The notes under the pieces: generated by a model | Told to the model about the DNA's origin: nothing | What the model saw: only the letters and a program-made list of their open reading frames with translations | The model's database searches: none | Assembly: GCA_017640685.1 (NCBI GenBank) | Contig: JAEPQF010000013.1 | Span: forward strand, 1-42,631 | Direction: 5' to 3' | Source of the DNA: Hyphomicrobiales bacterium | GTDB lineage: Bacteria > Pseudomonadota > Alphaproteobacteria > Rhizobiales > HXMU1428-3 | DNA length: 42,631 nt | Program-made: the position numbers and the translations under genes | Part shown: piece after piece, positions 1 to 42,631 of the stretch | How positions within the stretch are numbered: the first letter of the stretch is position 1 | Layout: every line of letters begins with the position of its first letter

Positions 1-10
1 ATAATAATTT

Positions 11-40
11 TTGAGGGATACGAGGCTTTTCCGCGTATTA
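11..40 (+). promoter_or_regulatory. Candidate ECF-sigma promoter of the cnrYXH-like operon
   Basis: A -35-like TTGAGGG (11-17) is followed after exactly 16 nt by a -10-like CGTATTA (34-40), 31 bp before the first start codon. The same pair with the same 16-nt spacing recurs at 1431-1460, 6646-6675 and 13507-13536. The pattern fits an ECF promoter recognised by the sigma factor encoded by the third gene of this operon, which would make the operon autoregulated. The repeat and spacing are seen directly; the link to this sigma factor is inference. Confidence 0.75.
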
Positions 41-71
41 ACTTATAAGATTTATAAACTGAGGATATAAA

Positions 72-395
72 ATGTCTCAAAATAAACTTGACGAGAATTT
101 AACCCTATTTTTTAAAAAAAGGCCGGGTACTGGTAAATTAGAAAGATTAGAGCATGATGTCTGGCGTAAAATCCATGCATATGACCTTAACTGGCAACAA
201 AAAATAATTTCGGTATTTAATTTGCCGCAGTTTCAAGCATCAGCTTTAGTCTGTGCTCTTATTTTTGGCATCAGTTTAAGTTCAACATATGAATTAGAAT
301 TATTTCTTAATTCTAAGACAAATCAAAATGTTTTAGATTTGAGGATTTTTAGTGCGAACAATCCATATTTAGCAACTAATTTATTCGGTAAATAA
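72..395 (+). CDS. cnrY: CnrY-like membrane anti-sigma factor
   Basis: This 107-residue protein has a polar, charged N-terminus of about 50 residues, one membrane segment at about residues 54-73 and a short periplasmic tail ending in NLFGK. That layout and the ending match the CnrY/NccY anti-sigma factors, whose cytoplasmic N-terminus holds the ECF sigma factor CnrH at the membrane and which receive the metal signal through CnrX. Gene order (Y, X, H) is the same as in Cupriavidus cnrYXH. Sequence similarity in the N-terminal part is weak, so the call relies on topology, the C-terminal ending and the strongly conserved neighbour CnrX. A GAGGA ribosome site lies before the ATG. The stop is directly followed by the next gene. 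Confidence 0.75.
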   Translation: MSQNKLDENLTLFFKKRPGTGKLERLEHDVWRKIHAYDLNWQQKIISVFNLPQFQASALVCALIFGISLSSTYELELFLNSKTNQNVLDLRIFSANNPYLATNLFGK

Positions 396-396
396 A

Positions 397-846
397 ATGA
401 AAAAACGCTATTTTAATGCCATAATTTTTCTTTTGCTATTTCTAGTAACTGCATTTACCGGTCTTTATATAGGTCAGAATTACTTACATTTTGAGACAAG
501 AGGCCGTGATGCCCATTCAGGCCATTGGCACCAGAAATTCCATGAGAAACTAAACATTACATCAGATCAGGCAAAAAAATTATTGAAAATTGAAGATAGT
601 TTTTCCAATAAACGTAAAGCACTAGAAAAAAGAATTTATTTAGCAAATCGAGAATTAGCACAAGCCATCAAAAAGGACAAAAATTTTAGTCTTCAAGTGC
701 AACAAGCAACCAATAAAATCCATGAGGCTATGGGGGAGTTGCAAAAGGCGACATTACAGCATTTTTTCGAAATGCGTCCAATACTGACTGAAAATCAAAA
801 TCTAAAATTAGAGAAAATGGTTTCAGATGCGCTCGAAAACAAATAA
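397..846 (+). CDS. cnrX: CnrX-like periplasmic metal sensor
   Basis: This 149-residue protein has an N-terminal membrane anchor (about residues 8-26) and a helical periplasmic domain. From KFHEKL to the end it can be aligned with Cupriavidus CnrX: LQKATLQHFFEMR here corresponds to LQRATLVHVFEMR there. The metal ligands known from CnrX (two His in HxxxH, one Glu, then His and Met in HxFEM) are present as H45/H49, E66, H122 and M126. CnrX senses Ni(II)/Co(II) in the periplasm and triggers release of CnrH from CnrY. Here the target genes look like copper genes, so the physiological metal is uncertain. The 3' end overlaps the sigma factor gene by 20 nt, suggesting translational coupling. Confidence 0.9.
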   Translation: MKKRYFNAIIFLLLFLVTAFTGLYIGQNYLHFETRGRDAHSGHWHQKFHEKLNITSDQAKKLLKIEDSFSNKRKALEKRIYLANRELAQAIKKDKNFSLQVQQATNKIHEAMGELQKATLQHFFEMRPILTENQNLKLEKMVSDALENK

Positions 847-1426
847 GGAAAATCTGTTTAATGAACAATCTTCTGATGAAGACCTTATTCATTACTTATC
901 AAAGGGGCATGAAAGGGCGCTAAATCAACTTATGGCACGCTATAAGCCAAAACTATTCTCTTTCATTTTTAAGTATGTTCAAAATGAAGACGTAGCTTAT
1001 GATTTATTACAAGAGACGTTTATTCGGGTGTATACAAAAGCGAATACATATAAACCACAGTTCGCTTTTTCAACTTGGATTTATCAGATTGCAATGAACC
1101 TCTGTCGTGACTGGGGACGAAAACAGAAGATAAGGAAAATTGTTTCTTTAGACACATATTTAGCATTTGGAAGTACCAATAGTATTAAGGATACAATTGA
1201 AGACCCTACAGCTAATATTGAAAATATTGTTGATTCCCAGAATCAGCTTCGCGCTCTTGAAAAGGAAATGCAAAACCTACCGCATAAGCTCAAAGTGGCA
1301 TTAGTACTATTTACTATTGAAGATCTATCACAAGAAGAATGCGCTAAGCTGTTGAATGTAACTACTAAAACTATAGAAACGAGAGTATATAGAGCCCGAA
1401 AAATTTTATCTGAAAAATTTCAATAA
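827..1426 (+). CDS. cnrH: ECF RNA polymerase sigma factor, CnrH-like
   Basis: This 199-residue protein has the two ECF sigma domains. Region 2 covers about residues 27-95 and includes DVAYDLLQETFIRVY and FSTWIYQIAMN. Region 4 covers about 145-197 and includes the helix-turn-helix SQEECAKLLNVTTKTIETRV. It follows a CnrY-like anti-sigma factor and a CnrX-like sensor, so it is very likely the CnrH-type sigma factor released upon metal sensing. Four sites of the form TTGARGG-N16-CGTAYTA in the window are its probable target promoters. The ATG at 827 lies inside cnrX; a slightly later start is possible, since the first ten or so residues are not conserved sigma sequence. Confidence 0.88.
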   Translation: MRSKTNKENLFNEQSSDEDLIHYLSKGHERALNQLMARYKPKLFSFIFKYVQNEDVAYDLLQETFIRVYTKANTYKPQFAFSTWIYQIAMNLCRDWGRKQKIRKIVSLDTYLAFGSTNSIKDTIEDPTANIENIVDSQNQLRALEKEMQNLPHKLKVALVLFTIEDLSQEECAKLLNVTTKTIETRVYRARKILSEKFQ

Positions 1427-1430
1427 TATT

Positions 1431-1460
1431 TTGAGGGATGTGCAAAGTTTGCACGTACTA
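1431..1460 (+). promoter_or_regulatory. Candidate ECF-sigma promoter before the 1500 gene
   Basis: TTGAGGG (1431-1437), a 16-nt spacer and CGTACTA (1454-1460) repeat the arrangement found before the cnrYXH-like operon. The spacer sequence itself is unrelated, so only the -35 and -10 elements are conserved. The site is 39 bp before the ATG of the next gene and may drive transcription on through the copper genes. Confidence 0.75.
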
Positions 1461-1499
1461 GTTACATATCGTTTTGTAATGTGAAAGGATCAATTTGAT

Positions 1500-1784
1500 A
1501 TGAAAGTATTTGTATTGGCACAATTATCTGTTTTAGTTGCATCACTTTTTTTTGTAAATCCAAGCATTGCACAGGGGAAAATCGAGTTTAAGAAGAATAA
1601 AATTAAACACTTCAGCAGATATGTCACGCCGCAAAGCAACCCAGAACATTTTTTAAGATACAATGCCTCTCGGACTTGTGGAAATGGGTATAACCCTATG
1701 ATAAAACATCATCGTAGAAACCATCGGTACCGCAGAGCTCACACACATCCATCAATGCCCTGGTATCCTGGTTGCTCCAAATGA
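1500..1784 (+). CDS. Small exported basic His-rich protein, unknown
   Basis: This 94-residue protein starts with a clear signal peptide (hydrophobic residues 4-20, likely cleavage after SIAQ). The mature part is basic, and its end is rich in His and Arg (KHHRRNHRYRRAHTH), which could bind metal. I do not recognise a family. It is directly preceded by a candidate CnrH-type promoter and by the ribosome site AAAGGA, so it is probably metal-induced. An open frame without a start codon continues across its stop in another phase (1705-1917) and reads as protein-like near its end, so a frameshift shortening this gene is possible. Confidence 0.6.
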   Translation: MKVFVLAQLSVLVASLFFVNPSIAQGKIEFKKNKIKHFSRYVTPQSNPEHFLRYNASRTCGNGYNPMIKHHRRNHRYRRAHTHPSMPWYPGCSK

Positions 1785-1870
1785 TAACTCAAATGGTAAA
1801 CAATATCGTACCTTAGTTGCAACAGTTACTCGGAATGACTTCTTTCAACTGTTACTATTATTAGAAAAAA

Positions 1871-1893
1871 TGAAACTATATGGTATAGTTTCA
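1871..1893. repeat. 10-bp inverted repeat before the czcI-like gene
   Basis: TGAAACTATA and TATAGTTTCA are perfect inverted copies separated by TGG, about 33 bp before the start codon at 1926. No T-run follows, so it does not look like an intrinsic terminator. It could be an operator, or part of the degraded coding stretch that crosses this interval. Confidence 0.4.
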
Positions 1894-1925
1894 AAAATGG
1901 ATTCGCTTAGAAAATAGTTAGATAA

Positions 1926-2360
1926 ATGAGCCGATTATTAGCACTTTTTATAATTTTTTCTATTTTAGTGGGCTCGTGCTGCACGGGTGCCTTTTCTGCT
2001 TTTGCGTTTAACTCTCATCATCAAAACAGCCTTACTACTGAGAATATTGAGGTGCATTCTGATGATCACGATCATGCTAATCATCATGAGCACGCGAAAA
2101 ACATTTCCGAGCATTCAAACGAACCTTGCGATCATAGTTCACTTGATTGCAGCCAACAAATTGCAATTAATTCGTTTGCTGATAAATTCTCAAAAAATCT
2201 GATTTTTAGTGGTAAAAAAGAATCTAAATTTTATACTGTTATAAATTCTCAAAATTTACATACATATTTTAAACAGTCACAATTTACTGATCGTTTAATA
2301 GAGTCTCAGTCAATAATTTTTCTTCCCGTTCTTGATCTAACAAGACGGTTGCGGCTCTAA
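1926..2360 (+). CDS. CzcI-like exported His-rich protein
   Basis: This 144-residue protein has an N-terminal hydrophobic signal (about residues 3-27), then a strongly His/Asp/Glu-rich stretch (HSDDHDHANHHEHAK) and Cys-containing motifs (CDHSSLDC). This layout, together with a following TolC-like gene, resembles CzcI, a small periplasmic protein encoded ahead of czcC in Cupriavidus. It probably binds metal in the periplasm. No strong ribosome site precedes the ATG. The C-terminal half (about 80-144) has no recognisable motif. The family assignment rests on layout rather than on close similarity. Confidence 0.55.
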   Translation: MSRLLALFIIFSILVGSCCTGAFSAFAFNSHHQNSLTTENIEVHSDDHDHANHHEHAKNISEHSNEPCDHSSLDCSQQIAINSFADKFSKNLIFSGKKESKFYTVINSQNLHTYFKQSQFTDRLIESQSIIFLPVLDLTRRLRL

Positions 2361-2477
2361 TTTTCTTCTCCTGAAAAATTTCAATATCATTCGACCGGTG
2401 ATTATTAAAATCATTGGCAGAACATTAACCTGCAAATTTCATTTATCGTACTCGATAAATTGCTCCGGGGGAACGCT

Positions 2478-2729
2478 GTGCTACGACCGATAATATTAAG
2501 CCTTATCGCCACGATTGGCTTATCAGGCTGTTTAAGACAAACACCAGAAATACATTTACCTGTGGGTCATCCTGCTGATCCAGGAGCAAGAACTGGTGCG
2601 CCAATAAAAATTACAAAAGCATTAAGGAACGAATTCAACGATGTGAAACCAGAACTTGGCAAAACAAAGCGAGAGCTTATAGAAACACCATCAAATGATC
2701 ATTCTGGTCATCAGATGCATAAAAATTGA
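2478..2729 (+). CDS. Small lipoprotein with His/Met-containing tail
   Basis: I chose the GTG at 2478 as start because it is preceded by GGGGGAAC and yields a proper lipoprotein signal ending in the lipobox LSGC (Cys18). A TTG at 2460 in the same frame is less likely. The mature 66 residues are hydrophilic and end in HSGHQMHKN, a possible copper-binding tail. It is 17 bp before the TolC-like lipoprotein gene and probably in the same operon. No family recognised; small lipoproteins of this sort are found beside copper oxidases in other proteobacteria (from memory). Confidence 0.65.
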   Translation: MLRPIILSLIATIGLSGCLRQTPEIHLPVGHPADPGARTGAPIKITKALRNEFNDVKPELGKTKRELIETPSNDHSGHQMHKN

Positions 2730-2746
2730 GCCTGTAGGAGGAACAA

Positions 2747-4171
2747 ATGCTTAAACAATTACAACCTACAGCACTAATTCTGATCAGCATGATTGGTTTA
2801 GCTGGCTGCGCTCAATTATCAGCCGAGCAAGCTTTTTTAGATGTATCAGACGATGTCTTAGAGAGAACAGGTCGAAAAATTTTGTGGAACTCAGGGTCAC
2901 CTGAAGACCTTCAGGCAGAGGATGTTATGAAGTCTGTTTTGTCGCGTCAATTAACGGCAAAAAATACAATACAGATTGCTCTACTTAATAATAAAGAGCT
3001 ACAAGCTTCCTACACTAAGCTAGGTGTGGCTCAAGCTGATTTAGTTCAAGCAGGACTGTTAAGCAATCCGATATTAGACGGAGCAATAACATTTCCTGAA
3101 GGCATTAGCACACCTAATCTTACATTTGGACTTGCTGTTAAATTTATCGAGATCCTTTGGATACCGCTAAAAAGAGATATTGCAACATCAGAACTTGAAA
3201 CTGTGAAGCTGGAAATTTCCGGTCTCGTAATAGATATGGTTGCGCGAACGCACACAGCTTACATAGATTATATCGCGGCACGCCAACAAGTTGAATTATT
3301 GCAACAAGTTGTTCGATCTTCGAGAGCTACCATTGAAGCAGCCAGTGCATTACGAAAAGCTGGCAATATAACTGCCCTTCAATTTGATCAACAAAAGAAT
3401 ATTTTGACATTGGCGAAACTCAATCTGGCTAAAGCTGAAACAAATGCAGTTGGAATGAAAGAAGAGTTGAATGTCTTAATGGGATTATCTGGCAAAGATA
3501 TAAATTGGAGAGCTCCCAACAGATTACCCACTCTGCCAAGATATGATGTTAAAACGGCCAATATAGAAAAAACTGCCATTGAGAACAGTTTGGACCTAGC
3601 CCAGATAAAACAATCACTATTCACTCTGGCAACAAAGTATCAATTAAAACGCAAACAATCCTTATTACCTGACCTTGAAGTAGGGGCAGAGTATGAGCGA
3701 GATGATGGTGAAAAACAGTTTGGGCCTACATTTGAAATTGAAATTCCTATCTTTGATATGGGCGAAGCGAAGCGTGCCAAAGCTAAATTGGAAATTGAAA
3801 AACTGAGAAGTCAGTATTGGTCTTTGGGTATTCAAATCAGATCTACCGCGAGATTGCTACGTGCCAAGATTTTAACAACCCGCAAAACAGTGGCTTTCTA
3901 TCGGCAAACCGTATTGCCGGAAAATAAGCAAATCGTATCTGGAGTGCAGCGTGATTATAACGCAATGCAGGCAGGCGTTTTTCAATTAATAACCGCAAAA
4001 CGTCAACAAATATCTTCTGGTCAACAATACATAGCAGCACAACAAGACTATTGGCGCGCACGTATTGCCATCAAGCAATTAATCCATGGTCGATTACCAG
4101 GCAATAATGGCGGCGCAGAACTAAACAGCACAATTTCAGCAGCAAATAATGCAGAAGGAGGAGGTCACTAA
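2747..4171 (+). CDS. TolC-family outer-membrane efflux lipoprotein
   Basis: This 474-residue protein begins with a lipoprotein signal (lipobox LAGC, Cys21), as in CzcC/CusC-type channel proteins. The body shows the duplicated TolC pattern of long amphipathic helices (for example TKLGVAQADLVQAGLLSNP and the second-half EYERDDGEKQFGPTFEIEIP). Outer-membrane factors of this family normally partner RND pumps, but no RND or membrane-fusion gene is in the window, so its partner is either elsewhere or of another kind. An AGGAGG ribosome site precedes the ATG. Its TAA overlaps the ATG of the multicopper oxidase (TAATG), which indicates a shared function and transcript. Confidence 0.85.
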   Translation: MLKQLQPTALILISMIGLAGCAQLSAEQAFLDVSDDVLERTGRKILWNSGSPEDLQAEDVMKSVLSRQLTAKNTIQIALLNNKELQASYTKLGVAQADLVQAGLLSNPILDGAITFPEGISTPNLTFGLAVKFIEILWIPLKRDIATSELETVKLEISGLVIDMVARTHTAYIDYIAARQQVELLQQVVRSSRATIEAASALRKAGNITALQFDQQKNILTLAKLNLAKAETNAVGMKEELNVLMGLSGKDINWRAPNRLPTLPRYDVKTANIEKTAIENSLDLAQIKQSLFTLATKYQLKRKQSLLPDLEVGAEYERDDGEKQFGPTFEIEIPIFDMGEAKRAKAKLEIEKLRSQYWSLGIQIRSTARLLRAKILTTRKTVAFYRQTVLPENKQIVSGVQRDYNAMQAGVFQLITAKRQQISSGQQYIAAQQDYWRARIAIKQLIHGRLPGNNGGAELNSTISAANNAEGGGH

Positions 4172-5598
4172 TGGACAGATCTCGAAGACATTTTTTAACC
4201 ACATCTGGCATTGCAGTAGCAAGCGCTACATTGGCAAGTAAAGACCTATTGGCACAAGAAAAGCATGATATGAGAGGCTCCCATTCAGGTCATAAAATGG
4301 AAATGGGACAGAAAAACAAACCGCTTGCAAAAGTGACCGGGTCTGGAAAATACAACACACCGAGGGGGAATGAGTTTTATGCACGGTCAGTTGATCCTGA
4401 TGAAACTTATAATCCTGGAGAACCCATTAAAGATTACACACCTGTTGTTGTTCCAAATGGAAGCACACTGCCATTTAAAATTGTTGATGGTATTAAAGTA
4501 TTTCACCTGATCGCCGAAGAAGTATTCCACGAATTTGCCCCTGGGCTTAAGTCACATTGTTGGGGGTATAACGGACAGGTGCATGGTCCTGTTATTGAAG
4601 CTGTTGAAGGCGATAATATTAGGATTTATGTTACCAATAAATTAGAGGTGCCAACGACAGTACATTGGCATGGCTTAATTTTACCTATGGGAATGGACGG
4701 TGTCGCAGGGCTTACACAACGCACAATTAAACCGGGTGAAACTTTTAAATATGAGTATAAGCTAATTCAACACGGCACCTTTATGTATCACTCACATAAA
4801 GACGCCATGACTCAGGAAGGTATGGGATTAATGGGCATGTTTATTGTTCATCCCCGCAAACCAAAAAGAGAACGTCCCGATCGTGATTTTGTACTTTTGA
4901 TGTCTGAGTGGGACATAAAACCTGGGACATACAGACCAGACACAAGTGTAGCCAGTGGATATAATACGCTTACTCTAAATGCTAAAGTTTTCCCCGGAAC
5001 GGAAGCTCTCGTCTGCAAGTTGAACGAAAAAATACGCATCCGGGTTGGTAATTTATCAGCCATGGATCATCATCCTTTCCATTTACATGGTTACGCGTTC
5101 AAGGTCACAGAAACAGACGGGGGTGAAATTCCTGAATCTGGGCAGTGGCCTGAAGTCACAGTTTTGGTCTCTGTTGGTCAGACGAGAAATATTGAATTCG
5201 TCGCGGATAACCCAGGTGATTGGGCAATGCATTGCCATATGACCCATCACACGATGAACCAAATGGGGCACGGCTTACCAAATATGGTTGGTATTAAGAC
5301 AACTGGACTTGATCAAAAGGTTGGTGATTTATTGCCCGGCTATATGACCATGGGTGCAAATGGCATGGGAGATATGGGCAAGCATGCACAGCATATGGAC
5401 ATGCCCGAAAATAGCATCCCTATGGTGGGCACCGAGGGGCTCCACGATTACATCGGCATGGGCGGTATGTTCACTGTGTTTAAAGTTCGTGAAAACATTG
5501 AAAACTATGACGACCCCGGCTGGTACAAACCACCTAGTGGAACTTTGGTAGGACCTGCCACTAAGGAAGAATTAAATCGTGATGGAATTAAAACATAG
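4171..5598 (+). CDS. Tat-exported multicopper oxidase
   Basis: This 475-residue protein starts with a twin-arginine signal (SRRHFLTT, residues 4-11). The four copper-binding segments of multicopper oxidases are present in order: HWHG (165-168), HSH (207-209), HPFHLHG (301-307) and HCHMTHH (354-360). The His-Cys-His in the last provides the type 1/type 3 centre. Met/His-rich stretches occur near the start (HSGHKMEMG) and after residue 390 (Met-Gly-His-rich), typical of cuprous oxidases and copper-resistance oxidases. It probably oxidises Cu(I) in the periplasm. It overlaps the TolC-like gene by one base and is followed by a cytochrome c, a possible electron partner. Confidence 0.93.
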   Translation: MDRSRRHFLTTSGIAVASATLASKDLLAQEKHDMRGSHSGHKMEMGQKNKPLAKVTGSGKYNTPRGNEFYARSVDPDETYNPGEPIKDYTPVVVPNGSTLPFKIVDGIKVFHLIAEEVFHEFAPGLKSHCWGYNGQVHGPVIEAVEGDNIRIYVTNKLEVPTTVHWHGLILPMGMDGVAGLTQRTIKPGETFKYEYKLIQHGTFMYHSHKDAMTQEGMGLMGMFIVHPRKPKRERPDRDFVLLMSEWDIKPGTYRPDTSVASGYNTLTLNAKVFPGTEALVCKLNEKIRIRVGNLSAMDHHPFHLHGYAFKVTETDGGEIPESGQWPEVTVLVSVGQTRNIEFVADNPGDWAMHCHMTHHTMNQMGHGLPNMVGIKTTGLDQKVGDLLPGYMTMGANGMGDMGKHAQHMDMPENSIPMVGTEGLHDYIGMGGMFTVFKVRENIENYDDPGWYKPPSGTLVGPATKEELNRDGIKT

Positions 5599-5607
5599 GA
5601 GGTAACT

Positions 5608-6006
5608 ATGAATAAATATGTATGGTTTGTACTTCTGGGATTTATTACCATCACGGTATTTTTCATATCTCTGTCTTTTAAAAATAAAGATCTAGCTGTG
5701 CAAGTAAAATTACCTAAACAGTTTTCCAGAACTGCTATCGAGGGAGGAAAACTTTTCAATAAAAACTGTATGGTTTGCCATGGGAAATATGGTAGTGGCA
5801 CCGAAAAAGGACCACCGCTTATTCATAAATACTATGAACCCAATCACCATTCTGATCGTTCATTTTTTCTTGCTGTTAAAAACGGTGTCAGACCTCATCA
5901 TTGGCAATTTGGGATGATGCCACCGATCAAAGGTGTAACCCGTTCAGACGTAGAAAAAATCATTCCTTATATAAGGGAGATACAAAGAGAAAATGGAATT
6001 TTCTAG
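5608..6006 (+). CDS. Membrane-anchored monoheme cytochrome c
   Basis: This 132-residue protein has one N-terminal membrane segment (about residues 4-23) and one heme-binding CMVCH motif (54-58). The FGMMPP segment near residue 102 supplies the likely axial methionine. It would sit on the periplasmic face. Its position between a multicopper oxidase and a cupredoxin suggests electron transfer linked to copper oxidation, although no substrate is proven. AGGAGGT precedes the ATG, and the gene lies 9 bp after the oxidase stop. Confidence 0.88.
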   Translation: MNKYVWFVLLGFITITVFFISLSFKNKDLAVQVKLPKQFSRTAIEGGKLFNKNCMVCHGKYGSGTEKGPPLIHKYYEPNHHSDRSFFLAVKNGVRPHHWQFGMMPPIKGVTRSDVEKIIPYIREIQRENGIF

Positions 6007-6069
6007 AAAAATCCAGTCAATGACGAATGGATAGTTACTTTAACAAATCAATATATTAAGAGGTATAAA

Positions 6070-6624
6070 ATGATTACCCCACTGACCCAATTTACAAAAC
6101 CTGTCATTTCACTAATTTCAACGACAGTATTAACTATAGCACTAACCTCACCTATTCATGCTGCTGGCAAAGGTCATGATGGTCATCACAGTCATGTTAA
6201 TAAAAAAGCACATATGACCGCTGGTGGTCAGCCTGGCAAAGCTACTGAGATAGATCGTACGATAGAAATTATTGCCACCGATGATTTAAAATTTAGTCAC
6301 TCTTCATTGGAAGTTAAAGATGGTGAGACCATTAAATTCGTTCTTATAAATAAAGGTGAGAGTGCTCACGATTTTACAATTGGAACTCCTGAAATTCAGG
6401 TTGCTCATCAAAAAGAAATGTCAAAAATGATGGAAGCTATGGATTCACATGAAGGCCATAAAATGGAGCATAATGATCCGAACGCGTTGTTTCTAAACCC
6501 TGGTGAGAAAAAAGAATTGATCTGGAAATTTAAAAACACAGCCATGCTTGAATTTGGTTGCAATGTGCCTGGTCATTATCAAGCAGGAATGAAAGGTAAC
6601 TTTAAATTTAAAGGCATGAAATAA
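6070..6624 (+). CDS. Cupredoxin-domain periplasmic copper protein
   Basis: This 184-residue protein has a signal peptide ending near SPIHAA (about residue 32) and a His-rich linker (HDGHHSH). The plastocyanin/azurin-like fold spans about 64-184. Type 1 copper ligands are visible as H100 (AHDF), C164, H169 and M174 in GCNVPGHYQAGM. An extra Met/His-rich loop (about residues 112-135, with DSHEGHKMEH) is inserted between the first and second ligands and may bind additional copper. It probably carries copper or electrons in the periplasm alongside the upstream oxidase and cytochrome. Confidence 0.88.
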   Translation: MITPLTQFTKPVISLISTTVLTIALTSPIHAAGKGHDGHHSHVNKKAHMTAGGQPGKATEIDRTIEIIATDDLKFSHSSLEVKDGETIKFVLINKGESAHDFTIGTPEIQVAHQKEMSKMMEAMDSHEGHKMEHNDPNALFLNPGEKKELIWKFKNTAMLEFGCNVPGHYQAGMKGNFKFKGMK

Positions 6625-6645
6625 TCAAAAAAATTACAAAATTGT

Positions 6646-6675
6646 TTGAGGGTTTCTTCCCAGAGAACCGTATTA
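6646..6675 (+). promoter_or_regulatory. Candidate ECF-sigma promoter before the 6706 gene
   Basis: TTGAGGG (6646-6652), a 16-nt spacer and CGTATTA (6669-6675) match the site before the cnrYXH-like operon exactly in both elements and in spacing. It lies 30 bp before the ATG of a small exported protein and may also serve the Met-rich protein gene beyond. Confidence 0.75.
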
Positions 6676-6705
6676 GTCACATAACCAAACTAAAAGGAGT
6701 TCGAA

Positions 6706-6891
6706 ATGAGTAAGACCTTTAAATCTATACTGCTTGCTGTTTTAATTTTAGTTCCAACGCATGCTTTTGCAGCAGTGAATGCTCAGGATAGCAATAAGTT
6801 TTTAAATCAAAATATCATTTTAGATCATAACCTTGTGGTTAAAGAAGATCCTGCGTCTGATCTTGATACCATGACAGATGACGGAGGTTAA
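6706..6891 (+). CDS. Small exported acidic protein, unknown
   Basis: This 61-residue protein has a signal peptide (hydrophobic 7-18, likely cleavage after AFA near residue 22). The mature part is about 39 residues, acidic at its end (DPASDLDTMTDDGG). AAAAGGAG precedes the ATG, and a candidate CnrH-type promoter lies just upstream, which makes real expression likely. I recognise no family. It has no Cys or His cluster, so metal binding would have to involve Asp or Glu. Confidence 0.6.
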   Translation: MSKTFKSILLAVLILVPTHAFAAVNAQDSNKFLNQNIILDHNLVVKEDPASDLDTMTDDGG

Positions 6892-6908
6892 TTCGCCTCA
6901 GACTTCTC

Positions 6909-6955
6909 TTATCTCCTCTCAGGCTTATATCTGATCTCAAGCAGAGAGGAGATAA
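6909..6955. repeat. Perfect 12-bp inverted repeat between 6706 and 7015 genes
   Basis: TTATCTCCTCTC (6909-6920) and GAGAGGAGATAA (6944-6955) are perfect inverted copies around a 23-nt loop. The T-run expected of a terminator is absent, as the sequence goes on AATATAATGCG. It may be a transcript stabiliser, an attenuator or an operator acting on the downstream Met-rich protein gene. Confidence 0.5.
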
Positions 6956-7014
6956 ATATAATGCGTTATGACTAAAAATTATTTTTTCGACCTACAATAA
7001 AATGGAGAATAGAT

Positions 7015-7395
7015 ATGAAAAAAATACTGAAAACCTTACTGATTGCTACAGCACTAACATCACCGATAGCAGCTAATGCCGGTAACCACAATCATAGTAA
7101 AGGTCAAATGGGTTCTACGGACATGTGTGTAACTGGAGAAAAATGCCCAATGGCAGATCAAATGGGCAAGATGCAGACCAAGATGGGCAGTATGATGACT
7201 CATATGCAGGGCATGATGGAGATGATGAAAGACCCCGATATGAAAAAGAAAATACAGAAAATGCACGTTGATATGGGAAGTATGATGCAACACATGCAAC
7301 AGATGCACAAACAAATGGGAACCATGATGGGAGGAAAAGGCATGATGCATGAGCATAATAATAAAAATAAAGAGAATGGAAAACACAAACACTAA
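7015..7395 (+). CDS. Exported Met/His-rich copper-binding protein
   Basis: This 126-residue protein has a signal peptide (residues 1-22, ending in ANA). Its mature part is packed with Met (MQGMMEMMKDPDM, MQQMHKQMGTMMGG) and ends in a His/Lys-rich tail. Two Cys lie in CVTGEKC near residue 40. Met-rich arrays of this kind bind Cu(I) in periplasmic copper proteins, so a buffering or sequestration role fits. GGAG precedes the ATG. It shares no clear family with CopZ or PcoE beyond composition. Confidence 0.7.
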   Translation: MKKILKTLLIATALTSPIAANAGNHNHSKGQMGSTDMCVTGEKCPMADQMGKMQTKMGSMMTHMQGMMEMMKDPDMKKKIQKMHVDMGSMMQHMQQMHKQMGTMMGGKGMMHEHNNKNKENGKHKH

Positions 7396-7410
7396 GCAGG
7401 GAAGCAAGCT

Positions 7411-7671
7411 ATGCAGCATGACCATGAACATTATCACAAACCAGAGCATAAGGAAAAATGGTGGCAAACCAATACCGGCATGCTGCTGGTCGTTCTTTTT
7501 GCCGTGGGTGGATACTATCTCATTAAAGCACATGGGGCGCATATTGCAGAAAACTGGTTCCTGCTGATTTTGCTACTGTGCCCACTGATGCATGTATTTA
7601 TGCATGGAGGGCATGGTGGCCATGGGAAGCATCGCCAACATGATGATAACGATAATGACAGGGAGGCGTAA
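7411..7671 (+). CDS. DUF2933 small His-rich membrane protein
   Basis: This 86-residue protein has a His-rich N-terminus (HDHEHYHKPEHKEKW), two membrane segments (about 25-40 and 48-63) and a tail with GGHGGHGKHR. The pattern corresponds to DUF2933 proteins, which are repeatedly found next to the methyltransferase and copper ATPase genes seen downstream. The function is unknown, but the His clusters suggest metal binding at the inner membrane. From here to 12.1 kb the DNA is visibly more GC-rich than the sequence before it, which points to a separately acquired block. Confidence 0.75.
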   Translation: MQHDHEHYHKPEHKEKWWQTNTGMLLVVLFAVGGYYLIKAHGAHIAENWFLLILLLCPLMHVFMHGGHGGHGKHRQHDDNDNDREA

Positions 7672-7673
7672 CC

Positions 7674-8321
7674 ATGCATGGAACAGAATCAGCTTACGGC
7701 TTATGGACATTGGTTATCATTAATTCGGCGATTTTTATCATCTTCGCCTTTAGTTTTTTCAAACCCCAGACCAAACGGGACTGGCGCTCATTCAGTGCGT
7801 TCTCGGCCTTTATTGTAGCATTGTTTGTAGAGATGTACGGCTTCCCGCTCACCATCTATCTGTTTTCAGGTTGGCTAACCGCCAACTATCCGGGGGTGGA
7901 TTTCCTCTCCCATGAAAACGGTCATTTGCTACATACGATTTTTGGATTCGAAGGGAATGCTCATTTTGACCCTTTGCACATAGCCAGCATTATTTTTATC
8001 GGCCTGGGCTTCATTATGCTCTCGGCAGCCTGGAATGTGCTCTATAAAGCACAGCGTGCCGGAAAGCTCGCAGTGACCGGGCTGTATGCCAAGATGCGCC
8101 ACCCGCAATATATCGGTTTTGTTGCCATTATGTTTGGCTTTTTGCTGCAATGGCCGACCATTATCACGGTGATTATGTTCCCGATATTGGTGGTGATGTA
8201 TTGGCGTTTAGCCAAAAAAGAAGAGCGTGATTCCAAAGAACGATTTGGCAAAGCGTGGGATGATTACAAGGCGCATGTTCCAGCCTTCATTCCAAAATGG
8301 AGCACCGTATTTAGCAACTAA
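7674..8321 (+). CDS. ICMT-like membrane methyltransferase family protein
   Basis: This 215-residue protein has about five membrane segments and the C-terminal signature of the isoprenylcysteine carboxyl methyltransferase / PEMT-like family: MRHPQYIGF near residue 141, then EERDSKERFGKAWDDYKA near 182-199. These motifs bind S-adenosylmethionine in the family. The bacterial substrate is unknown, and its repeated linkage with copper genes suggests a role in metal stress. The start codon is 2 bp after the DUF2933 stop, preceded by GGGAGG. Confidence 0.8.
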   Translation: MHGTESAYGLWTLVIINSAIFIIFAFSFFKPQTKRDWRSFSAFSAFIVALFVEMYGFPLTIYLFSGWLTANYPGVDFLSHENGHLLHTIFGFEGNAHFDPLHIASIIFIGLGFIMLSAAWNVLYKAQRAGKLAVTGLYAKMRHPQYIGFVAIMFGFLLQWPTIITVIMFPILVVMYWRLAKKEERDSKERFGKAWDDYKAHVPAFIPKWSTVFSN

Positions 8322-8336
8322 CAAAGGAGGTCTATT

Positions 8337-8510
8337 ATGGATCAGGTAAAAGAAAATCAAATAAATGAGCAAGCAGCATCCGGTGGGTGCTGCTGCAGCT
8401 CAAAAAAGCAGGCAAAGCCGGAAGTGGAAGTAAAGAAAGAAACCAAACCTTCCTGCTGCACAAAAACAGAAGATGAAAAAGAGTACCCGATGAGCAATAC
8501 GGCGGATTAA
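8337..8510 (+). CDS. 57-residue Cys-rich metallothionein-like peptide
   Basis: A short gene with a strong ribosome site (AAAGGAGG, 7 nt before ATG) encodes 57 residues with a CCC cluster at 18-20, a CC pair at 40-41 and a Lys/Glu-rich remainder. There is no signal peptide, so it should be cytoplasmic. Its place inside a copper operon, 15 bp after the methyltransferase and 19 bp before the permease, supports a role in binding Cu(I) and perhaps handing it to the ATPase further on. It is not a classic metallothionein sequence. The call rests on composition and context. Confidence 0.7.
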   Translation: MDQVKENQINEQAASGGCCCSSKKQAKPEVEVKKETKPSCCTKTEDEKEYPMSNTAD

Positions 8511-8529
8511 TACTAAAACAGGAAACACT

Positions 8530-9855
8530 ATGGATCATTCAAAGCATGGCAGATCGGCAAATTATAAGAAAAACAGCTTAACCGTTGTCGGTGCGGTATC
8601 CATGGGTACCGGCGTGATGATTGGGGCGGGTATTCTGGCACTTACCGGGCAAATGGCCGAGCTGGCAGGCTCGCTCTTTCCGGTTGTGTTTCTTGCCGCT
8701 GCCATTGTGACAGCGTTTAGTGCCTATTCTTATGTGAAAATGTCCAATGCCTTTCCATCCGCTGGTGGCATTGGCATGTTTTTGGAAAAAGCCTATGGGC
8801 GCACCACGATGACGGCTGCCAGTGCGCTTCTCATGTATTTTTCGATGGTGATTAATGAAAGCCTGGTGGCGCGAACCTTTGCCACGTACAGCACCCAGCT
8901 ATTTGATGCCGAGCCAGCTGGCTGGGTGATTCCGGCTTTAGGTGTAGGGCTGCTATTCTTTGCATTTTTGATTAATATTGCCGGCAACCGGATGATTGGA
9001 GCATTTTCGCTGATCATGGCCTTTATCAAGATCGGCGGCATTGCGGTGTTCGCGTTGGCCGGTTTGTGGCTCTCCGGTCTTAATTTTGAAGTCAGCCCTG
9101 TCAATACCACGGAAACCTCCGTTGAAGGGTTCCTGGCTGCCATGGCGTTGGCCATCCTTGCCTATAAAGGTTTTACCACCATCACCAATAGCGGTTCGGA
9201 GATTATTGATCCTCATCGCAATGTGGGCAGAGCCATTATCATTTCCATTGCTATTTGTGTGGTGGTGTATGTGTTGGTTGCACTGGCAGTAGCAGGCAAT
9301 TTAAGCCTGGGAGAGATTATTGCTGCCAAGGATTTCGCCTTAGCACAAGCCGCACGCCCGGCCTTTGGTGAATTTGGCCTATGGTTTACGGTGATATTGG
9401 CGATTGTTGCCACCGTCTCCGGCGTAATTGCCAGCGTGTTTGCGGTATCGCGGATGTTGGCCATGCTCACCGATATGAAACTGGTGCCACACAGCCACCT
9501 TGGTATGCCAGGAGATGTGCAAAAACATACGCTGGTCTACACGGTGGTGCTGGCCATGTTCCTCACGGTCTTTTTTGATTTGAGCCGCATCGCCTCCCTG
9601 GGTGCTATCTTCTATATCACCATGGATATCGCCGTGCATTGGGGCGTGTTCCGCTATTTGCGCAAAGAGATTAACGCCAACGGATTCATCCTGATTTCTG
9701 CCATCATCTTTGATGTGGTAGTGCTGGGCGCATTCCTAATGGTGAAAGCACGCACCGATATGATGGTGATCTATGCTGCCATTATCGGCATGGCATTGAT
9801 TTTCATCGGCGAACGCATTTTCTTACACAGACAATATCAAAACCAGGAGAGTTAA
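8530..9855 (+). CDS. APC-family permease
   Basis: This 441-residue protein has about twelve hydrophobic membrane segments. It begins with the APC-superfamily signature GTGVMIGAGILALTGQ (about residues 27-42), and YKGFTTITNSGSEIIDPHRN near 215-234 corresponds to the conserved cytoplasmic segment of amino-acid/polyamine permeases. The substrate cannot be told from sequence. Its location between a Cys-rich peptide and a copper ATPase, with its TAA directly abutting the ATPase ATG, suggests a role in metal stress, for example cysteine, histidine or polyamine uptake (speculative). Confidence 0.85.
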   Translation: MDHSKHGRSANYKKNSLTVVGAVSMGTGVMIGAGILALTGQMAELAGSLFPVVFLAAAIVTAFSAYSYVKMSNAFPSAGGIGMFLEKAYGRTTMTAASALLMYFSMVINESLVARTFATYSTQLFDAEPAGWVIPALGVGLLFFAFLINIAGNRMIGAFSLIMAFIKIGGIAVFALAGLWLSGLNFEVSPVNTTETSVEGFLAAMALAILAYKGFTTITNSGSEIIDPHRNVGRAIIISIAICVVVYVLVALAVAGNLSLGEIIAAKDFALAQAARPAFGEFGLWFTVILAIVATVSGVIASVFAVSRMLAMLTDMKLVPHSHLGMPGDVQKHTLVYTVVLAMFLTVFFDLSRIASLGAIFYITMDIAVHWGVFRYLRKEINANGFILISAIIFDVVVLGAFLMVKARTDMMVIYAAIIGMALIFIGERIFLHRQYQNQES

Positions 9856-12114
9856 ATGGCACATTCACACCAGCACAAAGCGGCAAAGAAAGAAGATCAT
9901 TCATGCTGCGAAACACATGACCACCATCACGCCTCCGGCGATAAGCCGGTCAAAGGTGGCAAGCATGATAAGGTGCCGGAGGGATTTAGCGGCACGGTTT
10001 ATACCTGTCCAATGCACCCGGAAGTGCGCAACCCTGGGCCGGGGTCATGCCCGATCTGCGGTATGGGGCTTGAGCCGGAAAAGGCTGCTATTGGTGAGGA
10101 TGAAGGGCCGAATCCGGAGCTGGTAGATTTTACCCGCCGCTTTTGGGTGGGTACTGTTTTAACCATCCCATTGCTGATTTTAGCGATGTCACCCTTTGTT
10201 GGGCTAACCGCCATCAGAGAGTTTTTCGGTGAGCGCACCACGCTTTGGATAGAGTTGGTGTTAGGCACACCGGTGATCCTATGGTCGGGCTGGCCGTTTT
10301 TTGTGCGCGGATATCATTCCTTCCGCACCATGAATCTCAATATGTTTAGCCTGATCGGCATGGGTACGGGTGCGGCGTATATTTTCAGTGTAGTGGCGGT
10401 GCTGGTGCCAGATATTTTCCCCGATGGGTTCCGTGACGCAGAAGGCCATGTCGGTGTCTATTTTGAAGCGGCGGCGGTGATTGTCACGCTGGTGCTTCTT
10501 GGGCAAATTATGGAGCTGCGTGCGCGTGAACGCACCGGATCAGCCATTAAGGCATTACTTGATATGGCAGCAAAAACCGCCCGTGTGATCCGCGAAGATG
10601 GCACGGAAGAGGAAATCCCGCTTGAAGATGTGCAGGTAGGTGACAAATTGCGCGTGCGTCCAGGCGATAAGGTGCCGGTCGATGGCAAGGTGCTGGATGG
10701 CCGTTCTTCGGTCGATGAATCAATGATCTCCGGTGAGCCAGTACCGGTTGAAAAGGTCGCCGGGGATGCTGTCACCGGTGCTACCATCAACGGCACGGGT
10801 AGTTTAATCATTGAAGCCACACGGGTGGGCGCAGATACCATGCTCTCACAAATCGTGGATATGGTTGCCAATGCGCAAAGATCGCGTGCGCCGATTCAGA
10901 AATATGCCGATATGGTCGCCGGGTATTTTGTACCCGTGGTGATTGTTGTCGCTATTTTATCCTTTATTGGCTGGGCAATGTGGGGGCCAGCTCCGGCGCT
11001 GTCTTACGGTTTGGTAGCAGCGGTGGCAGTGCTTATTATTGCATGCCCATGTGCGCTTGGGCTTGCCACACCAATGTCGATCATGACCGCCACCGGGCGC
11101 GGAGCACAAGCCGGGGTGTTGATTAAAAATGCCGAAGCGCTGGAGCGTTTTGAAAAAGTGGACATATTGATTGTCGATAAAACTGGCACGCTCACCGAAG
11201 GAAAGCCAAAACTGGTGGCGGTGTTGCCCGAAGAAGGGCATGACGAGGCAGAGGTGCTTCGCCTGGCAGCCTCATTAGAACGCGGCTCAGAACATCCTTT
11301 GGCAGAAGCGATTGTGCGCGGCGCAGAAGAGCGCAAGGTTGACATGGCCGATGCCACGGATTTTGAAGCGGTTACCGGCAAAGGCGTAAAAGGTGTGGTC
11401 GATGGCCATGCGGTAGCACTTGGCAATGCCGCGCTTATCTCCGATATGGGTCTGGATAGCGGCAAGCTGGTTGAAACCGCCAATGCGCGGCGTGATGAAG
11501 GTGAAACCGTGATGTTCGTGGTGCTTGATGACGCAATTGCCGGGCTGGTCAGCGTGGCTGATCCGGTCAAGGAAACCACCCCCGCAGCCCTAAAAGAACT
11601 GCATGATCTGGGCTTTCGGATTATCATGGCGACCGGCGATAATGAACGCACGGCAAAAGCGGTGGCGGCGCGTTTGGGTATTGATGAGATTCGCGCCGAT
11701 GTGCTGCCGGAAGATAAAGCCCGAATCATTAAAGAGCTTCAAGACCAGGGTTTGAAAGTTGCCATGGCCGGTGATGGGGTCAATGACGCACCCGCATTAG
11801 CGCAGGCCGATGTAGGAATTGCCATGGGAACCGGCGCAGATGTCGCTATTGAAAGCGCAGGCTTTACCCTGATCAAAGGCAATCTTGATGGTATTGTCCG
11901 TGCTCGCCGCCTGGTGCGTGCGACCATGCGTAACATCCGACAGAATCTATTCTTTGCGCTGGTCTATAATGCTGCCGGTGTGCCGGTAGCGGCAGGGCTT
12001 TTATTCCCGATGTTTGGCATATTAATCAGCCCAATGTTTGCAGCCTTTGCTATGAGCGCATCTTCCGTCTCGGTAGTAATGAATGCGCTGCGCCTGCGGC
12101 GGGTGAAAATTTAA
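9856..12114 (+). CDS. copA: Cu+-exporting P1B-type ATPase
   Basis: This 752-residue ATPase has a His/Cys-rich N-terminus ([11 protein letters not shown]) followed by the heavy-metal-binding motif CPMHPEV (51-57) and [10 protein letters not shown] (65-74), instead of CxxC MxCxxC domains. Catalytic motifs are in place: SGEP in the actuator domain, CPCALG in the sixth membrane segment (Cys at about 397), phosphorylated Asp in DKTGT (D441), TGDN, and [10 protein letters not shown] (about 639). YN in the seventh segment and MSASS in the eighth mark the Cu+ subgroup (P1B-1). It pumps Cu(I) from cytoplasm to periplasm. The nearby oxidase can then oxidise it. Confidence 0.93.
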
Positions 12115-12131
12115 AGAGTGAGCCAATTACC

Positions 12132-12511
12132 ATGAAGTATCTAGCAGGTAAGAAAGGATTGATTATTGGCATTGCCAACGTGGATCCATTGCATGGGGCT
12201 GCACTAAAGCCTTCCATGAGGCCGGTGCCGAGCGGGCAATCACGTACCTCAATGAAAAAGCAGAAGCCTATGTGCGCCCATTGGCAGAAAAGGTAAAAGT
12301 GCCCATCAACGTGCCGCTTGATGTCAGCGATGAAGAGCAGCTGGAAACATTGTTTCAGATTATCGGCAACACGTGGGGCAAGCGGGACTTTCTGCTACAC
12401 TCCATCGCCTATGCTCCCAAAGAAGATTTGCATGGACGTAGCTGATTGCTCACGCCAGGGATTTCTTACCGCCATGCATATCTCTTGCTATTCTTTTATC
12501 CGGCTGGCTAT
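12132..12511 (+). pseudogene. fabI: Frameshifted 5' fragment of enoyl-ACP reductase FabI
   Basis: The start reads MKYLAGKKGLIIGIAN, the FabI N-terminus. After about 12195 the match continues in another frame (FHEAGAERAITYLNEKAEAY through LLHSIAYAPKEDLHGR), and after about 12440 it shifts again (ADCSRQGFLTAM, CYSFIRLA). Only about half of FabI is present; the catalytic Tyr-Lys region is missing. The NADH-binding start motif is damaged as well. The fragment stops at about 12511, where sequence of a copper ATPase begins, so this is a recombination relic and not a functional gene. Confidence 0.85.
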
Positions 12512-12606
12512 TGTCTCCCATGATCGCAGCAGCTGCAATGAGTTTATCTTCTGTTTCTGTTATTGCAAACGTCTTGCGGTTGCGGCACGTCGATTTGCAC
12601 CATTAA
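12503..12606 (+). pseudogene. C-terminal fragment of a second Cu-ATPase
   Basis: In the frame starting at 12481, the sequence SGWLLSPMIAAAAMS and SSVSVIANVLRLRHV, ending at TAA 12604-12606, is the last membrane segment and tail of a P1B-1 ATPase. It is comparable to [13 protein letters not shown] near the end of the intact ATPase upstream, yet clearly a different copy. It is joined to a FabI fragment at the shared string TATCCGGCTGGCTA (about 12499-12512). The rest of that ATPase gene is absent. Confidence 0.8.
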
Positions 12607-12867
12607 AATGAACCAGTGAACTTACATTAATTCAAATAGTAAATTATGGGTTTTACTTAATCAAGAATTTGAGTTGGAGTTTGTCTTTAATTATTCGTCG
12701 AAATAAGTAAAATTCAGTTAGGGGTAGTTATTGCATATAGAAAAACAATTAGGTCACAAGAAATCAACAATAACTGAGCGTTATGCCCATCTTGGTAATA
12801 TGTAGATATATTGTTACTCTCGGAACATTTTCATTAAACTCCAGATCATTGGATAAAGGAGATGTTC

Positions 12868-13242
12868 ATGAACTAATATCAACGCGAGATACAACCTAAA
12901 CTTCGCAAATTAAAAAACGCTGATAAGACTGGTTACGTTACAAAGATATGTAGGTACTTTAGGGTTGGTCGAGCAAGTTTTTATCGTTGGAGAGAGGCTT
13001 ATAAAAAGCATGTTGAAGTTAAAGGGATTCAACATGCCTACATCAAACCCGGCACGCCACAATTAAATAGAAAAATCGAGCGATCGCATAGATCTCACGG
13101 ACAAGGATTTTATCAACTTCTAACTTATAAAGGTGATCTTGAGGCAAAGCTTGATGAATAGGAACGATTTTATAACTTCCACCGATCTCATGGTGTATTC
13201 AATAGAAAAACACCTTACGAAGCGTTAAGAGAAAAGCTATAA
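12868..13242 (+). pseudogene. Degraded IS481-type transposase
   Basis: One continuous frame from ATG 12868 to TAA 13240-13242 carries both ends of an IS481/IS3-like transposase but lacks the middle. KICRYFRVGRASFYRW is the N-terminal helix-turn-helix. After about residue 52 it jumps to the C-terminal integrase-core part (GIQHAYIKPGTPQLNRKIER, then ERFYNFHRSHG and TPYEALREKL). Two in-frame stops are present (codon 3 and TAG at 13159-13161). The DDE core has lost at least its first Asp. No terminal repeats were identified. Confidence 0.8.
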
Positions 13243-13506
13243 TCAGTGAATTGAATGTTCCGCTGCTAACAGCACTCTACAACGTGTTTTTGATTGTCCC
13301 ACCACCGCTGATTTCAACATATTTTTACATAGGACAGTTTGGGTTGACCCTGATCGCTGTTATTGTTGTGGTCCGGGTCTTTCTGTCATATGCCTTATAT
13401 CTCATTCTTCTGCCTTCCAGCGGATGTAGCCACCCTATATCTAATTTATTTCATCGTTCATAATAAATGCTTTTGAAAATGCCCTCATATTTTTATTTAA
13501 ATAATT
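13243..13506. other. No recognisable gene; decayed intergenic DNA
   Basis: An open frame of about 70 codons exists here (about 13251-13463), but it lacks a ribosome site and recognisable similarity, and competing frames look equally protein-like. I see decayed DNA between the IS relic and the next candidate promoter. Confidence 0.5.
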
Positions 13507-13536
13507 TTGAAGGATGAAGCGTTACAAACCGTATTA
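13507..13536 (+). promoter_or_regulatory. Candidate ECF-sigma promoter, fourth copy
   Basis: TTGAAGG (13507-13513), a 16-nt spacer and CGTATTA (13530-13536) match the three other sites with a single change in the -35 element. It lies 84 bp before the ATG at 13620 and faces the small genes 13620-14216, extending the apparent regulon to the far side of the IS and FabI relics. Confidence 0.7.
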
Positions 13537-13619
13537 CTTAATGAGCCCGTGCTTAGAGCATAAAAGAAGCTCCAGTTTTGTCAGGGGACAATCCAAATTA
13601 ACGATACAAGAGAATCTTC

Positions 13620-13823
13620 ATGAATATAATCATTAAAGCAGTAGTGATTACAGCTGCAATTAATTTGCTAGTGAGTGCATACGCTGAGACGGAAACTAAA
13701 ACAATTGGCAAAATGAAAGACATGTAAGAAAAGATGTCTGAGACGGACGGCAATAAAAATGACACGAAAAAAGACACTGTCAACGATAATGGAGATCACA
13801 CAAAGCATTATGGGAAACAATAA
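13620..13823 (+). pseudogene. Small exported protein gene with premature stop
   Basis: From ATG 13620 the sequence encodes a signal peptide (hydrophobic residues 7-20, cleavage near AYA), then TKTIGKMKDM and a TAA stop at 13725-13727. The same frame continues after the stop for 31 codons of hydrophilic, Lys/Asp-rich sequence (NDTKKDTVNDNGDHTKH) to TAA 13821-13823. The likeliest reading is one 67-residue exported protein interrupted by a nonsense mutation; alternatively a 35-residue peptide is made. A candidate CnrH-type promoter lies upstream. Confidence 0.5.
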
Positions 13824-13825
13824 TT

Positions 13826-13942
13826 ATGGTACTTAAAGATACGATAAAATCTTGGAAAATTTCTCGTTTTTTTCCACTGATAACATTACTTCAAGTGATC
13901 GTTGCCGGGTGGCTTGTTAAACCTGCAACAGCAGGAGGCTAA
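13826..13942 (+). CDS. 38-residue small membrane peptide, unknown
   Basis: ATG 13826 starts two bases after the previous stop. The 38 residues form a basic N-terminus (VLKDTIKSWKISRFF) and one hydrophobic segment (PLITLLQVIVAGWLV), ending in KPATAGG. It could be a small membrane peptide or an uncleaved signal-anchor. No strong ribosome site is seen, and translation may be coupled to the preceding gene. Its stop lies 1 bp before the next start codon. Low confidence that it is a true gene. Confidence 0.35.
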   Translation: MVLKDTIKSWKISRFFPLITLLQVIVAGWLVKPATAGG

Positions 13943-13943
13943 A

Positions 13944-14216
13944 ATGGCAATATTTCTAGTTGAAATAACATTTCTCATGGAACTGACAATGTTTGTTGCA
14001 GGTTTAATATTGTTCTATAAAGCCCGCAAAGTATCGTCTAGCATACTAGGTTGGGCCGCGGCAATTTTCATAGTAGGAAGCTTGGCTACAGCTGTATGTA
14101 CTACATATTACTCATTAAGATATTACAAACAGGGTGCATTTGAAAACTCATATATAAAGGGTAAAATTACAATTAGAAAACGACCATATAAACGACAACA
14201 AGGTAAGGAACTTTAA
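13944..14216 (+). CDS. Small two-segment membrane protein, unknown
   Basis: I placed the start at ATG 13944 because CAGGAGG lies 7-8 bases before it; an upstream TTG in frame lacks such a site. The 90-residue product has two membrane segments (about residues 8-24 and 34-53) and a strongly basic tail (KGKITIRKRPYKRQQGK). It is probably cotranscribed with the small genes before it under the candidate ECF promoter at 13507. No family recognised. Confidence 0.55.
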   Translation: MAIFLVEITFLMELTMFVAGLILFYKARKVSSSILGWAAAIFIVGSLATAVCTTYYSLRYYKQGAFENSYIKGKITIRKRPYKRQQGKEL

Positions 14217-14283
14217 GCGACAACATTTATGTCACCCTATTGTTGTTATTAGCAGATGAAGTCCTACTTAGATTTACCGCTAT

Positions 14284-15736
14284 GGGTCTTGGTTGTGTGA
14301 AAACGTTTTCACCTTAATGGCAGGCATTGTTGACCTTAGCCATAAATGATTTTCATCTCAACTTGCCGCACTTGATCTCTCAATAAGCTTCTGTGGCCGT
14401 TTTCAAAGGTTTTGAAGTGATCTTTCGATCATAATCAGCCGGTTTATGCTCTGATCGCGGCCATCAGCGGTTTAATGCCAACGATGTTCATCACTCTTGT
14501 CAAATTATAAGCCAGCACATGAAGGGCCATCTCCGTTGCAACCTTTGGCTGCGTAGCGTCGTAGCTTGAGACCATTACGTTCACGCTTGTGAGATCTAAA
14601 TCGCAACACTTCATTTGCAGGACAAATGTAAATATCATCATCAGGACTATAGCGGAAATCAGCTTTAACAAAAACGCCCTCCTTCGCCTTATTTGTCGTC
14701 TGTGGTTTGGGTAAGGTCACGATAATATCCGCTTGCTTACAGGCCAGAATTTCGATGCTGCTAAAATAACCACGATCGGCAACGACATCCAGCTTATCAG
14801 TTTGCAATACTGCTTTTGCCTTTTTGCCCATATTGGCAAGTTGATATCTATCATGACCAACATTCGTTACCTCATGAGCAACAATTAAATGGTTTTCTGT
14901 CTCAACTACAGTCTGAACATTATAGCCAACAACGCCAGAACCGCGCCCACTTGTTGCCATCGAACGGCTATCTGGATCGGTCAACGATATTTGTTCATCT
15001 TGCTCATTTAACATCTGTTGTTCAAGAACGTCCAAGCGTTGCATTTCTTCCTGAAGTTTGGCGATCTTTTCATTGAGGCGTGTTTGCTTTTTTAAGAGTG
15101 CTTCGGTTGGAACTTGCCGGTCAGCACTATCAAGCTGGTGCAGATAACGGGCAACGCTTTCTTCGATTTGTTTTCTCCGCCGGGTCACCTTGTTCTTGGT
15201 GAAGTTGCGATCACGATTGTTAACAGCTTTGAACTTACTGCCATCAATGGCAACGCTGGCTTTGGTCAGTAAATCCAATTTGCGACAAAGTTCAATAAAT
15301 TGGGTACAGACTTTTTTGATCGCAACACCATTATCCTTGCGAAAGTCAGAGATGGTTTTGTGGTCCGGAACGAGACGACCTGTTAGCCACATAAGCTCAA
15401 TATTGCGTCCTGCCTCACGTTCCAAACGGCGGCTCGATTGCACCGCATTGAGATAACCGTAGACATAGAGCTTGAGTAAAATAGACGGATGGTAAGAGGG
15501 ACGGCCCGTCGTCTTGGGATCAACGCTGGTAAAACCCAATTCACCGAGATTAAGCGCATCAACAAAAGCGTCAATAACCCGAACTGGATTGTCTTCTTTA
15601 ATCCAGTCTTCTAAACATTCGGGAAAAAGTGTCGCCTGATGTCGATCTAGCCCTTCAATAAATCGCTTCATGAAACCCTCCCTTTAGAAAAGTAAGAGAA
15701 TTATAACATCATTTGCGTTTTTACACAGCCAGGGTC
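14284..15736 (-). mobile_element. Degraded IS1182-type insertion sequence
   Basis: The transposase remnant on the minus strand is bounded by imperfect inverted repeats. GGTCTTGGTTGTGTGAAAACG at 14285-14305 matches the reverse complement of 15716-15736 at 16 of 21 positions, ending in a shared run AAAACG. I see no clear target duplication. The element separates the metal island from the mobilization genes. The exact outer ends are uncertain by a few bases. Confidence 0.65.
14444..15671 (-). pseudogene. IS1182-family transposase, internally deleted
   Basis: The 5' part (15671 down to about 14550) encodes the N-terminal domain (MKRFIEGLDRHQATLFPE, LLKLYVYGYLN) and two acidic residues of the DDE core (VAIDGSKFKAVN and VVADRGYFS). 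At about LRRYAAKG the frame breaks. The true C-terminus, VATEMALHVLAYNLTRVMNI, follows in a different frame ending at 14444. Full-length relatives have roughly 60 more residues between these points, including the segment with the third acidic residue (the EHPFGT region). The enzyme should therefore be inactive. Confidence 0.88.
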
Positions 15737-15823
15737 AACTGCACGAATTCTGAAGGCATAAATTTTTCGGCTGAAGCTGAGGGAAAAGCAGCCTCTATCT
15801 CAAGCGAAGAGTTTAAACTGCAA

Positions 15824-17110
15824 TCACAGCCCCAGTGAAGGATTTTGCTGTCGTTGTATATTCTTGTTTGGGCGTTTAGCTGACTTACCTCTTTCTGACT
15901 TTGTCATCTGCATGTAATGTGCAACATCAACATTGAGCTTTGTCAGATGCTCAGCGTGTTCCTCACGTGCGATTTGAAGCTCAGTGCGTAAGCTGCGGAA
16001 CTCTTGTTTATGCTGGGCGAAAAGTGCCTTGCGTTCGTCCTGATCGCGTCGTTCACTACGGCTCACATCTAACTTGTTTTCCATTCGCAAATGAGCGTAT
16101 TGACCTTTGAGCCAACTCCATAGAGCTTTAAGACCGCGCGGTAAACGTGCTGCCCGCGCCAGGCTCTCACGCTGCCCGCGGACTTTTTGATTATCACGTA
16201 ACTTTTTGCGTTCCGTTCTATGCTTCTGAACGATCCAGTCCTTGCGTAGCTTAAAAGTTGCACGGGATTTCTCCAAATCAGTCTCAACTTGTTTGATAAA
16301 GTCAGAAAGTGCGTTAGTCATGCGATTTGCTATCATCTCTTTGGCTTGATCCACTGTTGGTAGTTTAGATGCTTCGCCAAGTTTAATCGCAACTTCTTTC
16401 GTCTTGACCGGCATCCAACGCCCAAGCGAATAGATTTCTCCGCGAAAGTCTATGGCGACATGACCACGACGATCCCCTTTTGCAAGTACGAAACCTCGTT
16501 TAGCTAGTTTTTCCTGTAAGTCATTTGCACTGCTGGTAGATGACCAGATATCAGCAAACATGGCTTTGAGAAGTTTTGGTTCCATTTTTGCGCGCTGTGC
16601 TTGCTGCCATTCAGCTAATGTGAAGGAAAGTGGATCACGCTGATGGCCTTCTTGCAGTCCTTTGGGCAACTTCCATCCATTCTCAAGAAATAAGTCTCGA
16701 GAGAGTGTCTTTAGTTTGGTCTTGAAGTGAGGCAGATTAATCGCCGTCATTTTGTTTGCGTCAATGCGTGACCACACAACATGCGCGTGACGGCGACCGT
16801 GTTTCTCATGAAAAACGATCGCGCGTGGCTGATCTTTCAGCCCAAGAACTTCTTCGGCACGGTCAACTGCCTGTACATAACCCCGATCATCAACCTCGGC
16901 CTCATACGGCGGGTTTAAACTCAGTGAAAACATAAACTGCTTACAGCGTGTGCCACGGCTAATGGCCTTTGTTTCTTGCAACGCTCCTTCAAGATCGTTG
17001 GCAACAAAGCTGCGCAACTCAAACAACTCGACATGCTCGTTATCACGGGTATTCAAGAGGTGCTTTGAAAGTTGTTTGGCCCCTGCCCGCTGTGATCCCT
17101 TCAAGATCAT
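15824..17110 (-). CDS. Relaxase / mobilization nuclease, VirD2-MobA type
   Basis: This 428-residue protein has the relaxase histidine motif HEKHGRRHAH (101-110) for metal binding, inside an N-terminal nuclease domain of about 220 residues. The remainder is basic and helical (about 260-400), suited to DNA and partner binding. It would nick oriT and lead the transferred strand. The first tyrosine is Y69; the usual catalytic Tyr near the N-terminus is not seen. From memory, alphaproteobacterial relatives starting MIIKGSQRGGAK share this feature. Its start overlaps the stop of the MobC-like gene by 4 bases (ATGA-type overlap). Confidence 0.85.
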   Translation of the reverse strand: MILKGSQRAGAKQLSKHLLNTRDNEHVELFELRSFVANDLEGALQETKAISRGTRCKQFMFSLSLNPPYEAEVDDRGYVQAVDRAEEVLGLKDQPRAIVFHEKHGRRHAHVVWSRIDANKMTAINLPHFKTKLKTLSRDLFLENGWKLPKGLQEGHQRDPLSFTLAEWQQAQRAKMEPKLLKAMFADIWSSTSSANDLQEKLAKRGFVLAKGDRRGHVAIDFRGEIYSLGRWMPVKTKEVAIKLGEASKLPTVDQAKEMIANRMTNALSDFIKQVETDLEKSRATFKLRKDWIVQKHRTERKKLRDNQKVRGQRESLARAARLPRGLKALWSWLKGQYAHLRMENKLDVSRSERRDQDERKALFAQHKQEFRSLRTELQIAREEHAEHLTKLNVDVAHYMQMTKSERGKSAKRPNKNIQRQQNPSLGL

Positions 17111-17532
17111 GGCTTAATGCTTGACCCTGAAGGCTTTGCAGTTGATTTAAGGCCTAAGGCCTTAATCAGATGCTCACGTATCTCTCGGATTTCATGGCAG
17201 GCACGTTTTAGTTCTGCCTCCATATCTGGTGTGACGGGTAGTGTTCCGCTATTCGCTGCTTTTGCGAGCTGATTCAGATTGCTCGACAAGCGTGATTGGC
17301 CGAGCAAACCAAGCACTTGTGCTAGCTCTTTGTGGTCTTTTACAGGAAACTTTCCTCGCGTGCGACGCGGGACTTCTGAGCCGTCAAAAAGCCGGGTGCG
17401 GATGTACTCACCCACCGGCATACCGGCTGCTGACTTTTCTAATTCAACACGCTCCTCAAAGGTCAATCGGAGTGAAAAAGGTTTTGTCTCTTTCTTATTT
17501 CTAACTGCCATCTCAATTTCTGAGACAACCAC
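17107..17532 (-). CDS. mobC: MobC-like relaxosome accessory protein
   Basis: This 141-residue protein has a ribbon-helix-helix-like start (FSLRLTFEERVELEKSA, then PVGEYIRTRLF) followed by a helical region (LGLLGQSRLSSNLNQLAKAA, LKRACHEIREIREHLIKAL), the pattern of plasmid MobC accessory proteins that help relaxases open oriT. The annotated start is GTG 17532; the ATG eight codons on (17511) is an alternative, and neither has a good ribosome site. Its 3' end overlaps the relaxase start by 4 bases. It lies 24 bp after the serine recombinase gene. Confidence 0.75.
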   Translation of the reverse strand: MVVSEIEMAVRNKKETKPFSLRLTFEERVELEKSAAGMPVGEYIRTRLFDGSEVPRRTRGKFPVKDHKELAQVLGLLGQSRLSSNLNQLAKAANSGTLPVTPDMEAELKRACHEIREIREHLIKALGLKSTAKPSGSSIKP

Positions 17533-17556
17533 GCAAAACGAAAAACATAATTTATG

Positions 17557-19326
17557 TCAAGTAGTTACACTACCTTCATTGAGCGCTCGGATGTCTCTTG
17601 CCTGAAAGAGCAGGTAAAGCTGGTTGCATGTCCCCGCAACCAGCTTATCCTGCTTTACAGAACTATCTAATAGCTTCTGGGTATTGCGCTCTCCCGCAAC
17701 CATATCATCCTTATTTACGGAATCATCGTCTTGTCGAGACTGGTTAATGAATGACAAACCGCTCTCTACAAGCAATTTGTCGCCTTTTGTGGCCATCAGC
17801 AGTATACCTGCTAGATCGCCGATGAGATCAACTGAAAGACCTGTATCGTCTTCAGTTGGTGTCAACACGATTTTATCGACAAGGGCACGAATAAGTTCTG
17901 CAGCCTCTTCTCGATGGTCTTGATTATTTAATGCCTCTATCAGTCCTGAGACTTCCTCATGATACCGGCTCGCCATATTGGGATGGAATATAACAGGTGC
18001 TTCCTCAATATTATTGAGAATATCTTCCAACTCTTTCCGGCGCTTGACAATATATTCACTTTTTTCTTTCAAAGCCGCACCTGACACGCCATCAAGAATA
18101 GCTGCCACAAGCTTATCATTTTCACGATTGATTTTGATAAGCTCTTGTTCATAGTCTCTACGTGCTCGATTTTGTTGCCTGCGTAATTCATTTAAATGTT
18201 CTGTGTATTCGCGGCAGAACTTAGCGCATAAGTCTTTATCCATTAGATGAGTTTGCAGGGCGTTTATTACCGTCAACTCTAGAGCTTCGGCTTTTATTGT
18301 CCGGCGATTATTACAAGTACCTTTGTTCCGGGCTGTCGAACAGCCATAGTGGCTTTGTGACACCATTGAGCATCCACCGCCACAAACGCCGCATTTTATA
18401 AGATATGAAAGTAATTTAGGAGGACGTTTCTTTGCATTCTTCTGATTGTCCTTTTTACTATACTCACCTTGTTTTGCTTTTAAACGATCCCATAAGTCCT
18501 GCTCAATGATACGAAGATGAGGCACGTCCTTAATAACCCAATCCTCTTTTGGATTTAAACGTGAAACTCTTTTGCGGGTGTCAGGATCTTTCACATATTT
18601 CAAACGGTTCCAAATCATGCGCCCAATGTAGAGCTCGTTATTAAGAATGCCTGTTCCACGTTCACGGTTCCCGTAGATCGTGCTTGGCCCCCATGGTCTG
18701 CCAGAAGGGCCGGCAATTCCATCTTCATTTAAACTCACGGCAATTTTCTTGGGCGAGCGCCCCTTGAGATATTCGGAAAAGATACGTTTTACTATGGCGG
18801 CTTGTTCTTTATTGATTCTTCGCTCACCGACTTCAATGCTGCCATTAGCATTTGTTCTATGGATCACATCATACCCATAACATTTCCCGCCACCGGACTT
18901 TCCATTTTCAACACGACCTCTCAGACCACGCCGAACTTTATCAGCTAAATCTTTTAAGAAGCGCGCAGACATTGTGCCCTTTAGCCCAATGTGCAAATCT
19001 GTGATTACACCATCGGATAAGGTAATGATTTTGATATTAGAAAATTCCATTCGTTTATAAAACCCGGCGATGTCTTCCATATCACGGGAGATACGATCTA
19101 AATCTTCAACCAGAACAATATCAAATTTCTGGGCAAGTGCATCCTGCACTAGCCCTTGAATTCCTGCGCGTATCATGCTTGCGCCACTTAACGCGTAATC
19201 AGTATAATTCTGAACGACGTCCCAGCCTTCTTTTTCAGCTCTCATTTTACAAATGCGTATTTGATCCTCAATTGAGGCTTCACTTTGCATGTCTGTGGAA
19301 TAGCGGGCGTAAATGGCGGTTTTCAT
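17557..19326 (-). CDS. Large serine recombinase
   Basis: This 589-residue site-specific recombinase has a resolvase-type catalytic domain (Ser10 in YARYSTD; EDLDRISRD near 74-82), a recombinase domain (about 160-290) and a zinc-ribbon-like region (CGVCGGGC and later cysteines, about 312-345). A coiled-coil stretch follows (about 365-440). This is the architecture of enzymes that integrate and excise mobile elements, so it may move the element carrying the mob genes. The tail has two related segments (DMVAGERNTQKLL and KLVAGTCNQLYLL), suggesting a short duplication or a 3' end altered by integration. AGGAG precedes the ATG. Confidence 0.9.
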   Translation of the reverse strand: MKTAIYARYSTDMQSEASIEDQIRICKMRAEKEGWDVVQNYTDYALSGASMIRAGIQGLVQDALAQKFDIVLVEDLDRISRDMEDIAGFYKRMEFSNIKIITLSDGVITDLHIGLKGTMSARFLKDLADKVRRGLRGRVENGKSGGGKCYGYDVIHRTNANGSIEVGERRINKEQAAIVKRIFSEYLKGRSPKKIAVSLNEDGIAGPSGRPWGPSTIYGNRERGTGILNNELYIGRMIWNRLKYVKDPDTRKRVSRLNPKEDWVIKDVPHLRIIEQDLWDRLKAKQGEYSKKDNQKNAKKRPPKLLSYLIKCGVCGGGCSMVSQSHYGCSTARNKGTCNNRRTIKAEALELTVINALQTHLMDKDLCAKFCREYTEHLNELRRQQNRARRDYEQELIKINRENDKLVAAILDGVSGAALKEKSEYIVKRRKELEDILNNIEEAPVIFHPNMASRYHEEVSGLIEALNNQDHREEAAELIRALVDKIVLTPTEDDTGLSVDLIGDLAGILLMATKGDKLLVESGLSFINQSRQDDDSVNKDDMVAGERNTQKLLDSSVKQDKLVAGTCNQLYLLFQARDIRALNEGSVTT

Positions 19327-19340
19327 GTGATTGGCTCCTG

Positions 19341-19541
19341 TTAATTGTCGGCGTTGTCATCTGTTTTGATTGCCCGCAAGAGCTCGGCGTAATCACTTTC
19401 GGCAGCACGTTTGGCGATAAACTTTACTATCGCCTCAACCTTTGCATCGGTGTCAGCCAGTTGGCTCACCGGTATGCTGGGCAGGGTGTAATTTAGCCCA
19501 AGTGCATGCTTTAATGTCTTATCATATTTCTGTCCTTTCAT
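19341..19541 (-). CDS. Small protein preceding the recombinase, unknown
   Basis: I placed the start at ATG 19541 because AAGGAG lies six bases before it; a TTG at 19544 is less likely. The 66 residues include a helical C-terminal half (AKVEAIVKFIAKRAAESDYAE). It is 14 bp before the recombinase ATG and in the same direction, so it is probably cotranscribed. It could be a recombination directionality factor or accessory protein, but nothing in the sequence proves this. Confidence 0.6.
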   Translation of the reverse strand: MKGQKYDKTLKHALGLNYTLPSIPVSQLADTDAKVEAIVKFIAKRAAESDYAELLRAIKTDDNADN

Positions 19542-19637
19542 CAAAAACTCCTTACATTTTTTTCTGAGAACATATATAGAACATAGTTTCGTTTCGGCCT
19601 AGCTAATTTTAAGGCCACTGCATTCACTGGTGTGCTG

Positions 19638-20501
19638 TTAGTGCTCTGGCGTTACGTCCTCTTCGTGGGCTGGTTCAATTGTTTGACTCTCATCTTGGCT
19701 TACAGTTTCAGTGTCCTGGCTGAGATTTTTTTCAACATAGTTTTGAACATGGTTCACCAATTCTTCTCGCGCATGCTCGTCCTTTACAGGCTCAGGACCG
19801 TCTTTAAATTCAACCGCTTTCTTGCCTCTTTCCCAGCCATATTTTTCAAACACAGCATGAATATCTTTATGCTCTTGTTTATCGATGTTTCTTTTGATTT
19901 CAGCTTGCGCGCTGCCGACATCTTTCTCTGGTTCTTGGGAGCCGGAGGCTTTTGCTTGTTCGATCAGGTTTTCTCTTTCGTTGTAAAATAGCTTGGAAGC
20001 CTGGGTTCTTGCTTTTTGAGCTGTGTCAACTGCTTCATGTAGCTCTGCTTTAAAATGTTTCATTTCTTCTTCACTCATCATGTGTCCTTTCTGATGTGAT
20101 GTTGCCATTTCTGAAATGACTTTTGCTGCGGTTTCTCCATTCTTGCGAATGTCTTGGATTTCTGATTTTTCTAATTCGGTGATGCGTTTTCTGGCTTCTT
20201 CTAGAAGTGAAGGACTTGATATAATATCGGCTTTCACCTCATCAGCGACGAGCCCCAAATGCTCTGCCCGTTCCTCAAAGATACGCACGGCCTCTTCACC
20301 AACGCGCATTTGATGAATTTCTTTTTGTTCTAGCTCATGAGCCTTGACCGTTTCTTCAGTATGCTCAAGAATTTTGACCACCCTTCTTAGGTCTTCTGGA
20401 CGACTTTGCAACACACTGAAATAATCCGGATTTTGTTTTTGGAATTCGGCTGTTAACGTGCCTTTTTCTGCTTTATAAAACTCTTCAAACCGTCGTGCCA
20501 T
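19638..20501 (-). CDS. Long coiled-coil cytoplasmic protein, unknown
   Basis: This 287-residue protein has no signal or membrane segment. Most of it is predicted helical and rich in Glu, Lys and Gln (about residues 50-220), and its C-terminus is very acidic (ending in EEDVTPEH). A very strong AGGAGGAGG precedes the ATG. It lies between the recombinase operon and the coupling-protein operon on the same strand, and so probably belongs to the mobilization block. No family recognised. A structural or DNA-processing accessory role is only a guess. Confidence 0.65.
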   Translation of the reverse strand: MARRFEEFYKAEKGTLTAEFQKQNPDYFSVLQSRPEDLRRVVKILEHTEETVKAHELEQKEIHQMRVGEEAVRIFEERAEHLGLVADEVKADIISSPSLLEEARKRITELEKSEIQDIRKNGETAAKVISEMATSHQKGHMMSEEEMKHFKAELHEAVDTAQKARTQASKLFYNERENLIEQAKASGSQEPEKDVGSAQAEIKRNIDKQEHKDIHAVFEKYGWERGKKAVEFKDGPEPVKDEHAREELVNHVQNYVEKNLSQDTETVSQDESQTIEPAHEEDVTPEH

Positions 20502-20524
20502 TAGCCTCCTCCTTTCATTAAAGT

Positions 20525-20560
20525 TTGCAGAGTGAATTTATTTTCTGATATGCTTGTTTC
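20525..20560 (+). promoter_or_regulatory. Sigma70-like promoter of a probably leaderless gene
   Basis: TTGCAG (20525-20530), an 18-nt spacer and TATGCT (20549-20554) end six bases before ATG 20561. Transcription would start at or next to the start codon, and no ribosome site exists, which suggests a leaderless message. Confidence 0.45.
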
Positions 20561-20866
20561 ATGGACGACACTCAAACCCCGGCGAATAGCAATCTCTCGC
20601 TTAGTCATTTCACCAAAAATAAAAACCGTGAAATTGCTAAAGGCCATGTGGATCAATTGATCTCTCTTATGCAACAAGCTGAAATTCCACGGGTTATGAT
20701 TGCTGAGACTTTGTTTGAAAAACTCATCAAGCTTATTGTTCCGAAAGGTCAATTGACCCCTCAGAATGCAACCATCTGGTACTCCCAACTTTTGCGCATG
20801 AAGGACGTGCTTCAAAATCATATTACAATGATTGAAGAGGAGCTTGACCGCACGAAAACGAAGTGA
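20561..20866 (+). CDS. Small helical protein divergent from the coiled-coil gene, unknown
   Basis: This 101-residue protein is mostly helical (VDQLISLMQQAEIPRVMIAE, MKDVLQNHITMIEEEL). It is on the plus strand inside an otherwise minus-strand block, 59 bp from the divergent coiled-coil gene, and its stop is 2 bp from the convergent coupling-protein stop. A frame on the opposite strand covers the same DNA, but its composition is less protein-like. A promoter-like pair directly upstream suggests a leaderless transcript. No family recognised. Confidence 0.6.
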   Translation: MDDTQTPANSNLSLSHFTKNKNREIAKGHVDQLISLMQQAEIPRVMIAETLFEKLIKLIVPKGQLTPQNATIWYSQLLRMKDVLQNHITMIEEELDRTKTK

Positions 20867-20868
20867 CC

Positions 20869-22443
20869 TCATAGCGCCCCTCCATAATCCCATGAGATCA
20901 AAGAACATTGGCCTGTCGCACGTCTAAACCGTGCGCCATTTAGGGCAATATACTGACATCTATGAATTCGCGGTGCGGTATAGCTGCCAGAATAGGTGTA
21001 TTGGGTTCTCAAAGCTGGTAAGGGAATATTGAACCAACCTATAGCACTCAAATACAGCGGGAATGCGATCAACAACCAAAGAAAAGACGCCGGGTTAATT
21101 GCTTTCAGGAAGCTATTCTGCTCTTTTGTTGCTTTAGAAAATGTCGCAGGCACTTTGGGCCAAATAACCTCCACACTCTGCTTATTTATTTTAATTTCGG
21201 CTTTGGCTTCAGAGGCTGGCATCGGACCTTCCAAGGGGTTATCAGATGTAAATTCGCGGAAACCCTTTAGATCCCAATATGGGAGCTTTTTCGCTTTGAT
21301 CGGACGCATACCGCGCACAAAAATCAACTGCATATCCTTCGGGAGTGCCATTAAAGCTTGCGGCGTAATAAGCGGCACATCAACATCTTGAACACCAAAA
21401 CTTAGTTCGCTGAAGCGATCTCCGACATTGGCGCTAAAGCCTTTCTTACTTGTTGAGCCAATCATTGAACTGATTTCACTGGCGACTTTGTAATCTGTGA
21501 TTGCTGAATAAGTGACGATGTCGCTTTGATCAAAAATTGTAGCTTCTGCTTTATCTGATGTTGCATCGGCTAAGGCGTGCTTGCTTTGGACATAAACTTC
21601 TGACGTGCAACCTAACCCTCTTAGCGTGATTACGTCTTTATGGTAATTGGGCAAATTCAACGCTGTGAACTCATCCAAGATTGCGTGTACAGCGCGGCCA
21701 TGGGGGTGCATTTTTATGGCTGTAAAAATCGCATTGGCGAACAAACTAATTGGTATGCGCATGTCACTCAAATGAGAGAGAGGGATGCTACATACGATTA
21801 CTTCTGGTTTCGACCCTTTTCGAATGTCAGAGAGTCGCTCAACAGCGTGGCGTCCGGATTGCCCCAAATAGCCGCTTTCATCGAAGGCGACGAGCGGGTT
21901 TGAGACGTAACTTAGAAAATCAGCAAAATGATGTTGGTTTTTCCCCTCACAAGCTGATAAGACCGCTTTACAAGCCCGTGTTGAATCATTTGCAAAGAAG
22001 TCATGCTCTGAGAATTTACGCATCGCTCCCTTTCGCATGAGCTCTTTGGCTCGCGGTGGATCTGAGGAGATCTTAAAGATTTCTGCGTGGGTTGCGATTT
22101 CTGGTTCATTGATGATTAACTCACTACCAAGTGCTTGCGCTGTCCGGCGTCCAAATCCGCTAAAAAACACGTTCATTGCATCAGGGGCTGGAGGGGGATT
22201 GGTAATATCTAATTGGCTTCTGAAATAAGCACCTATATTTTCAGTTGCATAATCATCATTCCAATAACAATCAATGGGTGCTTCCAAAAAATTATAATTG
22301 GTATGAGAAAACAGCTTTGATGAACTGCCTGCTGGTGCCCAAAGTTTGACGTCAACATCAAACTGCTTCCATCCTTTTTCAAGAACGGGGACGATTTCAT
22401 CTTTCAAATCATTTATAAAGACTGCTGGGGGTATTTCAGTCAT
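20869..22443 (-). CDS. VirD4/TraG coupling protein, C-terminal part
   Basis: This protein of 524 residues holds the C-terminal ATPase portion of a type IV coupling protein: NDLKDE (11-16, equivalent to the DPKGE segment after Walker A), Walker B ILDEFTAL (255-262), and the conserved LRGLGCTSEVYVQSK and AITDYKVASEISSMIG regions. It lacks Walker A, which is in the preceding gene. A hydrophobic segment (about 435-460) lies near the end. The ATG at 22443 is preceded by AGGAGG and overlaps the upstream gene by eight bases (ATGACTGA), so the split seems translationally coupled. It links the relaxosome to a secretion channel not found in the window. Confidence 0.88.
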   Translation of the reverse strand: MTEIPPAVFINDLKDEIVPVLEKGWKQFDVDVKLWAPAGSSSKLFSHTNYNFLEAPIDCYWNDDYATENIGAYFRSQLDITNPPPAPDAMNVFFSGFGRRTAQALGSELIINEPEIATHAEIFKISSDPPRAKELMRKGAMRKFSEHDFFANDSTRACKAVLSACEGKNQHHFADFLSYVSNPLVAFDESGYLGQSGRHAVERLSDIRKGSKPEVIVCSIPLSHLSDMRIPISLFANAIFTAIKMHPHGRAVHAILDEFTALNLPNYHKDVITLRGLGCTSEVYVQSKHALADATSDKAEATIFDQSDIVTYSAITDYKVASEISSMIGSTSKKGFSANVGDRFSELSFGVQDVDVPLITPQALMALPKDMQLIFVRGMRPIKAKKLPYWDLKGFREFTSDNPLEGPMPASEAKAEIKINKQSVEVIWPKVPATFSKATKEQNSFLKAINPASFLWLLIAFPLYLSAIGWFNIPLPALRTQYTYSGSYTAPRIHRCQYIALNGARFRRATGQCSLISWDYGGAL

Positions 22444-22921
22444 TAGAAACCCTCCTGTCACGCTTGCAAACCAGGGCTGAAAGAAGTGAGGAATTGATCG
22501 AACGTGTTGACGTCTTACCGCTGCCTTGCGGACTTAATATGTATTCGAATGAGGGCTTCAGTTTATGAGGTATGAAGAGCAGTCGCCCTTCATCATCAAG
22601 CCCTAGAATGCGCCCTTTAGGTTCATACATACCGGCCTTTTTCATTTCTTCATAAGTAGCATAGCGGCCATCATGTTTTTCTGTTGCAGGACGTTGTGCT
22701 TTAATCCATGCCAATCTGGTTCGGTAATCTTCATAAAAATTCCAAACTGCTTGCCAACCAAGTTTTGCGACTAAAATTCCAGTGATGAAGAGAACAAAAT
22801 ATTTAAAAATTCCAGCTTGTAAACTCCAGAAATGTTGGAATATCAGTACGCTCACAAAAGCACCTAAAGCTTGCATGTTTGCAAACGCACATTCTTTGTA
22901 AGAGGGACGTGTGATACTCAT
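22436..22921 (-). CDS. VirD4/TraG coupling protein, N-terminal part with Walker A
   Basis: This 161-residue protein has two membrane segments (about residues 14-32 and 38-57), as in VirD4 N-termini, and a Walker A motif SPQGSGKTS (130-138). It ends soon afterwards, with a basic tail (CKRDRRVSND). The rest of the ATPase is in the next gene, in another frame. Either a frameshift has split an ancestral gene, or two subunits assemble. The eight-base overlap and the strong ribosome site of the second gene favour a maintained arrangement. A GGAG precedes the ATG, 4 bp after the exported-protein stop. Confidence 0.8.
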   Translation of the reverse strand: MSITRPSYKECAFANMQALGAFVSVLIFQHFWSLQAGIFKYFVLFITGILVAKLGWQAVWNFYEDYRTRLAWIKAQRPATEKHDGRYATYEEMKKAGMYEPKGRILGLDDEGRLLFIPHKLKPSFEYILSPQGSGKTSTRSINSSLLSALVCKRDRRVSND

Positions 22922-22925
22922 CTTC

Positions 22926-24269
22926 TTATCTCCCTATATTGGCTAATCGAAGAACTTCTTTTGGCGAAATAGAAACCCAATGTTGTTTTGAGTTTTTTCC
23001 CTGATTGCCCTTACTTGCGGGTATCACAAAGCTCTTTTCCCAAACGCCCTGATTTTCAAGCCATATTCTCAAAACACCACGGGCACCGCCGACCACGCGC
23101 CCACCGAAAAAATTCACAAATACTTTCATCTTCTTCAAATCAAGTGGTGTATTAAACTCAACATATTCATAAGCATGCTGGTCATTCGGTGAGCCGCGCC
23201 AATCTTTATCAAAACGTCCTTCGTCATTTTTGGGGTTCATGTAAGACAAACTCTTAGCGCCGGGATATGCGATTACATGAATATCAAGGTCAATTTCCTT
23301 GTCCCACCTAATGCCAAGCTTAGCCAAGCCAATGGTTTTTGAAGCTGCTCCTGTTTCAATGGGAACGTCCGTTGCTAAAAAACGTGCGCCTTGTCTCTTC
23401 GTTAATTGAGCTTGTGGCATTTCACGGCGAGTGATTCTTACTTGTGATGTTTTTTTAACAGTGACCTTAGGCGCTTTAACCTGCAGCATTTCTGGTTTGG
23501 TCTCAGATGGATGCGGCGTGAAGCTCACCGCCGGCTGACTGTTTTTTAAAAACCTGGCTAAGCAAATGCCCATATCATTGGTAAACGTGGCAAGTTTACC
23601 GCCTTGGCCGCTTACGCTTAAGCTCCAGAACCGATGCACTGCCTTGTAATGCTCACGGCTAGTAAACCGGTCATCAGTATTGCAAATATGATAGGTCGTA
23701 TTGTTTTGAGCGTTTGGTCTGTCTGCAATCCCATAAGGAGATACGAAACCATCAACTTTTAAATGGGCATCTGATGGGTAATAGCCGTTCAACATTGACA
23801 TATCTGCAGCCCTTTCATCATGTGCTAACAGTGAGCCCATATACAAAACATAGAGTTTTTCCTTTGGATAAAGATTGCGCACCTCATCTGCCAAGGTACT
23901 AAATATTTGATAGGGTTGTGCATGATCGCTTGGATAATCCGGCATGCTCATAAACGACACAACTTTTGCAAAGGCTTGCCGGGCATATTTCATGCGCAGC
24001 TTTGGGAAGCGAAGGACTTTTCTATCCGGCAATTCAGCAATTGCGATAAGACGGTTACCAACACCGTCATGAATGATAATTTTATCATTGGGCTTAGCTC
24101 GTTTTACGATGATCTCATTCAAGGTCTTTTTAATAATCATTTGATCGTGCTTTGATGTGATGAGGGGAAGCACGACGCCGTAGGTTTCAGCTTTCACAGG
24201 AAGGCTGCCTTGAGCCAAAGCGCTTGCAACAAACCCTGTCATTAAAAGATTTTTCATATTCCAATTCAT
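22926..24269 (-). CDS. Exported protein with DUF2135-like C-terminal domain
   Basis: This 447-residue protein has a signal peptide (cleavage near VKA, residue 28). An N-terminal region (30-260) alternates strands and helices in a way that suggests a von Willebrand-like or alpha/beta fold (KPNDKIIIHDG, EKLYVLYMGSLL), without a clear MIDAS. The C-terminal region (about 316-440) has IRWDKEIDLDIHVIAYPG and later Gly-rich strands, similar in pattern to DUF2135/YfaP-type beta-sandwich domains. It is the start of the operon that leads into the coupling protein (AGGAG site; 4-bp gap), so a role in transfer or surface contact is plausible. Family assignments are tentative. Confidence 0.6.
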   Translation of the reverse strand: MNWNMKNLLMTGFVASALAQGSLPVKAETYGVVLPLITSKHDQMIIKKTLNEIIVKRAKPNDKIIIHDGVGNRLIAIAELPDRKVLRFPKLRMKYARQAFAKVVSFMSMPDYPSDHAQPYQIFSTLADEVRNLYPKEKLYVLYMGSLLAHDERAADMSMLNGYYPSDAHLKVDGFVSPYGIADRPNAQNNTTYHICNTDDRFTSREHYKAVHRFWSLSVSGQGGKLATFTNDMGICLARFLKNSQPAVSFTPHPSETKPEMLQVKAPKVTVKKTSQVRITRREMPQAQLTKRQGARFLATDVPIETGAASKTIGLAKLGIRWDKEIDLDIHVIAYPGAKSLSYMNPKNDEGRFDKDWRGSPNDQHAYEYVEFNTPLDLKKMKVFVNFFGGRVVGGARGVLRIWLENQGVWEKSFVIPASKGNQGKNSKQHWVSISPKEVLRLANIGR

Positions 24270-24280
24270 GATTTTAACTC

Positions 24281-25294
24281 CTAATTAGAAACAACCATTT
24301 TCAATTGATAATCTGCCGCAGCAGCTGCAGCAGCGGTTGAAGACGCACGGTTTTGAGCGGCTTGCTCTTTTTGCAATTGATTGAAATAAGCTTCGCATTC
24401 AGCGATATATTCATCCTGAGAAGCTTTATGGGATGAGCGATGCCGGCGAATAATGCGCAAATCACCACGCACTTCATTCAGGGCTGTCTCATTGGCCAGT
24501 TTCCGCCTTTTCAGAGCTTCGAAGGGAAGGTTCGTCACTTGAACCGTTTTGAAAGTGCCGTAATAAAGTTTGAGAAGGGAGATTTTAACAGCAGCACCGC
24601 CGGTCACTTCAAGAAAAATTTGAGAAATCAATTGCAGCACAAAAGCTGTTTCAATGACCTGCGATGGTGCACTAAACGCATCTGAACTTCCGCCAACGAC
24701 GTTCACTAAAACGAAGCAAACACTCCAGCATAAAAAGCCATAAATGGTGATATTGTTCAGCAGGTCACGAAAGTTTCTTTGCTCACCTTCGGTTCTCATA
24801 TCATCGTGTTTCTCGGCCAAAACCCAGACCATGAGCAAGATTGGGAAAATGAATAAAATCGCTTTCCAAGGTGCTTCTATGATAAATTCAAAGCGTGTGC
24901 TCTGAGTTACAATGCCAGCCATTGTTGTCACCAACATTGGGGCAGAAATGGCGCTCAGCCCTAAGCCAAGACCGATCTTTAATTTATAGCTTGTAGCGTT
25001 TTCCGCTAACGGCTCATCTGTTGGTCTTTCGACAAATTCATCGGTGCCTTCAAGCTCTTTATCCATCTTTTCAGCTTCCGTTTGTAGGCGGCTTTGTTCT
25101 GCTAAAAGCTCAGTTTCCGTCTGCTTTACGTCTTCAGGGTCAAATCCGGTAAAGCGTTGAAATACTGAAATTGCATAAGCTTTCACTTTTGCTAAAGCAT
25201 CATCCATGCCTATCATTTTTGAAATTACATCTTTTTTGATGTCTGGTGATGAGGGCGCATCACCATAGTCTTCCCTTTTTATACTAAGCGCCAT
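24281..25294 (-). CDS. Multi-pass membrane protein of the transfer operon, unknown
   Basis: This 337-residue protein has a cytoplasmic, partly coiled-coil N-terminus (about 55-85, Gln/Glu-rich), four membrane segments (about 104-128, 140-160, 180-203 and 215-240), and a basic helical C-terminus ending in an Ala-rich stretch. It is 11 bp before the exported-protein gene and on the same strand, so the two and the coupling protein probably form one operon. It does not match VirB6, TrbL or TraG membrane parts that I recognise. Confidence 0.65.
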   Translation of the reverse strand: MALSIKREDYGDAPSSPDIKKDVISKMIGMDDALAKVKAYAISVFQRFTGFDPEDVKQTETELLAEQSRLQTEAEKMDKELEGTDEFVERPTDEPLAENATSYKLKIGLGLGLSAISAPMLVTTMAGIVTQSTRFEFIIEAPWKAILFIFPILLMVWVLAEKHDDMRTEGEQRNFRDLLNNITIYGFLCWSVCFVLVNVVGGSSDAFSAPSQVIETAFVLQLISQIFLEVTGGAAVKISLLKLYYGTFKTVQVTNLPFEALKRRKLANETALNEVRGDLRIIRRHRSSHKASQDEYIAECEAYFNQLQKEQAAQNRASSTAAAAAAADYQLKMVVSN

Positions 25295-25428
25295 GGGGCT
25301 AACCTTTCAGTCTGTTTATAAGGTGAGGGGGAGCGTTAACTGACTTGCGTTTTAGCAAGACAATTTTTTCATTTGAGATCTTTTCAAATGTTGTAATTGA
25401 TTTAATTTTTTATGGGTAGTTTTGGTGA

Positions 25429-25473
25429 GTGAGGAATGTGGCTGTTACTCAGCTTCATCAAGAGTTTCCTCAC
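25429..25473. repeat. Inverted repeat followed by T-run
   Basis: GTGAGGAA (25429-25436) and TTCCTCAC (25466-25473) form an eight-base stem, followed on the plus strand by TTTTTTA. It resembles a terminator for plus-strand transcription, although neighbouring genes are on the minus strand, and the loop is long (29 nt). The rest of 25295-25590 is AT-rich with no gene that I can support. Confidence 0.35.
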
Positions 25474-25590
25474 TTTTTTATTCATATTTTTTTAGCACAA
25501 CTTTATCTGACCAGCGGTAAAGTTTAAAAATTTTTATTTAATAATTTTATAGAATACTTAATGCTTGAGCTCATTTTTTGTATTCGAAAA

Positions 25591-26037
25591 TTATTTTTTA
25601 TGCCGGGGAACTCGTAGACTCATTTCCGGATTTGCGGCCAAGATTAAAGTCGAAAAACAACGAAACAAACAACGATATTTACTGCTTATACGAGGGAGCA
25701 CTGTATTCGGAACAGCGGTATAAAATGTTTTTCGAACCCATTGGCGACATTTTTCATTGTACTCATCTGCGCTTCTATCAAATAGGCTCCAGTTAGGAAC
25801 GAAGAGGGGATCTGGCCACTTAAATTCCTGTCTTTTCTCATCAATAATAATTACTTTAGATTTTGAATATTCATTAAGCAAAAAAGATGGGGCATCACTC
25901 GGCTTTATCTTTTCCTTCAAAAAAATGCAATATCCCAAATTTCGCAAAGCTCTAACTATGAAAGGGTTCTTACTTTCTTCAATTGTTAAAAATGTAATGT
26001 GATTATCATTATTAATAATTGTTGGTTGCAAGCTCAT
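25591..26037 (-). CDS. Unknown protein in AT-rich DNA
   Basis: This 148-residue protein starts at an ATG preceded by AAGGAG, a good ribosome site. It has no signal or membrane segment. Visible features are a beta-alpha-like start (ITFLTIEESKNPFIVRALRN), VIIIDEKRQEF near residue 62-72, and a basic C-terminus. The last 40 residues look less protein-like, so a frameshift near the end is possible. No family recognised. A 33-residue gene lies directly before it on the same strand. Confidence 0.5.
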   Translation of the reverse strand: MSLQPTIINNDNHITFLTIEESKNPFIVRALRNLGYCIFLKEKIKPSDAPSFLLNEYSKSKVIIIDEKRQEFKWPDPLFVPNWSLFDRSADEYNEKCRQWVRKTFYTAVPNTVLPRISSKYRCLFRCFSTLILAANPEMSLRVPRHKK

Positions 26038-26080
26038 ATTAATGTCTCCTTATTTCTCCTTTTTCTATTCGATGTTTCAA

Positions 26081-26119
26081 TGGCCAGTAGTGCTTTGAAA
26101 AAATGTGCACTTCCGGCCA
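26081..26119. repeat. Imperfect hairpin between two small minus-strand genes
   Basis: TGGCCAGTAGTGC (26081-26093) and GCACTTCCGGCCA (26107-26119) pair at 11 of 13 positions around a 13-nt loop. It lies between the 33-residue gene and the 148-residue gene on the minus strand and could modulate readthrough or translation of the latter. Confidence 0.4.
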
Positions 26120-26129
26120 AATTAATGAT

Positions 26130-26231
26130 TCAGAAATTCATATCAATGTCACGCCATGGAATAGTCCAATCAGTAGGTATCGATGTGTTGTCGTCATTTT
26201 GGTAATTGTTTCTAATTAAGGAAAAAAGCAT
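26130..26231 (-). CDS. 33-residue small protein, unknown
   Basis: ATG 26231 is preceded by AAAGGAG at 8-nt spacing. The frame runs 33 codons to TGA and reads MLFSLIRNNYQNDDN, ending TDWTIPWRDIDMNF. The end is rich in Trp, Asp and Ile and does not look random. It has no transmembrane segment. It precedes the 148-residue gene at about 92 bp and may share a transcript. Very small genes are hard to prove from sequence alone. Confidence 0.4.
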   Translation of the reverse strand: MLFSLIRNNYQNDDNTSIPTDWTIPWRDIDMNF

Positions 26232-26773
26232 ACATAAGTCTCCTTTATTTTTTCACTGACTGTTCGAAAGGCAAGCGCAAGCCTTTATTGCCAGACTAGT
26301 AGCTATATCTTTGAAACATGAAATTGGAAATGAAATGAATATTCACTAAAAGACGAAAAGAAATGTTCGTAGAAAATAATTTGTGAATGAATGATCTAGA
26401 TTCAGATTACTTTTATATGTCATCAAAAGTCCTCCTACACTCAATATGATTAGAAATTACGTTTAAAACACACTATAAGCTAATAACTGCCTTAGACATA
26501 TGAATTCACGCAATATATTTTTATTTAATGTATTAGTAGAAGTATTTTTAAATTTTGATGTTTTTATACATTATTATAATGACAAATATACTTTTTTATT
26601 TTTTTATTATATATTACAATAATTTATTTCTATTTTAATGTGACTTTCAATAAACCCGTGTATCATTAGACGTAAACAAAAATGATATTATTTTTAAATT
26701 TTATGTACCACTAGTAGTTACATCATTTGTCAATATTGTAAAATTATGACAAGCATTACAGTGAGGTTTTAGC
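26232..26773. other. AT-rich gene-free stretch
   Basis: About 540 bp of very AT-rich DNA separates two divergent genes. It holds one short hairpin (AAAGGC, loop AAGCGCAA, GCCTTT around 26268-26287), long T/A runs and probable promoters facing both ways, but no gene I can support. Such DNA is typical of recently acquired islands bound by H-NS-like silencers (general knowledge, not shown here). Confidence 0.5.
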
Positions 26774-27535
26774 ATGGTATTGCGCCGCTTGAATAAAAAA
26801 GCCAATAAGTACTTATTCAACAGTCCTTTAAACAATACTCAAGTTGAAAAATTAATCCGAAACTACATTTATAACAAGAGTGTCAGAGAAATAGGTATAA
26901 AGGTAGGTGTTAGCCCTACAACAGTTCAACAGAATATAAAGCTAATTGATAAACGGATATCGGAACTAGATATTTTAAATTGTCGGGTTGTTCAAATCGG
27001 AAGTCAAAATTCGCAATTCACCGAGGCAAGGCGAGAGTTTTGGAAATTTCGCAAAAAACATTACAAGCTTACTATTGGGAGACTTAAAGAAAAACGTTTC
27101 CAGCTACCTGATAAATTAAGCATGAAAAATATGCACCAATTTTCAGATGAAAAACTAAGATGCACTAGCACGATTCTTGCTAGCACTATTGCATTAAAGT
27201 TCGCGGATGAATCCGTAACTAAAAAAGATAAAACTATGAATAAAAAAGCAGCTCATATACAAACTGCTGACATATTTGTAAAAGGTTTGCGTATATCAGG
27301 TCCTTTAAATCAACCCGTAAATGATTACCGTCGAAAAGAAGCTATGCGGTTAGTATGTGAAGAATTTGCAAAACTATACTGTTTCAGAACCCAAGCTAAA
27401 TATTGGTCATTAAATTGCGAAATCTACTATGAAATATTTGGAGACTCCCAATACACAAACAGAAATCAACCTGCATATAAAAAACAATATCAAGAGAAAA
27501 TCAAAAAAAGGAATAATGAACTTAAAAAGCAGTAA
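26774..27535 (+). CDS. HTH-containing unknown protein
   Basis: This 253-residue basic protein has a helix-turn-helix near its N-terminus (residues about 30-62: YNKSVREIGIKVGVSPTTVQ), reminiscent of transposase or resolvase-type HTHs that recognise repeats. The rest is Lys-rich and helical and contains a Cys (LRCTSTIL) and a DYRRKEAMRLVCEEF helix. Codon use is strongly AT-biased, unlike the resolvase downstream. It is convergent with that resolvase at a 33-bp distance. It might be a regulator or part of an unrecognised insertion element. Confidence 0.6.
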   Translation: MVLRRLNKKANKYLFNSPLNNTQVEKLIRNYIYNKSVREIGIKVGVSPTTVQQNIKLIDKRISELDILNCRVVQIGSQNSQFTEARREFWKFRKKHYKLTIGRLKEKRFQLPDKLSMKNMHQFSDEKLRCTSTILASTIALKFADESVTKKDKTMNKKAAHIQTADIFVKGLRISGPLNQPVNDYRRKEAMRLVCEEFAKLYCFRTQAKYWSLNCEIYYEIFGDSQYTNRNQPAYKKQYQEKIKKRNNELKKQ

Positions 27536-27568
27536 TGGCTCTATTTCTATCTGACCTGTAACCTTGCT

Positions 27569-28192
27569 TTAGATATACAACTGCCAATTATACCCATAGC
27601 GATGGAAGGCACGTTGCAGTGTGACACGTGAAACGCCGAGCGCTTTGGCAGCTTCTTTGCAGGTCTGCCGGCCTTCACAGATTGCAACAAACGCCCGGGC
27701 CACGTCATCATCGCTTAAGATAAACTTGCGCCCTCCCACACGTCCGCGTTTACGCGCGGCTTCCAAACCGTTCATGGTGTTTTCATAAATTAAATCACGG
27801 TGGAATTGAGAAACGGCAGCAAAGATATGGTAAATCATTTTGCCACCTGATGTGCTGGTATCAAGCCCTTCAGTCAGAGAGCAAAAATGAATATTATTCT
27901 GCTCAAAATGCTCAAGCAACTGCGAGAGATGTGTGACTGAACGTCCCAAGCGATCTAGCTTGTATACAATCAACATGTCATCTTTGCGCAATGTTGCCAT
28001 AGCTTTATCCAAGCCCGGGCGTGAATGATTTTTTCCAGAAACACCATGGTCGCTAAAGACCTCATCACATTCAACATTTGTAAGCGCATCAATTTGGCGA
28101 TCTAGATTCTGATCTACCGTTGAGACACGGGCATAACCGATCTTTCGCCCTATGGGAGCCGCCGGGCGTAGAACCCCGTTCCACACGCTCAT
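27569..28192 (-). CDS. Small serine recombinase (resolvase/invertase family)
   Basis: This 207-residue protein has the resolvase catalytic domain (Ser24 in GYARVSTVDQ; KLDRLGRSVTHL near 97-108; the E-helix LEAARKRGRVGGR near 164-176) and a C-terminal helix-turn-helix (CKEAAKALGVSRVTLQRAF). This matches Tn3-type resolvases and plasmid resolvases such as those that resolve multimers. No transposase of the Tn3 type is nearby, so plasmid multimer resolution or inversion is plausible. GAGAGG precedes the ATG. Confidence 0.9.
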   Translation of the reverse strand: MSVWNGVLRPAAPIGRKIGYARVSTVDQNLDRQIDALTNVECDEVFSDHGVSGKNHSRPGLDKAMATLRKDDMLIVYKLDRLGRSVTHLSQLLEHFEQNNIHFCSLTEGLDTSTSGGKMIYHIFAAVSQFHRDLIYENTMNGLEAARKRGRVGGRKFILSDDDVARAFVAICEGRQTCKEAAKALGVSRVTLQRAFHRYGYNWQLYI

Positions 28193-28208
28193 GAGAACCT
28201 CTCAATCT

Positions 28209-28232
28209 GTTCACATACGAAGGATTGTGAAC
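28209..28232. promoter_or_regulatory. Inverted repeat upstream of the resolvase, possible res subsite
   Basis: GTTCACA (28209-28215) and TGTGAAC (28226-28232) are perfect inverted copies with 10 bp between, 17 bp upstream of the resolvase ATG. Small serine recombinases bind imperfect dyads beside their own genes, which suits this position. The spacing is somewhat unlike classical res subsites. Confidence 0.4.
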
Positions 28233-28461
28233 GGCGCGCATAATTTTCATATCTCCTTTTAAAAATCGCTGGAAAGCCGCAGAAAACGGAAAATACAAGT
28301 ATATTTTTATAGTTATGTAATATATAAATCAATATGTTCTCTAACCTTGGTTGATGAACAACCATAGACACTTGACAAATATCAATACAATAACTTCTTT
28401 ACTTGAATTGATATTTTATGTTACAAAAACATCAATAAGAACAAGAAAGTTAACCGAGGGT

Positions 28462-28492
28462 GTGTCTGAAACCGATAAACGGTTGGAGACAC
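28462..28492 (+). promoter_or_regulatory. Hairpin covering the ribosome site of the 28495 gene
   Basis: GTGTCTGAAACCG (28462-28474) and CGGTTGGAGACAC (28480-28492) form an 11-of-13-bp stem with loop ATAAA. The GGAG ribosome site (28485-28488) of the next gene is inside the 3' arm, and the ATG follows two bases after it. Folding would hide the site, so translation may be conditional. Confidence 0.55.
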
Positions 28493-28494
28493 AT

Positions 28495-29019
28495 ATGGCA
28501 CCGCCAAAAATAGCGAAGGACTGGACATCCGCTGGTATGGGGATACTCGTTGCTGCGGGGCTGACTTTTGCTAGCGTTGCGAATGATGCCGATAAAGCTT
28601 TTGCTGGTGAACCATTACAAAAAACTGCTACTAGTACAGAAATAACGAAATTGATAGAAGCTACACGCAGCGCAAATAAATACGCCGTTAGTCATTATGG
28701 TGTTGGGATTGTTATCCATGTAGGACAAGATATTCCGAACCGTCATTTCAAATCTGCTGATGAATTTGGTCAGGCAGTCGTGAATTTATTCAAAGAACGC
28801 TACGGCGTTGATGCTCAATATTTCTTAAGCCCGAATGATACTAAATATTCCGGTATGACATATCATATAGGTCATCTGATACACGGTGCAGGAAATGGCA
28901 CTGAGGTTAAAAGTGTGAAACAGGGGCTAAAAGCCATGGGAGATGTCGTACAACAATTAAAAATTGTTAAAGAATTAGCGCAAGCCCCACTCGATAAGCC
29001 TATTCCCGATCCGGGCTAA
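28495..29019 (+). CDS. Exported or membrane-anchored protein, unknown
   Basis: I chose ATG 28495 since GGAG lies six bases before it; the frame is open for 48 codons further upstream, but that part is poorly protein-like. The 174-residue product has a signal or anchor (about residues 12-31, ending in FAGEP), then a domain with VSHYGVGIVIHVGQDIP and a His-containing YHIGHLIHGAG. It ends in Pro/Asp-rich DKPIPDPG. It may act in the periplasm. No family recognised. Translation could be controlled by the hairpin overlapping its ribosome site. Confidence 0.6.
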   Translation: MAPPKIAKDWTSAGMGILVAAGLTFASVANDADKAFAGEPLQKTATSTEITKLIEATRSANKYAVSHYGVGIVIHVGQDIPNRHFKSADEFGQAVVNLFKERYGVDAQYFLSPNDTKYSGMTYHIGHLIHGAGNGTEVKSVKQGLKAMGDVVQQLKIVKELAQAPLDKPIPDPG

Positions 29020-29031
29020 AAATATCTCAAT

Positions 29032-30003
29032 TTAACTTTTTAAAATAAAATCGTTCGGCTTGATCTCAGGGGCATTTTGTTCTTGTTCGGTTGTATCAAC
29101 TACAGCAGTTTTAAAGGCCTTCCCCGCTGGCGCTTCGACTTTAATCTCAGACTTTGTTGATGTGCTGGCAAAACCGACAAAGCCATCATCGCTATCTTTT
29201 TGTGTAGTCTTATTTATTTCTTTGTCTCTGTTTTTGTTATAACCCTCTCCGCCTCTTTCAGCAATTTCTTCGTGTTGTGTCTCGACAATAACCGTAGTGG
29301 CTCCCGCTGTGTTTTTCGAAGATTCATCAATTTTTTTGAAAGCAGCTTCTTTATCGCCTTTGGAGTAATCAGCGTCTGCCTGTTGTACTTTTTGTACAGT
29401 CTTTTTATAGACTTTGTGGTCACGAATAATATTCGCCACCGGATCATCCGCATATTGCGGTTTGATTTGACCGGTATGCGGGTCAATAATTTCGACTGCT
29501 ATTGCTTTCAAGACCCGGCGCTGATAATCCGAATCACTTTCATCCTCTAAGCGCTTTGGTACATTATCCTCACCAAGAATGCTCTTCGCATAGTTTTCAA
29601 AACTGTCGCCGGTCGCTGCTTCAATCTCCGCGACGACCTGAAAGATTTCCCAATCAGTTTTATTATCAAAGATTTCATTGGCAATGTAATGCCCAACTTG
29701 ACCATCTTGAATGAGGTTGAGATAGAACGCCCAGTCTTCTGCATCTTTGTCTGCGCGTTTTTGTGCTGCGGTGCTTTCCTTTATCGTTTTTGCCGCGCCC
29801 GTCACCGCTATGCGCCCACCGAGAAGATTGGCAAGGTCAAGACCTTCAAAAGCATTCATCAATCCTTGGATGGATTTACCGTGGTCGTGCTGTTCTTCAA
29901 TAAATCTGGCTGTTGTCATAAACGCAGCACGAACGCGGGATACGTCAAAAGCCCTTGATGTAAATTCTTCGCGAATACTCTGTCTTTCCGGTGCTTTTGC
30001 CAT
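29032..30003 (-). CDS. Hydrophilic cytoplasmic protein, unknown
   Basis: This 323-residue protein has no signal peptide. Residues 1-190 are helical with several Trp and acidic residues (DAEDWAFYLNLIQDGQVGHY). Residues 200-323 are low-complexity, Lys/Glu/Thr-rich and probably disordered. It faces the 28495 gene convergently, with 12 bp between stops. No domain recognised; the ordered-then-disordered layout resembles phage or plasmid accessory proteins, but this is only an impression. Confidence 0.6.
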   Translation of the reverse strand: MAKAPERQSIREEFTSRAFDVSRVRAAFMTTARFIEEQHDHGKSIQGLMNAFEGLDLANLLGGRIAVTGAAKTIKESTAAQKRADKDAEDWAFYLNLIQDGQVGHYIANEIFDNKTDWEIFQVVAEIEAATGDSFENYAKSILGEDNVPKRLEDESDSDYQRRVLKAIAVEIIDPHTGQIKPQYADDPVANIIRDHKVYKKTVQKVQQADADYSKGDKEAAFKKIDESSKNTAGATTVIVETQHEEIAERGGEGYNKNRDKEINKTTQKDSDDGFVGFASTSTKSEIKVEAPAGKAFKTAVVDTTEQEQNAPEIKPNDFILKS

Positions 30004-30193
30004 TTATGATGCTCTCAAATGTCTTTTTTTTGTATTCCTATTGTGCTGGATTTAAGTGAAGATGACTTTAATTATGGAATGTATTTGAGGTAAATTTGAG
30101 CTAAATTTTATACGTCTTCGACCTAGACTCCCAGTTTGTAAAATAGTCAATTACGTAAAACGCTTCCTAATAAAATATTAACGACAGATCATC

Positions 30194-30205
30194 TATGATG
30201 GATGT
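30194..30205 (+). promoter_or_regulatory. -10-like element directly before the 30206 start
   Basis: TATGAT (30194-30199) ends six bases before ATG 30206, and no ribosome site intervenes, which points to a leaderless or nearly leaderless transcript. No good -35 element was found at 16-18 nt upstream, so the call is weak. Confidence 0.3.
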
Positions 30206-30952
30206 ATGGAGTTAATGGACTTGGTTCTTGATGCGAACTTAAAGTCTCTGCACAGTGAAAGTACTGAAGTCAGAGAAGCTGTTCTACGCCTACATAATTT
30301 TATGCTGGAGCAATCACTCCCCCATCAGGCGATCTATATTGAATTGCATAAAATCACCCATTTTACCCTTGAAAATATGCATTATGAGCAAGCAACCGTT
30401 AGGGCTATCGCAGATGCTTTAGCAGTGCATATGAGCAAGGCTATTCAGACACCATCATTAAATGAAGATGAGCGATTTTTGGGGATTGGATATTATCTGA
30501 ATGCCTTGGTCGATGTCTGCGCAGCAATGAATAGCGTATACCCCGGACAGGCCGCTTTTGACATTTTGCAAGCTATTTTAAAGATACATCATACACAAGA
30601 CAGGCATCCCTATACAATCAAGGAAACAGGAGCTTATTCCTTTCTCGGAGGTTCTGATTTTTTCGTCGAAACAGAACACACAATTGTTGCCACAGCCTTG
30701 GCTCCCGGTCTTCAGAAATTAGCAGCAGCAATTCGCGGCGCACAAAGTATTATGATTACCTATGATGTTCGAAAGCAAAGTCTTAAAAATCATCGTGATA
30801 CGATTATTAATATGATTGAACAGTGTCACGAGCTTTCTTATTCCCCACTGTTCACCGCATCGCAAATTAACGCTTTTGACTTTGACAAAAACATTGCTGA
30901 TTTTCTCACGCTTAACCATGATCTAATCCCTTACATCATGACAAAAAATTAA
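30206..30952 (+). CDS. Helical cytoplasmic protein, unknown
   Basis: This 248-residue protein is largely helical without signal or membrane segments (EVREAVLRLHNFMLEQSL, FLGIGYYLNALVDVCAAMNS). A second in-frame ATG lies three codons after the first (30215). It begins a plus-strand run of three genes: this, the two-repeat protein (9-bp gap) and the Fic protein. No family recognised. Confidence 0.6.
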   Translation: MELMDLVLDANLKSLHSESTEVREAVLRLHNFMLEQSLPHQAIYIELHKITHFTLENMHYEQATVRAIADALAVHMSKAIQTPSLNEDERFLGIGYYLNALVDVCAAMNSVYPGQAAFDILQAILKIHHTQDRHPYTIKETGAYSFLGGSDFFVETEHTIVATALAPGLQKLAAAIRGAQSIMITYDVRKQSLKNHRDTIINMIEQCHELSYSPLFTASQINAFDFDKNIADFLTLNHDLIPYIMTKN

Positions 30953-30961
30953 GAGAGGCAT

Positions 30962-31414
30962 ATGGCATTCGATGATATCATCACCATTACGGACAAGATA
31001 AGGCAGATATTAAAGGCGCATCAAAAACGAACTAACGTCAAAGCGATAGGACTGCTTAAAAACACACGCAGGGAAAGACCGGAAGGTCTTACGGCCTACA
31101 CAATCATTCACGCGATTGACGGTAGAAAAAAGAAAATTCATAGAAAGCATCTCGACTATATTCTTGAGAAATGGGAAGCTTTGCCTGATGCGCCAGAGCG
31201 TGTGCAAATTTCTCCAGAAACTCGTGATCTACTTTGCAATCATCATAAAAGAACAGGCATAGGGTCGCATGCGATTACCACCATTCGCGGCGACTGTCCT
31301 TATGGACTCAGATCGGGTGTTATTCAGCAATGGCTTAACGGCACGGTTAAATCCGCCAACAAAACACATTTCGATTATGTGATTGAACTTTGGTCTAGTC
31401 TGCCTGATCGATAG
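30962..31414 (+). CDS. Protein of two tandem repeats, HTH-like, unknown
   Basis: This 150-residue protein consists of two related halves. The first (about 9-76) and the second (about 80-148) share a pattern: ...ILKAHQKRT / LLCNHHKRTGIG, then RPEGLTAYTIIHAIDG / CPYGLRSGVIQQWLNG, then HLDYILEKWEALPD / HFDYVIELWSSLPD. Each half looks like a compact helical DNA-binding unit ending in a Trp helix. It is preceded by GAGAGG and could be a regulator of the neighbouring genes. No named family recognised. Confidence 0.65.
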   Translation: MAFDDIITITDKIRQILKAHQKRTNVKAIGLLKNTRRERPEGLTAYTIIHAIDGRKKKIHRKHLDYILEKWEALPDAPERVQISPETRDLLCNHHKRTGIGSHAITTIRGDCPYGLRSGVIQQWLNGTVKSANKTHFDYVIELWSSLPDR

Positions 31415-31441
31415 GATTTCACCCTATAAATCATAAATATA

Positions 31442-31477
31442 TTGTTTTTTGAGCGATAGAAGGGTATTCTATCGCTC
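31442..31477 (+). promoter_or_regulatory. Promoter plus 11-bp dyad immediately before fic
   Basis: TTGTTT (31442-31447), 17 nt, and TATTCT (31465-31470) form a sigma70-like promoter ending seven bases before ATG 31478. A perfect dyad, GAGCGATAGAA (31451-31461) and TTCTATCGCTC (31467-31477), overlaps the spacer and -10. No ribosome site exists. This looks like a leaderless message with an operator occupying the promoter. Confidence 0.6.
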
Positions 31478-32602
31478 ATGACATGGAATTGGCAGCAGAA
31501 AAATTGGCCTATATTTGCTTATGATGCGCGTGTGCTCTCGGATTTAGAAGATCAGTTCTTGCATGGTTCCGGTGTGCTTATGGGCGCGCTCAAGCATATG
31601 AATGATGAAGATCGGCAAAATCTCACAATTGAGCTTATTAGCACAGAAGCGCTGAAAACCTCTGAAATTGAAGGGGAGATTTTAAACCGCACTTCCGTTC
31701 AAGCATCTATTCGCCGTAATTTTGGATTGGAAACCGATGGACGGCGCATCCCCCCTGCTGAACGCGGTATCGCTGAGATGATGAGCGATCTATATCAAAG
31801 CTACGATACATCATTATCGCATGCAAAATTGTTTGAATGGCATAAAATGCTCACCAGTGGTCGGCGTGATCTCACTGATATTGGGCGTTACCGCACACAT
31901 GAGGATGCCATGCAGGTCGTCTCAGGTGCGGCGCATGACCCTAAAGTGCATTTTGAAGCACCGCCTTCACATACAATGCATAAGGAAATGGAGCCTTTTA
32001 TTGGATGGTTCAATCAATCCGGTGTTCATAGAAAAGGACAGAGCGCACTTCCTGCTTTAACGCGTGCAGGTTTGGCGCATTTGTGGTTTGTCTGTATACA
32101 TCCCTTTGAAGATGGCAATGGTCGAATTGGCCGCGCCATCAGTGAAAAAGCATTATCCCAAAATCTTGGGCAGCCGACTTTGTTATCATTATCTCAAACC
32201 ATTCAATCGGGAAGAAAATCTTATTATCAAGCGCTTGAAGATAATAACAAAGACCTCGAAATTACTGAGTGGCTTTTCTATTTTGCCAATACGGTTTTAG
32301 AGGCGCAAAAACGTTCTCAGGATTTGATTGATTTTCTGATTGGGAAAGTCCAATTTTATGATCGTTTGCGGGGCAAATTGAACAAGCGACAAGACAAGGT
32401 TATTGCCCGGATGTTCAAAGAAGGGCTGGACGGTTTTAAAGGCGGTTTAAGTGCAGAAAATTATATTTCTATTACCGGTACATCTCCTGCCACCACCACG
32501 CGTGATTTGGCCGATCTTGTCGAGAAGGGTGCTTTACGGAAAACGGGAAAATTACGCCATACACGCTATTGGCTCAATATTGATGTTGAAGCCAAGAGAT
32601 AG
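31478..32602 (+). CDS. Fic-domain protein with N-terminal inhibitory motif
   Basis: This 374-residue Fic protein has the full catalytic motif HPFEDGNGRIGR (208-219) for transfer of AMP (or another phosphate group) to target proteins. The inhibitory helix motif TSEIEG (61-66) identifies the class II self-inhibited form. The C-terminal 70 residues form a winged-helix-like domain (ENYISITGTSPATTTRDLADL, then RYWLN), so it could repress its own promoter, consistent with the dyad over its -10. Target is unknown. It may be stress-related or a toxin-like regulator. Start at 31478 is chosen although no ribosome site exists. Confidence 0.92.
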   Translation: MTWNWQQKNWPIFAYDARVLSDLEDQFLHGSGVLMGALKHMNDEDRQNLTIELISTEALKTSEIEGEILNRTSVQASIRRNFGLETDGRRIPPAERGIAEMMSDLYQSYDTSLSHAKLFEWHKMLTSGRRDLTDIGRYRTHEDAMQVVSGAAHDPKVHFEAPPSHTMHKEMEPFIGWFNQSGVHRKGQSALPALTRAGLAHLWFVCIHPFEDGNGRIGRAISEKALSQNLGQPTLLSLSQTIQSGRKSYYQALEDNNKDLEITEWLFYFANTVLEAQKRSQDLIDFLIGKVQFYDRLRGKLNKRQDKVIARMFKEGLDGFKGGLSAENYISITGTSPATTTRDLADLVEKGALRKTGKLRHTRYWLNIDVEAKR

Positions 32603-32641
32603 AGAATTCCATCCAAACTCGATCTTTGAAGATTATAAAAT

Positions 32642-32665
32642 AGAGGCGCAATCTCTTGCGCCTCT
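32642..32665. terminator. Bidirectional hairpin terminator between fic and 32695 gene
   Basis: AGAGGCGCAA (32642-32651), loop TCTC and TTGCGCCTCT (32656-32665) form a perfect 10-bp stem between two convergent stop codons (32602 and 32695). T-rich flanks are modest. Confidence 0.6.
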
Positions 32666-32694
32666 CATCTGTTCAACTCAGCTTTATATCTTTT

Positions 32695-32964
32695 TTATGA
32701 AGGCTGGTTATCTGGCGTCGTAACTTCTGGCGCTTCGTTCTCAGCAGCTCTGGCTTTATCGAAAAAACGCACAGTCAATCTACCGTCAACCGGGTAAGCC
32801 TGACATTGTAGATCATAGCCTTTGCCGTCTTTGTGTTTCCAGCCCGCGCCCAAACGTGTCCATATGCTGGACTTGTCATCACCACGAGATTGCACTGTAT
32901 ACACAATCAGGTCAGGGTCTCTTCCGTTGCTTTTTTGTGTTTTTTGTTGATGTTCACTTGTCAT
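32695..32964 (-). CDS. Small hydrophilic plasmid-type protein, unknown
   Basis: This 89-residue protein has a polar N-terminus, a compact core (DLIVYTVQSRGDDKSSIWTR, then LGAGWKHKDGKGYDLQCQAY) and a Pro/Glu-rich tail. From memory, proteins with the core IWTRLGAGW occur widely on alphaproteobacterial plasmids and islands; no function is known to me. An upstream site is weak (AATGGAG). It faces fic convergently. Confidence 0.65.
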   Translation of the reverse strand: MTSEHQQKTQKSNGRDPDLIVYTVQSRGDDKSSIWTRLGAGWKHKDGKGYDLQCQAYPVDGRLTVRFFDKARAAENEAPEVTTPDNQPS

Positions 32965-33386
32965 ATTTTACTCCATTGTTACTTGTTTTACGTTTGGAAC
33001 AATTAGTGAACATTTATTTTAGGTAAGAGCAAGAAATTTCGGAATGAGAATTCAATCGTATGATTTAGATGATCGCGAGTTATTTATATGAAGTTTAACT
33101 ACATGATCTTGGAACCGGTTAGCGTGATACGCCAGATGTGTATTGTAGTCACAATACAAAAAACTCACACCGCTTCGCTTTGTTCGGCAAGGGAAACCTC
33201 TTTGGTTTCCCGTTGCATCCCTTCCAGCTTATTGATTGTATTATTTTAAGATGGAAGCCTTGGCGCAACTTCCACTGCTAATTCAAAAGCTGAATGTTTT
33301 ACCGTATTTAATTAAGGGGAAGTTTTGCCCCAAAGTGGACATTTAACATTTTTTAGCTCAAACCACGTCACGTTTTTTGACTGAGT
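32965..33386. other. Gene-free region with hairpins before the STAND gene
   Basis: About 420 bp contain no gene I can support. Perfect short hairpins are visible at 33140-33157 (GTATTGT, loop AGTC, ACAATAC) and 33191-33211 (GGGAAACC, five-base loop, GGTTTCCC), and GGGG/CCCC flank AAGTTTTG near 33317-33332. The region probably holds the promoter of the large NTPase gene and may mark the left boundary of a defence-gene insertion. Confidence 0.45.
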
Positions 33387-36300
33387 GTGCAGTATATCTT
33401 GGGGAAAGAGACTTGTGACGCCTGTATCAGCTGCCAAATGCAGCTAGAATATAAGACACGCGCCGTTATACGGCTCATACAGACAAACACGATTCCCAGG
33501 CGGGATGACTTGAACGAAAATCTTGAACAAAAACCAACTTCCACGGAATTGACCAGTGGTGCGGGGTTCACATACGAAGATATCGTAGTCGCCTATTACC
33601 TAGCGCATCTGCTTCGTCACGAGCGTGCGGCAGGCCAAACCGGTATTGTCACCAGTGTCGCCATTCAACGTCTAGGTCATGGTCATCCAATGGATGATGT
33701 CATCGTAGGTCTCGACGATGGAGGAACAAAAAAATCGCTTGAGCTTCAAGTCAAACGTTCCTTCACCATCAGCGGTGCCGATAAGCAATTTAAAGAGATA
33801 ATTGCTGCTATTGTAAAGACACAAGCTTTAAACACCTTCGTCAAAGATACCGACGCAAGCGGGTTTGTTATTGAGCATGTCACGGGTTCAACCTTCCGAA
33901 GCCTTTCAAGACTGATAAAAAAGGCGAAGGCGAGCCCTGACGCCGAAGACTTCGAACAATATTTCGCATCAACCGGCTCAGCAGGAACCAAAGACAAGGA
34001 TCTGCGACAAGTTTTACTGTCTCTTACAAAATTCACTAATCTGGAAGAGGAAGTTAGTTTTTATCGTAATTTCGCTGCACTCCATCTAACTGGATTGGAA
34101 GAAGGAGGTGCCCTCCGCCTTGAGATTATCAATCGTTTGCAAGAAATAGTTGCGAACAATGTTGATGGTCAGGGCATCCTACTATTTGACCGCCTTTGCC
34201 GCATTGCCCGTGAAGGGGCAGCTAGCGCAGCCAAATGGACGCGTTCATCTTTGCTTGAACAACTGAGAAACACAGTGCAATTAAAAATTGCACCGTGTTT
34301 CAGCGAAGACATCAACCGGCTTAATACTGCATCAATTGATGCGCTTAATGACATCTCCGAAACCGTCGATGATTTTCATGTCGCACGAGATAGTTTGCAA
34401 ACAGAAGTCATGCAGAAGCTTGACAAGCATCGTATTGTTTCCATTGGTGGTCTACCGGGGTGTGGTAAATCCGCCGTATTGAAGAAGTTCGCAGTCAATG
34501 CAGCGCAGGCGGGCCCGATCCTTTTTCTCAAGAATGACCGACTGCAAGGGACAAGCTGGATAACTTTTGCAACATCGCTAGGTATTCGTCACACTAACGC
34601 AGCTGACCTTTTAACCGAAATCAGCGCTTCTGGTACTCCAATTCTTTTTATTGATGGCATTGATCGCATCCGGCCAGACCAAAAACACATTATTACCGAT
34701 CTCATCCGTGCCATTGAGAGCGACCCAAGTCTCCAACACTGGAAAGTTCTCGCCAGCTCTCGTGATCAGGGTCTAGAAGCCTACCGAAATTGGTTTCCCA
34801 AGTCGTTTTATTCCGAGACAGGCATGGGAAGTATTTCGGTTAAAGGATTTTCAGAGGAGGAGGCTAACCTCCTTGCAAAATCGAAACCCAACCTTCAACG
34901 CCTTCTTTTCAATCCGAGTCAGCCTGTAGTAGAAATCGCACGGCGTCCATTTTTTGTGGCAATTCTTGTCAAAACTATTTCGCATGAATCCGAGCCTAAA
35001 ACCGAGGCCGATTTGATTAACGCGTGGTGGTTGCGAGCTGGACACAATGCGATTGCTGAAACTGTACTGCAACGTCAACGCGCTCTTATCAATCTTGTTG
35101 AAAAGGGTGTGCGCAATCTCGGAAAGGAAATCTTAGTCAACGATCTCAAGCCGGAGACTGTAGCGCAACTGACTGCGCTTGAGACAGATCATATTGTACG
35201 TCTCGAGCGTGCAGGTGCGATGGTATCATTCACACACGATATATTTTTTGAGTGGGTTTTCTTCCGCCGTCTCATTGAACTTGGCAACAAATGGCCTTCA
35301 GCACTAACCGCTGCCGGCGAACCGCCATTGCTCGGACGCGTGGTGGGGTTAATGGCTCAGGATGCGCTCACCGAAACTGGGAGATGGAGCGCCGGTTTCG
35401 CACAACTTAAGAACTCTTCGCTGCGTACTCAATGGCAGCGAGAATGGCTTACCGCCCCACCGTTTACAAATGCCTTAGAAAACGCAATTGACGAGTTCAC
35501 AGAACATGTCGAGGCCAACGACTTTAGCTTGTGCGATAAGCTATTGGTATGGTTTCAGGCACAGCACACTGTGCCAAACCCTATTATTATGCAACGGGGT
35601 ACCGAAATCAAAGGCATGGAGACTATCCGAATGGCTGACCTCATGGGGTGGCCTTCAGACTTTGTAGCATGGAAACGTTTCATCGATTGGATCATCGCAC
35701 GCCATCAAACACTACCCGCGCGACTTGTTCCGCAAGCAGTCAAGATTTTCTGCGTTTGGCAGAACGCCCTCTCTGACCACAAGAACAAATGCTCGACAGA
35801 AATATTGGTGACGTGCAGCACGTGGTTACTCGATCTCGAGGACGAAATCTATCCTGAGGAGCTTCAGCGTGATTACGGAAAATGGAACGTCCTAGGTCAC
35901 GAAGCGCAGCAGAGCCTAGCAACAGAGCTGCGTTCCATCATCCTCCGCTCGGCTCGTGGATCCCCCGAGTTCGCTGTGGCTCTCTTTGATCGTGCTGCTA
36001 AAAATGAGCGTATACTTCGGTCTGCATTCGACGATCTAATGGATTTTACTCCGATAATGTCGGAAGTCGCCCCTGAAGCGGTTGAAAAGGTCGCTAAAGC
36101 CAAACTTCTACAAGAGTTGCCACAGGAGACATATGACCGCCTGCGCCATGAAGAAGAAGAGCAGGCTAAGGAGCGCGAAAAGATTAGAGCGATTCCAGAA
36201 GAGAAACGCACACGTCAGCAAAATATGGCTTTATCATCGGTCAGCTTCCCGACAAGCATGTCTGATTTCGAGTTGGATGACGTCGGCCTTGATACCCACA

Positions 36301-38810
36301 ATCATTATTTTCACCCTTCGTCAGCACTACACGAACCATTTGCTAGTCTGCTAGCCAAGAGCCCCGATGTAGGCCTTCGCCTCATCAAGGAGCTTACGAA
36401 CCATGCAACAACTGGATGGCGTCAAATCCATGAATTCCGCCAAGAACAAAGCACACCGATCCCTATCGTACTAGATTTTCCTTGGGGTCGGCAGGAATTT
36501 TGGGGAGATTGGCACGTCTTTGGTTGGGGGCTTGGAATGCTGGGATCTAACCTACTCCAGTGCGCGTATCTTTCAGTCTCTTATTGGGCGTTCAAGGAAA
36601 TTGAAAAAGGCCGTTCCACCAGCGACGTAATTAAGGAAATTCTTGAAGGTAATGAGTGCTACGCATCGCTAGGGCTTTGCTTGAGACTTGCCATCGAAAC
36701 ATTTGAGGTCTCTGAGACAACGTTACCCATCGTCACATGTCAGCGCCTGTGGAACCATGATATGACGCGCTTCGTTCAAGAGTCACAGAAAGATATCGAC
36801 CTGTTCGGTTTCGATTTTCTCTCTAAACTCACTGGTGAAAAAGCTAAAGCGAAAGAATTTCTCGACAGCCGAGAATATCGCAAACGCGATGTAATAGAGC
36901 TCGCTATGCGCTTTGCCATTAACAGCGACACAATCCTGCGGGATCGCTTCAAAAAGTCACTTGAGACATTCCCGGACAACCTTCCGTACATCATCGAAGA
37001 GGAACGAAAATCCCCAGAGCTAACGCAAGAACTAAGGGAGAAAGCTGAGATCTGGTCCGGTCTCGGCAATATCGAAAATTATCGGCAGTATGAAATGCAA
37101 AACGATCAAGTTGCAATTCATTACGAGGCTCCAAACCCCTGGCCTGAAGCTATGCAACAGAAAACCGCCAAAGCCACGGAGTCACTGAGCCAGATGGGTG
37201 TACTCAACTGGTTACAAAAATACTTGAAAGAAGGCAAACCTGACGAAACCTGGACATTATCAGAGGCCATTGAGTATGCAAAAAAGCATGACAGAGATGA
37301 CCTTTTCGATGAGCGTGCTGATATTGGACCCCATATAGTTCAAAGTAGCGTCTCCTCTATCGCAACGTGTGTTATCCGTTTTTCTGAAAACGATTCACCA
37401 GATCGCCCGTGGGCGTGGACTGTGGTGGATCGTATTATAAAAATGCGTGAACTCTCAGATTTTCATGGTGCAAAAATTCCCTGGCACCCTGCCTTCAATG
37501 CTATTGACGCATTGTTCCACGATCGCAAGAGCGCAACACCCTATTCAGAATCTGCGGCAAGCCTTATCCAACTCGCGAGCCATCAAAATGAGGATGTGCA
37601 ACTTGCGGCTTTCAAAGCGCTTTATTTTGATCCAGACCCTCATGTAAAGTGGGTAGCCGCCCAGTTTGCTTTTGAGCTCGCGCACTACATTTCTCCGACT
37701 CAAGATGAGCAAACCTTCGAACGTGATGACACAGAAGATCGTAATGCTCGCGAAGAAGCCCTAGCAAAGGCACTACTTGCCCTCACTGATGAACATGAAT
37801 GTAAGTTTGAGCTTTTACCCGCTGCTTGGGTAAAGGTATCAAATCCAAACCATCAGAATGAAGACTATTGGACTGCCCCCAAACGTTCCTTCGACGGTCA
37901 GTATGCCGCCAAGCTTTTTAAGCAATTACCACTTGAGGAGTGGTGCCAGTCAGATGTTTATCGTCCGAGAATTGAACTATTCTTAATTGATCTCGCACGC
38001 TGGACCTCTGAGCAGCTGATGCCCTCATGGGACGATAAAAAACAACATCGGAGACAAACCGACCTTATCGAATGGGAGCACGCCTTAGGCACCATGTTTG
38101 CCCGCGTCTTACCTTTCTTCGATCTGCAATGGGTTCGAGAACACTTTATTCAGCCGTTCTCGCAGAACGATGAGGAGGCATTGTGCGTACTAACACAGTT
38201 TGCAAATGACATCGTAACACGTCATGTATTTGATGCTAGAGACATCCCCGCCAATGTGTTACCCACTCTGGAAGACTGCATACAACGGGTGATCGACGAC
38301 AATATATTTAATCCAAACGTCTATCGTGCAGGCGAAGTTCATGGCTTCGATATGCCCAGACTCATCAAAGCACTTTTGTTTGTCAATGTAGAAGGGGACT
38401 GTCCGGGTTCCGCGCGGTTCGTTAACGACGACTGGAGCGACATCGCAATCATCATGCCTCTCGTAACAAAGCTAGTTACAGCAACCGGTTGGTCACCCTT
38501 CGTTATGGAAAACTTTCTGACCCTGTGCGAAAAAGCCGGAGCATCCTATCCAATTGATGCGTTCATTGAACAGGCATTGCCAGTTTTGGACTCAATTGAA
38601 CACGCGAGGGGCAGTTGGGTAGGAACGTCATTACCACCTCGGCTTGCGGGCATCATCCAGTGCCTAGCCGAAGCGAACTATCCTCTCAAAGCAAATCGCG
38701 CGCGGGAATTATTAAGGCTTATTGATGCTATGATCGACCTTGGTGACCGCCGCAGTGCGGCGCTAGAACAAGACGAGATATTTCGTCGAGTACAAGACTT
38801 AGTTCCTTGA
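33387..38810 (+). CDS. Giant STAND NTPase with N-terminal Cap4/Mrr-like nuclease (Avs-like)
   Basis: This protein has up to 1807 residues. The N-terminal part (about 57-230) resembles Cap4/DUF4297 or Mrr-type PD-(D/E)XK nucleases: FTYEDIVVAYYLAHLL, then HPMDDVIVG (D103/D104) and LELQVKRS (Q121-x-K123). A P-loop NTPase follows: Walker A GLPGCGKS (355-362), Walker B ILFIDGIDRI (419-428), an ASSRD sensor-like strand and a winged-helix-like end (VSFTHDIFFEW). The long C-terminus (about 650-1807) is helical, with HEAT-like stretches near 1390-1430. This order (nuclease, STAND ATPase, solenoid sensor) is that of Avs anti-phage proteins. Start is GTG 33387 or, more likely by its AGGCGGG site, TTG 33510. 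Confidence 0.8.
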   Translation: MQYILGKETCDACISCQMQLEYKTRAVIRLIQTNTIPRRDDLNENLEQKPTSTELTSGAGFTYEDIVVAYYLAHLLRHERAAGQTGIVTSVAIQRLGHGHPMDDVIVGLDDGGTKKSLELQVKRSFTISGADKQFKEIIAAIVKTQALNTFVKDTDASGFVIEHVTGSTFRSLSRLIKKAKASPDAEDFEQYFASTGSAGTKDKDLRQVLLSLTKFTNLEEEVSFYRNFAALHLTGLEEGGALRLEIINRLQEIVANNVDGQGILLFDRLCRIAREGAASAAKWTRSSLLEQLRNTVQLKIAPCFSEDINRLNTASIDALNDISETVDDFHVARDSLQTEVMQKLDKHRIVSIGGLPGCGKSAVLKKFAVNAAQAGPILFLKNDRLQGTSWITFATSLGIRHTNAADLLTEISASGTPILFIDGIDRIRPDQKHIITDLIRAIESDPSLQHWKVLASSRDQGLEAYRNWFPKSFYSETGMGSISVKGFSEEEANLLAKSKPNLQRLLFNPSQPVVEIARRPFFVAILVKTISHESEPKTEADLINAWWLRAGHNAIAETVLQRQRALINLVEKGVRNLGKEILVNDLKPETVAQLTALETDHIVRLERAGAMVSFTHDIFFEWVFFRRLIELGNKWPSALTAAGEPPLLGRVVGLMAQDALTETGRWSAGFAQLKNSSLRTQWQREWLTAPPFTNALENAIDEFTEHVEANDFSLCDKLLVWFQAQHTVPNPIIMQRGTEIKGMETIRMADLMGWPSDFVAWKRFIDWIIARHQTLPARLVPQAVKIFCVWQNALSDHKNKCSTEILVTCSTWLLDLEDEIYPEELQRDYGKWNVLGHEAQQSLATELRSIILRSARGSPEFAVALFDRAAKNERILRSAFDDLMDFTPIMSEVAPEAVEKVAKAKLLQELPQETYDRLRHEEEEQAKEREKIRAIPEEKRTRQQNMALSSVSFPTSMSDFELDDVGLDTHNHYFHPSSALHEPFASLLAKSPDVGLRLIKELTNHATTGWRQIHEFRQEQSTPIPIVLDFPWGRQEFWGDWHVFGWGLGMLGSNLLQCAYLSVSYWAFKEIEKGRSTSDVIKEILEGNECYASLGLCLRLAIETFEVSETTLPIVTCQRLWNHDMTRFVQESQKDIDLFGFDFLSKLTGEKAKAKEFLDSREYRKRDVIELAMRFAINSDTILRDRFKKSLETFPDNLPYIIEEERKSPELTQELREKAEIWSGLGNIENYRQYEMQNDQVAIHYEAPNPWPEAMQQKTAKATESLSQMGVLNWLQKYLKEGKPDETWTLSEAIEYAKKHDRDDLFDERADIGPHIVQSSVSSIATCVIRFSENDSPDRPWAWTVVDRIIKMRELSDFHGAKIPWHPAFNAIDALFHDRKSATPYSESAASLIQLASHQNEDVQLAAFKALYFDPDPHVKWVAAQFAFELAHYISPTQDEQTFERDDTEDRNAREEALAKALLALTDEHECKFELLPAAWVKVSNPNHQNEDYWTAPKRSFDGQYAAKLFKQLPLEEWCQSDVYRPRIELFLIDLARWTSEQLMPSWDDKKQHRRQTDLIEWEHALGTMFARVLPFFDLQWVREHFIQPFSQNDEEALCVLTQFANDIVTRHVFDARDIPANVLPTLEDCIQRVIDDNIFNPNVYRAGEVHGFDMPRLIKALLFVNVEGDCPGSARFVNDDWSDIAIIMPLVTKLVTATGWSPFVMENFLTLCEKAGASYPIDAFIEQALPVLDSIEHARGSWVGTSLPPRLAGIIQCLAEANYPLKANRARELLRLIDAMIDLGDRRSAALEQDEIFRRVQDLVP

Positions 38811-38983
38811 CTTGAGCTCTTCTCCTCACTCAGGCTCAACAAGTTGTCAAACCTAGACATAGGCGTTCTCAAGTCTAGCTTCACGAAAGAAGCTCGGTTT
38901 GTTCATATCAGCGAGATCAGCCAATTTGGTACTGTTTTTCTTAAAAATAATTTTATAGCGTTTTTCATTGAAAGTATGATAAA

Positions 38984-39000
38984 GTAGTATAAATTACTAC
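38984..39000. promoter_or_regulatory. Probable autoregulatory operator of parDE
   Basis: GTAGTA, TAAAT, TACTAC form a dyad 22 bp before ATG 39022. Its AT-rich centre also resembles a -10 element. Antitoxins with ribbon-helix-helix domains usually bind such sites to repress their own operon. Confidence 0.5.
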
Positions 39001-39021
39001 CTTATTGTGAAGGGTATACTT

Positions 39022-39279
39022 ATGGCAATGATTAAAAAAAGCATCACTGTAACCGATCAGCAAGAAGCATGGATTCAATCTCAAATGAAGGCCGGCAATT
39101 ATGGTACTGACAGTGAACTCATCCGCGAAGCTTTACGTGAAAAACAAATGCGTATGGCTGAAATTGAAGTGATCCGGGCAAAGCTTATCGCCGGAGAGCA
39201 AAGCGGTTTTTCCGATTTAACACCTGAACAGATTCTTGAAAAATCCAAAGAACAATTAAGGAAAAATGGGAAACTATAA
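39022..39279 (+). CDS. parD: ParD-type ribbon-helix-helix antitoxin
   Basis: I placed the start at ATG 39022, preceded by AAGGG; a GTG at 39007 is less likely. The 85-residue product has a short beta strand and two helices at its start (KKSITVTDQQEAWIQSQMKA, then TDSELIREALREKQ), as in ParD/CopG-type DNA-binding antitoxins, and a C-terminal toxin-binding tail. It would neutralise the following toxin and repress the operon. The last 14 bases overlap the toxin gene, typical of coupled pairs. Such modules stabilise plasmids and islands. Confidence 0.88.
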   Translation: MAMIKKSITVTDQQEAWIQSQMKAGNYGTDSELIREALREKQMRMAEIEVIRAKLIAGEQSGFSDLTPEQILEKSKEQLRKNGKL

Positions 39280-39553
39280 ACTCACCCAAGAAGCTGAAGC
39301 TGATCTTATTCGCATTCATCAATGGGGTGTTGTTACCCATGGTGAGACTCAGGCTGATGACTATTATTGGCAATTGTTAAAGCGTTTTGAAGAACTGGCT
39401 GACTCCCCTCAACTTTACACTTGTGTTGATGATATTCGCAAAGGATACCGTCGCAGTGTCTGCGGTTCAGATAGCATTTATTATCGTATCGTAGACGGCA
39501 CCGTAGAGATCATAAGGATTTTAGGGCGGCAAGACCTTGATGACTGGCTGTAG
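39266..39553 (+). CDS. parE: ParE/RelE-superfamily toxin
   Basis: This 95-residue protein matches the ParE fold: YKLTQEAEADLIRIHQWG at the start, RRSVCGSDSIYYRIVDG in the core strands, and VEIIRILGRQDLDDWL at the end. Members typically poison DNA gyrase; the exact target of this one is unknown. It overlaps the antitoxin gene by 14 bp and appears intact. Confidence 0.88.
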   Translation: MGNYKLTQEAEADLIRIHQWGVVTHGETQADDYYWQLLKRFEELADSPQLYTCVDDIRKGYRRSVCGSDSIYYRIVDGTVEIIRILGRQDLDDWL

Positions 39554-39594
39554 TTAGTTCGTTCCTTTAAATCTTTTTTGTTTGTCGCTATTTT

Positions 39595-40011
39595 TTAATT
39601 CAGCTTCCTTGTCTCCATTAAGCCCTCAAGCTCGTTTCTGAATTCATCTAGGAATTCATTGGGGTTTTTGTGTTTGCCCAAAGCATAGAGCACTGTTGAC
39701 AGCTGATCTTCGCACTGGGTGTAAAAGATCAGTTTTTCAATGTCTGTCACCTGTCCTTCAATCGCACTGAAGAATATTTGCACCGGTACATTTAACGCGA
39801 TTGCGATTTTATGTAGCTCTGCCCCGCTAAAGGCCATCCAGCCTTGTTCGCGGTAATGATATTGTTTGAGGTCAAGCTCTGTTTTTTCAGCTACATACTC
39901 TGGCGTGTAGCCTTGGTGTTGCCGAATGGTTTCAATCATTTTTGAGATGGCTTTATCAGTTTCATTCGGTGGGTTCATTTTGCACTCTATTGTTATTGGG
40001 GTATTCATCAT
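39595..40011 (-). CDS. XRE-like regulator or HTH protein
   Basis: I start at ATG 40011, preceded by AAAGAGAG; an upstream ATG at 40068 lacks support and would add 19 unlike residues. The 138-residue product has an XRE/Cro-like helix-turn-helix (about residues 25-75: MIETIRQHQGYTPEYVAEKT, then ELHKIAIALNVPVQIFF) although its recognition helix (DLKQYHYREQG) is unusual. The C-terminal helices may dimerise. It is convergent with parE and divergent from the structured region and ardC. Confidence 0.7.
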   Translation of the reverse strand: MMNTPITIECKMNPPNETDKAISKMIETIRQHQGYTPEYVAEKTELDLKQYHYREQGWMAFSGAELHKIAIALNVPVQIFFSAIEGQVTDIEKLIFYTQCEDQLSTVLYALGKHKNPNEFLDEFRNELEGLMETRKLN

Positions 40012-40284
40012 TTTACTCTCTTTGCTTTGGTGGACCGGACCTTGATACCGCTTACACATTGCGTACACCTTATTCGTATGCCCCTTTTGAGAGCACCTTA
40101 TCTCAGTGTGATCCGGTCCCTTTCAGAGCCGAATGTGTCGCGGGTATCAAACCGCACTAGATGTATTTACATCTAGCACTGTCCAGTATGCTGAATTCTT
40201 AAATCGATCTGCAAGAAAATTTTGGTTTGTATGTTTGTTGTCTTCAAAGAGGCCGGCAATCTTTTGGGCATCCTCCTTGCTTTA
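40012..40284. other. Gene-free region with crossed inverted repeats
   Basis: GGACCGG (40032-40038) pairs with CCGGTCC (40113-40119), TTGATACC (40042-40049) with GGTATCAA (40143-40150), and TGAGA (40088-40092) with TCTCA (40101-40105). The first two pairs are interlaced, so they can form alternative or pseudoknotted structures. No gene is supported. It contains the promoter of the XRE-like gene. Confidence 0.45.
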
Positions 40285-40335
40285 GAGCGTTCCTTTTTTT
40301 CCTAAAACCGGTACCCACTTTTAGGCGGAACGCTC
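40285..40335. repeat. Nested palindromic element, alphaproteobacterial type
   Basis: GAGCGTTCC (40285-40293) and GGAACGCTC (40327-40335) enclose a second pair, CTAAAA (40302-40307) and TTTTAG (40319-40324), around CCGGTACCCAC. A core of the form AAAACCGGTNCCCACTTTT is familiar to me from intergenic palindromes in Rhizobiales genomes. As single-stranded DNA or RNA it would form a long stem. Confidence 0.6.
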
Positions 40336-40384
40336 AGCTCGGAGCCAGGCTGTCGTTAACAGAACCCCGGTTGATCGGGTTTCT

Positions 40385-40657
40385 GCCCATGGGCGTCCAT
40401 CCTTGATGCTTTTTATTGAGGCGCAGAAATGCGCCGCTTGTTTTGTCTTAAAGGGGGACACCCCCTCGCAAAGGTCAAGGCCAAAAACCGAAGATTTTAT
40501 TGCGAGTGGCGGCTTTCAATAAATTGAACCTTCCGCCATCGCACATAAAATTTCGCTCAAAAGCCCTTCAAGAAGGGTTTTGGCCCTGAGCTTTGCTCAC
40601 CCCCTTTATTATTGGCTTCCATGGTTTTTATGCGCACCCCCAAAGCTAAAGCTTTGG
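40385..40657 (+). promoter_or_regulatory. Dense hairpin array upstream of ardC, possible ssDNA promoter or structured RNA
   Basis: Six further perfect or nearly perfect stems follow one another: GCCCATGGGC (40385-40394); GGCGCA-GAAA-TGCGCC (40420-40435) with a GNRA loop; AGGGGG-ACA-CCCCCT (40452-40466); a large hairpin 40494-40551 with ATTTTAT/ATAAAAT, TGCGA/TCGCA, TGGCGG/CCGCCA and TTCAAT/ATTGAA stacked; GCTCA plus AAAGCCCTTC paired with GAAGGGTTTT plus TGAGC (40555-40591); and CCAAAGCT-AA-AGCTTTGG (40640-40657). They lead straight into an antirestriction gene. A leading-region single-stranded promoter, a replication or transfer origin, or a structured RNA would explain them. Confidence 0.55.
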
Positions 40658-40706
40658 AAGGTTTCATAAACACCATTTTTTATTTTGTAAGGAAGTTGAG
40701 GCAAAC

Positions 40707-41597
40707 ATGGCTAAACGAGATATTTACCAAGAGATTACAGACAAAATTATCAAGACGCTTGGACATATCGATCTTGATAATTTTCATGCGCCCTTTGGGG
40801 CGTTAGCTGCGCAAGGCATGCCGATCAACCCTGTAACCGATCATCATTATCAAGGCATTAATATCCCCTCCCTTTGGATCGATCAGCAAGAAAAAGGCTT
40901 CACCTCTTCGCACTGGGCGACCTTTAAACAATGGCAGGAACAAGGAGCGCAAGTTCGTAAAGGCCAGCAGGGTAGCCCGATTATTTTTTATAAAACATGG
41001 AACAAGATCGAAAACAACGAAGATGGCGAGGCGGAAGAAATTCAAATTCCTGTGCTGCGTTTTTATACCGTCTTTAATGCCAATCAAGTTGACGGTTATG
41101 AGCATCAAGATCGTTCTTGTATGAAGCAAAATGACCTTGTCACGCCTGTACAAAGCGCCGAGGATTTTTGCCAGAAAACAGAAGCCGACATAAGGCATGG
41201 TGAGAGCAAAGCCTATTACAACAGGTCTGGTGATTTTATTAACATGCCGCAGACTTGGGCGTTTTTTGATACGCAAAATTCAAGCGCGACTGAAAATTAT
41301 TATGCTGTTCTTTTTCATGAGCTGACCCATTGGACTGGGGCAAAACATCGCCTTAACCGCGACAAAGCAACATCACGCACCCAAGAACTTGAGAAATACG
41401 CCTTTGAAGAACTCATTGCAGAGCTTGGAGCTGCCTTTCTATGTGCCAAGCTCGGCATCACCCAAACACCGCGCGACGATCATGCCCGTTATTTAAAATG
41501 CTGGCTGCAAGCCTTGCAGAATGACAAGACCTTTATTTTTAAAGCCTCGGCGCAAGCTGCCAAGGCAATCGAATTTCTCGATAATTTGCAACCCTGA
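40707..41597 (+). CDS. ardC: ArdC-type antirestriction protein with zincin domain
   Basis: This 296-residue protein has an N-terminal ssDNA-binding ArdC-type domain (about 5-125: RDIYQEITDKIIKTLG, WATFKQWQEQGAQVRKGQQG) and a C-terminal metallopeptidase-like domain with HELTHWTG (204-211, an HExxH zinc site) and the downstream EELIAELGAAF glutamate helix (about 234-244). ArdC proteins protect incoming plasmid DNA from host restriction. It is preceded by TTGAGG and by the hairpin-rich region, and followed by a ParB-like gene, an order typical of plasmid leading regions. Confidence 0.92.
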   Translation: MAKRDIYQEITDKIIKTLGHIDLDNFHAPFGALAAQGMPINPVTDHHYQGINIPSLWIDQQEKGFTSSHWATFKQWQEQGAQVRKGQQGSPIIFYKTWNKIENNEDGEAEEIQIPVLRFYTVFNANQVDGYEHQDRSCMKQNDLVTPVQSAEDFCQKTEADIRHGESKAYYNRSGDFINMPQTWAFFDTQNSSATENYYAVLFHELTHWTGAKHRLNRDKATSRTQELEKYAFEELIAELGAAFLCAKLGITQTPRDDHARYLKCWLQALQNDKTFIFKASAQAAKAIEFLDNLQP

Positions 41598-41609
41598 GAT
41601 TTCACCCCA

Positions 41610-41644
41610 GAGATCGGGAGCCCGTTCATGGCCTGCCCGATCTC
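41610..41644. repeat. Hairpin between ardC and parB-like gene
   Basis: GAGATCGGG (41610-41618) and CCCGATCTC (41636-41644) form a perfect nine-base stem with a 17-nt loop, 46 bp before the next ATG. It lacks a T-run and probably acts as an attenuator or processing signal. Confidence 0.45.
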
Positions 41645-41689
41645 GCGGATGCAATTTCGCATCACTCAACTTTCATAAGGAGACAAACA

Positions 41690-42631
41690 ATGCAACTACA
41701 ACATATTGACCTTAAAGACTTAAAACTCTCACCACTGAATGTTCGCAAATATGGCTTTATTAGCGGGGATGATCTTATCCCAAGCATTAAAGCCAATGGC
41801 ATCATACAGCCGCTTTTGGTGCGACCAACAAAAGGCGAGGAAGGCGTAAGCCCAACAGGGAAACAAAAAGAGTGCGAAGAGTTTGAGATTATCGCCGGAC
41901 AACGCCGTTATAATGCTTGTCTTGCCATAGCCAAGGAACAAGCGATTGATCCATTACCCTGTGCCATCATGGAAGAGGGAGATGATGCCGCAGCAATTGA
42001 AGCCTCTTTGATTGAAAACATTCAAAGATTACCCATGGATGACATCGATCAATATTATGCCTTTCTCGCTTTAACGAAACAAGGCCAATCCATTGACGAT
42101 ATTGCCGCACATTTTGGTGTTACAGAAACTTTGGTCAAGCAACGCCTTGCCATTGCCAACCTTTACACCCCCATCTTGAAAGCTTATCGAGATGATAAAA
42201 TCAAATCCTCGACTATTCGCTTGCTCACCATGGCAAGTCAAAGCCAACAAAAGGAGTGGTTCAAACTCTTTACTGCTGACCAAGAACCGCCTCCCTATAA
42301 TCTTAAAAGCTGGCTTTTTGGCGGTGAAGAAATCCCCGTTTCAAATGCCCTCTTTGATCTCAAAACCTATAAGGGAGCTATCATCTCTGATCTTTTTGAA
42401 GAAGAACGTTATTTTGCTGACCCGGCGCTGTTTTGGGAGCATCAAAGTCGTGCCATTGCTGACATCACCACAGAGCTGCAAGAAGAGGGATGGCAAGAGG
42501 TTATCTTGCTTGATGTCGGTGAGAGATGGGTTCGCTGGGATTATTCGGATTGGCCGCAAGAACAGGGCGGTCAGGTCTTTATCGAAGTCAAAGCTGATGG
42601 GGCTGTTCACATCCACAAAGGGCTTTTGCTT
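41690..42631 (+). CDS. ParB/RepB/Spo0J-like protein, truncated by window end
   Basis: The frame opens at ATG 41690 (AAGGAG ribosome site) and runs 314 codons to the end of the window without a stop. The N-terminal ParB nuclease-like domain is visible (LKLSPLNVRKYG, IIQPLLVRP, IIAGQRRYNACLAIA near residues 72-84, and ASLIENIQRLPMDDIDQYYAF near 105-125), followed by a helix-turn-helix (SIDDIAAHFGVTETLVKQRL). Plasmid-type ParB homologues of this size class, often beside ardC, may act in partition, regulation or leading-region functions. No parA is seen in the window, so a classical partition role is unproven. Confidence 0.9.
   Translation, partial: MQLQHIDLKDLKLSPLNVRKYGFISGDDLIPSIKANGIIQPLLVRPTKGEEGVSPTGKQKECEEFEIIAGQRRYNACLAIAKEQAIDPLPCAIMEEGDDAAAIEASLIENIQRLPMDDIDQYYAFLALTKQGQSIDDIAAHFGVTETLVKQRLAIANLYTPILKAYRDDKIKSSTIRLLTMASQSQQKEWFKLFTADQEPPPYNLKSWLFGGEEIPVSNALFDLKTYKGAIISDLFEEERYFADPALFWEHQSRAIADITTELQEEGWQEVILLDVGERWVRWDYSDWPQEQGGQVFIEVKADGAVHIHKGLLL

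Follow-up and report, generated by a model that had tools for sequence, protein, structure and literature searches.

The CnrYXH system of Cupriavidus metallidurans plasmid pMOL28 groups the anti-sigma CnrY, the periplasmic sensor CnrX and the ECF sigma factor CnrH with the nickel/cobalt pump CnrCBA. Transcripts from its promoters cnrYp and cnrCp are reported to start 24 and 25 nt before their genes; these starts are treated as non-RpoD and CnrH-controlled, and a separate RpoD-dependent promoter is described upstream of cnrY (PMC9045368). Placed on the sequence, both published starts fall 6 nt after a CGTATAA or CGTATAG box (CGTATAR). In CnrX, Met123 is a metal ligand (PMC7689651). ECF sigma factors responding to copper have been described elsewhere. 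CorE of Myxococcus xanthus is a copper-dependent factor that activates multicopper oxidase and copper ATPase genes (PMC10141476). The alphaproteobacterium Caulobacter has a copper-induced ECF sigma factor, SigF, paired with NrsF (PMC8224329), and its promoter reads GTAACC-N16-CGAA (PMC3511200). We found no copper-linked CnrYXH system in the literature searched, a limited collection, and a published group consensus may exist.

A Y-X-sigma module next to copper genes

The window, i.e. the whole stretch of 42,631 nt from a Hyphomicrobiales bacterium analysed here, carries a module of the same order, followed by metal-related genes and by further copies of the motif found in front of it (Table 1). 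X aligns with the structures of CnrX (3zg1, 1.4e-17) and of NccX (4clv, 1.1e-15); likeness to the NccYXH system was compared through this X structure only. The residues aligned with His42, His46, Glu63 and the HxxxM motif of CnrX, which contains Met123, are kept in all ten X proteins compared, CnrX included. We take the CnrX ligands to be numbered His42, His46, Glu63 and His119, the first three agreeing with a count along the CnrX row. As X keeps the ligand set of a nickel/cobalt sensor, its sequence is no proof of copper sensing.

In a single-sequence search the sigma factor matched solved RpoE-type factors (5e-25) better than CnrH (4cxf, 8.7e-13), to which it is only 25% identical. Its region 4 match extends to residue 193 of 199, so there is no tail, and its two Cys residues are separated (by eye). 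As for Y, its position is the same as that of CnrY and its length similar, with ends that are only partly similar. It has no Pfam or NCBIfam match, and the CnrY/NccY model NF033790, which gives CnrY itself 137 bits, matches neither this protein nor the Y of locus L049. A profile alignment of Y with CnrY returned a probability of 3%, i.e. no support for homology. Judged from its position and from the CnrYXH model, Y is a putative anti-sigma factor.

Table 1. Candidate promoter sites and genes of the window
Feature	Position	Strand	Basis
Site 1, candidate promoter of the Y-X-sigma operon	11..40	+	-35 TTGAGGG 11-17, -10 CGTATTA 34-40
Y, 107 aa, one likely membrane stretch (by eye)	72..395	+	ORF; occupies the place of anti-sigma CnrY
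X, CnrX-like periplasmic metal sensor	397..846	+	PF13801 Metal_resist 4.8e-14
ECF sigma factor, CnrH-like	827..1426	+	Sigma70_r2 3.5e-16, r4_2 2.9e-11; ORF overlaps the end of X
Site 2, candidate promoter after the sigma gene, before copper genes	1431..1460	+	-10 CGTACTA 1454-1460
His-rich small exported protein (by eye), first gene behind site 2	1500..1784	+	ORF
Outer-membrane efflux protein, OEP family	2747..4171	+	PF02321 6.4e-30
Multicopper oxidase	4171..5598	+	PF07732 4.3e-36, PF07731 4.3e-29
Cytochrome c	5608..6006	+	PF00034 2e-10
Cupredoxin-like protein	6070..6624	+	PF00127 1.3e-07
Site 3, candidate promoter for the island's second half	6646..6675	+	exact match
Small exported protein, 61 aa (by eye), after site 3	6706..6891	+	ORF
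Copper-type P-type ATPase	9856..12114	+	PF00122 2.6e-56; TIGR01511 copper-translocating 7.1e-175, above cut-off
Site 4, weaker candidate promoter, TTGAAGG	13507..13536	+	exact match to TTGARGG-N16-CGTAYTA
Short ORF with export-like start (by eye) after site 4	13620..13727	+	in-frame TAA 13725-13727

By their family matches, the genes behind the sites form a copper island and not the nickel/cobalt RND pump cnrCBA. With 166 of 479 bits, the multicopper oxidase stays under the cut-off curated for CopA. The first protein behind site 2 has no family match in Pfam or NCBIfam; over the aligned part it is 76, 54 and 58% identical to its counterparts in the congeners G001, G002 and G004, respectively. 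The 61-aa protein behind site 3 is 61% (G001) and 75% (G004) identical to its own. By eye, relaxase and recombinase ORFs adjoin the island.

An exact and rare motif

The preliminary description of this DNA had proposed four copies of TTGARGG-N16-CGTAYTA, all on the plus strand, with a fixed spacer length, unrelated spacer sequences and a position 30-85 bp before start codons. All of this held: the window contains four zero-mismatch matches, whose spacers are unrelated by eye and whose CGTAYTA boxes lie 31, 39, 30 and 83 nt before the start codons (sites 1-4). In 100 dinucleotide-shuffled windows, exact matches averaged 0.00 with a largest value of 0. When three mismatches were allowed, 11 matches were found against 8.64 expected, so that only the exact ones stand out. 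The full-genome scan that had been suggested as a check yielded no further exact copy in the 3.5-Mb assembly; with one mismatch allowed there were four further places, and the reversed control pattern gave 2+2. The variant TGAGGG-N16-CGTANNA occurs three times genome-wide, always in the island, compared with 0 for its control. We rejected a regulon dispersed over this genome, since there is no motif excess outside the island. In G001, five one-mismatch matches were seen beyond two exact island sites, versus two for the control. A palindrome within the site-2 spacer was not retained in congeners.

We also scored the window with a profile trained on 24 sites, all from other genomes, among them congeners. 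The four sites took the first four ranks (22.1, 22.1, 16.3 and 15.3; next-best in the window 9.9). In 60 simulated windows the best single score averaged 12.1 and reached a maximum of 18.1, which is above sites 2 and 4 taken singly. Site 4, with 15.3, is the weakest, and this level is reached 0.11 times per simulated window. It carries an A in place of the first G of GGG, fixed in all 24 training sites, although these were partly selected by the core and their fixed columns are thus overstated. Furthermore, its region has no match in any of the seven congeners, and G002 has an exact match of the GAAGG type at a distance from the island (C1:1267853). Only sites 1-3 might be functional, with site 4 a chance or decayed copy, a tentative refinement that is compatible with the main explanation and that we hold slightly less probable than its contrary. 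Against it, site 4 is an exact match on the same strand as the others, beside an export-type ORF, and the sole one in 3.5 Mb besides sites 1-3. The ORF in question had been called a broken exported protein. The in-frame TAA agrees with this, but the ORF may also be naturally short, since no counterpart was found in the seven congeners.

Distribution of the core among related loci

Scanning related islands, also among the checks proposed, revealed that the core follows sensor-bearing sigma loci. Of 25 alphaproteobacterial loci in which a sigma factor of this kind is accompanied by a CnrX-like sensor gene, 22 have AGGG-N16/17-CGTA before the Y gene and 23 have it directly behind the sigma gene; the effective number is below 25 because several sphingobial loci are near-copies. 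Related ECF loci devoid of a sensor gene have it in 0 of 15 cases. Broken down as before Y and after sigma, the counts are 4/4 and 4/4 in the genus, 18/21 and 19/21 in other Alphaproteobacteria, and 2/2 and 2/2 for Cupriavidus cnr, the latter with N17. The strict core is missing at both places in L050 and L051 and before Y in L109. In GC-rich relatives the motif no longer starts with TT (GGGAGGG, GCGAGGG), but AGGG and CGTA are unchanged. In the three congeners with a close sigma factor, the site-1 core is found at the same place, exact in G001 and G004 and with two mismatches in G002. For site 3, G001 and G004 have an exact copy in front of the orthologous gene, and none was found in G002. 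The promoter consensus had been presented as new. This did not stand, as the cnrY and cnrC promoters of the Cupriavidus nickel/cobalt systems share the same core with a spacer of 17; on sequence comparison, it is not wholly new.

Copper-type genes are present in the fetched stretch of all 25 alphaproteobacterial loci, among which the plasmid loci were hand-picked from match lists and are not a random sample; the tblastn queries for neighbouring genes consisted of Cnr genes, CusA-like genes and genes of copper islands. Nineteen loci of other genomes were found by sigma similarity alone, in an alignment search over 385 genomes of the class that scored at most eight candidates per genome. Four of them carry an X gene, and all four have the motif both before Y and after sigma as well as a multicopper oxidase gene within the same 3.5-kb locus; the 15 others have neither the motif nor such a gene. 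A scan of 289 genomes of the class that used one sigma sequence as query (E <= 1e-30) returned only the genome under study. Outside the 25/15 counts, no zero-mismatch site was detected in L055 (Methylocapsa, no annotated sensor gene) and no site in L013, L014, L047 and L048, whose sigma factors (G005 and G006) are 27-30% identical; the short partial sigma matches L018 and L019 went through the exact scan only.

In the sigma tree, whose root is unknown, 24 sensor-linked sigma factors, including CnrH and that of the window, lie on one side of a branch with support 97/95. Nine of the 21 sigma-region-4 hits of the genome under study were tried (L088 and L089 gave no domain), and the seven placed besides the window sigma are all outside this YXH group. 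L105-L107, close relatives of retained rows, were left out.

We consider that the sites serve as promoters for the ECF sigma factor whose gene lies at 827-1426, in a copper-linked system of the CnrYXH type, with a probability of about 0.85. That they belong to one ECF sigma linked to the CnrH-like protein, and that the latter is autoregulated, had both been proposed earlier; both proposals gain support from the motif tracking sensor-bearing sigma loci and from the confinement of its exact copies to the island. ECF sigma factors commonly have overlapping promoter specificities, and one could imagine another such factor reading the sites, with the CnrH-like protein merely adjacent. By eye in the ORF lists, the latter is the sole ECF sigma of the window, as had been stated, but 19 of the 21 region 4 hits of the genome are above cut-off, and with so many candidates its exclusive use of the sites can only be presumed. 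The motif goes with X-bearing loci and is missing in 15 of 15 related X-less ones, exact copies are absent elsewhere in the genome and the seven other factors placed in the tree are not of the YXH group, all of which makes this alternative improbable.

It is very unlikely that the sites are ordinary sigma-70 promoters, with TTGAGG as -35, GTATTA as -10 and an 18-nt spacer. The low-GC copies do start with TTGA, GTATTA resembles a -10 hexamer, and the RpoD-dependent promoter reported upstream of Cupriavidus cnrY would be a precedent. Nevertheless, GC-rich relatives drop TT yet retain AGGG and CGTA, and these, not TTGACA and TATAAT, are the positions kept across relatives, which led us to reject a sigma-70 identity; besides, the exact motif is found nowhere else in the genome, and the cnrYp and cnrCp starts are themselves treated as non-RpoD. 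We give just as little credit to the idea of an operator for a CueR-, CopR- or CsoR-type metalloregulator in place of a core promoter. Such regulators often control copper genes, and genes for CueR, MerR-type or metal-sensitive regulators are near several relatives, but by eye the boxes form no palindrome and do not repeat one another, spacer length is fixed while its sequence varies, and in cnr the right half precedes the reported starts by 6 nt. No such regulator was recognised among the window ORFs by eye, the family scans covering the island genes. The remaining alternatives are chance occurrence and a mobile-element repeat, and the neighbouring relaxase and recombinase ORFs might suggest the latter. 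We rejected the former on the empty shuffles and the latter on the unrelated spacers, the sites sharing only their two boxes within the genome, and on the conservation of corresponding places in other species; either would be extraordinary.

Proposed mechanism and comparison with known systems

At rest, Y and the periplasmic sensor X would jointly keep the sigma factor at the membrane, and binding of a metal, most likely copper, to X would release it. The freed sigma would direct RNA polymerase to AGGG-N16-CGTA, with transcription starting some 6 nt downstream of CGTANNN, the seven-base box. Taking this offset from cnrYp and cnrCp, the predicted +1 of site 1 is near 46, and those of sites 2 and 3 are near 1466 and 6681. 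Site 1 would amplify the Y-X-sigma operon, and site 2 would drive the genes of the exported protein, the outer-membrane protein, the multicopper oxidase, the cytochrome c and the cupredoxin. Site 3 would drive a second block, possibly up to the copper ATPase gene, and site 4 may be a weaker or decaying member.

On balance, we favour the view that Alphaproteobacteria have a widespread branch of CnrYXH-type systems that responds to copper, in which a CnrX-like sensor would report copper with the nickel/cobalt ligand set retained, the anti-sigma would be divergent and the sigma factor would recognise AGGG-N16-CGTA throughout plasmid and chromosomal copper islands. This would make the Cupriavidus nickel/cobalt systems a side branch, with new targets and a spacer one base longer. 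The combination of AGGG-N16-CGTA and a CnrX-type sensor gene offers a testable promoter rule to predict metal regulons in copper islands that are plasmid-borne or come from uncultured organisms. A further question is how sensors that share one ligand set can be used for copper in one lineage and for nickel/cobalt in another.

Among the copper-linked ECF systems, CorE is regulated through a Cys-rich extension at its own C-terminus, whereas the window sigma is paired with X and Y; we rejected CorE-type control, as the Cys-rich tail is absent. SigF-NrsF differs from the window system in its promoter, anti-sigma and targets. The nearest arrangement is seen in sphingomonads and Caulobacteraceae, where genes annotated as hypothetical protein, periplasmic heavy metal sensor and RNA polymerase sigma factor form the same Y-X-sigma module. 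These loci adjoin CopA and CopB, and most have the same core at both places. They often feature divergent copCD and a CopA-CopB pair, unlike the window with its outer-membrane protein, shorter multicopper oxidase, cytochrome c and cupredoxin. With CnrYXH of pMOL28, the window shares the gene order, a sensor that resembles CnrX and keeps its ligand set, the grouping of its sigma factor with CnrH and the promoter core AGGG...CGTA, placed in both cases before Y and right after the sigma gene. It differs by its copper genes in place of the CnrCBA nickel/cobalt pump, by a spacer of 16 versus 17 in the two Cupriavidus loci, by a Y protein not recognised as CnrY and by the extra promoter sites inside the island. 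We read it as a variant of CnrYXH that is linked to copper.

Occurrence of the motif in the window and the genome

All four elements of the form TTGARGG-N16-CGTAYTA reported in the preliminary description are present in the window (see table), where 100 dinucleotide shuffles gave a mean of 0.00 exact matches and a largest count of 0, and they are the sole exact matches in the whole 3.5-Mb assembly. Allowing one mismatch adds four places in the assembly, the same number as with a reversed control; the tighter form TGAGGG-N16-CGTANNA has three genome matches, all of them in the window, and none in the control. With a position matrix built from 24 sites of other genomes, the four sites take ranks 1 to 4 in the window (22.1, 22.1, 16.3 and 15.3), followed by a place at 9.9. 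In 60 simulated windows the top score per window had a mean of 12.1 and did not exceed 18.1. Scores of at least 15.3 arose at a rate of 0.11 per window in 400 simulated windows, and three or more of them fell within a single window once. These scores, together with the conservation described below, make sites 1-3 secure as a group; site 4 by itself is not.

Features of the window, with starts predicted by applying the 6-nt offset of the cnr promoters
Feature	Position (strand)	Predicted start	Context or content
Site 1	11-40 (+)	near 46	Ahead of three genes: Y, X and the ECF sigma
Site 1 spacer segment	18-30		ATACGAGGCTTTT
Y	72-395		107 aa; no family match
X	397-846		CnrX-like sensor; Pfam Metal_resist (4.8e-14), CnrX structure 3zg1 (1.4e-17)
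Sigma gene	827-1426		CnrH-like ECF
Site 2	1431-1460 (+)	near 1466	3' of the sigma gene; then genes for a small exported protein, a 144-aa protein, a small likely lipoprotein (by eye), an outer-membrane efflux protein, multicopper oxidase, cytochrome c and cupredoxin
Site 2 palindrome	1440-1454		Perfect, GTGCAAA-G-TTTGCAC; shares one base with the -10 box
Site 3	6646-6675 (+)	near 6681	Ahead of genes for a 61-aa exported protein, a Met-rich protein, DUF2933 and ICMT-family proteins, an amino-acid-permease-family protein and a copper-type P-ATPase
ICMT-family and permease-family genes	7674-9855		Within the copper island
Gene remnants	12120-12611		After the intact ATPase gene and ahead of site 4; enoyl-ACP-reductase-like remnant and C-terminus of a further copper ATPase (by eye)
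Site 4	13507-13536 (+)	near 13542	Past remnants of other genes, ahead of a 35-codon ORF
Relaxase, recombinase and conjugation-type genes	15824-29019		After the island (by eye)
1807-aa ORF	33387-38810		NTPase-like look (by eye)

Conservation with the sigma factor and its sensor

The family sample comprised eight genomes of one genus, own genome included. A close sigma is found in three congeners, G001, G002 and G004 (83, 66 and 64% identity). In G005 and G006 the relatives reach 27-30% only, and G003 (78% complete) and G007 gave none at E <= 1e-15. The core AGGG-N16/17-CGTA lies both before Y and after the sigma gene in all three congeners with a close sigma, and in 4/4 genus Y-X-sigma (YXH) loci at each place, although G002 has two mismatches to the full pattern at both. 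An exact copy of site 3 is found in G001 and G004, an exact match in G002 is on another contig, and none occurs in the four genomes lacking a close sigma. The site 2 palindrome does not recur at the corresponding site of G001, G002 or G004. The site 1 spacer segment is identical in three species (the window, L042 near 17410 (-) and L046 near 18176 (-)); spacers elsewhere vary.

A 13-row sigma alignment was searched against 385 genomes of the class; at E <= 1e-35 it matched 19 of them, own included, which yielded 19 loci beyond the own genome. In four of these loci an X gene lies just upstream of sigma, as identified with an X-protein profile. The motif is found before Y and at the sigma gene end in 4/4 of these sensor-bearing loci, as against 0/15 X-less loci (either strand, 50.7 kb), and this is our least biased comparison, since the loci were drawn by sigma similarity alone. 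Among 46 sigmas in a maximum-likelihood tree, the 24 sensor-linked ones, including CnrH, are set apart from those of the 15 X-less loci and seven other own-genome sigmas by a branch with support 97/95.

We added 15 plasmid loci, chosen by us and not random, and two genome loci. Among the non-genus alphaproteobacterial YXH loci the core occurs before Y in 18/21 and after sigma in 19/21, with an independent number below 21 because several sphingobial loci are near-copies; it is missing from L050 and L051 at both places and from L109 before Y. Elsewhere in these 21 loci, core matches number two on the strand of the sigma gene and 18 on the reverse one. In the five gaps that were read (L049, L050, L052, L053 and L054), the reverse-strand matches stand ahead of a divergent copC or copper-binding-protein gene. 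Similar sites, with one or two mismatches to the full pattern, are also seen in two uncultured Alphaproteobacteria (L016 at 9100 (-) and 19487 (-), L017 at 9108 (-) and 18081 (-)), directly ahead of a cytochrome c gene and a copper-type ATPase gene. The make-up of the regulon therefore seems to be reshuffled between islands.

Copper genes and surroundings of the island

In a tblastn comparison of 23 island genes with equal loci of about 3.5 kb (2.8 kb for two of the 15 sensor-less ones), multicopper oxidase was found in 4/4 sensor-bearing class loci, and no island gene matched in the 15 class loci without sensor. When longer stretches are taken, 25/25 alphaproteobacterial YXH loci, namely the window, congeners, L016, L017, L097-L100, plasmids, L104 and L108, carry genes of copper type (multicopper oxidase, CopB, CopC/D or copper-type ATPase). 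These genes were detected by tblastn in L104 and L108, which are without annotation. The evidence is an ATPase similar to that of the window in L016 and L017, the latter also with an RND pump, and, in L051, a heavy-metal ATPase adjoining cueR and an RND pump, without multicopper oxidase.

The permease of the island is shared with G001, G002, G004 and L017 (71-82% identity). The gene remnants ahead of site 4 suggest rearrangement of the island, and the relaxase, recombinase and conjugation-type genes, read by eye, suggest a possible mobile element. The 1807-aa ORF is possibly a defence gene.

Relation to CnrYXH and other ECF systems

In the known system, on Cupriavidus metallidurans pMOL28, the gene order is cnrY, cnrX, cnrH, cnrC. 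There we read AAGGG-N17-CGTATAA upstream of cnrY and GAGGG-N17-CGTATAG upstream of cnrC, the -35 assignment being ours; L102, a further Cupriavidus locus, is arranged alike, again with N17. By primer extension, as given in PMC9045368, cnrYp and cnrCp lie 24 and 25 nt ahead of their genes, which places both starts 6 nt past the CGTATAR box. The promoter class is therefore known in kind, and the window has a version with a spacer one base shorter. The preliminary description was very probably right to see the autoregulated regulon of one sigma; its claim of a new consensus was too strong, and its account of the regulated genes incomplete.

Ten X proteins, including CnrX, have in common HxxxH, a Glu aligned with CnrX Glu63, and HxxxM; Met123 of CnrX is a ligand required for signalling (PMC7689651). 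Y is the weak link of the comparison: no family model and no profile match to CnrY was obtained. Although profiles do not match, most Y proteins including CnrY carry [LIV]-[DE] close to the N-terminus and, outside the genus of the window, a PxxLL-like end; these protein ends may be functional contacts.

In our search of the open literature, no paper was recognised as a description of a CnrYXH-like system over copper genes. CorE is treated as the copper ECF sigma (PMC10141476), Caulobacter SigF has a promoter that differs from that of the window (PMC8224329, PMC3511200), and Acinetobacter SigAb has an anti-sigma model resembling CnrY but again a different promoter (PMC12153292). We class the system of the window as a variant of the CnrYXH kind linked to copper, and place it outside CnrYXH proper because Y gave no match to the CnrY/NccY family and the predicted target genes are copper genes, not a nickel/cobalt pump.

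Follow-up and report, generated by a model that had tools for sequence, protein, structure and literature searches.

Introduction

Proteins of the Avs superfamily share a tripartite order, in which an effector is followed by a STAND NTPase and a C-terminal repeat sensor. In the case of EcAvs4, the TPR domain binds the stem, clip, and wing of the phage portal protein (PMC12847820), and the nuclease effectors of Avs1-4 kill by cleaving both phage and host genomes (PMC12931631). Ligands other than portal are also found among known Avs proteins, including Ksap1, and JADA for Avs5.

Here, we analyzed a single gene with this same order in a window of 42,631 nucleotides (the whole stretch of DNA examined). 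Its product is very probably a nuclease-STAND defence protein. The Avs-like architecture proposed in the original prediction was borne out by NACHT and Avs4 profile matches, a confident model of the N-terminus, and occurrence as a single gene.

Gene and domain organization

The ORF at 33387-38810 on the plus strand was intact, as predicted, and remained open without breaks over 1807 aa from a GTG start. The alignment of its relatives in plasmid records (tblastn) begins at ORF residues 38-47, and a TTG is present at the codon matching 33510 in the close relatives L019, L020, L027, and L040. For both reasons, TTG 33510 is most likely the true start, which would give a 1766-aa product, and all residue numbers below are counted from it. 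The motifs D103/D104, Q121-x-K123, GLPGCGKS, and ILFIDGIDRI were all found as originally quoted, the first two becoming D62/D63 and Q80-x-K82 after renumbering. The claim of a distinct codon usage was not supported: with an RSCU distance of 0.72, where the 15 window genes range from 0.66 to 1.37, the gene belongs to the least deviant ones. Its GC content is 0.48 versus a window mean of 0.43. Promoter and terminator scans performed no better than on shuffled sequence, and an Rfam search returned no RNA match. The features of the gene are listed in Table 1.

Table 1. Features of the nuclease-STAND gene in window coordinates, with residues counted from TTG 33510.
Feature	Residues	Position	Strand	Evidence
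CDS, most likely start TTG	1-1766	33510..38810	+	1766 aa + stop; mechanical ORF from GTG 33387
Predicted PD-(D/E)XK nuclease, Cap4/DUF4297/Avs3 type	11-160	33540..33989	+	AlphaFold model, VIA, Foldseek
Candidate catalytic Asp, start of core strand	D62-D63	33693..33698	+	56/56 conserved; strand 64-70 in model
Predicted catalytic Q-x-K, next core strand	Q80-x-K82	33747..33755	+	Q 56/56, K 55/56; strand 73-84 in model
Helical linker domain after nuclease	161-285	33990..34364	+	Model helices
NACHT-type STAND ATPase with helical and winged-helix parts	286-600	34365..35309	+	Pfam, hhalign
Walker A GLPGCGKS	314-321	34449..34472	+	G314, G317, G319, K320 56/56
Walker B ILFIDGIDRI	378-387	34641..34670	+	D382, D385, R386 56/56
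FTHDIFFEW, end of STAND module		35229..35255	+	H576, D577 56/56; Avs4 8dgf counterpart FITHDIYEEW
Helical solenoid, first part	601-919	35310..36266	+	hhalign to Avs4 E 1.1e-4; reversed/block-shuffled controls lower
Avs4-homologous sensor core	920-1340	36267..37529	+	Profile match 8dgf 769-1177, i-E 1.1e-10; hhalign 6e-18 to 1e-17
C-terminal solenoid and strongly conserved tail ..LVDLGDRRSAALQQSEAFR	1341-1766	37530..38807	+	Weak colinear Avs4 similarity

N-terminal nuclease

Pfam searches gave no match to the N-terminus. An AlphaFold model built on an alignment of 51 sequences, from which plasmid and genome-search rows were left out, reached a pLDDT of 86 and a pTM of 0.82; a single-sequence model of residues 1-643 (pLDDT 36) was not used. 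The model has the element order helix-strand-strand-strand-helix-strand of the PD-(D/E)XK core, with D62/D63 placed just before the strand at 64-70 and Q80-x-K82 within that at 73-84. The best VIA match was Avs3 (8dgc; Z 14.2, 211 residues, rmsd 4.1), followed by the Hachiman entry 8zue (Z 13.3), Cap4 (Z 13), LmuA (Z 12.5), and HerA-DUF4297 (Z 12.1), and these structural matches run across the linker to residue 259. Other restriction-type nucleases scored lower in the structure comparison (Z about 4-7), and the absence of a family from the VIA list was not counted as evidence. Foldseek matched Cap4 at E 6e-5, and antiphage nucleases top both lists. The predicted N-terminus thus has the restriction-endonuclease-type core that had been anticipated.

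Among profiles, PADLOC DUF626_VIII matched residues 12-266 and was also matched by 26 of the 27 members scanned (best E 3e-30). By hhalign, the N-terminus resembles that of PDC-M54A (E 8e-15) and has no sequence similarity to that of Avs4 (E 0.27). Mrr-like is a description of the N-terminus of Avs4 itself. Of the earlier term "Cap4/Mrr-like nuclease", the Cap4 part agrees with the Avs3 and Cap4 matches of the model, and the Mrr-like part fits the unrelated domain of Avs4. The residues conserved across the family indicate that the nuclease active site is intact.

STAND ATPase and solenoid sensor

The STAND region was matched weakly by Pfam NACHT (7e-5) and AAA families, and hhalign aligned it with Avs4 (1.9e-21) and PDC-M54A (8.9e-25). 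In a tree of STAND domains, the core family (19 rows, support 98/96), Avs4 (99/99), and PDC-M54A (97/99) formed separate supported clades with no resolved branching order among them, and the outlying relative L007 fell outside the core family clade.

When the lone protein was used as a phmmer query against PDB, no match was obtained. The family profile, in turn, matched Avs4 8dgf at 1.7e-23; the match consists of three stretches in colinear order, and the one in the sensor (930-1324) was the strongest. Against six Avs4 and Avs4-like sequences, hhalign aligned columns 284-1771 with 190-1577 (E 4e-38), and the solenoid sensor alone gave E 2.4e-22, while column-shuffled, block-shuffled, and reversed Avs4 alignments produced no comparable match to the sensor. 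The sensor core holds a conserved NHA..WRQ..TP..FPWG.Q.FWG block. An Avs2 protein, tried as a possible relative of the sensor, gave no comparable match, nor did the PDC-M54A sensor in a profile-profile comparison with the family sensor.

By these alignments the sensor is Avs4-type by descent, with remote similarity, and the original description of it as unfamiliar has to be given up. Membership in Avs4 proper is another matter. NCBIfam Avs4 (NF041815) was matched by all 27 members scanned, and the window protein scored 76 bits against a curated cut-off of 1500 bits; because of this score and its own STAND clade, the protein is placed outside Avs4 on sequence grounds.

Since the sensor appears to be Avs4-type, phage portal protein would be the expected ligand, and by analogy we give it an even chance of being so. 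The suggestion that the gene may recognize a phage protein is in keeping with this expectation, and that protein need not be a new one. It is a real possibility, short of likely, that the same machine works with another ligand, its Avs4-descended sensor now recognizing terminase, a different packaging or early protein, or more than one ligand. Over its final 430 residues the protein is barely Avs4-like (E 0.012, colinear, with a score above 25 of 25 block shuffles), the tail is highly conserved in the family, whose most conserved 40-aa stretch begins at residue 1721, and other Avs types bind diverse ligands; against this, the core at 920-1340 is clearly Avs4-like. More tentatively still, and with some doubt, the family may be an Avs type of its own, widespread and built by the stable joining of a Cap4/Avs3-like effector to an Avs4-descended sensor, the conserved tail being retuned to a non-portal ligand. 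If this is true, it would represent a new specificity of phage pattern recognition that is common in environmental Proteobacteria.

Distribution and conservation of the family

Relatives were found in 23 plasmid records by tblastn; six cover nearly the whole protein, and the most similar one shares 73% identity. A search for a nearly identical plasmid found none. No relative was detected by tblastn in phage records, and four viral contigs carry a family member. Among 398 sampled genomes of the host phylum, 10 had a match, counting the window's own genome. One pattern scan of approximately 85,000 one-per-species genomes confirmed 161 loci, of which 79 distinct ones were retained. Most of them are full length and belong to Alpha-, Beta-, and Gammaproteobacteria; isolated cases occur elsewhere, such as in Propionispira and Nitrospirota MAGs. 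Chance occurrence of the motifs is excluded by the full-length relatives at 30-77% identity in many genera. At present, the annotation of such relatives goes no further than 'ATP-binding protein', 'NACHT domain-containing protein', or hypothetical. In Bradyrhizobium sp. Leo170, a full-length copy (L040) is accompanied by a 762-aa ORF (L090:8983-11268) that matches the nuclease-STAND part only (residues 8-695).

In the aligned relatives, D62, D63, Q80, the Walker A G-x-x-G-x-G-K, D382, D385, R386, H576, and D577 were invariant (56 of 56), and K82 was present in all except one (55 of 56), so that the family carries the intact nuclease and ATPase sites typical of the Avs superfamily. Overall dN/dS against four relatives (71-77% identity) was 0.08-0.12; synonymous sites are saturated in places, and the ratio was low wherever measurable. 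These values indicate that the family is under purifying selection, with dN/dS about 0.1. The reading frame is interrupted in some copies from plasmids and genomes, through either decay or sequencing error, and one could imagine that the window gene is likewise a decayed, non-functional copy. With 1766 open codons, all catalytic residues in place, and such a low dN/dS, this is highly improbable.

Genomic neighborhood

As predicted, the gene stands alone between a plasmid-type gene, the small minus-strand ORF 32695-32964 upstream, and a toxin-antitoxin pair, ParD/ParE (39007-39553), downstream, with ParD as the next gene on the same strand. The window also encodes a relaxase, a NikA/MobC-like protein, a TraG/TraD coupling protein, site-specific recombinases, heavy-metal genes, Fic, and ArdC, and from this gene content the gene is judged to be carried on a mobilizable element. 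Such surroundings, with mobilization, anti-restriction, and toxin-antitoxin genes nearby and recombinases adjoining the relatives, would also suit a protein that detects conjugative or transducing DNA machinery as it comes in and guards its carrier element instead of acting against lytic phage. We regard this as unlikely, because all kinds of defence genes ride on such elements and the sensor is homologous to a phage-portal sensor.

A recurrent partner was sought in about 85 loci, and no neighbor family occurred in more than seven of them. The two commonest neighbor families resemble tyrosine and serine recombinases by sequence reading, in agreement with Pfam integrase/resolvase counts. This bears on the idea that the protein belongs to a multi-gene system like PDC-M54 and is inactive without a partner protein. 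Its N-terminal and STAND modules lie near those of PDC-M54A, whose partner gene overlaps it in L114 and L115, but no such recurrent gene accompanies the present family and its sensor is unlike that of PDC-M54A, which makes a partner-dependent system quite unlikely. PADLOC matches among the close neighbors of family members included Avs2 (L064), GajB-like helicases, a subunit of a type I restriction system, and a Wadjet JetD protein; counted without a background rate, they are no more than suggestive of a location in defence islands.

Several further genes were observed around the family. In the window, a heavy-metal cluster (1-12114; Metal_resist protein, sigma factor, outer-membrane efflux protein, multicopper oxidase, and P-type ATPase) lies on the same contig as the mobilization genes, a Fic-domain protein with DUF4172 (31478-32602) lies upstream of the nuclease-STAND gene, and an ArdC-type anti-restriction protein with a zincin-like metallopeptidase domain (40707-41597) lies downstream. 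In Brevundimonas vesicularis, a true Avs2 (996 bits, PADLOC Avs2; L064:14399-18910) directly adjoins a family member. A homologous 1554-residue gene sits beside family members in two genera (L007:13335-17999 and L024:4044-8705), with a possible third copy near L085. One copy has a weak AAA_16 match, and an ECK-type motif lies close to the N-terminus. The gene had no PADLOC match in L007 or L024 and may be another nuclease-STAND defence gene. Upstream of a further member, L026:3677-8629 encodes a helicase of 1651 aa that carries an MTES_1575 restriction-endonuclease domain at its C-terminus and shows GreA/GreB C-terminal similarity.

Proposed mechanism and significance

Taken as a whole, we consider it fairly probable that this is a single-protein Avs-type gene on a mobilizable element that provides portal-triggered, DNA-cutting abortive defence. 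Its parts point to the mechanism that is standard for Avs proteins. During phage assembly, the solenoid would grip a portal protein monomer, as in the homologous sensor of EcAvs4. Portal binding would release the STAND module for ATP binding and oligomerization, oligomerization would bring the nuclease domains together, and the nucleases would next cleave the double-stranded DNA of both phage and host, aborting the infection. The predicted nuclease and ATPase steps draw on sequence and model evidence, and the ligand, oligomerization, and abortive outcome would be as in homologous proteins. The mosaic build yields a concrete testable prediction, namely that a sensor of portal type is coupled to a nuclease of Cap4 type. 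Because the family lies outside the curated Avs4 model and carries generic annotation, surveys of defence genes that use current profiles will probably overlook it or give it a wrong name.

Comparison with known systems

Compared with Avs4 (AVAST type 4; EcAvs4, 8dgf, NF041815), the protein has a homologous, colinear STAND and solenoid sensor and is likewise encoded by a single gene, but the N-terminal nuclease of Avs4 is unrelated in sequence and the STAND domains form separate clades. With Avs3 (AVAST type 3; 8dgc) it shares the fold of the N-terminal nuclease, whereas no Avs3 profile match was found in 27 members at E 0.01 and the sensor is Avs4-like. The PADLOC candidate PDC-M54A has a homologous nuclease and STAND (E 9e-25) but a different sensor, its profile matching the window protein at residues 205-591 only; moreover, where its overlapping partner gene would be expected, no partner is adjacent here and ParD comes next. 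Cap4/DUF4297 nucleases (CBASS Cap4, HerA-DUF4297, Lamassu LmuA) have the nuclease fold in common with the protein, yet they work with SAVED, HerA, or SMC-type partners, in contrast to the STAND-solenoid sensing expected here; no Pfam SAVED match was obtained at E 1, and STAND follows the nuclease. The PADLOC DUF626_VIII profile (474 positions) corresponds to the N-terminal part only, without STAND-solenoid.

Because STAND and sensor align with Avs4 while the Avs4 N-terminus is unrelated, the protein is, on sequence and model evidence, a mosaic of a Cap4/Avs3-like nuclease, a STAND ATPase, and an Avs4-type sensor. This build indicates recombination of effector and sensor modules among Avs proteins. 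Judged by its homologs, the family is a widespread and so far unnamed branch, and none of the profiles searched covers the mosaic as a whole.
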